The notes under the pieces: model-generated | The model's input: the letters and a program-made list of their open reading frames with translations, nothing else | What the model was told of the DNA's origin: nothing | Database searches by the model: none | Made by a program: the position numbers and the translations under genes | Source: Stachybotrys elegans | Taxonomy: Eukaryota; Ascomycota; Sordariomycetes; Hypocreales; Stachybotryaceae | NCBI GenBank assembly: GCA_020746835.1 | Contig: JAGPNK010000028.1 | Location: forward strand, 1 to 64,000 | DNA length: 64,000 bases | Direction: 5' to 3' | In this document: positions 1-64,000 of the stretch, one piece after another | Layout of the letters: each line of letters opens with the position of its first letter | How positions within the stretch are numbered: the first letter of the stretch is position 1

Positions 1-278
1 TATGTTGCCCAAACCCCGGCGGAAAATACTGAGGTTGCAGCCATTACGATCAATGTACCGGACCGACTTTCAGGCGATCAGCAAGGAGAAGTAGCTATGC
101 GGACCTCCGCTGTCACTGGGCAAAGCCTTCCAGCAGTGCTTTCTTTGGAATGGGTTCTTTGCATGTTGGCAGACCCCTGCGGAAAATGCGGAGACTGCAG
201 CCACTACGATTAAGGTACCGAGCAAGGTGTGTGTCTAAAGAAGACCGACAAGGAATAATCCCTGCCACCTAAGTCTTG
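1..278 (-). repeat. Imperfect direct repeat, two ~48-bp copies 160 bp apart
   Basis: Two similar blocks lie at about 13-60 and 173-220. They share the core ggaaaat..gag..tgcagcca.tacgat..ggtacc, with most differences being transitions. On the minus strand each copy can be read as a related peptide, roughly RYxxRxGCxLxIFRRGL. They may therefore be the remains of duplicated exons or genes rather than simple non-coding repeats. The two copies are not in the same frame and I see no complete gene, so this is recorded as a repeat with coding potential. Confidence 0.5.
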
Positions 279-968
279 TTATCTTTGCATTAGCGCGAGC
301 CATGGTGGAGTACTGGGCCATGCAGGCGTTGTGAGTGTCGAGGTGGGATTCTGACGTATTCTTCTGTTAGTGGAGTAAATTGAAGGAGGGACAAAGCAAT
401 CACGTACATTTGTAAAAGTAGTCGAGAAGCCGCCATCGTCGATGTCGCTCATACTCATCAAGAGCCAACGCTGGGCTGGCTGGTAGACACTGGTGTCAAT
501 ATTGGGGCTCATGAAGAGCGGATTGCCTCGATGGCAGTCGAGCCAATAGTCGGAGCCATTGTGGACGTTAATGAAGCGGTAGTATGGCAGCCTCGACGTT
601 TCGTTGCCCCAGTCTGCAATGTCCCACTTCTGCTCGTCGCCGCCGTGAGAGTCGGCCAGACATGGCTGGGTCTGGCCTTCGGCAATTTCGGTTTCGTTGA
701 AACAAGTTGCCAATTGCTTGCGCAGGTTCGTTACCGAGGAACGGAGAGCGTATCGGCCGGGGCGGTCGTCGACGGATTGGAATTGCCACCGATGGCCAGT
801 TGCGCCCCAGAGGCCGAGAGCGCCGGTGTCCGCGTTCGTAACTTGGAGCTCCGAATTCAAGTCGTCATCGGCGTAGTCGTCGACTCGAGCCTCGCTGACT
901 TGGTACCATACATTTGGGTCGATGTCGGTCGCGGGTGCGAAATTGGGTTCTGGATCCGAGTCGGCCAT
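279..968 (-). CDS. Hypothetical protein, possible ricin-B/beta-trefoil-like fold
   Basis: The ATG at 968 opens a 229-residue reading frame. Spacing of Trp and aromatic residues recalls fungal ricin-B-like proteins: a WYQVSEA segment near residue 21, HRWQFQSV near 58, QKWDIADW near 113 and QRWLLMSMS near 166. This is a resemblance, not a firm family call. A GTACGT donor near 406 and a CACTAACAG acceptor about 44 bp later could mark an intron that would change the last ~40 residues. Upstream of the ATG the frame stays open for 16 codons with hydrophobic residues but has no ATG, so a signal peptide may lie on a missed exon. There is no link to the neighbouring COX10. Confidence 0.4.
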   Translation of the reverse strand: MADSDPEPNFAPATDIDPNVWYQVSEARVDDYADDDLNSELQVTNADTGALGLWGATGHRWQFQSVDDRPGRYALRSSVTNLRKQLATCFNETEIAEGQTQPCLADSHGGDEQKWDIADWGNETSRLPYYRFINVHNGSDYWLDCHRGNPLFMSPNIDTSVYQPAQRWLLMSMSDIDDGGFSTTFTNVRDCFVPPSIYSTNRRIRQNPTSTLTTPAWPSTPPWLALMQR

Positions 969-1138
969 TGCGAAAGCCTTGACGCTCGTGATTAGAAAAG
1001 TGGCTGGGCGCTTAAATCATTGATGGAACTTTGTAGAGTATCATCAGAAGACAGGACGATGAGGGCGAGCCGATCGTGAGCCGCCGTGCTTGGTGCCTGC
1101 GTCATGTACGTGTAGCGTGTCTGATGCGCGCCATCTCG

Positions 1139-1213
1139 ATGAGTGTGTGTGTGTGCGTATGTGTGTGTGCGTATGTGTGTATGCGTTTGTGTATGTGTGT
1201 TTGTGTGTGTGTG
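1139..1213. repeat. (GT)n microsatellite with interruptions
   Basis: About 70 bp of alternating gt broken by gcgtat and gtatgc units lies between the 3' side of COX10 and the 5' side of the gene at 279-968. A short cata-rich run follows at about 1425-1444. The six-frame translations here are only Val/Cys and Thr/His low-complexity strings, so nothing in 969-1485 looks coding. Confidence 0.9.
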
Positions 1214-1485
1214 GAAATGTCTGTGTTAGTATGAGGTGCTCACGGCATTGCTCGTGTATGTGTACAAGTAGGAATTGGAGGACAAGGAGCAGATCTGCCA
1301 ATTATACCACCATCAAGCGCTGCACCACTGCCCCCTTCTTGCCGCCTTGTCAGACCAGCCGCCCGTGATGTCAAACAAGATGCAAGCCTTTATTGTTACA
1401 AGCCGACATATCCTGACACAGATAGATACATACATACATACACACAAAAGAGAGAAAGGGTCCCCATACTCATACACTCAATCCG

Positions 1486-2970
1486 CTACCGCGCTGCCGT
1501 CTCAGCCTTATGCGCCATGCCAACCATGTCCACCTCCTCATCGTCCTCCCACACGCCATCCTCGTCCTCATCCGGCACCCCAAACACGCTCCTCCACGCC
1601 CTCGCCCACATTCCCTTCTTGTGCAGCAGCGCCAGGATCATCACACCGGGCAGGTGCCACACGCTCGCCCAGAACAATCCCCTCGCACTGCCCGCATGGC
1701 CCTCGTGCCGCCAGAAGCGCACCGCCTCCCTCACGATCCACACGTTGATCGGCAGACTCGTCGCGGCAAAGGACCAATCCGTCACGCCCGCCGCGCACAG
1801 CGCAAAGCACAACGGCGCGAAAACCACGCTGTACCTCAGGGCGACGCGTGCGTTTCGCGCGGGGTTCGTGCACGCGAGCATGCGCAGACCCGCGGCTTTG
1901 TAATCCTCGCGGATGGACCAGCTCACCGCCATGAAGTGCGGGAACTGCCATGCGAAGAGCAGACCCGCGAGCAGCCAGCCACCGATGGAGGAGCCGTCGC
2001 TGGCGAAGAGGAGTTCCTTCCAGGAGCCGTCGCGGGTGGCGACTTCGCCGGCGGCAGCGGCCCAGCCCATCAAAGGGGGAATGCCACCGACGAGACCGCC
2101 AACCCAAGTGTTTGTGACGCTGAAGGCCTTGAGGGGCGTATATATGCCTGCGTAGAGTACAATGTTGGATAACCCGAGGAAGGAGACCGTAGGGTTAACA
2201 CCAAAGTACAAGGCTGCCACGCCTGCCGCGCCTGACAGCACCGCGAAGAGGACGGCGCTGCGGGTTGACAGCAACCGTCTGACCAGCGGCCTATTCCTCG
2301 TTCTTGACATGATGGCGTCTGTCTTGGTTTCGTACAGCATGTTGAGTGCGTTGGCGCTGCTACTGCATAGGAATGTGCCGACCGTGAGGAATAGCAGAGT
2401 CAGCGGGCTGAGCGAGGGTATCTCGGTTGTGCTTGCGCTGAGCAGTTCGGGGACGGGGTACAGCGCGTATGATGCCATGGCCGTGAGTGTGACCAGCATA
2501 GTGAGGCGCGGTTTGGACAGGGAAAGAAGGGTGGCGAGGGTGCGGCGGAGCGAGTTGGACGGGTGTGCGGCGGCGGCAGTCGTAAGGATAGAAGAGGCAT
2601 TGTCGGGGAGCACGGAGGACGAGTCGGGGTCTGCCGCCGAGTCGATTTTCCGTTGGGCCTGTCGCCTGCGATGTGGAGGCAGTTCGGAGGGGGATTGTGG
2701 TGTTTGCGTAGCGTCAATGACTGGTGGCGCTGTAGATGTCGAGGATGCTCGTAGTTTTGACGTCGGAACAAGCCGATCGAGGCATGTCGATCGGTCGAAC
2801 AGCCTATTCGATATGAAGAAGATAGTCGGTGACAACGGCGTGCTAGAAGCAGCGCGAGGGGCCTGTAACCCAACGGCAGAGGCGAAAGAGCGGCATTGCG
2901 TTCGGGCGAGGAACCGCGGGAGGTCGGCCGCGTAGCAAACGGGGAATGGGAATCGTCGGGGTCGCATCAT
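1486..2970 (-). CDS. COX10: COX10, mitochondrial protoheme IX farnesyltransferase
   Basis: This UbiA-superfamily enzyme farnesylates protoheme to heme O, the first step of heme A synthesis for cytochrome c oxidase, in the mitochondrial inner membrane. The 494-residue single-exon frame starts at an ATG-ATG pair. A basic, Arg/Ser-rich N-terminus of ~130 residues fits a mitochondrial presequence plus linker. The membrane domain starts near SLSKPRLTMLV. The prenyltransferase signature follows: an N-x3-E..D motif (NMLYETKTDAIMSRT) followed by RNRPLV, then the conserved AGIYTPLK and the second-motif region WQFPHFMAVSW. Length is normal for fungal COX10. It is the only clear housekeeping gene here and has high GC. 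The C-terminal tail is acidic. No broken residues are seen. Confidence 0.95.
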   Translation of the reverse strand: MMRPRRFPFPVCYAADLPRFLARTQCRSFASAVGLQAPRAASSTPLSPTIFFISNRLFDRSTCLDRLVPTSKLRASSTSTAPPVIDATQTPQSPSELPPHRRRQAQRKIDSAADPDSSSVLPDNASSILTTAAAAHPSNSLRRTLATLLSLSKPRLTMLVTLTAMASYALYPVPELLSASTTEIPSLSPLTLLFLTVGTFLCSSSANALNMLYETKTDAIMSRTRNRPLVRRLLSTRSAVLFAVLSGAAGVAALYFGVNPTVSFLGLSNIVLYAGIYTPLKAFSVTNTWVGGLVGGIPPLMGWAAAAGEVATRDGSWKELLFASDGSSIGGWLLAGLLFAWQFPHFMAVSWSIREDYKAAGLRMLACTNPARNARVALRYSVVFAPLCFALCAAGVTDWSFAATSLPINVWIVREAVRFWRHEGHAGSARGLFWASVWHLPGVMILALLHKKGMWARAWRSVFGVPDEDEDGVWEDDEEVDMVGMAHKAETAAR

Positions 2971-3553
2971 GCACGGCTGAGGGGACCGCGCGTGGCGTTT
3001 GAAAGGGGTTGAGACAGCAGTAGAAGCTCAAGATAATGTCATGAGCAGATGATGAGGGGTGGTGCGGTCGCAATGGCGTGGGTTCGAGGGCGTGGTTGGG
3101 TGTGGGCTTTGCGTCGGGTGAAGCTTGAGAAATCTCGCAATCTAGCCCGAATCGGAATCCCGACCTTTTCCCACAATGGTGGGCCAACGGTGAGCTACCC
3201 TAGACCCAACGGACTCAGCGGACTCGATGATCACGGAACATCATCGTGAGATCCCGAGTATTGCCTTACCTATTCATTCTGTTGCAATGCAGACATTGCA
3301 TTAATGTGTTATTCTTTTTCAATTTTCCTCTCAAAGGGGTGTCGGTCAAGTTCCGATTGCTGACGCAAGCTCATGCAGACGTTGCATGTTAACGTTAATG
3401 TGGAAGAGGCGTTGGAGTTTCGGCTTGGTCGGGGTAATTGCTCCCATTCTGGGATCAGGTGAGGAGCAGCACTTCCCAGATACAACATCCACTGCTATCC
3501 TCATTCTTCTCAACTAAGCAAGTCGTCGCCGAGATCTGGAAAGGAGTAACGAG
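2971..3553. promoter_or_regulatory. Divergent intergenic region between COX10 and the transaldolase-like gene
   Basis: About 580 bp separate the two divergent start codons. Several gttgcat/cattgca-type motifs occur at 3283-3390 (aatgcagacattgcatt, cagacgttgcatg). No open frame in the stretch looks coding. The role as a shared promoter is inferred from gene orientation only. Confidence 0.4.
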
Positions 3554-4338
3554 ATGGCCCCTCAAGCCATGCCCACCCTTCTCGATGCCCTCCGCGAGAG
3601 GACGCAGGTCGATTGCGACACCATGGATTACGAACGTAAGCAAATCGCAAGTTTGTGGTGATGGCTTCTGACCGATCTGGCAGTGGCCAAGGAACTGGGC
3701 CCGTTCGTGGACTGCACATCCAACCAGGCCATTGCATATTTTGAACTTTCGAGGCCGGCAACGGGGGACAGTCTCTTGCACCACGATGCTCTCATCAAGG
3801 AAGCGATCAAGTCGGCCCGGGATCAATTGCAGCAATTACAGGGCCCGATCACTTTCGAGGAATTCGTGGTGGAAATCATGGTCAGTCAGCAATGACTGCA
3901 ACAGGAAGCAGAGCTTTTGCTGATGCGCAACGCAGATGGTCAAGCTCCAATTACTCTTCATCCCGTACGTGACGGGATATGTGCACGTGCAGACCAACAC
4001 CAAGTACTCGTACTGCACCAAGAGTACGATAGAAAATGCCAAGAGTGAGTGTTCCCCATGTCCGAATTACAATCATGGCCGTGCTGATATATATGTATGC
4101 AAGGAATCGTTGCCATTTTCGAGGCCCTTGCGCCCGAGCTAGGCACCAAGCGACTGTGCATCAAGATCCCCTCGACATGGGAGGGTCTGCAGGCGTGCAT
4201 GGCGCTGGAATTCGAGGGCATCAGAACGCTAGCAACGACCATGTTCTGCATGGAGCAGGCTGTGCTGGCCGAGCGCGTTGGCTGCACCTACATTGCGCCG
4301 TATGTCAATGAGCTCAAAGTGCACTTTGACAAAGGGTG
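3554..4338 (+). pseudogene. Transaldolase-like gene lacking the C-terminal third
   Basis: The spliced product matches the fungal transaldolase family closely from its start. Exons are about 3554-3635, 3684-3880, 3935-4045 and 4106-4338. Motifs seen are LLDALRERTQVDCDT, FVDCTSNQAIAYFEL, YVTGYVHVQTN, LCIKIPSTWEG (with the Schiff-base Lys) and CTYIAPYVNELKVHFDKG. A TGA follows directly. Family members continue for roughly another 80-100 residues and complete the barrel, and nothing downstream resembles that part. The coding sequence therefore seems cut and joined to unrelated DNA, although the introns and catalytic Lys are intact. A functional shortened protein is possible but unlikely. Confidence 0.75.
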
Positions 4339-4457
4339 AGCAGACATGCTATCCAACTGAGACGGACTACAGCCCTGGACGCCTCGGTTATCGCATCCAC
4401 AATAGCCACGGATGTAAGTACAGCTCTGCCGATGAGGTATGCTTCTAACCTGATTAG

Positions 4458-5107
4458 TTTCTCTCGGTTGGCAGCCTTTGGTCAGGTGGTGTTCAGGATA
4501 GACTGCCTATAATATCTCTACGCTTTCTGCCCTTCGCGTTTATTGCGGCAATGACCCTGCTACTTCTTTCTACAACGATCGACGAACGATATAGCACTGC
4601 CAGGATAGCATGTTTCATTACAGCCACCAATCTCGGCAGGCTCTGGATTCTAGGCGAGTGGCTTCTATTCATGCGTCAGGCAGTTCAGGAAAAGGTCACA
4701 AGGCGTTACTGGTTCATTATCTCCATTTACTTCTTGGCCTTCCTAGCAACCGCGGTATTCTCAGTGATCTTTGGGGCAGGAGCACTGTCGCAGGAAGGAC
4801 TCCCTCCTGTTTGGACTCCGTTCTCCATGATACTTTCAAAGCATGCTGATATTATGTCTAGGTCATCTCGCTGGTGTTTGCGATCCGTTTCTTAATTTCC
4901 CAGACCTTTCCGCTCGTTAACGATGCTATAGAGAACTTCAAGGCTCGCAACAAACCGAAAAATCCCGAGCGAGAAGTACCAAGAAATAGGCTTCAAACTG
5001 CTGCCAGAGGAGAAGATGAAGAATGGCCGCTTTCAAAAATGCCGTCTTCCTCCACTGTATCACCAGTAGGAGGCGCAGACTCGGAAGGAGACGGAGATCC
5101 GCAATGA
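4458..5107 (+). pseudogene. C-terminal fragment of an unknown multi-pass membrane protein
   Basis: An open frame enters without an upstream ATG (LWSGGVQDRLPIISLRF) and carries three or four hydrophobic helices (FAFIAAMTLLLL, ACFITATNLGRLWIL, YWFIISIYFLAFLATAVFSVIF). A 53-bp phase-0 intron at about 4809-4861 leads to a further helix beginning VISLVFAIRFLI. A polar tail rich in Glu, Lys and Ser ends at 5107. I do not recognise the family. It starts just where the transaldolase homology stops, so it is either the 3' part of a disrupted gene or the second half of a chimeric transcript. Confidence 0.45.
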
Positions 5108-5430
5108 AGGGCCAGAGCCTGGGCTAGCAAATGGTCATGGACGAGGGAAACATGAGAGACACGTCAGAACGAACCTCCCCAAGCATGGACGACCGACTGG
5201 CGTTCAAGCTTGTGACAAAGGACATTCCAACAACCAGCGTAAGTTCCGCTAATATCCTAATGACAAGCAATCACACTGCACATTAAGCTGAAGCGCCTTA
5301 CGCTAGATCTGCAATCAGCAACTGTTACTCGAAGATGAATGCTGTTGACGAAGAGCCTGGGTCATCGCGGTTGATATAAGGTAGCTATTGGGTAGAGTAA
5401 TGGATCAGATAGAAGAAGACATGGCTTACT
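5108..5430. other. Intergenic, no gene seen
   Basis: In another frame, 5150-5240 can be read as a short Met- and Asp-rich peptide ending at a possible donor (gtaagt at 5239). It may be a frame-shifted tail of the membrane-protein fragment. Nothing else is supported. Confidence 0.3.
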
Positions 5431-6057
5431 TTACTCCGTTTCATATACTGCAGCACGTCTCTTCCGCCGGACCCAGACCTTCAACAAAGCTACGGCGAAC
5501 GCCTTAGCAGAGCTGCAAGGCCCTGGCTTACGAAGGCTTCCGTAAAGTTCGCGCTTGTACATTTTTTTCCTCCTCAAGTTTCTCCATCGCGAGTCTCTCC
5601 ATCGCGAGTCTCTCCACCGTGAGTTTCTCATTCTTGGCTTGCAATGGCTTCCGTACTGCTTGCGCACATATTCATCATGTTCAGAACCAAGGCCCATCTC
5701 CCCCCTTCCCCCAAAGCTAGCCACGGACTTTTTGTACGCCCTGAACTGTTTAGAGGTGATTTGCACCCCATCTCTTTCGCCTTCGAATCGTTTGAGTACA
5801 TAATAGCCACGCTCTTTCCATGATGCTATTAGGATCATATCTATCTCAGCTTCATTCAATGGCGCTGATTGCTGATATTTGCCTTGAGGGGACTCGATGG
5901 AAGCGACAGCATCGTCAGGTGATGCAACATCATTCGCATTCGAAGAAGACGGTTCTTCCTTGAGCTTGGAAACCTTCGAAGATATCGAACTGGATTCATC
6001 GGGGATTGGTGGAACGGGCTTTTCGATCGGAACAAGCTGGGTCTTGTCGTCGTTCAT
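5431..6057 (-). CDS. Hypothetical protein with 15-bp tandem repeats and a probable frameshift
   Basis: From the ATG at 6057 the frame gives about 208 residues. The N-terminal half is Ser/Pro/Glu-rich and low in complexity. The middle contains MILIASWKERGYYVLKRFEG and KSVASFGGRGEMGLGSEHDEYV. The C-terminus is odd: three 15-bp repeats (about 5585-5629) read as RWRDS units. In the next frame the same DNA reads as a regular heptad-like series VERLAMERLAMEKLEEE followed by a stop. The amphipathic version looks like the original coiled coil, which implies a one-base indel near 5650. The family is not recognised. Confidence 0.4.
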   Translation of the reverse strand: MNDDKTQLVPIEKPVPPIPDESSSISSKVSKLKEEPSSSNANDVASPDDAVASIESPQGKYQQSAPLNEAEIDMILIASWKERGYYVLKRFEGERDGVQITSKQFRAYKKSVASFGGRGEMGLGSEHDEYVRKQYGSHCKPRMRNSRWRDSRWRDSRWRNLRRKKMYKRELYGSLRKPGPCSSAKAFAVALLKVWVRRKRRAAVYETE

Positions 6058-6081
6058 TGCAGAATCGGCCGGGCCAACCAC

Positions 6082-7006
6082 TTGTTTCTCTTCTGGGCTT
6101 GTGTGAGCACCTCATACCAAGTCGCAAGAGCCACGATAGAGTGCTAACTACGAGAAAGCCGAATTCACCCTCGCACACGACAAGGAAGTAGCTAAGATAG
6201 ATTGGGCAGACAATGGAAGTCCATGTGTCGCGCTTGCGCTCTCCGCTTGGTTTTCACACGGCTGGACGGCTCTCGAGCTTCAACGATACGGGAGAATCAA
6301 GGCCCTGTTCCACAACCCTGACGCCGGTTCGAACCCGATTGCCGCTCAGCTCATTGCAAAGGATCTCGCAACAGACATACTCGCCGGTGAGAGGGATCCG
6401 CTCACGCATCTTGCACAATGGCCTGTCAGATAATTTAAAAATCAGGTGTGGTAAACACCGCCGAAGGGGAGATAATACCACCAAACGTAAGCCGAACTTC
6501 AAGTGTATTAGTCTGCTTATTGGTAACTTGTTAATGCAGCGTGCGCTCGTTAAAGTTTGGGTATGCGTAGAACGCGAACTGGATGCCTGCGGATCAGGTA
6601 TCCCACAGGCAAGTTCTTGAACTGAGGTGCCGGGGTTGTGCGGCGGGGAAAAGTGGGACGGCGTTCTCGTCTGCAGCTTCGCTGGTCTTCGCACGACAAG
6701 GGTCCAGCAACGAGGATCTCAGCTCAATTGGTTGGTGACGTCCCTGCCCTGGCGGGAGATGCCTGGTGGGGAAACGGGAGCGTCCGCAACCTGCGGACGC
6801 TGCGGATAATTATGGGTTCGAAGGGGACTCTCTCGTCAGCTGACCCAGCTTCCAATACTCCTTGTGCGTTAGCTCATGCAGTCTAGTATGAATGAGCTGG
6901 TCAGTTGAGGCTTTTGAGGCTCTGCCGAGAGAATTGAGATCTCTCGGCTGTTCTCTGTGCTTGAGGTGTTGGGACGGACCATAACCAGAAGCGAGCAGGG
7001 AGCGGA
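6082..7006. other. Intergenic, no gene seen; one GC-rich perfect inverted repeat
   Basis: Roughly 0.9 kb without a convincing frame. At about 6779-6799 the sequence gcgtccgca-acc-tgcggacgc is a perfect 9-bp inverted repeat. It contains a CCG-N7-CGG arrangement of the kind bound by zinc-cluster regulators. It lies ~340 bp upstream of the KP4-like gene, so an operator role is possible but unproven. Confidence 0.4.
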
Positions 7007-7013
7007 TATAAAA
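7007..7013 (+). promoter_or_regulatory. TATA box of the KP4-like gene
   Basis: A tataaaa match sits about 125 bp upstream of the ATG at 7135. The intervening leader is pyrimidine- and A-rich, as in many highly expressed fungal secreted-protein genes. Confidence 0.5.
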
Positions 7014-7134
7014 GGATTGCCAGTCGCTGTCTATTTTTCTGTCTAGCATCGGATCAAACACTTGAAACTTCGCCATTTACAACCAGCTCACTTCAAATCT
7101 ACCTTCTTCTCAAAAGATTCTTTACCTTTACAAG

Positions 7135-7664
7135 ATGCAGTTTAAATTCGCCCTCTTCGCTCTTGCGCCCTTGGTTTCTGGGCTTGGTATCAATTGCCGG
7201 GGCAGCAGTAACTGCGGTAAGCATTCCAATTGACGCTATCTCTCAACCTCTATTAAACCAATCCTAGGGCCGCTAGGGGGTGCAGGTCACAGCCTTGAAT
7301 GGCTGGTTAATACCATTAATAACAATCTTGATATGAACCGCCGCTATGGTAATGGCCAGAAGATTGCCTGTTCAGAGTATATCTTACTTCTCCCTCATGC
7401 TGCCTCAAGTAGACGCTAATCGTCACTATGATTTATAGGGCCAACCTTGGAGTTTCTGGAATTTGCATCTTCCCCCAGACTCTACCCGCAGGTGAAACAG
7501 TTGGCGGCCAAGCACTTAAGGATCGCCTGCGAGACCTTCGCACTCATGGGTGTACTGTTTGTGGAAGCGTTCCAACGCGCTTCCCCCAGGTTAATGACGT
7601 TGCGTATGGGCAAATTACATCCAATGCTGTTACTAATACTGATGGATGCCATGGAATGTGCTGA
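7135..7664 (+). CDS. KP4-like secreted killer-toxin-family protein
   Basis: Three exons are supported: 7135-7216, 7268-7376 and 7439-7664. Introns of 51 and 62 bp have GTAAGC or GTATAT donors and keep the frame. The first ~17 residues form a typical signal peptide (MQFKFALFALAPLVSG). The mature part has the KP4 layout: an INCRGSSNCG opening, a GNGQKIAC segment, ICIFPQ, an HGCTVCGSVP block and a GQITSNAV segment near the C-terminus, with many conserved cysteines. KP4, first known from an Ustilago virus, blocks calcium uptake in sensitive cells, and ascomycete genomes often carry nuclear homologues. No break is seen. Targets of this copy cannot be inferred. Confidence 0.85.
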
Positions 7665-8327
7665 AAGGTTTTGTTGAGAATTATGCAGTATATTCTTGAC
7701 ATGAATGGTCGCAGATTGCAGTTTTGGGGTAGGACGCAGCAGTATTAGGTAGATATTATATTCATTATCTAGCTACTAGATAATGTATGAAGATTTCCAT
7801 CTGCATGTGGGAAGAAAGGCCGAGCATCAGAGATGGAGTACATGTGACGAACCTTGGTGTGAAGTGCAGTGAGATATGCAGCTGCCGGCAGTAAGATGCT
7901 TCCCAATACACGCTCATCACATCAACAAGTAAAATCCGTGCTCACCAACTCATAATCAGATATGCAGGGTTATTCTCTTCCCAGGTTTCACATCAAGTGG
8001 CAGTTTTAATAGGCGTGGAAATTTTCACGTCAACGCTCTTGAGCAGGTCCATGCTCTCCATGTCTTCCACTGCACCGCCTAGCTTGGTAGGGTCAATGGT
8101 AACGGGGTCCACGGCTTCCATCTGCGACGCCAAAGAATGATCGACGGGATGTCGAGCTGGCCTCCGAAATGACAGATGCACATGCCAGACCAGATGGAAG
8201 GCTCTGACTGACTACAACCACACAAGGTTGCCAGTGCCCAGCTGGGAAGCTTCGGTTGACTCAGTCTAGAGGTTATATGGTTGTATTTGCAGTCTTTCTC
8301 GAGTTTGAAGAAAGCAATTGCCCTACA
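7665..8327. other. Intergenic, no confident gene
   Basis: A 62-residue minus-strand frame at 7993-8181 (ending in KISTPIKTAT) lies downstream of the C2H2 factor. It could be one more 3' exon of it, joined through a GTTAGT donor near 8334. This is not supported by a recognisable domain. Confidence 0.3.
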
Positions 8328-10970
8328 CTAACCGCTTGTGGGCCTGGGAGTGAATAACTGGTTCGCGAAGCAATCCATCCGAGCTTCCAAGGCTTCGGTG
8401 ACTATCAAGCTTATCAGTCTACTAGAACAGCGCGCATCTTGACAATCACTTACACATAAAGATGCGGGGATGCATCAGCTGGCCATGAAATGTGAGAGGA
8501 GCCAACGCACGACTCGCTTGGTCGCCACAATTGATGCCCTGTTCCTCCAGCTCGGCGTAGATCTCTTCCAAAATTGGGCCCGTCGGATCAGAGGTGTGGG
8601 TATCGCTTTCGGTCCTGGACGAAATCCAACTCGACAAAATTAAAGCTGTTTTAGATGAACTTAGTTGGAGACATAGGCCCTAAGAGCATAGTTGTACTGG
8701 AACCAACCTGCTTCGTACGCCGTAACAAAATACTGACATCCAAACGTGAGGCCTGCCGTACGGTGCAATTGCGCCACTCCCATCTTAGCTCTGACCAGCC
8801 ACGAATTGGCGGCGTATCGAACAGCTTTTGGTCCATTTGGTTGAGCGGTAAAGTCAAACTGGAAAGACGAGGACTCATCCCATGGTCGCAGACTTCCTCG
8901 CGCAGCAAGGTGCTTCAAGACGCGCAAGTCCTTGCCAAGATACAAGTGGTAATAAGCGGAGCCGAGAAGAGAGAAACAATCCCCTAGCAGAGAATCCGCT
9001 TGCTTGTAGCTCACCTGGTTGGCGTGAGGATGCGACCTAAAAAGATCTTCCCAAGTGGCCAAAGCTTTCTCCATCCTCGCTGTGAATTCTGAATCAAACC
9101 CACTAAACATCCCTAAAGTAAGTCTTTCATGGTTACAAATATAGCCATAGAGCCAACCAAGAAGAGAAAGTAGACCGTATGAGCTTATTTTCTCCGCAAT
9201 GGGCTCACCACGGATCAGCGACTTTGCCAAGACCATGAGTGATGGTGTAGTCATGTGCAACGATCTGCCACCAAGCAAAGCCCAATCGGCTGCCGACCTG
9301 GCTTTCCAGAACGGCTCCTCTGCGGGCACTGGTATCTCGCACAGTTGATGCGGAAATACGAAGGTCGAGTGCGGATCGTAAGCCAGGATGATGGCACTCA
9401 AATTACAAGTCCAACAGGCGAGACGAGTGTAAGTCTCAACGAAAGACCATGTTTCCCAGTCGAGATCCACCAGGTATGCCTGGCGCTTTTGCTCCAGAAG
9501 ATCCAGACCACGTCGAAGCATCACCGCGATAGAAGAGAACTGTGCCTGCGAGCGTTGAAACCAATCGTCGTTATTGCTGAAAGCTCCCAGTTGGACACAG
9601 AGGAAACTAGCCTGGATTGGCCAGAAATAGGAGCTTGGGCTCTCCCCTCGGTTGTCGGGCGCGTGCCCATAATGATGCAGCAGCTTCCAGCACGCCTCGT
9701 ATGCCGCGCGGGAAAATTGGTGCTCAAAGACGTATTGACTGCCAACTGCCAAAATTGCCAGCACCAGGATGGGATGAGTGTGGCGTATGCTGAACGTTGC
9801 ATGCTGCACGAATGGAACGTGGGAATCGAAGTATTCGAAGTATGCCGTGAGACACCGAACAATGCGTGCTCGCCCTGGAAAAGCAAAACCCTTCACGATG
9901 CCGAAAGTGTCGAGAGCGTGGATTCGTTCGCTAAGCACTGCTGTATCGTCATTTGTGATTTGCAGAGCATGAGCATAACTGATTTCCGCGATTGACCTTG
10001 TATCTTCTTCCACGCTTGCCGTTGAGTGAAGTCTCATCCCATATGTCTGGGACTGCCCTAATCTGGGCTGCATGTCCGATATAAACGGAGTTGTGATGCC
10101 GTTTTTATTCAGATGAGGATGCAGGAGTGCAATATCAGGTTCCATGACGTTCAACCTGCTTTCAGGAAGTAGCCAATCCTCGAGGAAGGTGAGATCATCA
10201 CCAGCACTTAAGCCCGACATGTCCAGCAACGAGCCTTGGAGATTCGACTCTTGATTTGTACCGTCAAGCTCCCCGACTACTTGAAAAGCAGCAGCGGCAC
10301 ATGGACTGTGAGTAGCATTTTGGGTATGCGATTGTAACAATCAGCGTGCTATACCAGACGAGCCATTGGGCCTAAAACCTACAGATGACGGGGATTGGTC
10401 GGCAAGCTGAGGGGCTGCATTGCGGCGAGTATCGTCAAACAGTCCCGGTTGAGCTCCGATATCAGAGACCGTCTCTGAATCAGACAGTCTGCTCAAGAGC
10501 CATATAGGTCAGCTTCTGCCGGCTAATAGTTCATAACCCATAATATATTATCAAGAAACAAACCTCTCTACAAAGTCACCAGGCGGCACGGACCTCCCTC
10601 CTGTGCCCGATACGACTTTAGTTGATGAAGTCCTGGACGTCGCCGATGATTGCAGTTCTGGAAAAGACTGCCCAGGCGTGGTGACACATCTTCGCATGTG
10701 TCGAGTTAAAACATCGGCACGGCCAAAGCAAGAGCCGCAAGCTTTGCAGCAGTGCGATTTCTCACGCTTGTCTGATCAGACCATGTTAGTTGATTAATGA
10801 CGTCGGCACAAGTGGGAGGGCCAAGCACGAGAGTTTAGATGGCGTCGGAGATGTTCAGCTCTAGTATACTGCTTCGAACAAAGCTTGCAAACGTGGCGTG
10901 AGGTAGAAACGTGTGCAGCTGGCGAGCCATCAGCAAGGGTGACTCTAGTGAAAGGCCACGGGTCAGCCAT
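8328..10970 (-). CDS. C2H2 zinc-finger transcription factor with fungal_trans domain, 3' end damaged
   Basis: Exon 1 (10970-10829) encodes the first finger, CKLCSKQYTRAEHLRRHL. A phase-1 intron joins to exon 2 (10771-10564) to give HKREKSHCC and the second finger, CKACGSCFGRADVLTRHMRRC. Exon 3 is 10488-10379. The long exon after it, down to about 8660, carries a fungal-specific transcription-factor regulatory domain (YFEYFDSHVPFVQHATF, LWAL-type region, LLSLLGWLYGYI). Near 8640-8670 the frame hits a stop. Two frame changes are needed to continue into family-like sequence (FNFVELDF, then SDPTGPILEEIYAEL and FHGQLMHPRIFM) and a last exon at 8392-8328. The protein should bind DNA. Whether the C-terminus is intact is doubtful. 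Confidence 0.75.
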
Positions 10971-11773
10971 GGCCAATCAGCTGTCGGCAAATCAATCTTT
11001 TCGGGCTTAGACCTGAATGCTGCACGTTCATAAACAGTGCACGGCGAGCGTCGCCAGCATGAGCTATCAATAGCCAAGTTGATGAAATGGGCAGGAGTGC
11101 AGGAGAGAGCGGAGTGAAGTGGAGGCAGTTGGTGAAGTTGGTGAAGTTGGTAGCAGGGCCCTATCGCAGGCCTGATTGGTGCGAAAGGGTAAACTGTTTA
11201 TCCGCCCCTTAGATAGCGAGAGGCTTGCAGCCCCTTTTCTCATTGTAGGAATCAAGCCTTTACACAGCAGTGAGAGCCAGCTGGTATGGCTGAAGCCCGG
11301 GAACGGGGGATGCATGGAACCCGAGACCGGCCCACCTTCCCCTGGTTTCCCCACATAGTACGGAGTAAAGCTCATGGATATACAAGGTATAGTCTCGGCA
11401 ATTCGAGGTGGTCGAGAATAGGAATGAATGCCCGGTACCAATGGTATGGGCTAGTGACCTACGTGGTAGTCCAACGTATCCAAATTGCTACGCCACCCGC
11501 AGGCGGCTCGGGAACGATCTCTATCCCGTGCCAGGCCATGGGTCTGCGGCCCCCCCAAAATGCTATTTGAAGCAGGCAAGTGCAAATTAGCATCTGGGCA
11601 GCTTTACTCTACTTGGTGCACAGATCCTACAGCGCGGTTGAAGGTTGACTTCGTGGGACTCGGGGTGACGGGCTTAGAACAACTCCTATAAGCACGACCC
11701 AAAGAAGTCATGGAACCCGGAAGTGTCCTCAGGCTCACTCCCAAGCCAGCCTCTCCACGGGTACACGTTTAGA
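10971..11773. other. Intergenic, upstream of the C2H2 factor
   Basis: About 0.8 kb with no supported gene. A short tandem run of gttggtgaa occurs at about 11129-11152. Frames here are short and compositionally random. Confidence 0.4.
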
Positions 11774-11986
11774 TTCTATCACTTTCATGTTGGTTGGCTC
11801 CCAACGTTCACGGCTCCCTACTTTATCAATCCTCCTTCCCTTAGTTGGGCGCATGATTCTGATTTCCCACCAACACCTTGGCCATTATTTCCATCTACTT
11901 CTTTGTGCTAGAAACCAACGGCCGCATGCTGAAAGAAATTGATAAATGCTACAACCAGCACGTGCCGATACGGAAGTTTCCTACGT
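11774..11986 (+). pseudogene. Relic of an MFS sugar transporter, C-terminal end only
   Basis: Two frames together match the last helices of fungal sugar/hexose transporters. VGWLPTFTAPYFINPPSLSW lies in one frame. After a frame change comes IYFFVLETNGRMLKEIDKCY with HVPIRKF. The PETKGRTLEEID signature is degraded to LETNGRMLKEID. No upstream portion of the transporter is present, so this is a remnant rather than a gene. Confidence 0.75.
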
Positions 11987-13579
11987 ACGATTGTATTGGG
12001 GTCGAACATGCCCGGCAGGAGACTACACCATGCCTACGCTCAACGATCTGTGGGCACTGACTGAGTGGCACAGGGGCGAGAATCCTCTCGGTCTGGGTCG
12101 ACAATGGCTTCTCAGTGTGCAATTCAATAAGGCAGACGGATAGCCATTGTACTTCAAACGCAAATTTGTGACATCTGGTCCGTGATATCAGTTCTCTAAA
12201 AGCATTCAGCGAGTCTTGTCAGAAACTTATGCCTAGTCCCTCCTAGAATCTCGTATTTTACTGGTAATGACTTCCGGCGTATGAGGTGCTTATGACAGCT
12301 TTGGCGGCCATGTTTTTCGCTGCATCCAGAACACTTCGGACAATTTTCGCATCGCACGCATATTTCTCTCGAGTAACCTCGCTTGACCACGTCAAAAAGA
12401 TGATAAATCGGGACATATAATCATGCTGCTGAGAGTAGATGGTGCCGCATGGCGGCTCAGGCAGTAAGAGTGACCGGACAGAAGTGAGCAATGGGACTGA
12501 GCTGGTGTTAATCTTTGAGAGAGTGACCTCCGTCAGTATTTAAATAGAAGGTCAGAGAACCATGGCAAATAGGTATTCAAGGGTAAAAGACTTACAATCT
12601 ATGGAGTCGCTCAACACAGGCTAAACATGGCATCATGACCACTGTTGGAGGCATGAGTGGCACCAGGAGTCGGGGCATGTTCTGCTCCACCAATATTTTC
12701 GCTGCTGGTTTAAAGCCTGGACTGCCCGCAAGCTCGTCATGATGATCCATCGATCGCCACATGATGAATGCATAGATCAGGCCGAGATCACTATCGCATC
12801 AAATACGGTTTGCTGCTCTGGAGGTCTTCGAACATCTCCTGCGGACTTCGCGCCAACAGCTGAAAACTCTTCAAACGAACGACATCGGCCACGTTGGCTT
12901 TGGTTGTATGGAGAAGCAATACCTCGCATAGATAATTGTCACTGGAGAGATTTTGAAGACTGGTCTCGTCCATTTTCTTTTCAAAACAGGGCTTGGGTGT
13001 GAGCAGTTTGTGGCCTGCGACCGCGGAAACTGGATAAAGCGGTCTGTTTACCTTGGAAAGTGCCGCTGCTGGTCCACCAAGCCATCGCTAAGAGACAACC
13101 ACATAGGTGAGGTCCGGCACATAAGCTCCAGCGAAGATGCATGTGGCGGTGGGGGTGGGGGATGTCCAGAAATCACACTTCTATGTCAGAAAAGTGGGAT
13201 CCCCATGATTCATCAGCTGCCAGGTGCACCCGTGGAGAATGATACGAGTCACGGCAGTTTTCAATGGTTGGGGCTGGTCCGGAGTAAACCCCGAGTGTTC
13301 AAACTATCACCGACGGATGTATTTTTGTGCTTGGTACTAGCTGAATGTAGGCATCTGCTGGAGATCTGCACCGCCCTGCCTAGCCAGCACAAGAAAAGAT
13401 ATCGAGGTATTTACCGACTTGGTCTGGACGCAGGGTCGTTTGGTATCAACTCTGGCTTCGGAGACACGAGTACTAAGGAATCAATATTACATGCCAGACA
13501 CCAGCTCGCTCCGACAGCCACTGAATTTGACTACAACTACTTTCGAGACAGTAAACGGAAGTGACGGGCCGCTACTCAC
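11987..13579. other. Long stretch without a recognisable gene
   Basis: Frames on both strands are short or unlike known proteins. The longest is a 203-residue plus-strand frame at 12953-13564 with no recognisable domain, no clear start context and a Gly run. It may be part of the degenerate DNA around the two relics that flank this stretch. A TATA-like atttaaat lies near 12540 but serves no visible gene. Confidence 0.35.
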
Positions 13580-13736
13580 AGGCTATTCTGCCGAGCCAGG
13601 GTTTAATGTCATCGTCATTGGCGTTGGTCCTGTCGGACTGGCTGGAATCCGGGTCATCATCCTGGAAAAGCAGAGGGGCATTTTGAAGGCAGCGCGCGCT
13701 ATCGCATATATGCCTGCGGTGAACAGTGAATTCTAG
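13580..13736 (+). pseudogene. Relic of a FAD-dependent monooxygenase, N-terminal nucleotide-binding region
   Basis: The frame contains FNVIVIGVGPVGLAG, matching the GxGxxG dinucleotide fold of flavin-dependent monooxygenases. A second-strand segment IRVIILEKQRGILKAARAIAYMP follows immediately. In intact enzymes an Ala/Leu-rich helix separates the two, and here it is shortened. The frame then stops. Nothing resembling the substrate-binding half follows, so this is an N-terminal fragment. Confidence 0.7.
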
Positions 13737-14027
13737 CAAACATGCTTTCCAGAATGAATGAGGATCCCGCTTTTGCTTTGCACAGCAGTACCAGATGCTT
13801 CCGAATACTATCCAATCAGAAGTGCTTCCCGATCCAACTAGCTCAGAAGTGTGTATTTAGACTGTTATAGTATATAGGTAGTCGTCGGACGGCGAGGCTT
13901 TTGGGGCGCTATCAAGTAGACATTTCTCACAGCAAGAGCTCGAGTCTGGTGATTGTTCTCGCTCTACTAGGCTACGATGGACCTGGTCCAGTTGCGTCGG
14001 TCAAATGACCTTTTTGCAGCAGACACC

Positions 14028-15832
14028 TCATGTATACACGGCCTCCAAGCAGTCCCTCTGGATCAGGGCGGCGTGCGCTGCACTGCGCACCTTGACATCC
14101 AAGGGGAATGGCTCGTCCACGCCCACTCCCATTGGCAGTTTCATGGTGTCGATTGTCTGGTTCACCTTCTCGCTGAAGTCAAAACAGTACAGGAGCCGAG
14201 CTGCTGCAATCCACACATTGAGCTCGCCCACTTTCCAACCAACACATACGCGGCGTCCTAATTCGTTCTCACGAGTAAGCCTCCGTGTATACAACTTCCA
14301 GGATTTGGTCTTCACAGACAGCTCTCTCTAGCGAGGTTTGGTGCAGAGAAAGAAAAAAGAGAAGAAGAAAAATAAATCCACACATACCTGCTCCAAAACT
14401 ATAGTGTCCTTTCAAACCATTGTTGAGATCATCGTTCATATGACGTTCGGGCCAAAATCTCTCGGGTTGCTCATACTCATCGGGGCTGAGCGAGATGTTC
14501 CAGGCATTGAAGGTAAACACAGTACCTTTGGGAAATTTATAGCCTTCGTATTCGTCATCTTTTGTCAGTACAACCGGAACGCCGATTTCAGTGATGTTGG
14601 GTCTCCATCTGAACGCTTCTTTAACCACCGCGGTAATGTAGGGCAAGCTATCCTTGTCGTCCCATGATGGTAGACGTTCACCATTGCTTCCGCAGACATC
14701 ATCCAATTGCTTCTGTGCAGTTTTCGCCCAGTCCGGATACGTCGCGGCCGCGGCAAGAAGATTGCCGACAGTGGCGCGTGAAGTGTCACTGCCTGCCTCA
14801 AGAAGAGTACCGCAGACAAAAAGCTTCTGGGTTTCGTCCATGGTTTGGGCTTCCTTGCTTTCCAAAAGTCTTTTGCGAAGCACTCCGGTGCGTCGCCAGC
14901 CTCCAACCTTTTGCGCAGATGATCTAGTTCCGTCTTGTATACCCTGCAACGAGAAGATAAGCAACTGCCAGGAGGGCCCGAAGACAAAACAAAGGCGCAA
15001 AAACGTTGGGAGAGACTGACGATTTGACTTTTTGAAATTCTCTCTCTCCGTACGGCCGCCACCACTGGAGGAAGACGGGCAGTTTAGCCAGCGAAGGGAA
15101 GGCGTCTACCGTTGCAACACCACCCTGCGCGCTGGCCAAAAACGCCTCGATGGTCTCGAAGAGCAATTTTGTTTCGGGGTCATCCAGTCTCGAACGCACT
15201 CCGAAAACAACATTCCTTATCACCGAGTTGGCGTAGCGTGCGTTTGCAATATACCATTTCTCGGGCGCTTGCAAGTACTCCCAAATCAGTTGTTTGGACT
15301 CGACATCCTGCAATGGCATAAACACATCTTTGACTCTTGTCCCCAAAATCAGATGCATGACCTTGCGGATAAGTCGCCAACGATCACCGTAGGGCATCAA
15401 CAAAACACGGGAGCCGCCTGACATAATATCGTGACTCAACGGAAACGGCGGCCTCGAGCAGTAAATCGCCGCCCGCTTTTCCAGCAGATCCTTGACGACC
15501 CGTGATGAATTGAGGAAGACCCAAGTATTTTCACCCAGTTGAACGGTGAACCTGATTGAGACCATATTGTCAGCTGCCAACGGCCAAGTGCTATGACCGT
15601 AGATGCAGGTTTCACTTGCTTACATTTCTCCATATTTCTCCGCAAGTTTCTTCGCCCAGGTTCCTTGATGTGTCTTGGGGATCTGTAGGGTGTTGCCTAT
15701 GAAAGGAAGCCCAGGAACGCGGGGAGGGAGGTTGTATCTTCTGTTGAATATGATCCGCTGTACGAGCACGTAACCGACATATCCAACCAGCGTGGAAAGA
15801 GCCACGACCGGGAAAGATACACCAAGAGCCAT
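14028..15832 (-). pseudogene. Cytochrome P450 with one apparent frameshift
   Basis: Exons: 15832-15624, 15551-15021, 14943-14388 and 14257-14028. Exon 1 carries a membrane anchor and the Pro-rich hinge (YNLPPRVPGLPFIGNTL). Exon 2 has LLMPYGDRWRLIRKVMH (C-helix). Exon 3 has the I-helix variant LLEAGSDTSRATV, the K-helix KEAFRWRP and the PERF region (YEQPERFWPERH). A 130-bp intron then rebuilds the heme loop FGAGRRVCVGW across the junction. Near 14870 the frame must change by one base between ECFAK and LLESKEAQTMDE. All other landmarks are intact. Either a recent one-base deletion inactivated the gene or this is a sequencing error. The substrate is unknown. Confidence 0.8.
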
Positions 15833-16290
15833 AGTTATAGCTTGGCTCAGTCTTTCTGTCTTTCTGGGTTTACGGAAAGAGCGTTGTTTCGGAAGATTCG
15901 GGGAGTCGTTCTATCTCACTTGCACATTGCAGCCACTCACCCTCTCGAGCCCTTATACTCTGTACATGGTCCACTTCTACCACTCTCCAACTCCAGCTTC
16001 AGGCCGGGCATGCCGTCCCTCCCCACACATAACCCCACTAGGGGCGCCACCCCCACCACATAACCCCATCACTCCGTATGTCTTTTGTGCTACTCCGTAT
16101 GAAGAGGCGGGTTAGCACGGAGTGGCGGTTTTGTCACCACTCACGACCAGCGGTTCTGCCACTACCCACCGCTGACGTGCCCCTCATTTCCATAGCTGCC
16201 CCTCCTAACGAGGAGAACCATGGAACCACAATCTTGCTCTGCCTCGTGGCTAGACACTATACATCGCTCTATTGAACTAGTATAATCGAT
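15833..16290. promoter_or_regulatory. Divergent intergenic region between the P450 and the gasdermin-like gene
   Basis: The 458-bp stretch separates two divergent starts. It is C-rich around 15960-16060 (cccacca/ccccacta runs). It contains a repeated ctccgtatg (16073-16081 and 16093-16101). No coding frame is supported. Confidence 0.4.
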
Positions 16291-17136
16291 ATGGTGAGCA
16301 AGTGTTGGGTAAACACCAGGGTTGAAGACTGGCCTGCGGGCGGATCATTACAGCTAGGCCAAATCCTCAGACAGCCGCTCGATCCCAACACTGCGTGTAT
16401 CCCGCCCGGGTTTATTGCCGCCCCCCCAAAGGGCACTGTCGAGTCTAGTACCCGATTGAATGTGAGCGAGGAAACGAAGGATGAGGTCAGCGCCGGGTTC
16501 AGGGCATGGATAAAGGTTCCTAACCTGGCCACCGGAGGGAATCTGAAAGCTGAGGGAGGGAGCTCCAGCCGGGACGCGCGCCATTTCAAGAGCTTACAGT
16601 CCCAAAAGGCAATATTTGGCACCACCTATGTGCAAGCCGCCTTGGACACCGAGTATGTCAAGGCATACTTCCAGAGCCTCAACGCCTTGGAGCGCAAGTT
16701 CAAACACGTTTGGATGATAACCGGCATCAGGGTTGCCAACGAGGCAACGAAAGAGATGCTTGAGACCAGGAATCACGACTTGCAGGCATCTGCCAACCTA
16801 GACGGCTCAGCGGTCAACGCTCCTGTCGAGGGGGGCCTCGACAGCCACCAAAAGTCAAAGCATGAACATTCGCAGTCTTCAGAAGGGGGCAGCGATTACA
16901 TATTTCAGTACCGGGTCCACCGAGTCAATAAAAGCGTGGGCGTACTGACAGACTGGGACAAAGGCCACTCCGAGACGGTCCAGGCCGGGGATGCCTTCGA
17001 CTTCGAGCTGGTCGCCAATGAGAGGTCGCCGCTCACCGAAGAGGACCTCGGAACTTACGCTGCCGTGTCAGACATCAAAGTCGACGCGGTCGAAGACGAT
17101 GGAGACGACGACGTCTACTTTAGCGCCGCGACTTAG
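16291..17136 (+). CDS. Fungal gasdermin-like protein (HET-Q1/RCD-1-type candidate)
   Basis: The single-exon ATG frame gives 281 residues without a signal peptide, close to the ~278 residues of Podospora HET-Q1. Features resembling fungal gasdermin-like proteins, by recollection rather than alignment, are: an N-terminal start with Trp-rich EDWPAGGSLQLGQIL; the central KHVWMITGIRVANEA segment (residues ~138-152); and a polar region followed by SDYIFQYRVHRVNKS (~201-215). After ~residue 236 (AFDFEL) comes a short, very acidic tail ending DDGDDDVYF. Fungal gasdermins are kept inactive by a small C-terminal piece removed by a subtilase, after which the N-terminal part forms membrane pores. Such a protease is the converging neighbour, ~310 bp away. 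The family call rests on length, motifs and this context. Confidence 0.6.
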   Translation: MVSKCWVNTRVEDWPAGGSLQLGQILRQPLDPNTACIPPGFIAAPPKGTVESSTRLNVSEETKDEVSAGFRAWIKVPNLATGGNLKAEGGSSSRDARHFKSLQSQKAIFGTTYVQAALDTEYVKAYFQSLNALERKFKHVWMITGIRVANEATKEMLETRNHDLQASANLDGSAVNAPVEGGLDSHQKSKHEHSQSSEGGSDYIFQYRVHRVNKSVGVLTDWDKGHSETVQAGDAFDFELVANERSPLTEEDLGTYAAVSDIKVDAVEDDGDDDVYFSAAT

Positions 17137-17449
17137 GCGCGCACGAAGTTCGTTGGAATGGCGAGTATCTGATTGACATGGAGGGGGCTCCAAATGATTG
17201 CGGTGAACGAAACCGTCAGTGCGTCGAATATCGCGGGCCACATGTAACCACTGCAAGCGAGCTCTGCGAATCAGCTTTGTTTGTCTAGCACTACTTGCTC
17301 TCATATTCACTACCCACAAACCTACCTCAAGCGAAATTGAACGGGCTATTCTACTCTTGGTATAAGTCTAAACATCGTATACATAGGAGCTATGTGCTTC
17401 TGCTGAAAGCACCATGTACCAAACAAGAAGGGATTTCCATTACCACAGG
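17137..17449. terminator. Convergent 3' region between gasdermin-like and protease genes
   Basis: 313 bp lie between two facing stop codons. No frame looks coding. Overlapping 3' ends of the two transcripts are likely from the arrangement but cannot be located. Confidence 0.35.
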
Positions 17450-20400
17450 TCAATACAGCCCGCCTGGCTTAAAATCTTGGCACTCCTGGTACGTCCCTCG
17501 CAGACGGCTAGAGATGAGCATCTCCCAGTCTTCTAGAATATTCCCTCTCAAGTTCCGAAGTGGCTTGTCGGTCTTGAAGAGGATCCACGGCTTTAGGATG
17601 TTGTATGCATGGCCCTCGGTCGACGGATTGTTGACCATCAGGTCGAACATGATCTTCTTCATCACCCGTATGTCTCTTAGCCCGTTGCGCTCCACCTGCC
17701 CGTCATACGACCAGACGGCACGCATCGATCGCGTCTTCAGCTGTCGTGCGTAGTCGAGGACGATAGCCGCGATGCCGGCGGCAACGGCGGTCGAGATTGA
17801 GGTGCCCTCCTGTACCACCATGCTGTTGTCTTTCCACGCAGCCGTGATACCCTGCCCCAGGACAGCGAGGTTTGCCCGGCCAGGTTGCGGCAGTGGGCTG
17901 TATGGAGATCGCTCTGAGTTCTCGTTGTGTGAGTTGATGCAGATGGTGAGCTCGCCTGCTGAGGCGGGGAAGCCGATCTCGAGCTCGCGGTCATGGCGAT
18001 TGTTGGACGCTGACGCAAACACCAGCGCGCCCTTCGACTTGGCATACTCTAGCGCTCCCTCTACCAAGGTCCGATCGGGCGACTTACCCAGCGAGAGGGA
18101 CAGGGAGATGATATCGACGCCCCAGCCCTGGTCGGGATTGGCGGCGTGTTGGATTGCCTATATTGCATGCGATGGATTGTAAGCAGATTGTCTCCGGGGA
18201 AGCTCTAACGGAATGTCACCTACACGAGCCACCCGCGAAGCCGTTTGTGGCACCTCCTCGCCGTCCCAGACCCGAGCTACGTATACATCCACATGCTCGG
18301 CCGTCATAAACACCAAGTGGGCCATGTGGGTGCCGTGGCCGTGGTTGTCGATCATGCGTACGCCTTGGTCTTCCACAAAGTCCCAATGGCCGGCAATACT
18401 CCCATTTGCTCCGGGGGCTGCATAGTTATAGAGATGCTGATTCCCGTCTTGGCACCCGGTGTCAATGATGGCCACCTTTACGCGGGTTTTCGTGTCTTCC
18501 GAGGCCAGTCGGTCGTACAGTTTCGTGTTAAGGTACGTCTTGACGTTCTCAATGTTGTTAAACCAGCTTGCTCCCCATGGGACGCTGCATCTTGGTTAAC
18601 GAGGTCAAGTGGCTGGAGATTGGACATCTCTGGTGATAGGTGGCTTGTTGCACTTACTTTGTTGTATCATTGGTCTGACTAACGCCGGGATCCGTCACCT
18701 GAGGTGCAACCGGAGGTGCCGCTGGCGGGGTCTGATATTCGTCAAGCCTTGATTTCTTCCCTGAGGCAGATGCATGAGAAGTAGACGAGTTTCTACGTTT
18801 TCGAGATTCCTGTATGCTCCTCGGTCGCGCTGCCGCGTCCATGATCTTTCGAAACACCTTGTCATGAATGACGCGCCTCGCTGTATCAGCCATTCTCTCT
18901 CTCAGCAGTGGTGCAGTGACGGCTGCTTGACCGTATATGAGATGAAATCTCAAGCAAGATTCCACTGCTGAGAGATAGTCAAAATTGCGTACATCGTCAT
19001 ATTTCTTCTTCTCATTGTCCACGATCTGTTGGAGTTCGCTCCAGGTGCTCCTTTGGTGCGATTCCAGCGTGGGGTACTCCCCTTGGGCCCCGAGCCCGAC
19101 CTGCAGCAACAGCTTGGCGAAGTCGATGAACAGAATTGGCGGCTCTGTATCTTCGGGCTTACCGACCTCCAGTTGCCGCACCGTGTCGGGCGCATGGCCA
19201 CAGCAGATGAAGGCACGATCTATCGATGGGGGCCCCCACGGCCTGCACAAGAAGTGAATTCGACTGGGGTCCCACGGCTCGATGGTGCCCTCGGAGACAA
19301 AACTCAACATGAGGGCCAAAGTCAGTCTCGCGGCAAGAGCACGCTGCGCTGCGATTTCGTCGGGGTTTGCAGATCGTCTTTCCTGGAAGAACCTGCCGGA
19401 TAACAACTGTAGCAGGGTGGTTTGGGGCTGGAAGCCGTTGTGCACTTCCCTGTGTTTCGGATCAATCGACACGACTACCTTTTTATCCTGGAGACCGAGG
19501 CGAAGGCCATCTCTACGATGCCGGTGGCTCCTAATTCGGTCACAAAGCGGTATCTCTTCTCTCCACTTTTGCAAGTCCCTATGGTAAGAGACGGGGTTAG
19601 AGAACATAGGTTTGCATGTGTCATCTGGACTTACATCCGTTCTAGAAGCTCGACCCTCGCCTCCTGCCACTCCCTTGATATCCGGATTTCTCCTGTTTCA
19701 GGCTCGGACTGAACTGGTACTGGTTCTTTACTCTGGACGCCGCGGCTTGACAGAAAATTGCCTAGTCTCTTCATCAGAGGCGGAGCAGGCTTCGTTTCGG
19801 CGGTCTTGGTGGGTAGGCATGTGGACAGAAACAGGTCGACGGGCGAGGGCATGGCGATGAAATCTGACCCTGCCTCGTACAACACAGGGAGTTGGAGTAA
19901 AAGTTGGTGGTCCTTGCAACTCCCTAATCCGGCGAAGAGGGCCACCAAGACGTGCGAGGCTTGTGTCTCGTGGTTACGAAACAGGTCCTGCGGGTCGGCA
20001 CTCCAAGACGTGAAACCCGGCGAAGACTGCATCTCATCAGGCACAAAGAGGACCATTTGAAAGAACACGTTACATGGGACAAGACTCTCAAAGGCCTTTT
20101 CCATGTCTTTCGAGACATCGAACAAGTTGACATTCTCCCCTCCTGCCATCAAATCATAAGAACCCGACGTTGTTTTAATGTGACGAAGGAGACCCTTCAA
20201 AATCTGATACGGGGCTTCAAGCCCTCGTAGGTCTAGAGAGATTTTCGGATTGATAATCGAATCCAGCAGAGAACAGAGATCTGTTAAGACCTCGTGCGTG
20301 TCAGAATATAACTCCGGTTCATCCCAAGAGTCGCAATCCTGGATCACGTCGAGGCCTCGCATGCTGAAAATCTGGCCCAGGCTTATTTGTATGGTTTTCA

Positions 20401-20545
20401 TTTTGTTCCAGTTACTTGCGCCGATATCTTTCAGTAAGCCTCTCGTCCTCCTAAAGGTGCGGAGGCGGCCAGTGAGGACATGTTGACGGAGGCTTCTAAG
20501 CAGCTTCCATTCTGGTGTGTCGGAGATTTGCCTATTTTCAGACAT
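17450..20545 (-). CDS. Subtilisin-family (S8) protease with DUF7580-like N-terminus, HET-Q2-like
   Basis: Four exons (20545-19635, 19578-18658, 18584-18224, 18157-17450) splice in frame to 966 residues. Residues 1-~600 form a long helical region with MSENRQISDTPEWKLLRSL and two Cys/Trp-containing blocks (GRFFQERRSANPDEIAAQRALAARL..LMLSF..PWDPSRIHFLC), which I associate with fungal DUF7580. A Pro/Thr linker follows. The S8 domain starts near 645: Asp652 in VAIIDTG, His694 in HGHGTHMA, the oxyanion Asn near 783 in ASASNN and Ser851 in EGTSISTAVAAG. The triad is complete. In Podospora, HET-Q2, a subtilase encoded next to gasdermin HET-Q1, cleaves it to trigger cell death. This gene has the same neighbour. 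There is no signal peptide, so a cytosolic role is expected. Confidence 0.85.
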
Positions 20546-21246
20546 TTTTCAGGCATTACAGTATTAATATGGATAGAGTCTGCTTCTTCCTGGTGGTGAA
20601 ATTTCCTCTTCACGGCCTAAAGCCGGGCGGATGGTGACGATCAATCGATATGGTCGTGGTTTCAGTTACGTTGAGCAGGCTGGTACTTGAGACGAAGCAG
20701 AATAGACTGCACTCCTGTAAGAGCAAGGCCAAGCAACGCGCCAACCAATACTTACGCCGTGAATAGAGAGACACGAGATCTCTCTTCGAGTGTTCGAGAT
20801 TGGCAGAGGTTGATGTGGCCAAAAGGAGGCTGTGCTGACGTTTGTTGGTTTGAGAGCGCTGTCTTTGCCCTTCCTGTTCCTGAGCACAACGATAATGAAC
20901 AAGGAAAATAGGCTCCAGGTGCAGGTTAGCTGTCAACAAAAGACCGCACAAGATTCAAGAGAGTAGCTGTGTTGCGTTCGTCGCTGCTCAGCTACGATGT
21001 GGAAACGAGGGGTCAGGCGGCTCGTTTCTCTCACCAATCAAGAGCAGTTCACGTGCCTGTTCTCATCACACCACGCATCGAGTGAGGCCAATCATCTTCA
21101 ATCGACGTACATGGGTACCTGAACCCCGCCCAAACTTTGCTAAGCATCTCAGGCTTATGAGCAACATCGACAAAGCGTAGATATACCCATCTAGCCGTTG
21201 GAATATTGCAGCGGTGAACGACTGCCAATGCTGCAGCACCTTCAAA
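20546..21246. promoter_or_regulatory. Bidirectional promoter region between the two subtilase genes
   Basis: About 700 bp separate the divergent start codons at 20545 and 21247. Frames here are short. The two protease genes could be co-expressed from it, but no specific element stands out. Confidence 0.4.
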
Positions 21247-24200
21247 ATGGCGGCTCGCGGCACATTCTTCGAACTTCAAACGGAATACGACGTGAAGCCA
21301 TCAGGCACTTCAAGTCAAAACTCGCCAACCAGCCCAACTTCGAACACTGACCAAGTCTTTCCAACGGGAAAGTCTACCAAGCATGCCCGCGGTGTCTCTT
21401 TCAGAGAGGATGTGAAAGATAACACGAAGCAGTCAGCACAGTCAGGAAAGATGACACCAGAAACTTCAGGAACTTCCCAAGCACATGCAACAATAGACCA
21501 GCCAATTTTGGACATGGCCTCCGAATGCGATGATGCCTTTATTGAGGCGATAGATGGTTCCGAACCCGACCTCCGAACCAGCCTAGAAGAATATCAGAAA
21601 CGGTTTCACGCCTGGGCGTCGTATCTAGGGGTTTTCTCATCCCACAGGTCAAACCTTGACCGTCGACTGAGGCTCCACCCCGAGATCGAGGACATAGTCT
21701 TGTCCACCCTGGACATGTTACTAACAAATCTTGTACAACGTATGTCATAGTCACCGTTGAGTCATTTTAGATCGCTAACAGCCCAAGTCGTACCGAAACA
21801 TCTCCGAGACCCCGCCGCACCATTCAACACTGGCCAGGTGGCCCTCGATGGTGTCCGCAGTGCGGTTGTCGAACTCAACAAGCTCGGCATGAATATTCGA
21901 CAGTCATCCAGTACAGACCTAGAAAGCCGCGTGAAAAGCTTTGCAGTACGCAGGTTGCAAGAGGAAATCAGAAAGTTTGCACCGGTTGCTCTAGCCGCGA
22001 TCAAGACACTCTACCCGAACGCAGCAACATCGCTCCACGATCAGCTGTGCAAGTCAGTCGTGAATCGATATGCCAAGTTACTCTATTGGCGATCTCACGC
22101 CAATAAGCTTGGAGCAGACCTTCGTCCCAAAAGTGATATACATCCGCAAGAACCTAACTCTGACGTGGGAATGACAATGACGAGTCAAGAAACAAGAGGC
22201 AAGCTTGGTCATGTCGTTCCCACCGGCTTGGAACATTGGGCACAAGTTCGCGACCAAGCCATCGGCCTAGGAGAATCTCATCATTTTTATCATGATATAT
22301 CGGCGACAGACCCTTCGACAATGGGCCCCCTCGGCGCCGGGAAAAAGCGAGCTTTCAACTCCGATGCCAGGTCGAGTGACGCATCATCAATCATGTTGAG
22401 TGGAGTTGGGTATCCGAGGCCCCCCAAAATCAACGAAGCCGACAATGAAGCAGCGTGTGATATGTGTTGTAAAAAGTTTGATAGGAAGCAGTACGAAGAC
22501 GAGCGTTGGTGGAGGTATGAGACCGACCATTTCCCAAATGCACACAGACACAGCATGAACTAACACGTCTCAGACAACATGTGCACCAAGACCTCACACC
22601 GTTTATATGCATCTCTCAAGACTGCGTGGACGAGTCAGCGTTTAGCAGCTCCCGCGACTGGAGGTCCCATATGTCCGAGCAACACGATGAAGAATGGTCA
22701 CAGCGGGTACACGTCTCGCCAACTTGGTATTGCGACGTCTGCGGGGAGCAAAGCCTACCATACTCAAGCGTACTGCAGCTCGAAGACCACGTGCGGGCCA
22801 GTCATCAGACCATCTTGGAGGATTTCAGATCATTTTCGAGCAGTTCCATACCCCGCGAGACTCGGCCACTAGGTGTTTGCCCACTGTGCTGCAACGCAGT
22901 CGAGTTACCCAAGGGCGCCACGCTCGATGCGACGGACAATGTACTAGATGGGCTACCAGACATTACTATGGATCAAAGTCCGACCCTAGTGGTTCGCACG
23001 AATGATTCTGCATCGAAACGTCAAAAAGTTACCTCCGATGACGGCACGAGCCACCATAGGGCGACATCCGAAAACGATAATATTGACTCTCTCGTGGCCG
23101 AAACTAGTCAGCCTGTCGATCCGCACCGTTTATCACTCATATTGGCCTTATCGCGACACATTGCTGAGCATTTGCAGTATCTTACGTTCCTTACCTTGAG
23201 GCTCATGCCACACAAACTTTGCGAGGACGGACAAGAAGGGCAAGAAGACGAAACCTGTCAGAGTGATCAAGCAGATGGTGATCAAGCAGACGGCGCTTCG
23301 AACCCCCTAGACGACGAACAAATGTCGTGGGGTACCGATTCTTCCCGAACAGAAGAAGCTAACCATGATTCCTATGGCCGCCCGGTCGACTGGAGAGAAC
23401 TTACGTCACTAAACCTCTTTGGGACGAGCTCGAGTGGTGAGGTCGACGAAATGGAAGGCCCCTTGTACGAAATTATCGTCACATCTCCCGAAGGGGAAGA
23501 ACACCTTACTGCGAGACCCAGTAGTTTGGGCTTCAACCTCATCGCACATGGCACCGTGAATCGGTTGACCAACCCACAGGTGACAGAGATGGCAGACTCA
23601 AAAACCATTCATTTTGGCGACACACAGTTCAGCAGCTCCTATTGCGTTAAACTAACGTGGTATCGGCCTCACGAAACGGTGGTCTACTCCAACGAGTTCT
23701 GGATTGTCGATGATGGCGCCTTGCGCGCAGATGTCTTGTTGGGAGATAGGAGCGTACGAGATCTGAACTCTAACGACAACGGTGTATGCGACAACCCCAC
23801 GGCAAGCCTGAGTGAGATGTAAGTCTTTGAGCTATTCGGGCCTATGACTGTGGTGTAGGCGGCATACTAATCCTGTTTGATACAACTCAGTGCCTTGCGG
23901 ATAGCGCCGAGACTCGCTCGGTGGTTGACAAAGTTGGAACTCATTGTGAAGGCAAGGCAAAAGAGTGGCGTCTTCAAGCCTACCAAAGTAGCGATCCTTG
24001 ATAACGGCATGCTCAATAAGTCCTCCGTTTCGCATGAAGCCATCACGGCTGATGACGCAGCTGGAGGTGGTGGCGAATCGCACAACACGACGACAGCGTC
24101 TGGCTCCAAGAATCAAGGCCGGAAAGGCCCAAGTGGCACAGGTGGCAAGCATGGCAGTACCACGTCAGCCGCGAAGGCAGACGCAGACCTGCGCGAGGAT

Positions 24201-26728
24201 AACCGGAACCTGTGGACCCAGATTGTCGAAGGCCACTCGTTTGTAGGTGGGGAATCTCGTTTCAGCACATGGTTTTCTGCGCCCGACCCCCACGGAACAC
24301 AAATGGCCAACCTGATCTGCGCCATCGACCCGTTCTGCAAACTTTATGTGGCGAGGGTTTCTAAAGATCAGTCTGGTATATCAGCTGAGAGTGTCAAAAA
24401 GGTATGTCTGCCACTAAACTTGACCTGGTCTAGCGATCCTTCCAAATTTTCCTCGGCCCAATTCTTATTCCCAATCAACTTCATGCGATTTTCATGATAT
24501 TTGCATATCCAAAGACTTGTTGCTAACCACATGGTTGTTTACTGGATCGACAGGCCATTGAATGGGCCCGGAGAAAAGACGTCGACGTAATCTCCATGAG
24601 CTTTGTACTCGAGGAAAGCGACAAATCTCTATCCCAGGAAATCGAACGCGCGTCAGACCAGGGCATCGTCATGGTTTGTAGCGCGCGTGATGAGGGAAGC
24701 AGGTTCGCAGAAGCATACCCGGCAGCGGACGGGCTCCGCAAGCGGTCGATCATAGCGCTAGCGGCCTCTGATGAGAACGGGAAGCCCCTCTACGACTTGA
24801 ATGATGATGAGTATAACTACATAATCCGTGGCCAATACGCAGCAGCCGGTGTCGTACCGCCCACCGTCACGGGGACTTCAGCTGCCACCGCACTCGCTGC
24901 CGGCATCTCGTCTCTGACTCTCACGTGCGACCGCCTGGTAAACCCGGACGGTAGTTACGCGCCAGGTGTGGAGGAAGGCAGCCGCTACGAAATGGTGAGG
25001 GACCACATGGATATGATGCAGTCGACCAAAGACAGCAAGTTTGTGCTCCTGGACAAGTTCAACCTCATTGACACATCCTATATTCGCGATATTCTTTCGT
25101 CAGCCGGCCCACCGAACCACACAGCTATCCTACAGAGCCTGGACTATACTGGCCGATCATCCAGAGAAGCAGCCATCTCAACGGCCTACGCAACGACGTT
25201 TGAGTGGATCTTCAACGGGTCAGAGTTTCATTTTCAGAGCTGGTTACAGCAAGACAACGGCTGCTTCTGGATTAACGGAAAGCCGGGCTCGGGGAAGTCG
25301 ACCCTCATGAAACTTATAGCCGGACACCCACACACTGCCAAAGCTTTGTCCACCTGGGCTGGACCCAATCAACTCGTCACGGCCTGTCACTATCTCTGGA
25401 GCCCTGGCACAGCAATGCAAAAATCCCTGGAAGGTCTATTTCGGTCTATTTTGTATAGTATCCTGCGAGGCGCACCTGAACTCATCCCGGCCGTTTGCTC
25501 CAGTGAACGAACAAAGTCATCGGCATCGGCGAATGCACCGTGGTTGAAGGCAGAGCTCATCGCCACTATGCAAAATTTTGCACAATTGACCGAGTCGCCG
25601 GTTAAGTGTTGTATCTTCATCGACGAATTGGACGCCCTTGATTGGGGTCTTCCTGAAGCCGTCCTGCTGATCAGTGATTTCGCACAGTCTCCACACTGCA
25701 AGATATGCGTGTCGAGTCGGCCTTGGAATCTCTTTGAGTTTGCCTTTGGCTCCGATCCCATGCGACGGCTCCGAATCCATGACCTAACACGGCCAGATAC
25801 TGAAGCATACGTAAGGGTCCAACTTGAGAACCATCCAAGCTGGCCTTACAATCAAGGACGTGATGGGACTGCTGCATACTTGATCCGCGAAATCACGGAC
25901 CGTGCGGATGGCGTGTTTCTCTGGGTCGTCTTGGTCACGAAGAGTATCCTCATGGGAGTGACGAACGGTGATACTATCTCTGTTCTTCGACAGCGCATTG
26001 ATGCATTTCCGACAGATATGGAGTCTCTCTTCAAAGAAAGTCTCGAGACTGTCAGCCCATTTTACCGAGAAAACATGGCTGATTCGCTGCTGATTGCTTT
26101 GGCAGCGACCAGTCCACTGCATGTAGCCATCTACCACTTCTGCCAGGAAGGAGATTACGACGCCCAGCCGACTAGACCACTCACGGTCAAAGAACTCTCT
26201 GATTTAGTACAAAATACGTCAAGGCGTCTCGAAAACCAGTCTAAAGGATTGTTGGAAGTCCGCAACGATAATTGTGTCCACTTTCTGCATCGGACAGTAT
26301 GCGACTTTCTTCTAACAGCAGAAATGACAAACTACCTCCAGACACGTTGTCGCCGAAACTTCTCCCCTAGCTTGTCAATTTTCCGGGCATCCGTGGAATG
26401 GATAAAACGATCGTCGTTTCCCAGCGAGATAGATAACCGGGGTGAACCAGATGTCAACAATCAGCCCCAGCTGGGACAAGCCCTGCTGACATCAGCCCTG
26501 ACAGAAGCTCTGCAGTACGCCACTATTTCTAAGGCTGAGAACGAAGTGGCGACCCATGGTGCGCTCGGTGCCCTAGAGCGGTCGATTGGCACGATGGCGG
26601 AGAGTGGGCAAATCATTCTGTCTTGGGAGGCCGGAGGGTTGAGTGCCGCTATACAGGCTAGACACTTGTTTCGTGAGCTAGCCCATCAATTTGGCTTGGG
26701 CGGGTATCTCCAGATGCAGGAAGGCTAA
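21247..26728 (+). CDS. NLR-like protein: zinc-finger-type region, subtilisin (S8) domain and NACHT NTPase
   Basis: Five exons (21247-21739, 21788-22514, 22574-23818, 23891-24401, 24554-26728) join in frame to 1716 residues. Residues 1-~390 are helical. About 390-520 hold C2H2-like fingers (CDMCCKKF, ICISQDC..H..H, WYCDVCGEQ..H..H, CPLCC). The S8 domain has Asp859 (VAILDNG), His956 (DPHGTQMA) and Ser1101 (VTGTSAATALAAG). The usual oxyanion Asn region reads CSARDEG. Then comes a NACHT: P-loop GKPGSGKST (1234-1242), Walker B FIDELDAL (1347-1354), a sensor-like CVSSRPW and a helical winged-helix part. The C-terminus lacks recognisable WD, ANK or TPR repeats. Fungal NLRs with protease effector domains near gasdermins are known, so this is a plausible receptor that cleaves the gasdermin on activation. 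Confidence 0.88.
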
Positions 26729-27832
26729 GATATATGAGATAAATCAAATCCATCAGGGAATCTCAATTTTGGATAGCCATTCTTTGGATTAGGGCCCTCT
26801 GACGTTTTTGGGCAGGGACATGTGATTCTCGTACAGCAGACTCAAGGTCATATTTGCTGATTTTTGTGGGTAAAGTATTTGGTGTTTAATCCTTCGACAT
26901 CTGCTTTGAATGAATCAGTTGAGATGTTGAAATTTCTCCGTCCTCAACACTTGGAAAGCTAAGGGTGTTGACGTGATATCGATGTTGGCGGTGTCCAATG
27001 CTTCCTGCTTCTCTCTGCCGCGAGCCATCCAGACGTGCAGGCCTAAAAGAGTTGAATAAAAGCGCAAACGTCCGTTGTAATAGGAATGACAAGCGTAGAG
27101 CAGTCTGGCCAAAGCACTTATATCGTTAGGATTTTACTAGACTAGCCTCACAAAGTGGATATCTAGTATCAGGGGAAAACAGACAAATAGTATTAAGTTG
27201 GAGTCTTTAATTGCCTATAGATAATGTTAAACATTGAGGCTAGTCTGCTAACTGTAGGTCCCCCTGACTTCATACGCTTTTGCTACTGCTGCTGCTGCTA
27301 TAGCCCCCTTATTGTTCTCTGGCTCTAGCCAATAGGTAATGTTATCTAACGATCCCTTCATTATTTAATACTGTTTTTTAGTCCTATAGGTAGTAAGGCC
27401 ACTATTGTTTATATATACTATTGTTCCTTTTTCTACACTAGATGCATCTACTATATTATAGATAATATTAATATAATACACAGGAGTAGTTATAGCTATT
27501 ACTCCTTACTAACAGCACCGGCAGGGTGTTTTGGGTCACATACGAATAAGCGATGTAGCTCTCAAGACTAGCAAATGCTTTATATTAGTTGTATTGAGAA
27601 TGGAACCTGACTCTAGTTTGTATTATTGTCTGAGGTTTACGACGACCCCTCAGTAAATAAGCACGTTCCCAGCTTCGAAATTCTTCCACGAAACTGCGCA
27701 TTTAAACACAACGGCTATTGCTGTCATGACTTCTCCTCCATTCCATTGTATGCTGATGCAGAGCTTTAGCAGGGATGTTAGCACCGCTGAAGGGCTGTTC
27801 ATCAAACAAACAGGCTCTCCTTGTTAACCGTC
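26729..27832. other. AT-rich intergenic region containing repeat A copy 1
   Basis: From about 27100 the DNA becomes AT-rich (ta-rich runs at 27380-27480). It has no coding frames and holds a mutated copy of dispersed repeat A (see 27262-27440). The composition contrast with the preceding exon is sharp and fits RIP-affected repeat DNA. Confidence 0.5.
27262..27440 (-). repeat. Dispersed repeat A, copy 1 (inverted relative to copy 2, TA-enriched)
   Basis: Its reverse complement aligns by eye with 31025-31205 over about 170 bp. Shared blocks include tagcaaaagcgta, ccagag.caataa and agtatata.acaatag. Differences are mostly C-to-T/G-to-A transitions. Confidence 0.7.
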
Positions 27833-29531
27833 TTAGTGCGACTCGTTGCGCTCATCTTCTGCGGTGATATGAGGCTCCGCCGAATCTGAAAATGCAATGC
27901 GCCACTCTTTATCACCCCCTGCCCGAGGAATGAGCTTGACTTTGACATCCTCATCAGGCTGCTCCATGGCCTCGGCCTGCGACGATTTGTCCCGCGAAGG
28001 GAGGGCCCATTTACCAGATAAGGGGTGCATATCGAATCGCATGATTAGCATTGCCGCCAAGAGGAGTATCTCAGCAGTTGCAAAGTGCCGCCCTGGGCAT
28101 AGGGACGTGCCTCCTCCAAAACCCCGGAATGCGACCGGGTTGGGCCGTTTGGTGCTTGTGCTCTGTGTACGCAAAAAGCGCTGATGGTTGAATTCAGACC
28201 AGCTGTCCCCCCAAATGTCTCTATCACTATGCTGTACTCGGCCAGGGATCATGATCAAGCCCCCCCTTTTGATGAGATACTGGTTATCCAACATATAATC
28301 CTCGGAAGCCACCCGGACTGAGTTGCCCATGCCATGCACACGGAAGACTTCTTGGAAGGTTGAAACCAGAATGGGGCATGAATTCTTGATGATGGAGGAG
28401 TCTAGAGTATAGACATCGTCCTTTTTTGTTACTGCCTTTGAAACTTCACTTCGACAGTCTTCAAGTGTCTCTGGGTTAGAGAAGACGCGATAAGTCATCC
28501 AGAATGCTGTTGGAGAAGTGTTTGCCACAAGCGCAAATAGGCCGCCAACATGGAATCTGGCGATATCGTTTTTGCTTAGTCCGAAACTCTGAAAATGATC
28601 CATCCATCGCTGGATAAAGACAGAGCCAGATGTATAGCCTTTCTCGTCATTGTATCGCTCAAAAGAACGAACCAGGTGTTCGCGACCTTGAATACTGGAT
28701 TTGAACAAGGAGAGTGGCAGAATATCGAGCATCATGAACATTATGGCAGGGTGGTATTTCCTAGAAGCCCAGCCAGCGCGTCAGTGAAACAAGGTACCAT
28801 GGGCGGTGTGAAGGTAGACAAACAGCCAAGCTGAATAGTTGTCAGGGTCCCGCATGGGGTTTTTCGGTCCATATATACCGTCGGTGGTTGCGTAGAAGAT
28901 TTGCTCGGTCACGAATTCATTCAGATTCACGATTGCCGGGCCCTGAATGGCAAATCGAGCCATGGTGTCGATAAGAACCTGCGTTGCTTTCTGGTTCAGG
29001 TCATTGAGTGCAGGGCCGCTGCTCAAGGTCGGGTATATTTTCTTGATGAATTTCGGAACGAATCCCTCATCAGTGACCATGTCATGACAGAGAATGTCCA
29101 ATGCTTCTTTGCTCGCACCCATGGCTGTCTTGGCCGCTCTGGCTTGGATCGGAGGGAACAGAAGCGTGCGCCATTGCTTCTGTACGGCCGGGATCAGATT
29201 GGCAGAGTTGATGACGTAGAGACGAACTCCCGGAATGCGCAGGGTATATATAGGAAGTCGCGGGTATAGGTCTCTATGGTATCTGTGAGATGGACGATCA
29301 GGTCCGGATGGGGCAAGCTGCCAACCTCATATGACTGTAAAAGCCCATGCTATGGTAAACCATGCTCAGGATTGGACTCAGGAACGGAATGGACGTGGAG
29401 ACAGCTTTGGGCTCTCTCGCGTCCTGTGTTAGCTGCAACCAAGCCCAGAAGAACGCGTAAGTGGCACCGAGGCCAGCGAGAAACTCAACCCAAGTCATTG
29501 TGCTGATGCTCACGCCGTACTCGCCGTGCAT
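27833..29531 (-). CDS. Cytochrome P450 (CYP7/CYP8-like fungal type)
   Basis: Three exons (29531-29326, 29273-28824, 28760-27833; introns of 52 and 63 bp) give 527 residues. The N-terminus has one membrane anchor (WVEFLAGLGATYAFFWAWL). The C-terminal half has an I-helix-like LFALVANTSPTAFWM, in which the usual acidic/Thr pair is replaced by Asn-Thr. It also has a K-helix FQEVFRVHG and the heme loop FRGFGGGTSLCPGRHFA with the axial Cys. The GGGTSLCPGRHFA form and the I-helix Asn are typical of the CYP7/CYP8-like group, some members of which are isomerases or dehydratases rather than monooxygenases. No break is seen. The substrate is not inferable and no biosynthetic neighbour is present. Confidence 0.88.
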
Positions 29532-31024
29532 ACCAAGGGATTTTCGAGCAGACGAGTGGGCACTATCAACACTAAGAGAGAAGAGGGTGAGCAACGGAGA
29601 GCGAAGCGAGAGAGAAAGGGGGCGGGGAGAAGCAAAGGCGCCAGGTTTCGCCACAGAGCAGAGGGTGATGAGCGGGTTCCGAAATAGACTTGGTGGGTTT
29701 CAACGCTGTGCCGTGCGTAGCCAAGCCACCACAAAGTGCCGTGTCTCAAAATGGCAGAGCAAAATGCACAGGGGGCGTGGTGTGTTGGCACCAACGAAGG
29801 AGTTGGTTGGATGTGCGCGAAGGGAGATAGAGTAAGGGCGGGGTTGGGGGGATGGTTAGGGAAAACCAACCGACCAATACGCATTAAAAACAGTACCCCG
29901 TACAATTAATGTGGATAGCTGGACAGGGTGATTGGAGGCAGTTGGTCAGAAATGAGCTGGCAATCTTACCCGTTAGGGGGGAAGGGGTGCCAAGATTCAG
30001 CCACCAACACTCCATTATACGGATCACCCAACTACATTACTATGAGATTGGGGTACGCAGACTCCTCGGCCTCTCTGTGCAGACCAATAGTACGTATTTG
30101 CTTCATTGGATATCGTCCTCACACCGAGGAAAATCACTGCCCTCAATCCCTCGTACAGAGTCAGACCGGCTGCAGATGGTCTCTCGTAATACCATTCTAG
30201 CATCAACGCAATCCCATACTTGGGGGATGTCGCTGCTATGTTTTATGCAGTATGTGCAAAGATGCCAAGTCCGCCTCTTCCTCGCCATCCGTGTTTCTGA
30301 CGTCTTGCCATCATCTTCCTGACTTCTGGTTAGTACCCACCTGGCTTCCCGGTCAAGAGTGAGAGTGAGGGTATGAATTGTACATTTGTACTACTTGCTG
30401 GACTTCGTCAACCTCTTCCTCCCCTCAACCACCATTTCCAAGCTACCCGCGTTGTCAAGGGCGCAGGGACTGAGACGACATCCGCTCCTATGGAATCACC
30501 AGCCGCAGGTAGCCTCGAGCATGGGGTGCTGTGTACGAGCAGCGCTTCGATGAGCGTGGAAGCATTCCGTGTACTACTAGCCCTCTCTTTCAAAGCAGCC
30601 CCAGATCACGGCTATTCTTTGACTCGCACTAACACGTCATTTGGGGCGGCTTGGTTCTCTCGGTTCTCGTCTTCGCCGGCCGCCTGTCGGTGCGTCTGAT
30701 CTCCATCGGACGCGTGCTTCTTGAGATTTATCTGATGATCTTAGCCCTGGCCACGCATCTGGTCACAGCCATCCTCTGTCAGCTGCGCATACGATACATC
30801 TATATGATGGAGGTAGTAGGCTCTCCCACCACCACCCTTCGCACATGATGTAAGCGAGGGCCTGCTTGGTGTTGTAGTCAATGGTGTCCTTTGCGTCTTC
30901 GCTGTGTGCCGTGAAACAGAACCTCCTCCTCTTCTTTCGCAAACTCGGCTCTCACCTCACCTCATACCGCATTGCCTTTGGTGTTGTCCTAGGACTTACA
31001 GATTGGCACTGCACGACAACTAGC
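29532..31024. other. Intergenic, no confident gene
   Basis: About 1.5 kb upstream of the P450. A plus-strand frame at 30651-30848 is hydrophobic (LVLSVLVFAGRLSVRLISIG...MILALATHLVTAIL) and may be debris of a membrane protein, but it has no start context and no family signature. Confidence 0.3.
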
Positions 31025-31205
31025 ATGGATTGTAAAAAAAGAACGATAGTATATACAAACAATAGCGGTCTTGCTACCTATAGGACCAAAGAACAGTATC
31101 AAACAATGAAGGGATTGTCAGACTGTAGCTGACATCTCCCGTTAGCCAGAGCCAGAGAATAATGAGGGGGCTGCAGCAATGGCAGCGGTAGCAAAAGCGT
31201 AGCAT
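31025..31205 (+). repeat. Dispersed repeat A, copy 2
   Basis: The best preserved copy. Blocks aaagaac.atagt.ta.acaaacaat, gaccaaagaacag.atcaaac and atgaaggga..gtcagac recur at 47497-47600. Read on the minus strand, the DNA downstream to about 31300 gives a stop-interrupted frame (NRISLALEAIAT) faintly like the start of a pogo/Fot-type transposase. The identity of the element is unproven. Confidence 0.7.
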
Positions 31206-32050
31206 GGATATCATACTTGGAGAATACACGTAGACGCGCTTCATCAAGAGGTAATGGAGTCACATGACCGGCATTAACGGTAGCTAGGCTTCGTAGACAC
31301 TATCCGATATCCTTCAGGTTGCAATCGCCTCCAATGCAAGGGATATTCTGTTCTAGGTTAGGAGTGACATTCTTGTCTCGAGGAGCAGGGGGCCTAGGCC
31401 TGGCCGATACAACCACAAGAAAGAAGTTGAAGCCATGCAAGGGCCAATGTGCAAAGAGTGCATACCAGTCATGTGTAGACAAACTTTCCCAATCCCAGGA
31501 GTCATACCATATTCCTCATTGATCCCTTTAGGGCGACGGATCAGGTTCCCTATGGCACGTATGTTCCAACGAAACATATCTTCCAGGAGTGGAACAATGA
31601 GGTGTAAACGAATAGCACGCACACTTTGTTGATCATCAAGGTCGCAATGACGTACTGGCTAGCAATATGTCTCTATTTGATGTTGAGTCTCTGGGATGTA
31701 GAGTGCAGGGTCAAAGCTCGGTTTATAGGCCCAATGGTGGCCCCAGACACACTAAAGTCATTCCGATGATGCTGATCCTTTACTTAGCAAAGAATACAAT
31801 TGATTGGAATATTGAAGGTGCAGTCTGCGGCCATGGCTTTGGCTATTGGGGACAATAACAAACTTGCTCACCTACTGTCATTATTCTTGAGGCTTCGATC
31901 ACTTCTCGATCCCAGCCTCTACGCCAAAATGCCAGATGATACGAGACCAGGAAATGGCACTTGCTGGCATGAGCAAGATAATCGTTTTCAATCTTGTGGC
32001 AATAAACCACGGAGGGATGCCTCGGTTCCCTGGTCAGAGGCAATAGGCTC
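31206..32050. other. Degenerate intergenic DNA
   Basis: Stop-interrupted frames on the minus strand around 31300-31620 may belong to the same mobile-element remnant as repeat A. No complete gene is visible. Confidence 0.3.
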
Positions 32051-32051
32051 G

Positions 32052-32058
32052 GTCTATA
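32052..32058 (+). promoter_or_regulatory. TATA box of the small secreted protein gene
   Basis: ctataaagg lies about 100 bp before the ATG at 32157, in the same position as in the other small secreted genes of this window. Confidence 0.5.
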
Positions 32059-32156
32059 AAGGAACATAACCTCCCTCCTCTAGTTAACCTGTCCTATCAC
32101 ACAGGATTCACACCATATCTAATAATCTGTCCAGGAACAAATTTACTATCAACATT

Positions 32157-32649
32157 ATGAAGCTTTCTCTTTTTGCCTTGGCTACTATTGCTGTTAGCAG
32201 GTAAGCTGTATTCTATCCTGTCCACCAGTCAACGACAGCTATGACTAACGATCGAGTTTTGATAGCGTTTCTGCAGACATCCACAGAGCTGTCCACTGTT
32301 TTGACGTAACATTCCCGGGAGGTGGAGGACCTATGCCGGTTAGAGCCCGAGAGAAGACCCGATGCGCTTGCCAACGCTACCGACGAAGGAACACCGGCAA
32401 CAACCATTGGGACAGATGCCCTGACTGCTATTTTGATGAGGTAAGCGGCGGTAGATGTCATAGTTTATGGTCTCTTTTGACTTATGATTAGCGCCGTGGA
32501 ACATGCATCTCCCCTGCCCGCCATATTGGTGGTGACGAGGTAAGAATTATTTCCTGCAAGGAATGAGCCGCACGCTTACGTTCACTTAGATGTACTTCTA
32601 CTGTACAACCAGCTGCAACGCCTATGGCTCTAGGGTTGATGAAAACTGA
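32157..32649 (+). CDS. Small cysteine-rich secreted protein (four exons)
   Basis: Exons 32157-32200, 32266-32440, 32492-32539 and 32590-32649 join in frame to 108 residues. All donors are GTAAG-type and introns are 50-65 bp. The signal peptide is MKLSLFALATIAVSSVSA. The mature part is basic and has eight cysteines in pairs (VHCF, TRCACQRY, DRCPDCYF, GTCIS, FYCTTSC). The spacing suggests disulfide-bonded hairpins, as in fungal effectors or antimicrobial proteins. I do not recognise a family. The many short exons argue that it is a genuine gene even though the surroundings are degenerate. Confidence 0.7.
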
Positions 32650-34035
32650 TGAGTACGACCGATGGTTGAAGAAGCCCAGATTGCCAGTTGGGTGTCTAGA
32701 CTGTCAGCAATGGCCATGTTATCGGACGGGTGCGAATACCGTCAGCGAGGTACTAAGTACAGACAAATACAATAGGCAGAATTGGTCTCTGTAATACTTC
32801 TGGTAGAAACCTTTGATTGTGGTCTTACTCTCTGTTAGGTGCCCTAGATTGCTATCCTCTACATTTATTACCAAGCTACACCATTCTCAACGACTAGTGG
32901 CCTAACTCTCAGTGCCCTGCGGAAGTTGCCAAACGGGATCTTGGTTGCGAATTTTCTGAAAAGAGGGCAATGTCTGTGTCCGCCGTTGCTTTGTAGACAC
33001 GCTTGTCGATTCGTGTAGACTGCTCGGGGTCCTCGTGATTGGCTGCTTCAGATTCCATCTTGTCTTCTTCTTCTCGTCGTTGGACCATTCATTTGGTTCT
33101 TTCTCGGAGGCGAGTTTGGACGAGAGCATCTGGACCTTTTAAGCGCCCACGATGGACTGCAGACGTTTGTACTTGGTGATTGCGACAACCTCAGCCAGCT
33201 TGAGAAGTGCGCATTAGATGATCTTCACATTGACATGCTTGGTATCCTCGTCGACTAGAGAGCCGATGGCTTTCCGGAACTATCGTACTGAGGGACACTG
33301 TGCAATGGCAAGTCCCCATGCTTACCAGTGGGGTAACTATCAGCGAGAATACAGTGTTTATAAGCCTTGAGAAGTATACTAAGGAATAACAGGCTTAACG
33401 GAACACTCGGAAGGTCTTTGTTGGAGGAATTAAACATGCTACCTCTGATGAAATCGCGGCACTTGACTTGAAGACGGCGCAGACTCTTTTGGAATAGAGA
33501 ATTTATCAAACCCAGCCAAAGAAACTGTTGAGCTTTGCGTGAATCAGATATCTATGTTAGAGAATGACCACCCTTACGCTGTGCTATCGCTGATCTCTTC
33601 CAGAAACCAAGTCCATCCAACGGTGGCCGATGTTTAATAATCTTCTCAACATCAAGACACCTTAAACAATCAATCAGCAAATGCTTCCTGCTTTGAGGCA
33701 CAAGGTCCCCAACCTGCGGGTTGTAGGAGGGTCCAAGCCTGCTGCCGAATGCCCTCCAAAATAGGGAGAACGGGGAGTCCTAACCGTCTAGGAGTGATCA
33801 GCTATATTTTTGGTCCTAGTATGTCTCACTCTCTATAGTACATCTGATGCCTGATCTCAGTTTAGTGCTGGCATGTTGCGCCTGTCTGTCCTTAAAGGTC
33901 TCGTTAGTAGAGGGAGATATTATTGGCCTTGAGGTTATCCTGCTGCTTCACTTTTAGCTCTCTTGTCTGGTAACACCTCGACAGCATCGATATCCATTAA
34001 TCTTGGGACATAATATAGTATTGGATTGCAACTTA
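32650..34035. other. Intergenic, no confident gene
   Basis: Two short minus-strand frames (32902-33129, Lys/Thr-rich; 33255-33509) lack start context and family signatures. Composition is moderately AT-rich. Confidence 0.3.
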
Positions 34036-34985
34036 TTAAGAGTCTTCGGTGACATGGTCAATGAATGTATCGAATCCGTCCATAAATCTCTCCCCGTCGC
34101 CCTCAGCTTTGGCATGAGAGAATTCTAATCTTTGCAATATTTCTAGGGTTCTGGTACTCTTCTCTTTACAACCGTCTATATCGATTGTCGAGCTGATGAA
34201 ATGGAATTTCCTTTCCCGATCGAAGCGCTGGCCAAGATCTATTCCATAATGGTGGCTGGTGATTATGACTGTGATCGATTTGGCAAGCGAATACCTAGAA
34301 GCCGGGCCATGTTGAATCATTGATGCTGCTTTTTACGGTCCAGATCGTTGGCTTGCACCGGGTGTTCAACCACACAAAAAACGTGAAGGGGGCCAAGGTG
34401 GCTTCTGTCCACCATATGGCACCGGCAATTTGATGACTTAAAGGGCCCTGCACAATGTCCCCGGCTGATCAATACTGTCAAGTCATCTTTGATTATACTT
34501 TCAGCCGCACGCCAATGCGGAGCTCTGTTGTCTATTGCACTGACCTGCCGCCCAAATCTGCAGGATCCCTGCGCCTCTATGTGGTTCATATACCAAGGTT
34601 AAATCCCGGTGGATGTCGTTGGCATAGATAAGTGCTTGGGTGGATTTTGTCCTTGGCAGAATCTCGGTACAGGATATCCAATCTTGGTAGGAGATGAAAA
34701 TTGGCTTCCTGGAGAAGCATAACGGAAAAGGGGGCTAGTAACGGGATATCCGTCAAGTCAGCGGAGGAGCCGGTTTGCATCTTGAGGATGTGCAAGAGCA
34801 GACGCGAGGACAGGTAGATGGCGCCCAGAATACGAATGACAGTTGTGAGGACTGGCCCTTCCATGATCACGCGGCATGAATCTTTGCACATCGGGAAACA
34901 GTCCGGGGTGGAGCGTGTACGGAAGAGGAAGAATTTCGAAATAATCACGTAAATCAACACTGGCTACCAAAGTGCTGTTTGACAC
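34036..34985 (-). CDS. Hypothetical protein, possibly a multi-exon gene or a decayed one
   Basis: Three consecutive minus-strand frames (34960-34586, 34589-34317, 34320-34036) follow each other almost without gaps but in different phases. This would fit one gene with two short introns or a gene with two frameshifts. The first contains a hydrophobic LTTVIRILGAIYLSSRLLLHIL stretch and an LLQEANFHLLPRLDILY helix. A possible intron runs from GTATAT near 34594 to a GGCAG acceptor near 34545. No domain is recognised. Confidence 0.3.
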
Positions 34986-35161
34986 AATTCCATTTAACTC
35001 CAGTTCAGTAGCCTCAAGAACTCAATAGATGACGCTGGGAGATGGTCGACAGGATTTTCATAGAGAAGCCGCAGGAGGAGCGCCATGTAAGTGTTATTGA
35101 ATATCTTTGAATACAAAAAAAGGAATGGAAAGGAGAATACCTAAATCCGGCAAGATGGTAT

Positions 35162-36291
35162 TCAATGTTTGTGGCCAGAAAAGTCGCATTTGATAGGAGG
35201 CGATTCAGGGACGTCTTGAACTTTCAGCAAAGGTATGGTCTCATTGACCCGCGTTCTGGCAACAGTGGTATCCATATTCCTTGCGCACGGAGCATTCGGT
35301 TGCTTGCACCGAATTCCGCTAAATTGAGTCAGCTATATCCTCACGGCTGATGGCAAGACTTACTCATCGGGCCAACGAAACTGGCAAGTCCCACCTGGAA
35401 TAATCTTATTCTCCAGATATATCCGAGCAGTGCCATACTGGTGACCAATGTCGGCATGGCTCGGTTGGATGGCGGGCAAACCGCCGGGTGAGACTCTGTC
35501 AAAAGTTGCCAAGACGACTTCCTGCGCCCAGTTCTCCTGTTGGTCTGGACGTGGTCAGACAGATCCACATGCCTAAAGGAGGGAACGTACTCGTCTGTGC
35601 ATATTCATCACTGATTCTGGGATCAGCATCATATGCGGCCTCCCAGATAGGATTCCGGGAAAAGTCTGAATCGTTATGGCCTGCAACACCGTGGCGATCC
35701 AAGATGTGAGCGAATTCGTGAATGAAAACAGTCGGAGAGTTGTCACAGTCTCCAAAGAAGATGATGTCGCCCCGGTCGGAGCTAGTTCATTAGTTTTGGT
35801 ATTGCTTTGGTACTGCTTCGTGTTAACACTTACAAGGCGTAGGCACTTCGAGCACCAGGTAGACCCATGATGGTACGGACGTATTGGCGGGTACGGACTG
35901 GTATGCGTCCAAAAGTGTCTCGCATGCCGAAGAGATCCATCTCTGCCGAGCGATGCCTGCAAAAGACCCAAGGGGTTTCGCAGTCATCGTACGTCACGTC
36001 GTACGCATCGACATCAGCGGGGCTAAAGCCCTCTTGGATTGCGATATCATAGCAACGCAGTGGGAGATCTGACACATTAGCATTCTAGGTGTTGTTATTA
36101 TTGCCAGACAACTTACTTCCGTCAACCCACAGGCGGTAAAGGTGACGGACTGGCCGAAGAGTATTAAGAAGAGACACATCCATGGAAGGGGTGACAGGGT
36201 CGACGATGGGCTTGTCGAGTCTTTGCCCATCGACTAGCTGAAACAGGGAGAGAAGAGGTGCCAGGGCACCGAAAACGATAGACGTATGCAT
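35162..36291 (-). CDS. Secreted zincin related to conidiation-specific protein 13
   Basis: Five exons (36291-36117, 36068-35834, 35781-35591, 35544-35364, 35318-35162) splice in frame to 312 residues. A signal peptide (MHTSIVFGALAPLLSLFQLVDG) is followed by LRCYDIAIQEGF, a DDCETPWVFCRHRSAEMD block, GRIPVRTRQYVR and FFGDCDNSPTVFIHEFAHILD. HEFAH is an HExxH zinc site. The later APGG-like FDRVSPGG and IIPGGTC segments are also found in the con-13 family of Neurospora. Six or more cysteines support secretion. Con-13 is expressed during conidiation, and its biochemical role is not established, so peptidase activity is inferred from the motif only. Confidence 0.82.
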
Positions 36292-36348
36292 TTTGAACAG
36301 GTTTAAGTGACCACAGTCTGAATCGTAGACTGCTGTGTCAGTCTCGTA

Positions 36349-36356
36349 CTTATAAG
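36349..36356 (-). promoter_or_regulatory. TATA-like element of the con-13-like gene
   Basis: The palindrome cttataag lies about 58 bp upstream of the ATG at 36291. It is the only TATA-like match near the start. Confidence 0.35.
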
Positions 36357-37609
36357 AATGGCACCGGGAACCAATGGACAGATTTACTGGGTAATGTCAG
36401 ACTACTGCGGCTTGAGTAAGCTTACCCTTTCTTATTTGGTTGTGGGTATAACGTTAATTATTGGCTGTAGCCATTGGTTCTGCTACACAACCATGTCGGT
36501 CTCAACGGCCACTGTCAAAAAGGGAAGACCCGAAAGAACATGTCCGGGATATTGTCTTGTCATACATCTCGGGTACTTAGCTAGCCGTAAGCAGACGGCA
36601 AATAGGGCCGACCAGCACCCACAGGGCGGAGCGCGATGTCCTCTTTGCATTATGGTTAACACCAACCTGGTAATCGCCTAGACAATGGAAACAAAAATAG
36701 ACACAGGAACCACAAAAGGACGAAAAGGGTGCAATGCTTGCCAGGACCCCTGTAGCTCGTCGATCAAAGAAAACACCTGTGGTATAACTACACAGCCGCA
36801 CCAAAGGATTTATTTCAGGCTCGCCTCAACACCCCGGGGTGACTTGGCTAGGAAACGCAATGAGTGAGGCATCTAGTTGATAGGGTCCGAGATATAGACA
36901 TGACCCACCTAACCACGTGCTTACAACTATCAAGGCATATATGAGATGGATTTACTTTTGTAGTTGAAACATCGACCGTACCTGTTAACTCAATGCCCCT
37001 CTGCTCTATGAGGTCCATCCTAATGTTTCATCTGTCCTAGGCCTGAATCTTAAGCAGGATTTCAAAATGGCCAACTGCCCCTAATAGAGGAACTCACATT
37101 GTCCACTTGTACGTGGATTTCAAATTGAATGGAGAATGTCTGCAGACTCTGTTTCTGTATAACTCTGGCGTGAGCTTCGTTGCAGGGAATACCATTGTCC
37201 TGAGCTTCTGCTGTTCTTATATCACCCTGCGTAAATGCCTATACTAACAGTGGCTACAAAGCGCTGTGTAAACCGCAGACGAAGGACGCGGCGGCGATGG
37301 CCTGACTCGGACGAACCCGCCTCCGAGGTCGACGATGCACCTGCCTTCCTCTCCGAATTGGAATCCACCTTTGTGGCACCTAATAAGTCTAATAGTCCAA
37401 GTCCGAATCCATGCAAGCCGGGATTCTATCGGCTCCGGGAACAAAGACTTGCGTCTACGGTGTAGCGGTATCATTCACGCCTTCCCTGATCATTCTTCCG
37501 GACGAGGTTTACGCCGAATTGAAGTACAGACCACGATACCCAGCGTCGCCAAGTAACTGAGAGCAGACTAGACGCAGAAGGATTGCTCATCGTTCCAAGA
37601 GCCATCCAC
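36357..37609. other. Intergenic, no confident gene
   Basis: Frames in this stretch are short. An Arg-rich plus frame at 37235-37465 has no recognisable domain and no convincing start. Confidence 0.3.
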
Positions 37610-37910
37610 CGTCGACACCAGTTATACCACAGTCCGTCAGTCTGGAAAGCCTAGAGAGAATTGCAAATATAGTGGAGAGTTATGATATCCATGAGCCGGT
37701 TTACATGTTTTATGGGCCGTGGATGTCGGGACTGAAGGAAGACATACCATCTTCTAACGTGGAAAAGGCTGTAATGTGGTGGCCTATCTCACGGGTCTTT
37801 CCCCATTGTAAACTGTTTGATGAAATGACAGACTTGTTTTGAAGTGAATGCCGAGGACCAATCGAACATGGGGATCTCCCGTTGCCTAAGAGGGTAATAC
37901 ATAAGTTGCC
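37610..37910 (+). pseudogene. Relic of a BTB/POZ-type protein, C-terminal part
   Basis: The frame reads LESLERIANIVESYDIHEPV, then WMSGLKEDIPSS and WWPISRVF. This resembles the region after the BTB domain in fungal BTB proteins, in which an ALERLA..VDKYD helix is followed by a Trp-containing repeat. A TGA at about 37841 interrupts it. Family-like sequence (GPIEHGDLPLPKRVI) follows in the same frame. The N-terminal BTB domain is absent. Confidence 0.45.
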
Positions 37911-38386
37911 TTACTTTAATAGATAGGTGGTTTGCAGGACAATATTGGCCATCGTGTTTCAAGATAGCCGCTGATGTTCATTCTATTCAAATGTGAACAG
38001 TAGGACCTGTAGACAAAATGCTAAAACTCCTTTATGACGGTTGTCAATCATTATATGATACCGCTTCGCATGCTCGGCCATTTTATTGGGACTTTGATAC
38101 GGTATGTACATAAAGTTGGCCTTGTCAACCTACAAAACAAGCGACCTTTTCTAGGTTGTCGTATCGACTGCTGTACAGAACGCTCTCTAGTTTGGACGCC
38201 GATGTCCTGGTCCAATTGTTCCCTCTACTTCGGCCCCTCCCCTGCTAGCCACGACGAATGTAGGGTGTCAGCCATATCAAAGCCTGCTTAGCGAATATCA
38301 TGGAGACAACACGAGACATGGGCTTAGAGGAAATCGATAAATGACAAGTCTCTTCACGAGGCGAACATCCATTAAGACGCTAGACG
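37911..38386. other. Intergenic, no gene seen
   Basis: AT-rich DNA without supported frames between the BTB relic and the 17-bp tandem repeats. Confidence 0.35.
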
Positions 38387-38482
38387 TGCGTATACACTAA
38401 AAGTCCCTATACGCTGAGGGTCTATATACGCTAAGGATCTGTATACGATGCAGGTCTGTATACGCTGCAGTTCCGTGTACAC
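38387..38482. repeat. 17-bp tandem repeats in the promoter of the cold-shock-like secreted gene
   Basis: About five imperfect units of the form tacgct..ggtctgta run from about 38390 to 38480 at a regular 17-bp period. They end ~25 bp before the TATA box. Arrays of this size can act as multiple regulator binding sites, but there is no sequence evidence for a particular factor. Confidence 0.75.
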
Positions 38483-38506
38483 TAAAGCAATGCGGGTATA
38501 CTCAAG

Positions 38507-38515
38507 TATATAAAG
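38507..38515 (+). promoter_or_regulatory. TATA box of the cold-shock-like secreted gene
   Basis: tatataaag lies ~97 bp upstream of the ATG at 38612 and just downstream of the 17-bp repeats. Confidence 0.55.
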
Positions 38516-38611
38516 CAAGGAAATGCCGTTACAGATTTAAGTAACTGCCAACACTTTTTACCTTCTAGATAGAGTTACATTTTAAAGCTTCATTATTGCC
38601 CTCTGCACATT

Positions 38612-38875
38612 ATGAGATATTTATCCCTCTTAGCACTGGCTTCTACAGCTTCTGCATTGATCTGTACAGCCAAGTTCTACAATAAAGAGAAAGGTTACGG
38701 CTTTTGTTCAACTGGTAACCCAACAGTTGATTACTTCTTTCACCTCGCAGACATAGTTGATTCACGCGAAGGCTCCCACATAGTTGAGGGAACCTGTTTG
38801 ATTGGTGATCTCAGAATCAACCCGGAGAAACCTAAGAGTTATCACCTTGCGAACATCAAGATATGCACGCAATAA
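38612..38875 (+). CDS. Small secreted protein with a cold-shock-domain-like (OB) fold
   Basis: The single-exon ATG frame codes for 87 residues. The first ~16 (MRYLSLLALASTASAL) are a signal peptide. The mature 70 residues follow the cold-shock domain outline. TAKFYNKEKGYGFCS corresponds to the RNP1-like KWFNxxKGFGFI strand. DYFFHLADI corresponds to the RNP2-like DVFVHFSAI. A VEGTCL..DLRI.PEKPKSYHLANIKI tail matches the last strands. Aromatic residues of both motifs are mostly kept. Four Cys (near 18, 32, 62, 85) could form two disulfides, which cytosolic cold-shock proteins lack. Nucleic-acid binding outside the cell or in a host is an inference. The gene stands alone among repeats. Confidence 0.65.
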   Translation: MRYLSLLALASTASALICTAKFYNKEKGYGFCSTGNPTVDYFFHLADIVDSREGSHIVEGTCLIGDLRINPEKPKSYHLANIKICTQ

Positions 38876-39093
38876 TGGTATGTAAGTTCTCTAATAGGTG
38901 TATATTTTCTAGGTACTGACATTATGTAGGTGCCGTCCAAACAACAGCCCCTTATGGAAGTTCAGAAGGCATCAGCTAGTCTTGGATGTATGCAGATAGC
39001 GGTATGCTAAGTTGGATTATTATTGGAAAGGTTATAGGAAAGGGCATGTTTCTAATCAAGATACTATATTCACGGTAGTATTGGCAATTTAAT

Positions 39094-39142
39094 GTGGGAT
39101 TTCCCGTTCGTGTGCCCCAATGGGATACAGACCAGTGATTGG
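39094..39142 (+). repeat. Dispersed repeat B, copy 1 (short)
   Basis: Shares tttcccgttcgtgtgcccca and the following atgggatacagacca with copies 2 and 3. Confidence 0.75.
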
Positions 39143-39269
39143 CAATTTAATTAATGACAATCCAGCTAGTATGATGAGGAAAAGAGTGTGCAGTGTGGGA
39201 TGTAAGCAGTAGAGAGCAAATAAACAGTAGAGGTGGTGCCTAGATCCAGCTAGTATAGTCAAGACTTAT

Positions 39270-39381
39270 ATGGGGTTTCCCGTTTGTGTGCCCCAATGGG
39301 ATACAGATCAACGACTTAGAGGAGGCTCCCTCTGACGATAAAGAGGGTATCAAATCAATAGATGACACTTGGCGAGAAAAT
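39270..39381 (+). repeat. Dispersed repeat B, copy 2
   Basis: About 110 bp align by eye with 41793-41903. Shared blocks are the gtgtgccccaat core, gaggaggc.ccctct, acgataaa, atcaatagat and a final agaaaat. It differs from copy 3 mainly by transitions. Confidence 0.8.
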
Positions 39382-40005
39382 ACACGTCCCAGAGGACTAT
39401 GACCCAGACGTTTGGGTTCACCACGGCATCCTGCAGGTCCAGCCTGGTCCAGCCAGCTTGTATTATCTGCAGCCTTGACAATAACCTCATGCCGCCAGTC
39501 ATGACCATGACCAATTTGGCGTATCTATAAATGTCGGACATGATGCATATCTGCAAGATCAGTACGGCCCAGGATGCCGCTAGCCCGTCTCGCAACGCCG
39601 CGGAGCAGCACCAAAGGGCGCACAAGGCGGCCGAGGGGATTGCCGAATTGTCAACCAAGGTGGTCAAGAAGCTGCGAGACAGGACAGGAGTAGCCGGCCA
39701 TGGCTGATGGTCAATCATGCGGCCAAGGCCTAGGCCTTCGTTGACCGGGTTCTCGTGGCCGCGACCAAGGGCGAAATGTAGAAGGCATGGGAGCTTGCTA
39801 TCTCTGCAGAGAACTAGACAAAGGATGCAAAATGGAAGCGGTTTCCTACCGAAATGGGACGGGCAACAGGCGCTGATATCATGGCCTGAGGGCAGGGAAT
39901 GAATGAGGCATTCTATCTACATCGCGGTATCGAGATTTCTTATGCGGTGTATACAGGATTTCAATTTAGTATCAACTAATATGAGATCAACGTGGAAATG
40001 AATAT

Positions 40006-40640
40006 CTAAATAGCCGCGGCGTAGGCTACAAGATACTGGTCTAGGGAAAATACAAGTCTCGTATTATTGCCGCCGCTTGCAATGGCCAGCTGAGGTGTAT
40101 GCATGAAGCCCATGGATTCGTCTTCGACAAGAGCAATGCGAAGAGCACGGGCGTACCGGGTACTTACACACCAAAAATACACTGCCAAATCTAAAAGAAA
40201 CAAAGAGTGGTCAGATGACGGTAACATGATCAATCGAGCCGTGCTCCCGCCAATGTTGGAAATAGGCTGGACTATCACAATACCGATAACGCCATCCAAC
40301 ATAGCAGTGACGGTGGCGACGGCTCCGAGGCGAGAGATGATCAACTGCGTGGTGGAGAGAATCGTGAACGTCGTCCCCAGGCTTGGCGCTCAGCGCAGCG
40401 CCAGAAAACGCCTGGAGAGGCGTCACTGCCACAAGCTCTATGAGGGCAAACGACAGTCATATGGGAACGCTGATACCGGTGAAGGCACCTGTAAGAGACG
40501 TACCCAACATGCTGGCGCCGAGGGAGGACAAAGCAGTTGACAGCCCACCTTCGTAGACGAGCATGATGAAGCCTACCCGAGCTGCTGGATGACTGCCTCG
40601 GCCGCGTGAGCAAGCCAACTGGCATACAGAAGCCTATCCA
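40006..40640 (-). pseudogene. Relic of a cation/proton antiporter (CPA/NHX-like)
   Basis: The minus strand reads GFIMLVYEGGLSTALSSLGA, a TGA, then LSFALIELVAVTPLQAFSGA. After a frame change comes SLGTTFTILSTTQLIISRLG followed by AMLDGVIGIVIVQPISNIGG. This order matches the N-terminal transmembrane part of fungal sodium/hydrogen-exchanger-type antiporters, where the corresponding motif is AAMLDDVVGLV; here one Asp of the DD pair is Gly. A stop, a frameshift and loss of the rest show it is dead. TGA and TGG/GAC changes could reflect RIP. Confidence 0.7.
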
Positions 40641-41277
40641 ACGAGGCATGGATCCAGTTCACAGCCAGTAAAAACCCACTGATATTATATTACGGCTGGG
40701 TCTGGTTGTGATAGGAACATGCCGTTCAGCCATGGTGAAAGTCACGAACTGTCATGGAGCTGCTAAATATACCACAATCGATAGGGCGAGATGTTCAGGC
40801 TGGTAACAGACTCCACCAAGGACAAAGAGCGAAAGAGCTGACAAGGTGTGGATGCACAGTGGTTTGGTATTATGATTGTGAAGAACAGTTGAAGTTAAAA
40901 TTGGCTCGATGGAGGTGAAAACAAGCTCAATGGCCCGGTTTAAGTGAAGTCACTGGTGTAGGGTAACTTGGTTCTTCACAAAACCCAAATGATACCATTA
41001 AGGGACTGAGGAAAAGTTATGAATTGAACCATTATTGGTGAATCCATAGACTTTAACGCATTGCTGGACTCTGCCGAGGGTAAATATATGTTGCAAGTGT
41101 CGTCAATTCATCAGCGACAAGTAATTGGCCCTGACCTAACCGGCCACCACCTTTTGTCTACTTGGCTACCTCTTGTGGCTAATGGCGTGGCCGTAATAGG
41201 TCAAGACTCCAATGCCGCAAATTTTGCAGGGTCATTGTCAGGGCTGCTAACAAAGTAGCTGCAAAGGTCAGGATCTA
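40641..41277. other. Intergenic, no gene seen
   Basis: About 0.6 kb with only short random frames. Confidence 0.35.
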
Positions 41278-41389
41278 GGCTGCTGGTAGAGGTTATCATC
41301 AAGGCCGCCAGCGAAGGTCATCGTCAGGGCTGCCGGCGGAGGCCAGGGTCACTATTAGATGCCAGATCTTGATAACCTCTGCCAGCAGC
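41278..41389. repeat. Inverted repeat enclosing ~25-bp tandem units
   Basis: gctgctggtagaggttatca at ~41279 is mirrored by tgataacctctgccagcagc at ~41370. In between, units of the type ggc(t/c)gcc.gcg.aggtcatcgtca repeat imperfectly. Related gtcagggctgct units begin already at ~41235. The layout could be a small non-autonomous element or a hairpin-forming repeat. Confidence 0.6.
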
Positions 41390-41792
41390 TATGATAATAC
41401 CCCCCTATTGTATTAGGCGGATTATGACAAGCTGCCTTACTAATATGCGGTATCGGCGTCTTGATGACCCTCAGCCACATGATAGTGCGTCGGGGGTGGC
41501 CAGTTTAGTAGCTAAGGGCGGTAATTGTAGAAAGAGGCTGCCTGCCTAAATTCCGCCCCTCCATGTTCCCGCCGTCGAGGAAAGCTTCCATACCGCCACG
41601 GGTTGTTCATTGGCGCTTGCTGCTTCCGTCGTTAGGCTGAACAGGTGAGATTGTGACGAAGTACCTCTAATGGTAGCTCCTCGGTACGGCGCCGTATCTC
41701 TGAGCCAGAGAGCCGGCGTAGCGTGGATGTAAGCTGTCCCTAACACTTGATAGCTGCGTAGAAGGCCGGCATATATGTTTCCTTAGTGTGTG

Positions 41793-41903
41793 TAGGATTT
41801 CCCGTTCGTGTGCCCCAATCGGATACAGACCAGTGACTTCGAGGAGGCCCCCTCTAACGATAAAGGTATCATCAGATCAATAGATAATAATTGGTTAGAA
41901 AAT
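41793..41903 (+). repeat. Dispersed repeat B, copy 3
   Basis: See copy 2. The match starts at ggatttcccgttcgtgtgcc and ends at agaaaat. Confidence 0.8.
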
Positions 41904-42091
41904 TTAAGAAAGCTTTCTAGCCACCTCATACCGCAATTGGTCAGAAGCTTCTGTCGTGATGCCGCTGTGGCGTTGGGCGCAACATGCGGGAAGGCTTCTG
42001 CCTAGTGACTCGATCAAAGCTGGATGTGGCTGGCGTGCACGTATATCATAACGACGGCGGAGAATGCCAAGTAGTGAGATTAAACTAAATT

Positions 42092-43539
42092 CTACCCTAC
42101 ACTATATGTATACTCAGTGGTTCTGGGTTCCTTATTGTGGCCATGGTCGTAGTCGGAGGCATTGCTGGATTCATTCTGCACAGTTACTGCTGTAGTTCGC
42201 AGGATGCCATTGTATGTCATGATCTCTTCCTCACTACCGCTGGGCGACTTGCTGCGAATTTCGGAGCGGTGGTGCGTGCTGCGCATCGACTTCATCTTGA
42301 ACGTCTGTCTCCTGCTGGGCTCGTCCGCGCCAGTCCAACCAGAGCTGCCATTCCTATAGCTGCTGTTGAGGCGGGAGATGAATCTGGGGAACCACTGCCG
42401 AATCAGGGGCCAGAGGGCGGGAATGCTAGCCGTGAGTATTGCAAGGTTGCCCTCAATACTCTCGAGACACGCCCCAAAACCATAGGTTGGATCAGGGTCG
42501 GGGTGATTCGGATCGGGATCAAGGACCACCATCAATACCCTTAGACGGATGCAGCTGACCACGGTGACGCTATAGGTTGTGATGTTAGCGATTGAGGTGT
42601 AAGGCAAGGGGGCATGTATGACTTACAGAATACCCAGAAAGAAGACGCCAATCAGTGACAACTTGACTTTACTCGGCATTTTTAACCCAATAATGATCCA
42701 AAACGGAATGGCGAGGACCAGAAGATCAGTGATGATGGTAATAACTGCTGTTGACATGGTAAAAGTAAGAGGGTCGATACACTCCGCGGTTTGCATATCT
42801 ACGAGATCCCAAGCCCCAGAAATTGGGCGGCACTGGAATACGACAACCAGAAAAGTAGCAACCATCATGGCAAGGTTGAACGCGTTGAGCCCGTACACAG
42901 CGTATCTGACCCCTGTTTTTGTGCTGGCTATTCTCAACAGAAAGAAGAGCACTGAGGACTTGACCAGGGCGAGGATGGGGTTGTAGAGACACATGTTGAC
43001 GAAACCCCAGATAAAGGAGGGTTGAGGGTCGGCACCCGGAGGGATGTCCCAGACATGGATGCCAATGTAAGCTGTCAAGATATCTGATGACCAGAGTTAG
43101 CCCATGCTAAACTTTGGTAGTATCTCGCTTTCCATGTCAGAAGTAACTTACACATGTACATGCTGCCACAGAAGGCCAAAGCAAGACACTGAGAGGGAAG
43201 TCAGCCTTGAGAAATACAGCCAAACAGCGTGGCAGGGCACGAGTCCACATACCATGGCCACGACGATGAACAGGTCATCTAAATCATCAGGTGAGTCTCC
43301 GCTCTCTATAAAGGCGTAACGTTGTGGAACATACCCATTCCAAACTGTTTCATGCTGATTCTGCCGTAGATCCTCAAGCCGACGACGAGGACATTCAGGA
43401 GCGGAAAAAACAGAACAGTCGCCGTGCAAAACCTCCGAAGCCAGTTGTCGTGCAGCGGCGGCGGCACCCCACCTCCCCATGAGATTTCGCGAGGAGCAAG
43501 TTCGTGACGGAGCATATTTTGCCGATAGAGGTAATCCAT
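42092..43539 (-). CDS. Fungal rhodopsin/PTH11-like integral membrane protein
   Basis: At least five exons are needed: 43539-43335; a 26-bp exon (43278-43253) coding DDLFIVVAM; CLALAFCGSMYMC near 43195; ~43080-42641; and ~42573-42092. They assemble a seven-helix protein of the fungal rhodopsin family: LFFPLLNVLVVGLRIYGR, DDLFIVVAM, AYIGIHVW.., LVKSSVLFFLLRIAS, AVYGLNAFNLAMMVATFLVVVFQC with the conserved CRPISGAWD, MSTAVITIITDLLVLAIPFWII, KLSLIGVFFLGIL and a last helix with EGNLAILTASIPALWPLIRQ. The long Ser/Arg tail is cytosolic. PTH11-like proteins are putative G-protein-coupled receptors. The ligand is unknown. The ATG at 43539 is chosen because the frame above it has only a TTG. Confidence 0.85.
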
Positions 43540-45241
43540 CTTCAAGCGCAACAGTATTTCTGCAGTTGCAGACGAAGAAGCCCTTGGCGAAGTGAACAGA
43601 ACCGACGAAAGGGCATATGCCCTGGGCTTTTAAAACAGGTGGCGTACGGGAACGTGTCAAGCAAGAGGGGGTAGGCTGTCTTTTGACGATTTTATTCTCC
43701 GTCACTGACAGCCGACTTGTCGTGCAGCCCCGGTCGTTTTTTAGGGTGTGTGGGCAGCTGTTGCAGAATCTCCACCGAGTCTGATTCTTACATAAAAAGG
43801 GGAAAGTCACAAAGAACGATGAAGACCACTCTGAAAATATTTTATTAGAATTGAAGCAACCTTGCCCCTGGTATACCAAGCCAGGAAGGTATCCCAGGAT
43901 CTCTACAGTATTAATTACCTTGTTGAGCCAAGTTTCTGTCCATATTCGCTTAATCCTAGATCGATGTATATATTGACAGGAACTGATTCAGCTCCAAGAG
44001 GCTGTCTTCAGCTGAGAGAAGTGCTAAAATGTCGGGTGCACAAGTCCCCTATCATACTCTTAGAGCCCGTGGCACTGAGCTAGAAGAAGGATGGTATCGG
44101 GTATAAGACTGCCAGTTCTCTATAGTAATTAAAGACTAGACTCGGGCTAACGACGCAGAAGTTTTTCGAATGGCCTGACCTTTGGACCGTACATAGTATA
44201 GCCCCCTCTCAAGCTGATGCAGGGAGATGTGGGGGGTGCCACACTTGTTCGCATGTCTGACACCGGTGCGAGGACCCATGGATACGTCCGGAGCATTAGC
44301 CCCCGGATCAGCGTGGGCGGACCTGGAGGATGTGCAGCTATGGAGACAAGATTTCTTTGTTGGTTCTATTTCGCCTGATGTATAATGGATACCCTTCTTG
44401 ATACCGTTAGCTGCTCTTAACTGAATGTCCTTATCTGGATATGGCAAAGGTAGAGTGTAACAGGCCTGTCGAGGCTGGCTTGGATGTAACAACGAATCCA
44501 GGGAGAAGGAGAAGAGAAGAGAAGAAAGAAGCAAGCTAGTTGCTAGCTCGCGGAGAATTAGCTGGGAAGGCGTTAGTTCTGTCTGGCGACGCCCGTAACG
44601 TAGAGGCTACGCTTAGCGAGCTGAAGAAGTAAGTGGGAATCTTTGCCACGCTCCCATTGTTGCTGGTGGCACTCCCCCTGCCCCTCCCCCATGCCGTAAT
44701 TGCCGGCCGACCAGCAGCCGAGCGTGGAGCGCAGAATGGCCATCCCTTCCAATCTAAAATGAGACCCATAAAACAATGCAATCCTACGCTATGCTAGCTC
44801 GCGATATGCGAAAATGGGGGCAAGCATGTCAGCATACTGACTCGCCACGTGCGCTTCGTTCGCTAAACAGCATAATCACGTTCCATCTAAGACACTAGAG
44901 ATCGCGATATGACTTTTCTACATGGATGGATAACTTCTTTATCGTGGGCCCCTCTAATAGTCTGGGAAAACCCTGAGCAATAATCCCCATCTCACCGTTC
45001 GTAGTGCTTTTATTGCTTCGGGTCCATCCGCGTAGGGTGCAGAGGGGCCGTTGGCTCCGTGCTGGCGGTTCGGTTCCATAAAGGCTGCATGCAGCCTACA
45101 AAGTTTATTTTCTTACCCTTCTGATGCATTGTGCTCGACATTCCTTCACACCATCTCCTAATCTCCGCGTTCATTCGTGCGGCTGAGGCATCTCTTTTCT
45201 CTGTAGGGGGCTTACAAGGTTCACACTAGCCCCTATACAAC
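43540..45241. other. Intergenic, no confident gene
   Basis: About 1.7 kb. Open frames at 44136-44534 and 44536-44781 (minus) lack signatures. An agagaagaga-type purine run occurs at ~44500-44525. Confidence 0.35.
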
Positions 45242-47420
45242 ATGTGGTTTCCTAGGGTGTCCCTGCTGCTGTTGGCCGTCGCGGCGGTACGAGGTAAGCA
45301 TTCGCACGACTCGCGGAGCACGTGAGACCGTGGCTTGCATGGATACTGACAGGATTTGGCAGGGGACGATTCCATTGACGCTGCCGAGCAGGTTCCAGCG
45401 AGTTCCAGCAACTCGTCTGCGGCGCTGTTCCAGGCTGAGACGGTGCAATTGACCAACTTGTCGCTTCAATCTGTCGTCGACAACAACCAGCTCAACTCCT
45501 CCGATGCCGCTCTGTTCGACTTTGCCGATGGGAACCTAGCCAAGCGCGGACTGTTTACGCGGTCCAGCGCCGCCTGCAAGACGGGCCCCGGGGATACGTG
45601 GTGGCCGAGCAGTACTATCTGGCAGATCTTTGACCTTCTGCTTGGCGGTGCTCTCGTGAAGCCTCCCCCAATCGGCGCTGTCTGCTTCAACGATCCATTC
45701 GGTGTCTACAATGCTCAGTCATGTAGCGACGTGATCAACAGCTGGACCGACTCTACCTTGCAGTAAGCTTCCCGGGCCGTCCCCGGCACTCCATCGGGTC
45801 TTGGCAGACTGACATGATTCTTCAGCGTCGATCACCCAACCTCCATCATGAACCCCTTGATGCAAGGCCTGACTTGCAAGCCTGAGCTAGGACCCAATGG
45901 GCAATGCACGACTGGCGGCTACCCAGTCTATGTGGTCAATGCGCAAAGCGTCTACCATGTTCAGCTTGCTGTCAACTTGGCACGGAACCTCAATATCCGA
46001 CTTGTCGTCAAAAACACGGGCCATGACTTTGCTGGCAAGTCAACTGGCGCTGATGCCCTGTCCATTCGCACCCACCAGCTGAAGAACATCAAGTACTACG
46101 CCAAGTATCAAGATAGCCATTACCAAGGTGCCGCCTTCAAGCTCGGTGCTGGTGTGCAAGCTTCTGAGCTCTATGCCGCTGCGAATGCGAAGGGCGTCGA
46201 TGTCGTTGGCGGAGAGGGAAAGGTAGTGCTTGTGGCATTCTCATAGTCAGACCATCCGCTGATTCATTCTCAGACTGTCGGTGTGGCCGGCGGCTACATG
46301 CTTGGGGGCGGACACTCTCCGCTCTCGAGTCTTTACGGCATGGCTGTTGATCAGGTCATCTCCATGGAACTCGTCACACCCGATGGACGATTTGTAACTG
46401 CCAACAGAGACTCAAACCCGGATCTGTTCTGGGGTCTGTGCGGTGGTGGCGGTAGTTAGTCACCCCGGCGTCTGACCATGGTTCTTACTAACGTACGTAG
46501 GCACCTATGGCATTGTTACCTCGGTCCTTGTGAAGGCTTATCCTAAGCTGAACAAGTATTCAACGGCCGCGTTCAGCTTTGCAACCACTGACTCGGTTAC
46601 TGCTGACGATTTCTACAATGCCCTCAATCTGTACATGAGAGCTGCCCCTGATTATACCGACAATGGCGAATACCACTACTGGTTTGTCCTCCCGACTGGC
46701 CCCGGATCATTCATGTTCCTTATGCAGGCCTGGTTTGCGCCTGGCGTAGGCCAGGACGTATTGCAGAGCCGAGTCGAGCCTGTGCTGGACAAGATCCGTG
46801 CCGTCGGTATCGATGTTGAAGCGACCTATGCCGAATACACCGACTTTTACAGTATGTGGCAGGCGACGTTCCCTCTTGAGGCTGTCGGCTCGGACAATGC
46901 CATAACTACTGGCCGACTCCTACCCCGAGAGAACTTTCTCAATGAGACTAGATGGGACGAGACGTTCAGCGTTCTCCGGTGGACGTCCGAGACGGTGGGC
47001 AGCCTTGTTTTCGGATTTACCATTCGCGGCAGCCCATCGAACGGCGTCTACCCTGACAACGGTGTTAACCCAGCCTGGCGCAATTCTTCTATGCATGCTA
47101 TGACTGGCATCCAGTGGGACCAAGATATTACTCCTGCGGCAAGATCCGCGCAGGCGTCCTATCTGACCAACACCATCATGGCCAAATGGAGGGCCACCTG
47201 TCCTAACTCTGGATCGTACATGAGCGAGGGCGACCCCAATGAGCCCAATTGGCAACAAAGCTTCTTCGGTTCAAAGTACCCTAAGCTATACCAGCTCAAG
47301 CAGAAGTGGGATCCTACAGGTCTGTTATATGCCAACCGTGCTGTTGGTAGCGAAAACTGGTATATTAAGGGCCAAGACCCAAACATTGCTATGCAAAACG
47401 GCCGTCTATGTAAAGCTTAG
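45242..47420 (+). CDS. Secreted FAD-linked oxidase (BBE-like, FAD_binding_4)
   Basis: Five exons (45242-45293, 45363-45762, 45826-46222, 46274-46451, 46501-47420, approximate at two borders) give about 648 residues with a signal peptide ([18 protein letters not shown]). The FAD domain shows [18 protein letters not shown], then [16 protein letters not shown] with a candidate FAD-linking His. [21 protein letters not shown] and [16 protein letters not shown] follow. The C-terminal berberine-bridge segment [18 protein letters not shown] contains the usual P-x-GLLY-type motif. Such enzymes oxidise alcohols, sugars or alkaloid intermediates using O2. No secondary-metabolite cluster is seen around it, so an extracellular role is likely. 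Confidence 0.88.
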
Positions 47421-47860
47421 GTATCTTTTTTTTTCTTTTAGCATATAGTAGTTGATCCTGACAATCTTATTCACTCTATGATAGAGTACGTGCGTGTAGT
47501 GAGGGGAAAAGAACAATAGTGTATGCAAACAATGATGGAAGCCACCAGGACCAAAGAACAGAGTCAAACCATGAAGGGATCGTCAGACCGTAGCGTACAA
47601 TATATCCAACCTATTGTATTTCACATTCATATTACAGCTGGACAGTATATTCAGTTGGACTACAGCAGCGATTAGAATATTGCGGAGACTGATATTGAGC
47701 CGCTTGGTATTAAGACCAAACGACATCATCGCATGCTTTGCCGTAGCCAGCAGAGCTACAAGGAGTTCCTATCTTAAATTTATACAAGTCAAGCACCGTA
47801 CTCTTTCTTTAGTTATTTCTTGCCAAGTATTCATAGCCTCGTCATTGTGCTCATGTATAT
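47421..47860. other. Intergenic, contains repeat A copy 3
   Basis: Apart from the repeat, no feature is supported. Confidence 0.35.
47497..47600 (+). repeat. Dispersed repeat A, copy 3
   Basis: gaccaaagaacagagtcaaa, ccatgaagggat and cgtcagaccgtag match 31083-31128, which carries a few more transitions. It lies just after the FAD oxidase stop codon. Confidence 0.75.
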
Positions 47861-49752
47861 CTACTCAATTGTAATCATCTTCTCCTTAGCCCCTAATAAC
47901 CAGAGAGGGGGCCCGCCTGCTTCAACCTTGTCAAGAGGTATTCCTTCACCAGTCATGTAGACTATCGACGGGCTCAAATCCCCAACTGCAGCTGGGAGGG
48001 TCATGTTTGACCCAGAAACCCTAACAAGGCAAATTCTCTGATGATGCGTCCCTTCAAGCCTTACAAGAATGAGAGTATACCTCCACGTCTTGTTGCTCCT
48101 TGCAAAAACAAGGCCCAAGGCCCCGTCATCCAACCTTGCGTCCTTATCCATGTATGCGTAAGAGAAAGCCATGACATTTTCACGAATTGGAAGAACGGCA
48201 TGAGTCCCATCAAGGAACCGCATACCACCAATATCACTCCTGCTGCCTTTGCTCTTATTGAGCTCAGCCCAGTTCTTCTGCTCAAACCTGACACAGACTG
48301 TCTTAGCAGAGATGCGCAGCACCCGGGGAGTATCCACAGTCGTTACAATCGCCTTTCTCAGTTCCTCACGGAGCCAATCACCCAACGGTACTGCGACCAT
48401 TTTCTCGCACCAACGCAATCTTGTGATCGTCCGAGTAGATATCGGGCTCGTCCATACGAACCCCACCGACCCATCCTGACCAGCTCCAGCTCGGGAATTG
48501 TTCGCACCTCTTAGCAACCACCTCATGGTGCCAGGCTAGGGAAAGTTTCAACGAATCGGATGTCGTTTCACTGGCTTTGCTAATGGGTATGCCTTGGATG
48601 TGTCGAATACCTTTTCGTTCCAGAGTACGAAAATCCCGAGAAACGCACTTATGGAGTCTGATTTCTCGGTCAAGTGACGCTCGGTGTAGTTTGGCAGCAG
48701 CTTTTTCTTCAATTGATACCAGTATGTAGTCAATGGGCTGGGAAATTCTATGCAGAGGAAACTGATGAGGTATTATCTGTTCAAAGATAGCGGCATCTCT
48801 TTCCATGTCGTCTGCAATCTCCCTTACGGTCTCTGCCAGGGGCTTCTTTATACTCTCCGATTGGTGCATGGTGTTGCATAGATATGAAACCTCGTCATCA
48901 GTGAAAATGAGCCTCCTGGGAGATAGATAGCACTCCTGATAGGTCCAGCCACGCTGGGCCCACGTCGACTGAAAGATTTGACTCGGTGTATGCGGAAGCA
49001 TCCCGACAAGCGCAACATCCTTTATGATCACTTCTTCCACGAGAGACCGGCTCTTATTTCCAATGCCTGGTAGCCCATACGTAGAATCCTACCACCTGGG
49101 GAGAGGGTAAAACTTACGCAACCTCCAATTTGTTGTTCCAGGCTGCCCAATGTAGTGGCGTGTTACGATTATTATCAACCCAGAGCGGGCTTGCGCCTAG
49201 ATTTATTAATAGTTCCATGGCTCTAGGATAGCCACAGACAGAGGCATGATGCAAGGCCGAAAGCCCCTCATAGTCCTTCCGAGTTATATCAGCTCCGAAC
49301 TCACGCATCAGAGTTTCTATCATATCACTTTGGCCCCCTCTAGCAGCCACCATCAACGGCGTCCGGCCATCGTTATCCGGCCCATCAACTTCGGCTCCGC
49401 AAGAGCGACATAGTAAGAGGAGAGTCTCCATCTGGGTGCCTATAATGGAGAAGTGGAGAGGCGTCTGGCCGCGGTTATTCCCCGCTTCTACCTTGGCGTT
49501 TTCGCGGTACAGGAGGCTTAGGATATCGCATGAAGCGTTCTGTGCAGCGAAGTGTAATGCAGTTCGTCCAGCATCATCTTGGGAGTTGACGTCGGCGTCG
49601 TTTTCGATCAGACGTCTGACGAGCTCTAGACTGTCCTCCTTGGCAGCCCATAACAGTGCTTCACCTTTATCGATCTGGTTGCCGCTTGGATGAAAGCCCT
49701 CGTCAAGTAGGCGTGTACCCAGGAAGGAGGAAATAGGAAGTATGTCGGCCAT
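47861..49752 (-). CDS. Ankyrin-repeat protein fused to the C-terminal half of a HET domain
   Basis: The ATG at 49752 starts about six ankyrin repeats (GEALLWAAKEDSLELVRRL, GRTALHFAAQNASCDILSLL, GQTPLHFSII, GRTPLMVAARGGQSDMIETL, GLSALHHASVCGYPRAMELL, NTPLHWAAWNNKLEVA). A GTAAGT donor follows at 49101. After it, family sequence resumes inside a HET domain: GLPGIGNKSRS, STWAQRGWTYQECYLSPRRL, FTDDEVSYLC and, later, PSWSWSGWVGG. The N-terminal half of HET (the ALSYVWG and WVDxxCIDQ regions) is absent. The last part (47861-48480) has a different frame and needs an intron or frameshift near 48380-48480. It looks like a gene fusion, possibly non-functional. Confidence 0.65.
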
Positions 49753-51981
49753 CTTAAGACACGCTCAAAGTGCTAAATCGAAGGATCACAGGGAGGGTGG
49801 ATGAGGGCACGCACAGGTAGGTAGCTGACGGCTTCAATTCTTGATCCCCTTAAATCCCTAGAAATCCCTCTTGTGTAGGCACCCACACCGCGGCGCAGGC
49901 TCGGACCTAGCTCGCTGCGAGCTCGTGGGAGCCGAAGCTGGCTACAGCTTGGCTTATAACGCATAGCCACGTAGCATGTATTTTTGGGAACACGTTGGGC
50001 AATATTCTTACTACAAAAATGCATTTCCTCAGTGAGACTGAGGGATCGAGAAAGTCCCACTTTATCATTAGGCTGCCATTATTCCGCCTAATAATGGTTC
50101 TTGCATGACTGCACAGCCTCAATGCAACTATCAATGCCCGCCGAATACACCTCAAGAAGACTCTGGAGCTCTTAGCAGAAACTTCAGAGTTATGACTAGT
50201 CAATCGTTACAATTAGAGCAGGCAATTACTAGTATTAATATTATTATTCTTCTTCTTGTCCCCTGTCTCGAGATGTCTTCCATTTCAAGGCCAACGGCGA
50301 AGCTGAAACATAAGCAATCCTTCAGATCCATAATTTTTGTATCTCCACTTTTAACTCTGCTGCCTGGTCCTGAACGTGCCAACGTGGCAATGTGTGCTGC
50401 AGCTGAATGTGCGGATAATTAACTGTATCCGCAGTACCGCGGTCGCTTGCTCCATTCGATGGGGGTGACTGACGCTCAGCAGCTCATTTAGCCAACTATG
50501 TGCCTACATACTTCATCCCTGATGCTGGCTCTAATTTGCCCTGAGTCGTGTGTCAGCCCGCATCCAGAATAAGGCCGGCAGCACTTCATAAGCTCCTCTG
50601 CTTTGCCCGATCCGTGCCTGTCGAAACCAACTTCGTGATAGATTTGAAAGGCACCCTGCCGACGCGCCAATGGTCATTCAAGAATCACATGTCTGCGCTG
50701 CTTGTAAGTCAGGCCGGTCTTGTTCTAGCTTTTCTAGCTCCTGCAGAAGGCATTGTTGGCTCTGTTCGAGCTTAGGGATGGGAAAGGTTCGACAAACCTC
50801 CCAGCTACCCTCTTCGAGTTGCAAAACCCTTCTACCTATTGGGACCAGACCTGCACTTAAACGCTCGGATATACAGCCAGAATGCCACTCGGCCAATCGG
50901 CTACCCTGTACGGCCAGTATGTGGCCTCGTTGTTGTTTCTCTCTATTGTTTATGACTGTATTGGTTGCCAGGGCATGAGGCACTATCTCTCCTTGTTTGC
51001 TCGTTACCACATCTACCTCAGACGATACACTCTTTCCATGATTCTATAGCAAGAATATGACTTGTCAATATGTTACTGAGAGAGGGTATTCTAACTCCGG
51101 AGATTCAATATTTCTGCACGTTATCTTTCCAGGGGTTCGTAATGCAGCCCAGCCTTAAAATAGGTCGGCAATATTTGTTATCTATCACTTGATTATGACC
51201 TTCGCGACAGGCATGGGCCAACTAACGGGATCAGCCACAACGAAGTCAAGGCTGGTGAGTTCCGAAGGGAAAAAAAAAAAAAACCTCATAGTATTTGACA
51301 GAGCCAGGGGGGTTGCTTGTCCTGTATGACTATCCATTAGCTCGTCATGGGAGAAAGCTGAAGGGCTTGATAGTGGCATGGAGGTATCATGGCGGCACGT
51401 TGAGATCCGCCGCTAAAGCATGGCATGGGTGGCTAAGTCCATATCACGGCGGCATTTGTCACCGCCTTGACAAGAGTGTTCAAGTTGAAATTTTCTTCCA
51501 TAACGACATTGCTGATGTAGCAATGGTCTTATTTATCAAGCGATGCATTTAGGAAACGTGGTATCTATTCACAATCAGCACGTCACTTCGCTGCTCCTGC
51601 CTCATGTCAGCACGCAGTTTGTAATACTTTTACCCTGGTCCTCCCTTATCATTCGAGTCCCCCGAGGCAAGATAGGTTTCTTGGCGGGATCCATTGACAT
51701 GTCATGTACCACTCTTATCGGTAGTTCAGGCATACGTTAGATAATGATGATGTGGAAACTTGGCTAGAAATGCCCTCTTCTCCACCACGCTTGGCGTACA
51801 GTGCGGCTTATCGCTCCAAATCACAAAGATGCAAGCCATCTAGTCAATCCGTTTGACTTGGTTATAAAAAGGCTCAAATGGATTGCCTCCTCAATTTGTA
51901 GGAATACGGAACCGTCCTTTTACAATCTCCTACTTGTCAGGCTTGTCTGTAGGGGAGCATTGCAACCTCAGTCTAACAGCA
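49753..51981. other. Intergenic, no confident gene
   Basis: About 2.2 kb. A palindrome ccattatt-ccgcct-aataatgg lies at ~50077-50098. An A14-type run occurs at ~51270-51284. A minus frame at 50678-51010 (Glu/Gln-rich C-terminal helix) is open but unrecognised. Confidence 0.35.
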
Positions 51982-53850
51982 ATGAAAGTCTCTCCGGGAT
52001 TCAGTCACCTTGTGGTGCTGTTTTCGGTTCTTGCCACGGCTGAGGTGACCCTGTCTAGCAAGGGTTCAAGCAAGTTGTACCCGGTCACAGTCAATGGGAT
52101 CAACCTGAAATCGGCCTCGGCCAAAGACATTGCTGCAGCCCTCTCCAACGGCACGGTTACGTCTTTAGAGCTGGTTGACGCATATCTGAAGCGCGTTGAC
52201 GCCAATGACCGTCAGGGTACGTTTCGAATCCCGCTTCTCGTTTCGACATCACTCACCACGGTCATGTCTGCGCAGGACTCACTCTCCGCTCTTTCATTGA
52301 GATTGCCCCTACTGCCCGATGCATCGCGAAGAAGCTGGATGCCGAACGGGCAAGCGGAAACGTTCGAAGTCCTATTCATGGTCTTCCCATTGTCGTTAAA
52401 GATGGTATGTGTGATGCCCCAGTCTGCATGCGAGGGCGTCTTGTATTCTAACCGGTCTGCCTTCAAGCTTACAACACGGCTATTGAGCTCGGCATGAACA
52501 CAACGGCCGGGTCGTATGCCCTTCTTCAAGGATCACATGCCAAGTCAGACGCCTTTGTCGTCAAGAGGTTGCGTGACGCCGGTGCCATCATTCTCGGCAA
52601 AGCGAACCAAGACGAGGTAACCATGCCATCATCCTGTCGGCGCACCAGTACTAATCTCGTGCTCTAGTGGTCCGGCCAGCGCGGTGCACAAAACTCCGGT
52701 GCTTGGAGTGCACGAGGCGGTCGCATATCCTCAGCCTATGTCCAAGGTGGGTATGATGCCGGTGGCGACCCGAGTGGCAGCTCAGGCGGACCAGCGGTGG
52801 CCGTTTCCGCTGGATTTGCCTCTGCGTCCCTAGGTACCGACACGGAGGGCAGTATAACGAACCCGGGGAGTCGGGCGGCGCTGTTTGCCCTTCGTCCATC
52901 CACCGGAATCACGAGCAGAACGGGTGTCGTCCCCATTTCCAGTTCGCAAGATACGACTGGCCCCCTGGCCAAGTCGGCTTGGGATATTGCCGCTCTGCTT
53001 GAGATTATGGCCGTACACGACCCCGATGACTGGTATTCCGAGGCCGCAGAGCCTTTCCGCCACAAGAACTACACGCAATTCCTAGATCCCGATGGGTTCA
53101 AGGGGCTGCGCATCGGCATACCTCGCGATCCGTTCTGGAATACCACCCTGTTCGGGTACCGTGCCTCCATTAACCCGGCTGTGAATGCCACTCTGGACAA
53201 GCTACGAAGCCTGGGCGCGGAGATAATTGACCCTATAGTATTCCCTAATGCCGAGCGATGGACCTATCCATTTGTGGGGGGACCTGTGCGAGACACAGCC
53301 GGTCGTATCCAAATCCGTCAGTGCAAACAGCCCTCTGCATCCCTGTCTGATCTAACAAAACTGTGTAGAATATGATATAAAAACCGACATGGCAAACTAC
53401 CTCACGCAGCAGCGCACCAACACAAGCAGCCTGGAGTCTCTCTACGACATCATTGCGTTCAACGACGCCAATCACGAGCTCGAATCCCCGCCCGGTATCT
53501 GCTGCCAAAACGGCTTCCTCGCCGCAGACCAGTTGGGCCCCAAGAACAGCTCGGCTGAGTACTGGTGGGCAAAGTGGCAGCAGCAGCAGTTGAATGAAGA
53601 GGGAATCGAGTACGTCTTCCGTCACTATAAGATTGATGTCATGCTAGTACCCACCGAGGGTGCCGCGTCTCGTCTTGGCGCTGTTGGGCGCTGTCCCATT
53701 GGAAATGTTCCTGTGGGCTACGATGACATTGGTCTGCCTTTTGGAATGGCATTTGTTGGACAGAGATACGACGAACCAGCTGTCTTCCGTGCCATGTCAG
53801 CCTATGAGGCACACTTCCCGGCTAGAGAGGTCCCCTCCACTCTTGACTAG
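51982..53850 (+). CDS. Secreted amidase (amidase signature family)
   Basis: Five exons (51982-52216, 52276-52404, 52468-52616, 52668-53316, 53369-53850) splice in frame to 547 residues. The ATG at 51982 opens a signal peptide (MKVSPGFSHLVVLFSVLATAEV). The catalytic set is present: Lys in HGLPIVVKD, the cis-Ser and nucleophilic Ser in GGDPSGSSGGPAVAVSAG, and the oxyanion-region LGTDTEGSITNP. Substrate side elements (NTTAGSYALLQGS, AIILGKANQDEWS) follow the family order. Amidase-signature enzymes hydrolyse amides to acid plus ammonia; extracellular fungal forms are often of unknown substrate. Intact as spliced. Confidence 0.92.
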
Positions 53851-56015
53851 GTAGTTATCAGGGCTCTGTGACACATGATAAGGCATCAAGCTTCTAGATC
53901 CAAGAGGCTATCACCTTTGTCTGTCACTCATGGCCCGCTCTTGTTCCGCATGGGCTAGTTAATCAATGTTATTCTATACAAAGCCTTTAGAACCACCTTG
54001 TTGTAAGATTGAACATGCCGAATGCAAGCATGTGTGTGTTGTAATGTGAACAAAAGAAGAAATCGTTGCAAGTAGGGCTCAGGGCGCGGGATAGGCCATC
54101 TCTCGCTGCACTTCACGGCGAGGCCAGTGCGACCGCCCCGTCAAAGACCCGTGGTCGTCTGTCTGTTCTGACTGGCCGAACGGCAAGCATCGTAATAGGG
54201 TAAACCTTGTTGTTTGATACACTATTGTTCTTCCTCAGTGCACATACCTAGTCTATAAAGAAGGGCCTGTTAACCCTGCCATTCACTGTATGCAATCAAT
54301 CAGATATTTGAAAGAAAGGTATATCCGAGAAAGGATAAAGCTAGGTGCCATCATACCAAACTTCACTGATAAGCAAGAGATACAAGGCGCATCGCTGTCA
54401 GTCAAAGAGAGCAAGATCTTGGCAGCCTCCTCGCTTGTATCCTACCAATAGACTTGGGAATGGTATTCACGGACAACATGTTTGGCGTCATGCGCTTGGA
54501 TGGCTGAGTCTTTCGGTAGAGTCGGGTTGGATGAACTTGCGTTTGATGGGGAGCTTGGGCACACTTTGATGAATAAATGGTAAAATTATGTATGCGGGAT
54601 GGGCTGAAGGAGATAGTTCACAGGGCAATGTAATTGCTTGCTGGGATATGGAGAACATCTGGACTACCCTGTACTGTCTTTCTTTGTTTACCCTCCTGGC
54701 ATACAGCGGAGTGCGGTTTATGCCTGGATGGGATAGAGACGTCAGCCAAAATATGTAAACTAGGAGAGGAAAGAGAACATTCATTATACATGGAAACCTT
54801 TTCGTCACGTCAAACGCTGTTGCGTCTTATAGCTTCCTAGGCCTATCACCGGGACAGCAAATACGGGACGAATCATTGGGCAATCTCTCTAACTAGGGTT
54901 AGTTAGGTCACTTGGGCTGGGCAGATTTGTGGTTTTCTGTAGCCATTGTGTATGCCTATTGTGAAATGATTGACCAGGAAGTGTTTTGGGCGGGGCCTTG
55001 TCATTCGAAAATTTTGGCCTACGGTTAGAAGCCGAGTCGTTGGCTTCCGTCGATCTGTGCCACGTCTGACCCCGGTCGTAGGCTTGAGGCACCGGTTCGA
55101 CTAGCACACACGCAACTTTGAGGCTGCCGCACTGACTGGGTGACTCTCCGGACCTACGCAATCAGCCATCGCAGCATGAGGCTTGGACGGCTTGCTCCAG
55201 CCGCCGCCCTTGGTGATATAGCTCGGGACCCACAAGGCACACACATCTATTCTTCCAATAAACGTCATGAATACCCTAGTTCGTAATGTGTGTTCCTGCA
55301 CGTGGTTAGCTGGCGGCTGACGTTTACTGCGCAAGTGAACCGATCCCTCCCATCTGGGGTAGGATCAAAGGGTGAGGGATTACACGAGCAGTATATATTT
55401 AACCTCGGCAATACCATGTTGTGGATCATGGTATTCAACTGCTTCTAAACAAGTGCTACAGAAAGACTGTTGATCAAGTCGGTGTACTGTTCGGGATTAA
55501 GAAAGCCATTCCTGGTCGCTACACTTATGCACGATAAGAATATCAAGGCTTACTCAGTCCCGCAGCGGCCCATCGAGCTTCGTTCGATACCAACCAGCAA
55601 TAGTGTGGTGCCACGCTGCGCCCGCAGGTTGTAAGCTTATGGGCGCGAGTCTGGAACTGCACCGTATCCACCTTATTCTCTCAGAGGCACACTAAAATAC
55701 TAACGTAGTTTGCCATTTCAAAACAGGAAATTATTGATACTATAATCAAGCATACTTTCAGCTCGCACCAGCTAATGCCTGCTACCCACGCGGCTCGGGC
55801 AACGCCCACCTTAAGCCCACTCAATGTCGTATAAGGCACAGCCGTCAGCGCTACGACCACAAGATCCGAAAGAGGTATGAATTTTCAATCAACCCATGTC
55901 ATGTTCATCCCATTATGTTGATCCTGTCATGTTGATGCCGTTACCTTGATTCCAAATCGTTCAACAAGCTGAGTGTGCAATCCGGAACGGTAGATAAGTA
56001 GGCATGCTAACTAAG
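53851..56015. other. Intergenic, no confident gene
   Basis: About 2.2 kb with only short frames. A repeated cattatgttgatcctgtcatgttgatgcc motif pair lies at ~55911-55940 (two gttgat.c.gt units). No RNA gene or transposon gene was recognised. Confidence 0.35.
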
Positions 56016-56024
56016 TATATAAGG
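56016..56024 (+). promoter_or_regulatory. TATA box of the DUF1223 gene
   Basis: tatataagg ~95 bp before the ATG at 56113, with a CT-rich leader. Confidence 0.5.
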
Positions 56025-56112
56025 ACTCGCTGCTTTGGCCAGCAGACTCACTTTTGCAAGCTCTTCATCATAATTTGGCTGCAGCAGACTCTTTCACGCC
56101 ATACTAGTCACA

Positions 56113-57033
56113 ATGGCAACTTTGATCAAAACTCTTCTTAATCTCTTCAAGAGAAAGAAGGCCCCCCCTTTGGCTTGCCACGTGAGTCTTGATCAAGATG
56201 AGAATCACGTTCACACGGCGGCATGCTTCCTAGAGATTGAACCTCTGGCCGTCGCAGAGCTGTTCCAAGCGCAAGGCTGTGTCTCCTGCCCTCCAGCTGT
56301 TCCCGGCATCCTCGAGGCTACAAGAGATCCGAACATCCAGCTCCTTACGTACGGAGTGACGTACTTTGATCATCTTGTAAAGGACCCCAACGCGTCCTCC
56401 CGATGGGATCAGAGGCAAAAGAGTTATGTCATGAAATGGGGACGCAACAGCTTGTTCACGCCCATGGTTGTTGCGAATGGCGTTTCGGACGGAGGTTCTG
56501 GAGGGGGTTCAAAGGCCGAAATTGAGGGTGTCGTCCGTCAAGCCCGGAACATGGCTCACCAAATGATTGACTGTGAGTACTCTGGCGCTGGATCAACACA
56601 GACTAATTTAGGTTCATTTATAGGGCACATTTACGTGGATGCCAACGATACCCACGTCCGCATTGACTCGGACAAGCTGGAGATTGAGATGCATGAGGTC
56701 CTCGTCATTATGTACAAGGACAAGGAGGAGGTGGTCAAGATCAGCAAGGGTCCGAACAAGGGCAAAAAGATGCCCCACAAGAATCTGGTCACCGACATTG
56801 TCAAGATCGGCGAGTGGCATGGTGGAGATACAGTCGTGGCACTCCCAGCCCAGATGACCCCTGGCGGTGCCGTGGTGGTTGTCCAGGCCCCTCGCGGTGG
56901 AGCTATTGTTGGTGCCTGCAAATTAGTCAAGATGTGGGATTTGCTGCGCCCCAATCAGCGCCTTCAAGGAGGCCCCTTTGCCGAGAAAGACGATATCAAA
57001 TCAATAGATGAACAACCTTGTGGCTGCGGCTAG
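56113..57033 (+). CDS. DUF1223 thioredoxin-like protein
   Basis: The frame from 56113 is open for 306 codons. DUF1223 signatures are seen: VAELFQAQGCVSCPPA (CxxC, residues ~48-63), then QLLTYGVTYFDHL, DQRQKSYV, LFTPMVVANG and a C-terminal beta-rich domain with PRGGAIVGACKL. The family has a thioredoxin-like fold, and its function is not known. A 54-bp segment (GTGAGT donor at ~56572, ATAG acceptor) interrupts the family sequence and is divisible by three, so it is probably an intron that keeps the frame; the product would then have 288 residues. There is no signal peptide. The stop codon ends 1 bp from the facing stop of the Zn2Cys6 gene. Confidence 0.82.
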   Translation: MATLIKTLLNLFKRKKAPPLACHVSLDQDENHVHTAACFLEIEPLAVAELFQAQGCVSCPPAVPGILEATRDPNIQLLTYGVTYFDHLVKDPNASSRWDQRQKSYVMKWGRNSLFTPMVVANGVSDGGSGGGSKAEIEGVVRQARNMAHQMIDCEYSGAGSTQTNLGSFIGHIYVDANDTHVRIDSDKLEIEMHEVLVIMYKDKEEVVKISKGPNKGKKMPHKNLVTDIVKIGEWHGGDTVVALPAQMTPGGAVVVVQAPRGGAIVGACKLVKMWDLLRPNQRLQGGPFAEKDDIKSIDEQPCGCG

Positions 57034-57034
57034 T

Positions 57035-58556
57035 CTATATTATGTGACTGAGAAAGTCGAAATGCCCAAAAGCAAACTCACTCGTCCCTGTCCCGTACCT
57101 CCGCAATTTCTTGGATTCATCCAGTAAGCTTTGAATCCAGACGCGGAACCGCCCATCGCTTTCCAAGACCTTGTCTGCGATGCCCAACGGGAGAAGCCAA
57201 AAGAGCGCCGAATCTCTGCTCGCTGCCACGTTGAGGAGCTGAAACTCAAAGGCACGGCATATCTGTTGAGCGGCTTCACGGGCTGAAGTCTCTTGCCCCA
57301 ACAGACTGATGGTCGGTGCCTTTGGTAGCTCATCCCCTAGGCCGCATTCAGCAAGCAAACCGAGGATACAGAGGAGTGCCGAATTGTACAGGATAACCTC
57401 AGTCGCCTGTGTAAAGGTCTGGAACCACAGGACCTCGGAGAAAACACGAGACCCTCCAACGCTTTTCCCCTCGGGCAGGTCAGCCGGGGCTAGTTCCCAT
57501 GCAGCAGCAGGGTTGACGTGTTCCCAACGCATACGCCACCGATCCAGGGCAGACAGGTTGGATCTCAGCTTGATGACCTCCTTATCCTTGTCCTCTGCTA
57601 GCCCCTGCATGATGCCAGGAATATCCACCATAATGTCAACTAGCTCGTTCTGGGGCGATTTGTGTAGATTTCTCCACGGCTCCGTCTTCCAAGAGTCGGC
57701 CTCTAGGAAGCACCTCTGCTTCGTGATCAATGATATGGTGAACTGTTTGGTCAGCTTGGTCAGCTTTTCCTGGCAGGCAGAGGTATCATACCAGTGTTGA
57801 CCGGGCCGATTCGAAAGCTGATAACAATGGCAGCTTCGCAAAGCTGGCGGGCTTGCATGCTTGAATGACCCTGAAGAGACCGCCTACGTGGAACTGGGCG
57901 GCCTGGCGGTCTCCGGAATTGGACTACACTTGTTAGCGGAGCATTGAAGGAAGTTGCATACGCACAGCATTCATCATGAGCAGGAGAATGGGCACAATCA
58001 AATCCGCCCCTGGATTCTTCAATTGTTCCGTCATCTCCCTCACCGCCTGGCCATACAGTACGAGGCCCTGCAGTTGTATGTCTTGCTGGTGATGGTGCGT
58101 GCCAAAGACATTCTGGGCCAAGCACTGGCATGCATCCAGGGGCAATTGGCCAAGCTTTCCCTGGGCGCAAAGCTCGAGCCAAGGCCAAGTAAAGGTTCTC
58201 CACACGAAATTGTCCAGGAGGAAGCTGAACTCAACTACATCCTTGAAGGCAACAAGGCTGAGGGATGGGGGGACTGTGAGCTCCACGGCTTGCGGCCCCG
58301 AATTTAGGCGTTCAGGCTTCGAGACTTGCGTGGTGACGGTCATTCCATCCGAGGCGAAGCTGTGGGTACGAACGTCGAGCGCCCGCTCGTAGCCCTGGCA
58401 TTTGTACCCAGCTTTGTCACAGCGTTGGCAAAGTGGACGCGTTTGGTCTGTTTGGTCAGCCTTGATACATTGGGACGAATGACCTGACGAACCGCATTTG
58501 ATGCGACGCTTGCGGCACGTCAAGCAGCCCTTGGATCCCCCAGGTACTCCAACCAT
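57035..58556 (-). CDS. Zn2Cys6 transcription factor
   Basis: The start is set at 58556 because MVGVPGGSKGC is a typical opening of such factors; an upstream ATG (58604) is possible. A 45-bp intron (58492-58448) lies inside the zinc cluster, and removing it restores GCLTCRKRRIKCDQTRPLC-QRC-DKAGYKCQGY with all six Cys. Two further introns join NA to SNSGDRQAAQFHVGGLF (GTGCGT donor) and STL to FTISLITKQRCF. The regulatory region has WPWLELCAQG.., LKLRSNLSALDRW, WFQTFTQATEVILYNSALLCILGL and LLPLGIADKVL, as in fungal-specific factors with a DUF3468-type middle. Two stops face each other at its 3' end with DUF1223. The regulated genes are unknown; local co-regulation with DUF1223 is only a guess. 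Confidence 0.88.
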
Positions 58557-58978
58557 GGTGTTTGATGTTGATGCACCTCGCATTCCCCTTCTTGTCACGG
58601 GCATGGCTGCTTTATACGTAGGGCTGAGCTTACATAGCCTTTCCTCTTTTGACAGGAGAATGCGATGTGCATCGACAGGGGTATTCCCACCGAAATGCAC
58701 ATGTGGATCTCGCTTTGCTCACGCCAGTCGCAAATGCTGGGTGGCCCACTCACTGCCATTGACCAATGTGCAAATATTGTTATTTCGTACGAGTTCCTGA
58801 AACATCACAAAATGATACCCGTTTGGGCGGTCTGATGCTCGAGAGATTCACCCGTACACCGTATCCTTGAACCTTTAGTGTATTCCTTTGGTAGAACAGT
58901 GCTATTCCTGGATAGGAGTCGATGTGGCTTTGTCGAGTGATTCCTAATAGACCATCAAAATACAGACGGGCCAAAACA

Positions 58979-59124
58979 TATAAAGGCAGCAAATCGAACT
59001 TGCCAGAGTTCAACTCATCAACTTCATTAAATTCATTAAGCATCACTTCATCCAGTCTGTTAAGAATACCTCATTCAGTCGTCAAGCATATTCAGTTGCC
59101 AAGCACATTCACTCGTCAAGCAAT
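58979..59124 (+). promoter_or_regulatory. TATA box and ~18-bp repeated leader of the alpha/beta-hydrolase gene
   Basis: tataaag at 58979-58985 is ~140 bp before the ATG. Just before the ATG (59070-59120) the sequence ttcagt(c/t)g(t/c)caagca occurs three times at ~18-bp spacing in the untranslated leader. Confidence 0.55.
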
Positions 59125-60364
59125 ATGCACTCTTTCAAATCCTTGTTTCTCACCATGGCAGCCGGATCTGCCCTGGCGAACCCCTCCCACACCTACTACC
59201 CCCCCGCGGCAAACTGCCAAGAATTCAACATTCCCGTGGACGTTGCTCCCGAGGTCATTCAATTCAATCTCCCCCGATGGGGCAATGACTACGAGCTCGT
59301 CGACTTCTTGGCTTTGGCAACTACACGCCAAACACCCGACTCTCCATCCATTGTGGGCGAGACGGTCACTATGCCCGCTACCTACCTAATCGCTGCATCT
59401 TTCTGTACTCCAAAGAAAGCAACGGAGAAAGCTAAGACCGTCATCTTGGCGACCCATGGTATTGGCCAGGCTCGTTCACACTGGAATAGTCCATTTCGAC
59501 CAAACGAGTACAATTTTGTTCAATTTGCGATTGATCAAGGTTACTCGGTCTTCTTCTATGACCGTCTCGGTCAGGGAGATAGCCAAAAGATTTCAGGCTA
59601 CGTGAACCAGATCAATATTCAGGTTGACATCCTCAAAGAATTGAGCAGACTGGTTCGTAGTGGACACTATACCAATGCCATTGGAGCACCTGAGAAACTT
59701 GCTCTCATGGGGTTCAGTTTTGGAAGCTTCATCACGCACGCCGCCGTCGGAACGAGCCCTGAAATCGCCGATGCTGTTGTCCTGACCGCTATCGGGTTGA
59801 ACACCACTGGAATCAACACCAACGGTTTGGTCAGAAGCTTTGTCCCGAGAATCGCGAATCTGCAAGACAACAAGTACGCGGCATTTGATAGCGGCTATCT
59901 GACTTGGGTCGACAGATTTGCTCAGATCAACACGTAGGTGTGCCTTTCATTAGCCTGCCAAGCTAACCAAGGCAGCTATTTCAAATTCCCATTCTACGAC
60001 GATAAAGTTGCGGATTTTGCGGAGCAGGCAAAGCAGCCTTTCGGATTCACCGAATTCTTCACGTTTCCATCAGGCAATGGAGGCAACTTGGGTGAGTTGT
60101 AAATCACCATTTACTTCCTCTTCTAATGTTTCAGATGCGAGCAACTTCACGGGGCCCGCTCTCGCCATCACGGGGCAGCAGGATTACATCGTTTGCGACG
60201 GCAACTGTGAAGGAATTTTCATCGAACCCGCCAGTACTTTCTATCGGAACGCACAACCCTTTGTTCCGTATCTGCAGCCCAATGCGAGTCACAACATCAA
60301 CTTTCACTACAACGCAACGGGTGCATACGGCGTCATCACCAAATTTTTGGACGAGAACCTGTAA
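59125..60364 (+). CDS. Secreted alpha/beta hydrolase
   Basis: Exons 59125-59933, 59976-60091 and 60135-60364 join in frame to 384 residues. The signal peptide is MHSFKSLFLTMAAGSALA. The alpha/beta-hydrolase order is present: VILATHGIGQARSHW (oxyanion region), VFFYDRLGQGDS, nucleophile Ser in LMGFSFGSFI (GxSxG), acid Asp in ITGQQDYI and His in NASHNINFHYN. Several NxT/NxS sites suggest glycosylation. Substrate, ester or amide, is unknown. Residue order and length fit an intact secreted esterase/lipase-like enzyme common in hypocrealean fungi. Confidence 0.88.
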
Positions 60365-61988
60365 ATCTAGCGACGAGGCTGAGCATTGAAACGGGTATGC
60401 AGTGTCAGTACTAATTCAGACGAGAGCGTGTACACGGTGGGCGGCGGTGGGCCGGAGAGGTGTTTGCAACGGGCATCCGTGTCATTGCAAATTCGACGAG
60501 AACCTGTAGACGGTGGGCAGTGATGAGGCCGGAGGATCTTTATTACCATTCTACAAATATGTCATTAGTCAACCTTAATTTAATCTGCCAATGGCATCTT
60601 AGCTGTGCTGCGTGCCATTCAGAGGGATCGCGGTGCGACAAGGGACGGGATGGATACGTCAGTATCGAGGTTTAGATCATTTATTCGATGAAGGTAATCC
60701 TATAGATGACTGACCTGCCATGGACTATTCCACGCCAGATCGGCTGTTCAATTTATGTCGTGCTCCAACGAGGGAGGACCCTTGACCCTCCGAGACTGCA
60801 GTGGAGTATTCGTAGTGTACGGATGACCGTGTGGGCGTCATCGAGCGGCCGATTTAGGCTCGAGAGCGACAGCGGGCGGTCGTGTTGAGATACCATCCCT
60901 TTCCCGCTTTTCTGCTCAAACCCTACATTTCATCACGGAACAGCATTGCTCCTCTCAGCCTCTCGATTTATCGAACTTGGCCTGCTAGAGGTGGAGGAGG
61001 AAGAGGCAAGACGCTATTTAGTCTTGTCCCTGCCCTCCTTCATCCTAGGCCATTGCTCGCCCTCTTGCTTGAAGCAGGGGAATGGGCATTGGGGGCTAGA
61101 CCAATCCAATGCGGGTTCCTGTTCTCTGCACCCCCTGATATGCTATCAGACCATCAAACTCAATGTATGTATAACTGGGCTGCCTCGTCTATTCTTTTCA
61201 TCCTTGGAGGGCCTGCTAAGGTTGCTACCATAGGCAGCTGGGGCTTCATGCCTACTCAAGGCCAGGACTTTCAACGAGATTAGCCGCCTGTTTGCCGCTA
61301 TGGTATCCCCAGAAAGACAGGTTCCTACCAGCCGTAAGGGGCAGCGATTGGTGTTATCCAGCAAACTAGTTGTAGCAACCCAATAATCGTCACCAAACCC
61401 ATTGGAGATATACAAGGCCACTTCGGCGCAACTCAGCTGATCTCAACTTAATTTAAAAGAGAGGGGGTAATCTCAACACTTCATATGTCAACGGCAAGGT
61501 TCTCCCTGGACCCTGGGGTTTACCAAGCCATCCCTTGCTTCTATTCTTCACCGGTATTTTATTCCGCCATACCGACTGTTCTCCGAGTCCATCTTGTGGC
61601 CGCCACTTGGTCCTTTGAGGCGGGCATCATGATCCCACTGAATGGGTCGTCCATAGGTGTTAGCGCCTAGTCCTATCTATCACCGTACCGTATCGGACCG
61701 ACCAATTTACTAGCATCAGTATCAAACCATCGACATAGAAGACTACGAGATGGTCCACTCACTATATCAATTACGGAGCAGTAGGACTAGTCTTTTGCTT
61801 GGCCAAATCCAGGTATTCATCCTCAACTATAGTATACTAGATTCGAGCTCAACGACATCGCGTACAACGGAGGCAGGGGGTGTCAAGTTGGGATGATAAG
61901 TCATTATATGCTTAAAATTTGATGAATGTTCATTGACCAGGGTATAGGCATGTCTATTCCCATCGGGTTGCGGTGATATTAGTGTTTC
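60365..61988. other. Intergenic, short repeats near the hydrolase 3' end
   Basis: The hydrolase end sequence gacgagaacctgta recurs at ~60498 and, degraded, at ~60418, each followed by ggtgggc/gccggag blocks at 60435-60460 and 60512-60535. Otherwise no coding frame is supported up to the HET gene. Confidence 0.45.
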
Positions 61989-63716
61989 CTATCGTGAGTG
62001 CAACATAATGTTGGCCCATTTGCGATCCGTCAGGGTTGGTACTTCATTCTTAGGGACAATTTCCCAGTAAAACTTAACGCGCCGGAATGTCCCTCTGCAA
62101 ACCGTATCGTCCCTGACGACCTGTAGCTCGTACTTTAACAACAAGGTAGACTGCTTTGACGATGGACCGATGATCACAGAGTGTTGGGGAGTCTCGTTCA
62201 TCCGCAGGCGATTGCTAACCCAATAAGCATCCCACTTCTCCTCCACTGCCCGAGTGTTCAGTTCTTCGAGATGACGGTCAGCCAGAGTCCCGAATAACCT
62301 ATGGACGCCACACTCTGGTGGCATCTCCAAGGTCTCACCCCAATAAAACGTGTAGAATAAAAAGTCAAAAGACTCATGTGGACAATAGCCATCAAACCTA
62401 GGCATTACGCAGACAACCTTCAGAGCTGCCCAGCCAGGATACGAGGGAGTGGGTGTGAAGAAGACGGTATCGACGTCATCCCAATTCACCCACGGCCAGT
62501 TGTTGTATATTTCCATTCTTGAAGAGACATGAAACTGCATACAACGAGACCTGGATGCTGAGATGCATTCCCGGCTTTTGGTGAAGCTCTTGCCAGGTAG
62601 CTGTGTCGCGAGATACGGCTCAAATGTGATTCGACTCATCCAGGGGGGCAAATATGAAGAACTGGCACTTAATAAACTCCCTGGGTTCTGCCGGTAAAAG
62701 CAACCATCGCCCATGTTTCTCAATTGGATGCAAAAGTCTTCCGAGAGGTAACGGCCGACTGGTAGAATCAATCCAAAACCATCCTCGCCCTCGAACGAGC
62801 CACGTCCAAACTTGGCACGCAATTTGATGCCACGGTTAGACATGGAGAAATCGGGAAGAAAATAACCGTCGAGCTTCTCCATGTGCCGACAGGAGGCGAA
62901 GAACGCGGGAGAAGGAGCCAGAACGCCGCTGAATCGCGTCTGCATGCCAAGATCATCACCGTCTTTCGGATAGGTCCAAGCCAAAATGCTCGGGTCTGGG
63001 CATGCTCTTATAATTTCAGCCTGAAGACGCGAGAATGCCTTTTCCCCCTCCCCGTAGAGCAACGGCATGTTGATGTCAAATATGCCAAGAAGGCAGTAGG
63101 CTGTGTCCTCGGTCCTGGTGGTACAGCGTCTCGCGGCCCACGACATTTTCTGCGCTACCGAAATGGTTGATAAATCCTTGGAATGGCTCAAGATATCGGG
63201 ATCTACACTCGATATCATGCCCAACTGATAGGCAGTGTCCGACTTGTCGAAACAGTATTCCCAATTGCGGTTATAAAACTTGATGTCGGACGGAGCAATG
63301 AGCTCCTGGAGAGTCCATCCGCGCTGGAACCACCTGCAGCACCCCACGACTTCGGGATCGCTCAGGGATTCCATCGTGATGACAGTGCGGAGATCTGACA
63401 GATGGGCATAACACCGCACCGAGCGCTTGTACCAATTGTACATGGAATTGATGGCCTCGGTAAGCTCAGCGCTGCTTGACTTGTCGATGCAGCAGGTGTC
63501 CACCCAGGCGTACTTGAGCCCGTCCTGCGCTGCCAGCCTGCACGTCATCTCGATCTTTTCCCAGCCCCTCTTGCCATGAATCCCGGGCTGCTGCCTCATC
63601 TCCTGGAATGAAACCTCTTCCCCATCCAGCCATGTGTGTGACAGAATTCCGTAGGGTGGGATACTATGGCCAATAAACTCTTCCAGCGCGAGGGTTTCGT
63701 TGTTTATGAGCCACAT
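61989..63716 (-). CDS. HET-domain protein (heterokaryon-incompatibility type, HET-E/D-like class)
   Basis: The single-exon ATG frame of 575 residues begins MWLINNETLALEEFIG. The full HET domain follows: YGILSHTWLDGEEVSFQEM, KYAWVDTCCIDKSSSAELTEAINSM, RCYAHLSDL, WFQRGWTLQELIAPSDIKFY and a conserved AARRCTTRTEDTAYCLLGIF-DINMPLLYGEGEKAF. The C-terminal ~350 residues form the accessory domain seen in this subclass (FSGVLAPSPAFF, SNRGIKL, the WEIVPK region). HET domains resemble TIR domains and act as cell-death effectors in non-self recognition. Unlike the chimera at 47861-49752 it is complete. No NACHT or repeats are attached. Confidence 0.92.
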   Translation of the reverse strand: MWLINNETLALEEFIGHSIPPYGILSHTWLDGEEVSFQEMRQQPGIHGKRGWEKIEMTCRLAAQDGLKYAWVDTCCIDKSSSAELTEAINSMYNWYKRSVRCYAHLSDLRTVITMESLSDPEVVGCCRWFQRGWTLQELIAPSDIKFYNRNWEYCFDKSDTAYQLGMISSVDPDILSHSKDLSTISVAQKMSWAARRCTTRTEDTAYCLLGIFDINMPLLYGEGEKAFSRLQAEIIRACPDPSILAWTYPKDGDDLGMQTRFSGVLAPSPAFFASCRHMEKLDGYFLPDFSMSNRGIKLRAKFGRGSFEGEDGFGLILPVGRYLSEDFCIQLRNMGDGCFYRQNPGSLLSASSSYLPPWMSRITFEPYLATQLPGKSFTKSRECISASRSRCMQFHVSSRMEIYNNWPWVNWDDVDTVFFTPTPSYPGWAALKVVCVMPRFDGYCPHESFDFLFYTFYWGETLEMPPECGVHRLFGTLADRHLEELNTRAVEEKWDAYWVSNRLRMNETPQHSVIIGPSSKQSTLLLKYELQVVRDDTVCRGTFRRVKFYWEIVPKNEVPTLTDRKWANIMLHSR

Positions 63717-64000
63717 TGTTCAAGATTGCGCGATGCGTTTGTGATGAGAGAGGAGGCTGAAGGATTGCCAGGATGGAGATGGTGGAAGAAATTAATCCGT
63801 AGGATGTCCTTATCTAATCTGGGGTCCCCTAAAATGCGTCGTCTGACAATAATCCCTTGTTCTCCCAATCATCATTGGCATTGAGAACCTAGTCATCAGA
63901 GGGCTCCCATTTTTATGCATTTGAAGCTGCTACCTAGGAATCCATAGTCTTCTCGTTGCGGCATTATGCAATCGCAAGCGAGTTGTATTCGTTAACATGC
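63717..64000. promoter_or_regulatory. Upstream region of the HET gene to window end
   Basis: About 280 bp with no supported frame. It is the presumed promoter side of the HET-domain gene. Confidence 0.35.

Follow-up and report, generated by a model that had tools for sequence, protein, structure and literature searches.

Does a single fungal gasdermin answer to one activating protease or to two? The question is raised by a 64,000-nucleotide stretch of the Stachybotrys elegans genome (contig JAGPNK010000028.1, positions 1 to 64,000; here, the window, which corresponds to contig C21 in our numbering of the 61 contigs, 43.4 Mb, that were searched), where a first-pass annotation had proposed one gasdermin-like gene with two activating subtilases, one of them built into an NLR. 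In mammals, several caspases converge on GSDMD. One executioner accompanied by two sensor-proteases of different lineage in one fungus would make convergence on a single gasdermin a question that can be asked directly. The stimuli behind fungal regulated-death pathways are described as a major open question (PMC12881547).

Three genes occupy positions 16.3 to 26.7 kb of the window (Table 1): a gasdermin gene on the forward strand, a gene for a protease with DUF7580 and S8 domains on the reverse strand (HET-Q2-like; here, Q2L), and a gene for an NLR-like protein with an S8 domain of its own on the forward strand (here, NLR-S8). The gasdermin and Q2L genes lie tail to tail, followed by the head-to-head pair of Q2L and NLR-S8. 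Exon boundaries of both protease genes are GT-AG models made from the sequence alone. HET and ankyrin genes are also present within the window.

Table 1. Features of the gasdermin locus, in positions of the window
Feature	Position	Strand	Details
Gasdermin-like pore-forming protein	16291..17136	+	281 aa, single exon, no intron; ORF, profile, fold
Predicted removable acidic C-terminal tail	17005..17133	+	Residues 239-281, after F236/F238; HET-Q1 analogy
HET-Q2-like (Q2L) protease gene	17450..20545	-	966 aa; DUF7580 + S8; 4 modelled exons (20545-19635, 19578-18658, 18584-18224, 18157-17450)
DUF7580 region of Q2L	18831..19678	-	aa 290-553; Pfam 140.6 bits; coordinates via exon model
S8 domain of Q2L	17714..18484	-	aa 645-879; Pfam 74.8 bits; D652, H694, S851, oxyanion Asn
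Divergent intergenic stretch, 701 bp	20546..21246	.	Between modelled start codons of Q2L and NLR-S8
NLR-like S8 protein gene (NLR-S8)	21247..26728	+	1718 aa; 5 modelled exons (21247-21739, 21782-22514, 22574-23818, 23891-24401, 24554-26728)
N-terminal module of NLR-S8	21247..23818	+	Cys/His-rich, zinc-finger-like by eye; without Pfam match
S8 domain of NLR-S8	23985..24919	+	aa 856-1116; Pfam 34.4 bits; D861, H958, S1103, Asp1040; coordinates via exon model
NPHP3_N / NACHT-like P-loop NTPase domain	25196..25720	+	aa 1209-1383; Pfam 77.4 bits
DUF7791 of NLR-S8	26051..26413	+	aa 1494-1614; Pfam 53.7 bits

The 281-residue protein belongs to the gasdermin family and has the gasdermin fold. With this protein and its 51% identical relative left out of the gasdermin profile, the protein still scored 45.1 bits, against a maximum of 5.9 bits for 1000 shuffled versions of the same sequence; thus, the resemblance goes beyond chance. 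When a 60-member gasdermin profile was run against the PDB, all four sequences at E<=1 were RCD-1, which is the nearest solved structure by fold comparison as well. RCD-1 was reached by the profile only: a single-sequence phmmer search of the PDB returned chance matches, and a Pfam scan of the protein gave no match. The AF2 model is moderate (pLDDT 64.2, pTM 0.56) and contains the gasdermin pore-forming fold, the structural check that had been proposed for this protein; its C-terminal tail is poorly defined, with pLDDT <50 at residues 218-248 and 260-281. The 43 residues that follow F238 include 13 D/E and 2 K/R, and the block FDFEL.ANE.SP is conserved in the 51% relative. F236/F238 is a predicted cleavage site, by analogy with HET-Q1. 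The P1 residue of HET-Q1 is likewise numbered F238, which we treat for now as a coincidence of numbering.

Ten gasdermins were found in the genome, on contigs C21, C9, C7, C6, C23, C60, C34, C4, C3, and C2. This set was enlarged by seven further protein queries, the last two of which added none, and more divergent members may exist. Scores with profile A2 for the gasdermins outside A2 were 73.1 (C7), 59.9 (C23), 47.2 (C3), 41.6 (C6), 36.5 (C60, the better of two pieces), 33.2 (C34), 30.8 (C4), and 23.4 (C2) bits. The S8 family is represented by 85 pieces, or 67 loci once merged. An S8 locus lies less than 3 kb from 8 of the 10 gasdermins, the expectation being 1.2% for each (binomial tail, 1.8e-14), and the same kind of pairing as in the window recurs at seven of the nine other gasdermin loci. 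At a distance of 10 kb, the background rate for S8 loci of this genome is about 3% per gene. No S8 gene was found within 10 kb of the C3 and C2 gasdermins; the former adjoins a HET gene, and the latter is RCD-1-like by eye. DUF7580 is present in six of the eight partner proteases (C21, C9, C7, C6, C60, and C34), while the C23 partner carries ankyrin repeats and the C4 partner has no Pfam match in the scanned piece. CHAT proteases were considered as alternative partners and set aside, with five matches genome-wide and none near any gasdermin. Adjacency to a subtilase, the lack of which among orthologs in other fungi had been named as a point that would count against the first reading, holds for the gasdermin paralogues of this genome. 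It is also reported for most fungal gasdermins, about 80% of which lie near a protease gene, in agreement with our counts (PMC12881547, PMC10197012, PMC10989679). Within the window, the gasdermin gene is 578 bp from the S8 domain of Q2L, inside the 10-kb distance used for Q2L activators, and the Asp/His/Ser triad previously read in this neighboring subtilase is complete. The profile, the fold, and the genome-wide pairing support the DUF7580-S8 protein as the HET-Q2-like partner of the gasdermin.

The third gene encodes a composite protein. Its triad is complete too, and the earlier description as a second S8 domain in a NACHT-type protein holds through NPHP3_N, which supplies the P-loop NTPase by which the protein counts as an NLR; the NACHT family itself scores 18.5 bits, below the cut-off of 26.7. 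An intron (24402-24553) splits the S8 domain. A single unbroken ORF (24527-26728) carries both the catalytic-Ser half of S8 and the P-loop, so that the fusion of S8 to the NLR core is independent of the splice model. The exon 3/4 junction is backed by the homolog P0063, which has NLSEIAYRIAPKLARWL where the model has SLSE followed, across the junction, by IALRIAPRLARWL. The S8 unit begins at about residue 822, with the motif LSEIA.RIAP.LARWL, common to P0063, spanning the exon 3/4 splice, and it stops near residue 1178 (by eye), where the NPHP3_N-DUF7791 core starts. In the gene model, the S8 domain is not N-terminal and follows a module of about 820 residues. The 12 Pfam families that match at E<=1 include no C-terminal repeat sensor (ANK, TPR, WD40, etc.); DUF7791 alone follows the NTPase.

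The top relative of the NLR core in this genome, C7:699880, is 38% identical and has a SesA domain just upstream. Because the same core is found there with SesA in the position of S8, the simplest account of NLR-S8 is a module swap, in which an Asp-oxyanion S8 module took the place of the N-terminal domain normally found, with an additional Cys/His-rich module in front of it. In a survey of NLRs in Sordariales, an order to which S. elegans does not belong, Peptidase_S8 is described as rare or absent as an N-terminal domain, and zinc fingers as mostly C-terminal (PMC12258605).

Eighteen S8 domains from the genome were placed in a tree, several long branches of which make the finer order less sure; on this tree, the idea that NLR-S8 arose by duplication of the Q2L gene was rejected. 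Twelve domains (the eight gasdermin-linked ones, that of the NLR, and three others) split from the other six at 99/99. The six are of secreted, proteinase-K-like, and other types, and the twelve appear to be intracellular, judging from their accompanying domains. Inside the group of twelve, the NLR S8 does not group with the eight gasdermin-linked domains; it forms its own subclade with C7:554955 (99/96) and C4:723813 (98/97). A reading of 10 kb around either of these two paralogs (4 to 6 kb on each side) revealed no gasdermin; the nearest known ones are 130 and 41 kb off. Scores of L009, L016, and the window itself from this reading were disregarded, as the profile contained several of the queries. 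The third domain of the group that is not gasdermin linked, on C28, is placed by the tree among the gasdermin-linked rows; with Ser at the catalytic Asp and Gly instead of the oxyanion residue, it is probably inactive.

The oxyanion residue follows the same division: it is Asn in all eight gasdermin-linked S8 domains and Asp in the NLR and its two paralogs. Residues 600-1230 of the NLR, used as a query, gave at least 21 protein matches, all of them S8 or ANK-S8 proteins of 945-1572 aa. None of the 21 matches lists a NACHT-type or NPHP3_N domain, and an NLR fusion elsewhere could have escaped this search, which was limited in protein length and in the number of candidates. Asp at the oxyanion position, the catalytic His, and the GTS/GSS serine motif are each kept in 21/21 of the homologs listed; the motif is found wherever a row is aligned over that stretch. 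The catalytic Asp is kept in 19/21, with Glu in P0078 and P0082 unaligned there. This conserved Asp-oxyanion S8 subfamily, spread over many ascomycete genera and here fused to an NLR core, lends itself to testing as a separate unit. The change from Asn to Asp would fit an S8 domain that is catalytically dead or serves as a decoy. This reading is very unlikely, given how consistently the homologs keep both the Asp and the catalytic residues. The proprotein convertase PC2 is an active enzyme. It carries the same Asn-to-Asp change at the oxyanion position (PMC6313938). On these grounds the NLR S8 is probably an active protease, and its different subfamily and oxyanion residue make a specificity other than that of Q2L likely.

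Which substrate, then, would NLR-S8 have? The Q2L half of the proposal of two activating subtilases is supported by the profile, the fold, and the pairing at seven of the nine other loci. The NLR half, that both proteases act on the same gasdermin, is not supported by lineage: its S8 is of another subfamily, with Asp at the oxyanion position and with paralogs beside which no gasdermin was found. An explanation with somewhat less than an even chance is that NLR-S8 is an unrelated neighbor in a gene region of the self/non-self type, where it would cut something else or another gasdermin. The subclade shared with two paralogs fits this, as do the HET and ankyrin genes of the window. Likewise, the C23 gasdermin has a second S8 gene within 1 kb. 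That locus was dropped as another case of one gasdermin with two activators, since the second gene, with a start like that of a signal peptide (by eye), is apparently a bystander; proximity by itself is therefore weak evidence. NACHT-type genes, without S8 in the scanned ORFs, are also present near two gasdermins, at about 4 kb for C2 and about 14 kb for C7, which suggests that immune-type genes cluster anyway. The probability that at least one non-partner S8 gene would by chance be 10 kb or less from any of the ten gasdermins was calculated post hoc and varies with the set considered: for all 59 non-partner S8 loci (67 less 8) this would occur in about one genome in four, whereas for the four identified non-partner intracellular-type S8 genes, a lower bound because 39 of the 67 S8 loci lay outside the reading, it falls to about 2%. 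The latter figure speaks against a mere neighbor, as do the divergent arrangement with Q2L over 701 bp and reports of NLRs with S8 domains beside gasdermins (PMC9815663).

The same proximity, the divergent promoter stretch, and the complete triads of both proteases would fit a gasdermin that is a substrate of Q2L and NLR-S8 alike, so that two independent triggers act on one executioner, and NLR-S8 proteins beside gasdermins are reported in other fungi (PMC12881547, PMC9815663). We regard this as possible but doubtful, because the differing subfamily and oxyanion residue probably entail a different specificity, and because of the gasdermin-free surroundings (10 kb read around each) of the two paralogs and the likely bystander at C23. 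The fuller version would be slightly more doubtful still: in it, a canonical DUF7580-S8 sensor and an NLR that acquired an Asp-oxyanion S8 module from the ANK-S8 family, receptor-proteases with separate origins, would convey unrelated triggers to one gasdermin by cutting it at the same or different sites. In a cascade, NLR-S8 once activated would cut or release Q2L, the sensor that then cuts the gasdermin. Such an order would suit the head-to-head gene pair and an upstream role for a protease of a different type; it is improbable, and a single protease is enough in the published two-gene system (PMC10989679). The least likely of the readings is that the gasdermin is activated by an allelic variant and not by cleavage. 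RCD-1, its nearest solved structure, does require two allelic forms (PMC12881547), but the gasdermin of the window comes with a protease partner and a long acidic tail, in contrast to the C2 gasdermin, which has no S8 gene within 10 kb.

Our preferred reading, with a probability of roughly three in four, is that the locus holds a fungal pyroptosis-like death module, with the gasdermin as executioner and Q2L as its activator, and a second sensor alongside. Observed are the gasdermin family and fold, the order of the genes, their domains, the intact catalytic residues, and the pairing across the genome; the steps that follow are modelled on HET-Q1/HET-Q2. The gasdermin would be produced inactive, restrained by its short acidic C-terminal tail. 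Q2L would be its dedicated sensor-protease, perceiving a stimulus via the DUF7580 part, and once activated it would cut the gasdermin near F236/F238, as HET-Q2 does HET-Q1. The freed N-terminal part may then make pores, and the cell would die. NLR-S8 would act as a receptor with its Asp-oxyanion S8 placed between the N-terminal module and the NPHP3_N-DUF7791 core. Most likely it also feeds regulated death, via this gasdermin or otherwise; that its protease cuts this particular gasdermin is a tentative proposition, and we lean against it.

The S8 unit of NLR-S8 shares its subfamily and Asp oxyanion with proteins that combine ANK and S8 or have S8 only (P0063 of Echria macrotheca, for example; most of them 1000-1100 aa long), at 37-52% identity and mostly over the S8 unit only among the matches listed. 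Those proteins list ankyrin repeats or no further Pfam domain, whereas NLR-S8 has NPHP3_N. The SesA-NPHP3_N-DUF7791 NLR at C7:699880 has the same core, with SesA in a neighboring upstream ORF where NLR-S8 has its N-terminal module and S8. The pore-forming part of the gasdermin resembles RCD-1 of Neurospora crassa in fold and profile. RCD-1 is activated without cleavage when its two allelic forms meet (PMC12881547), whereas the gasdermin described here has a protease partner and an acidic tail. Compared by description, HET-Q1/HET-Q2 of Podospora anserina likewise pair an S8 protease with a gasdermin about 280 aa long. HET-Q1 has 278 aa, with P1 at F238 and 40 residues removed (PMC10989679), so that in both gasdermins a Phe near residue 238 precedes a tail of about 40 residues. 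HET-Q2, at 388 aa (PMC10989679), is set apart from the 966-aa DUF7580-S8 protein. HET-Q1 and HET-Q2 are idiomorphs (PMC12881547), whereas the gasdermin and protease genes stand side by side here.

Similar in organization are the two-gene gasdermin/Q2L clusters of fungi (Clave et al. 2022), in which an S8 gene lies no more than 10 kb from a gasdermin gene, the proteases being multidomain proteins and some of them NLRs (PMC12881547, PMC10197012, PMC9815663, PMC10989679). NLRs with S8 domains beside gasdermins are reported in other fungi (PMC9815663, PMC12881547), and two- or three-gene clusters are mentioned (PMC12881547). Neither a gasdermin with two proteases nor an Asp-oxyanion S8 domain in an NLR came up in the literature consulted here, the primary study aside. 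Relative to such clusters as there described, the window has Q2L plus an additional NLR-like protein with a separate Asp-oxyanion S8 subfamily, and the S8 of this NLR stands behind a long N-terminal module and not at the N terminus. The gasdermin/Q2L pair is of a known kind; through the additional NLR and its Asp-oxyanion subtilase, the locus stands as an unusual variant of it.

Among the paralogous gasdermins of the S. elegans genome, those on contigs C2 and C3 have no subtilase (S8) domain within 10 kb, and no match to CHAT, an alternative protease family, was found near the C2 gene. The latter apparently contains an intron; an NPHP3_N gene lies about 4 kb downstream of it, followed by an ORF that appears ankyrin-like by eye. 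The C3 gasdermin is adjoined by a HET-domain gene and by a gene that looks serine-hydrolase-like by eye. The division of the C60 gasdermin into two overlapping open pieces may represent an intron or a lesion.

The S8 stretch on contig C28 carries Ser at the catalytic Asp position and Gly at the oxyanion position and is probably an inactive protease; no gasdermin was found near it in the 7.6 kb read. Among the matches listed for the S8 region of the window's NLR-S8 protein, P0063-P0083 form a fungal S8 subfamily in which Asp replaces the oxyanion Asn, with listed architectures of ANK-S8 or S8 only and lengths of 945-1572 aa (mostly 1000-1100).

Locations of the additional features
Feature	Position	Excerpt	Remark
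C28 S8 stretch	G000:C28:176777-177166	L035:4308-5388	preceded by ankyrin repeats; close to contig end
C60 gasdermin	G000:C60:1818367-1819379	L012:4367-5379	
C2 gasdermin	G000:C2:1386065-1386977	L016:4065-4977	RCD-1-like (by eye)
C3 gasdermin	G000:C3:890275-891141	L009:5275-6141	
Ankyrin gene piece	window 49117-49764		
HET-domain gene	window 61992-63719		
P450-type gene, left of module	window 14272-15910		by eye
P450-type gene, right of module	window 27836-28780		Pfam
UbiA prenyltransferase	window 1489-3027		
Fungal transcription factor	window 8664-10340		

Within the window, the ankyrin piece and the HET-domain gene are further genes of self/non-self type. The cytochrome P450-type genes, the prenyltransferase, and the transcription factor are possibly parts of a metabolite cluster.
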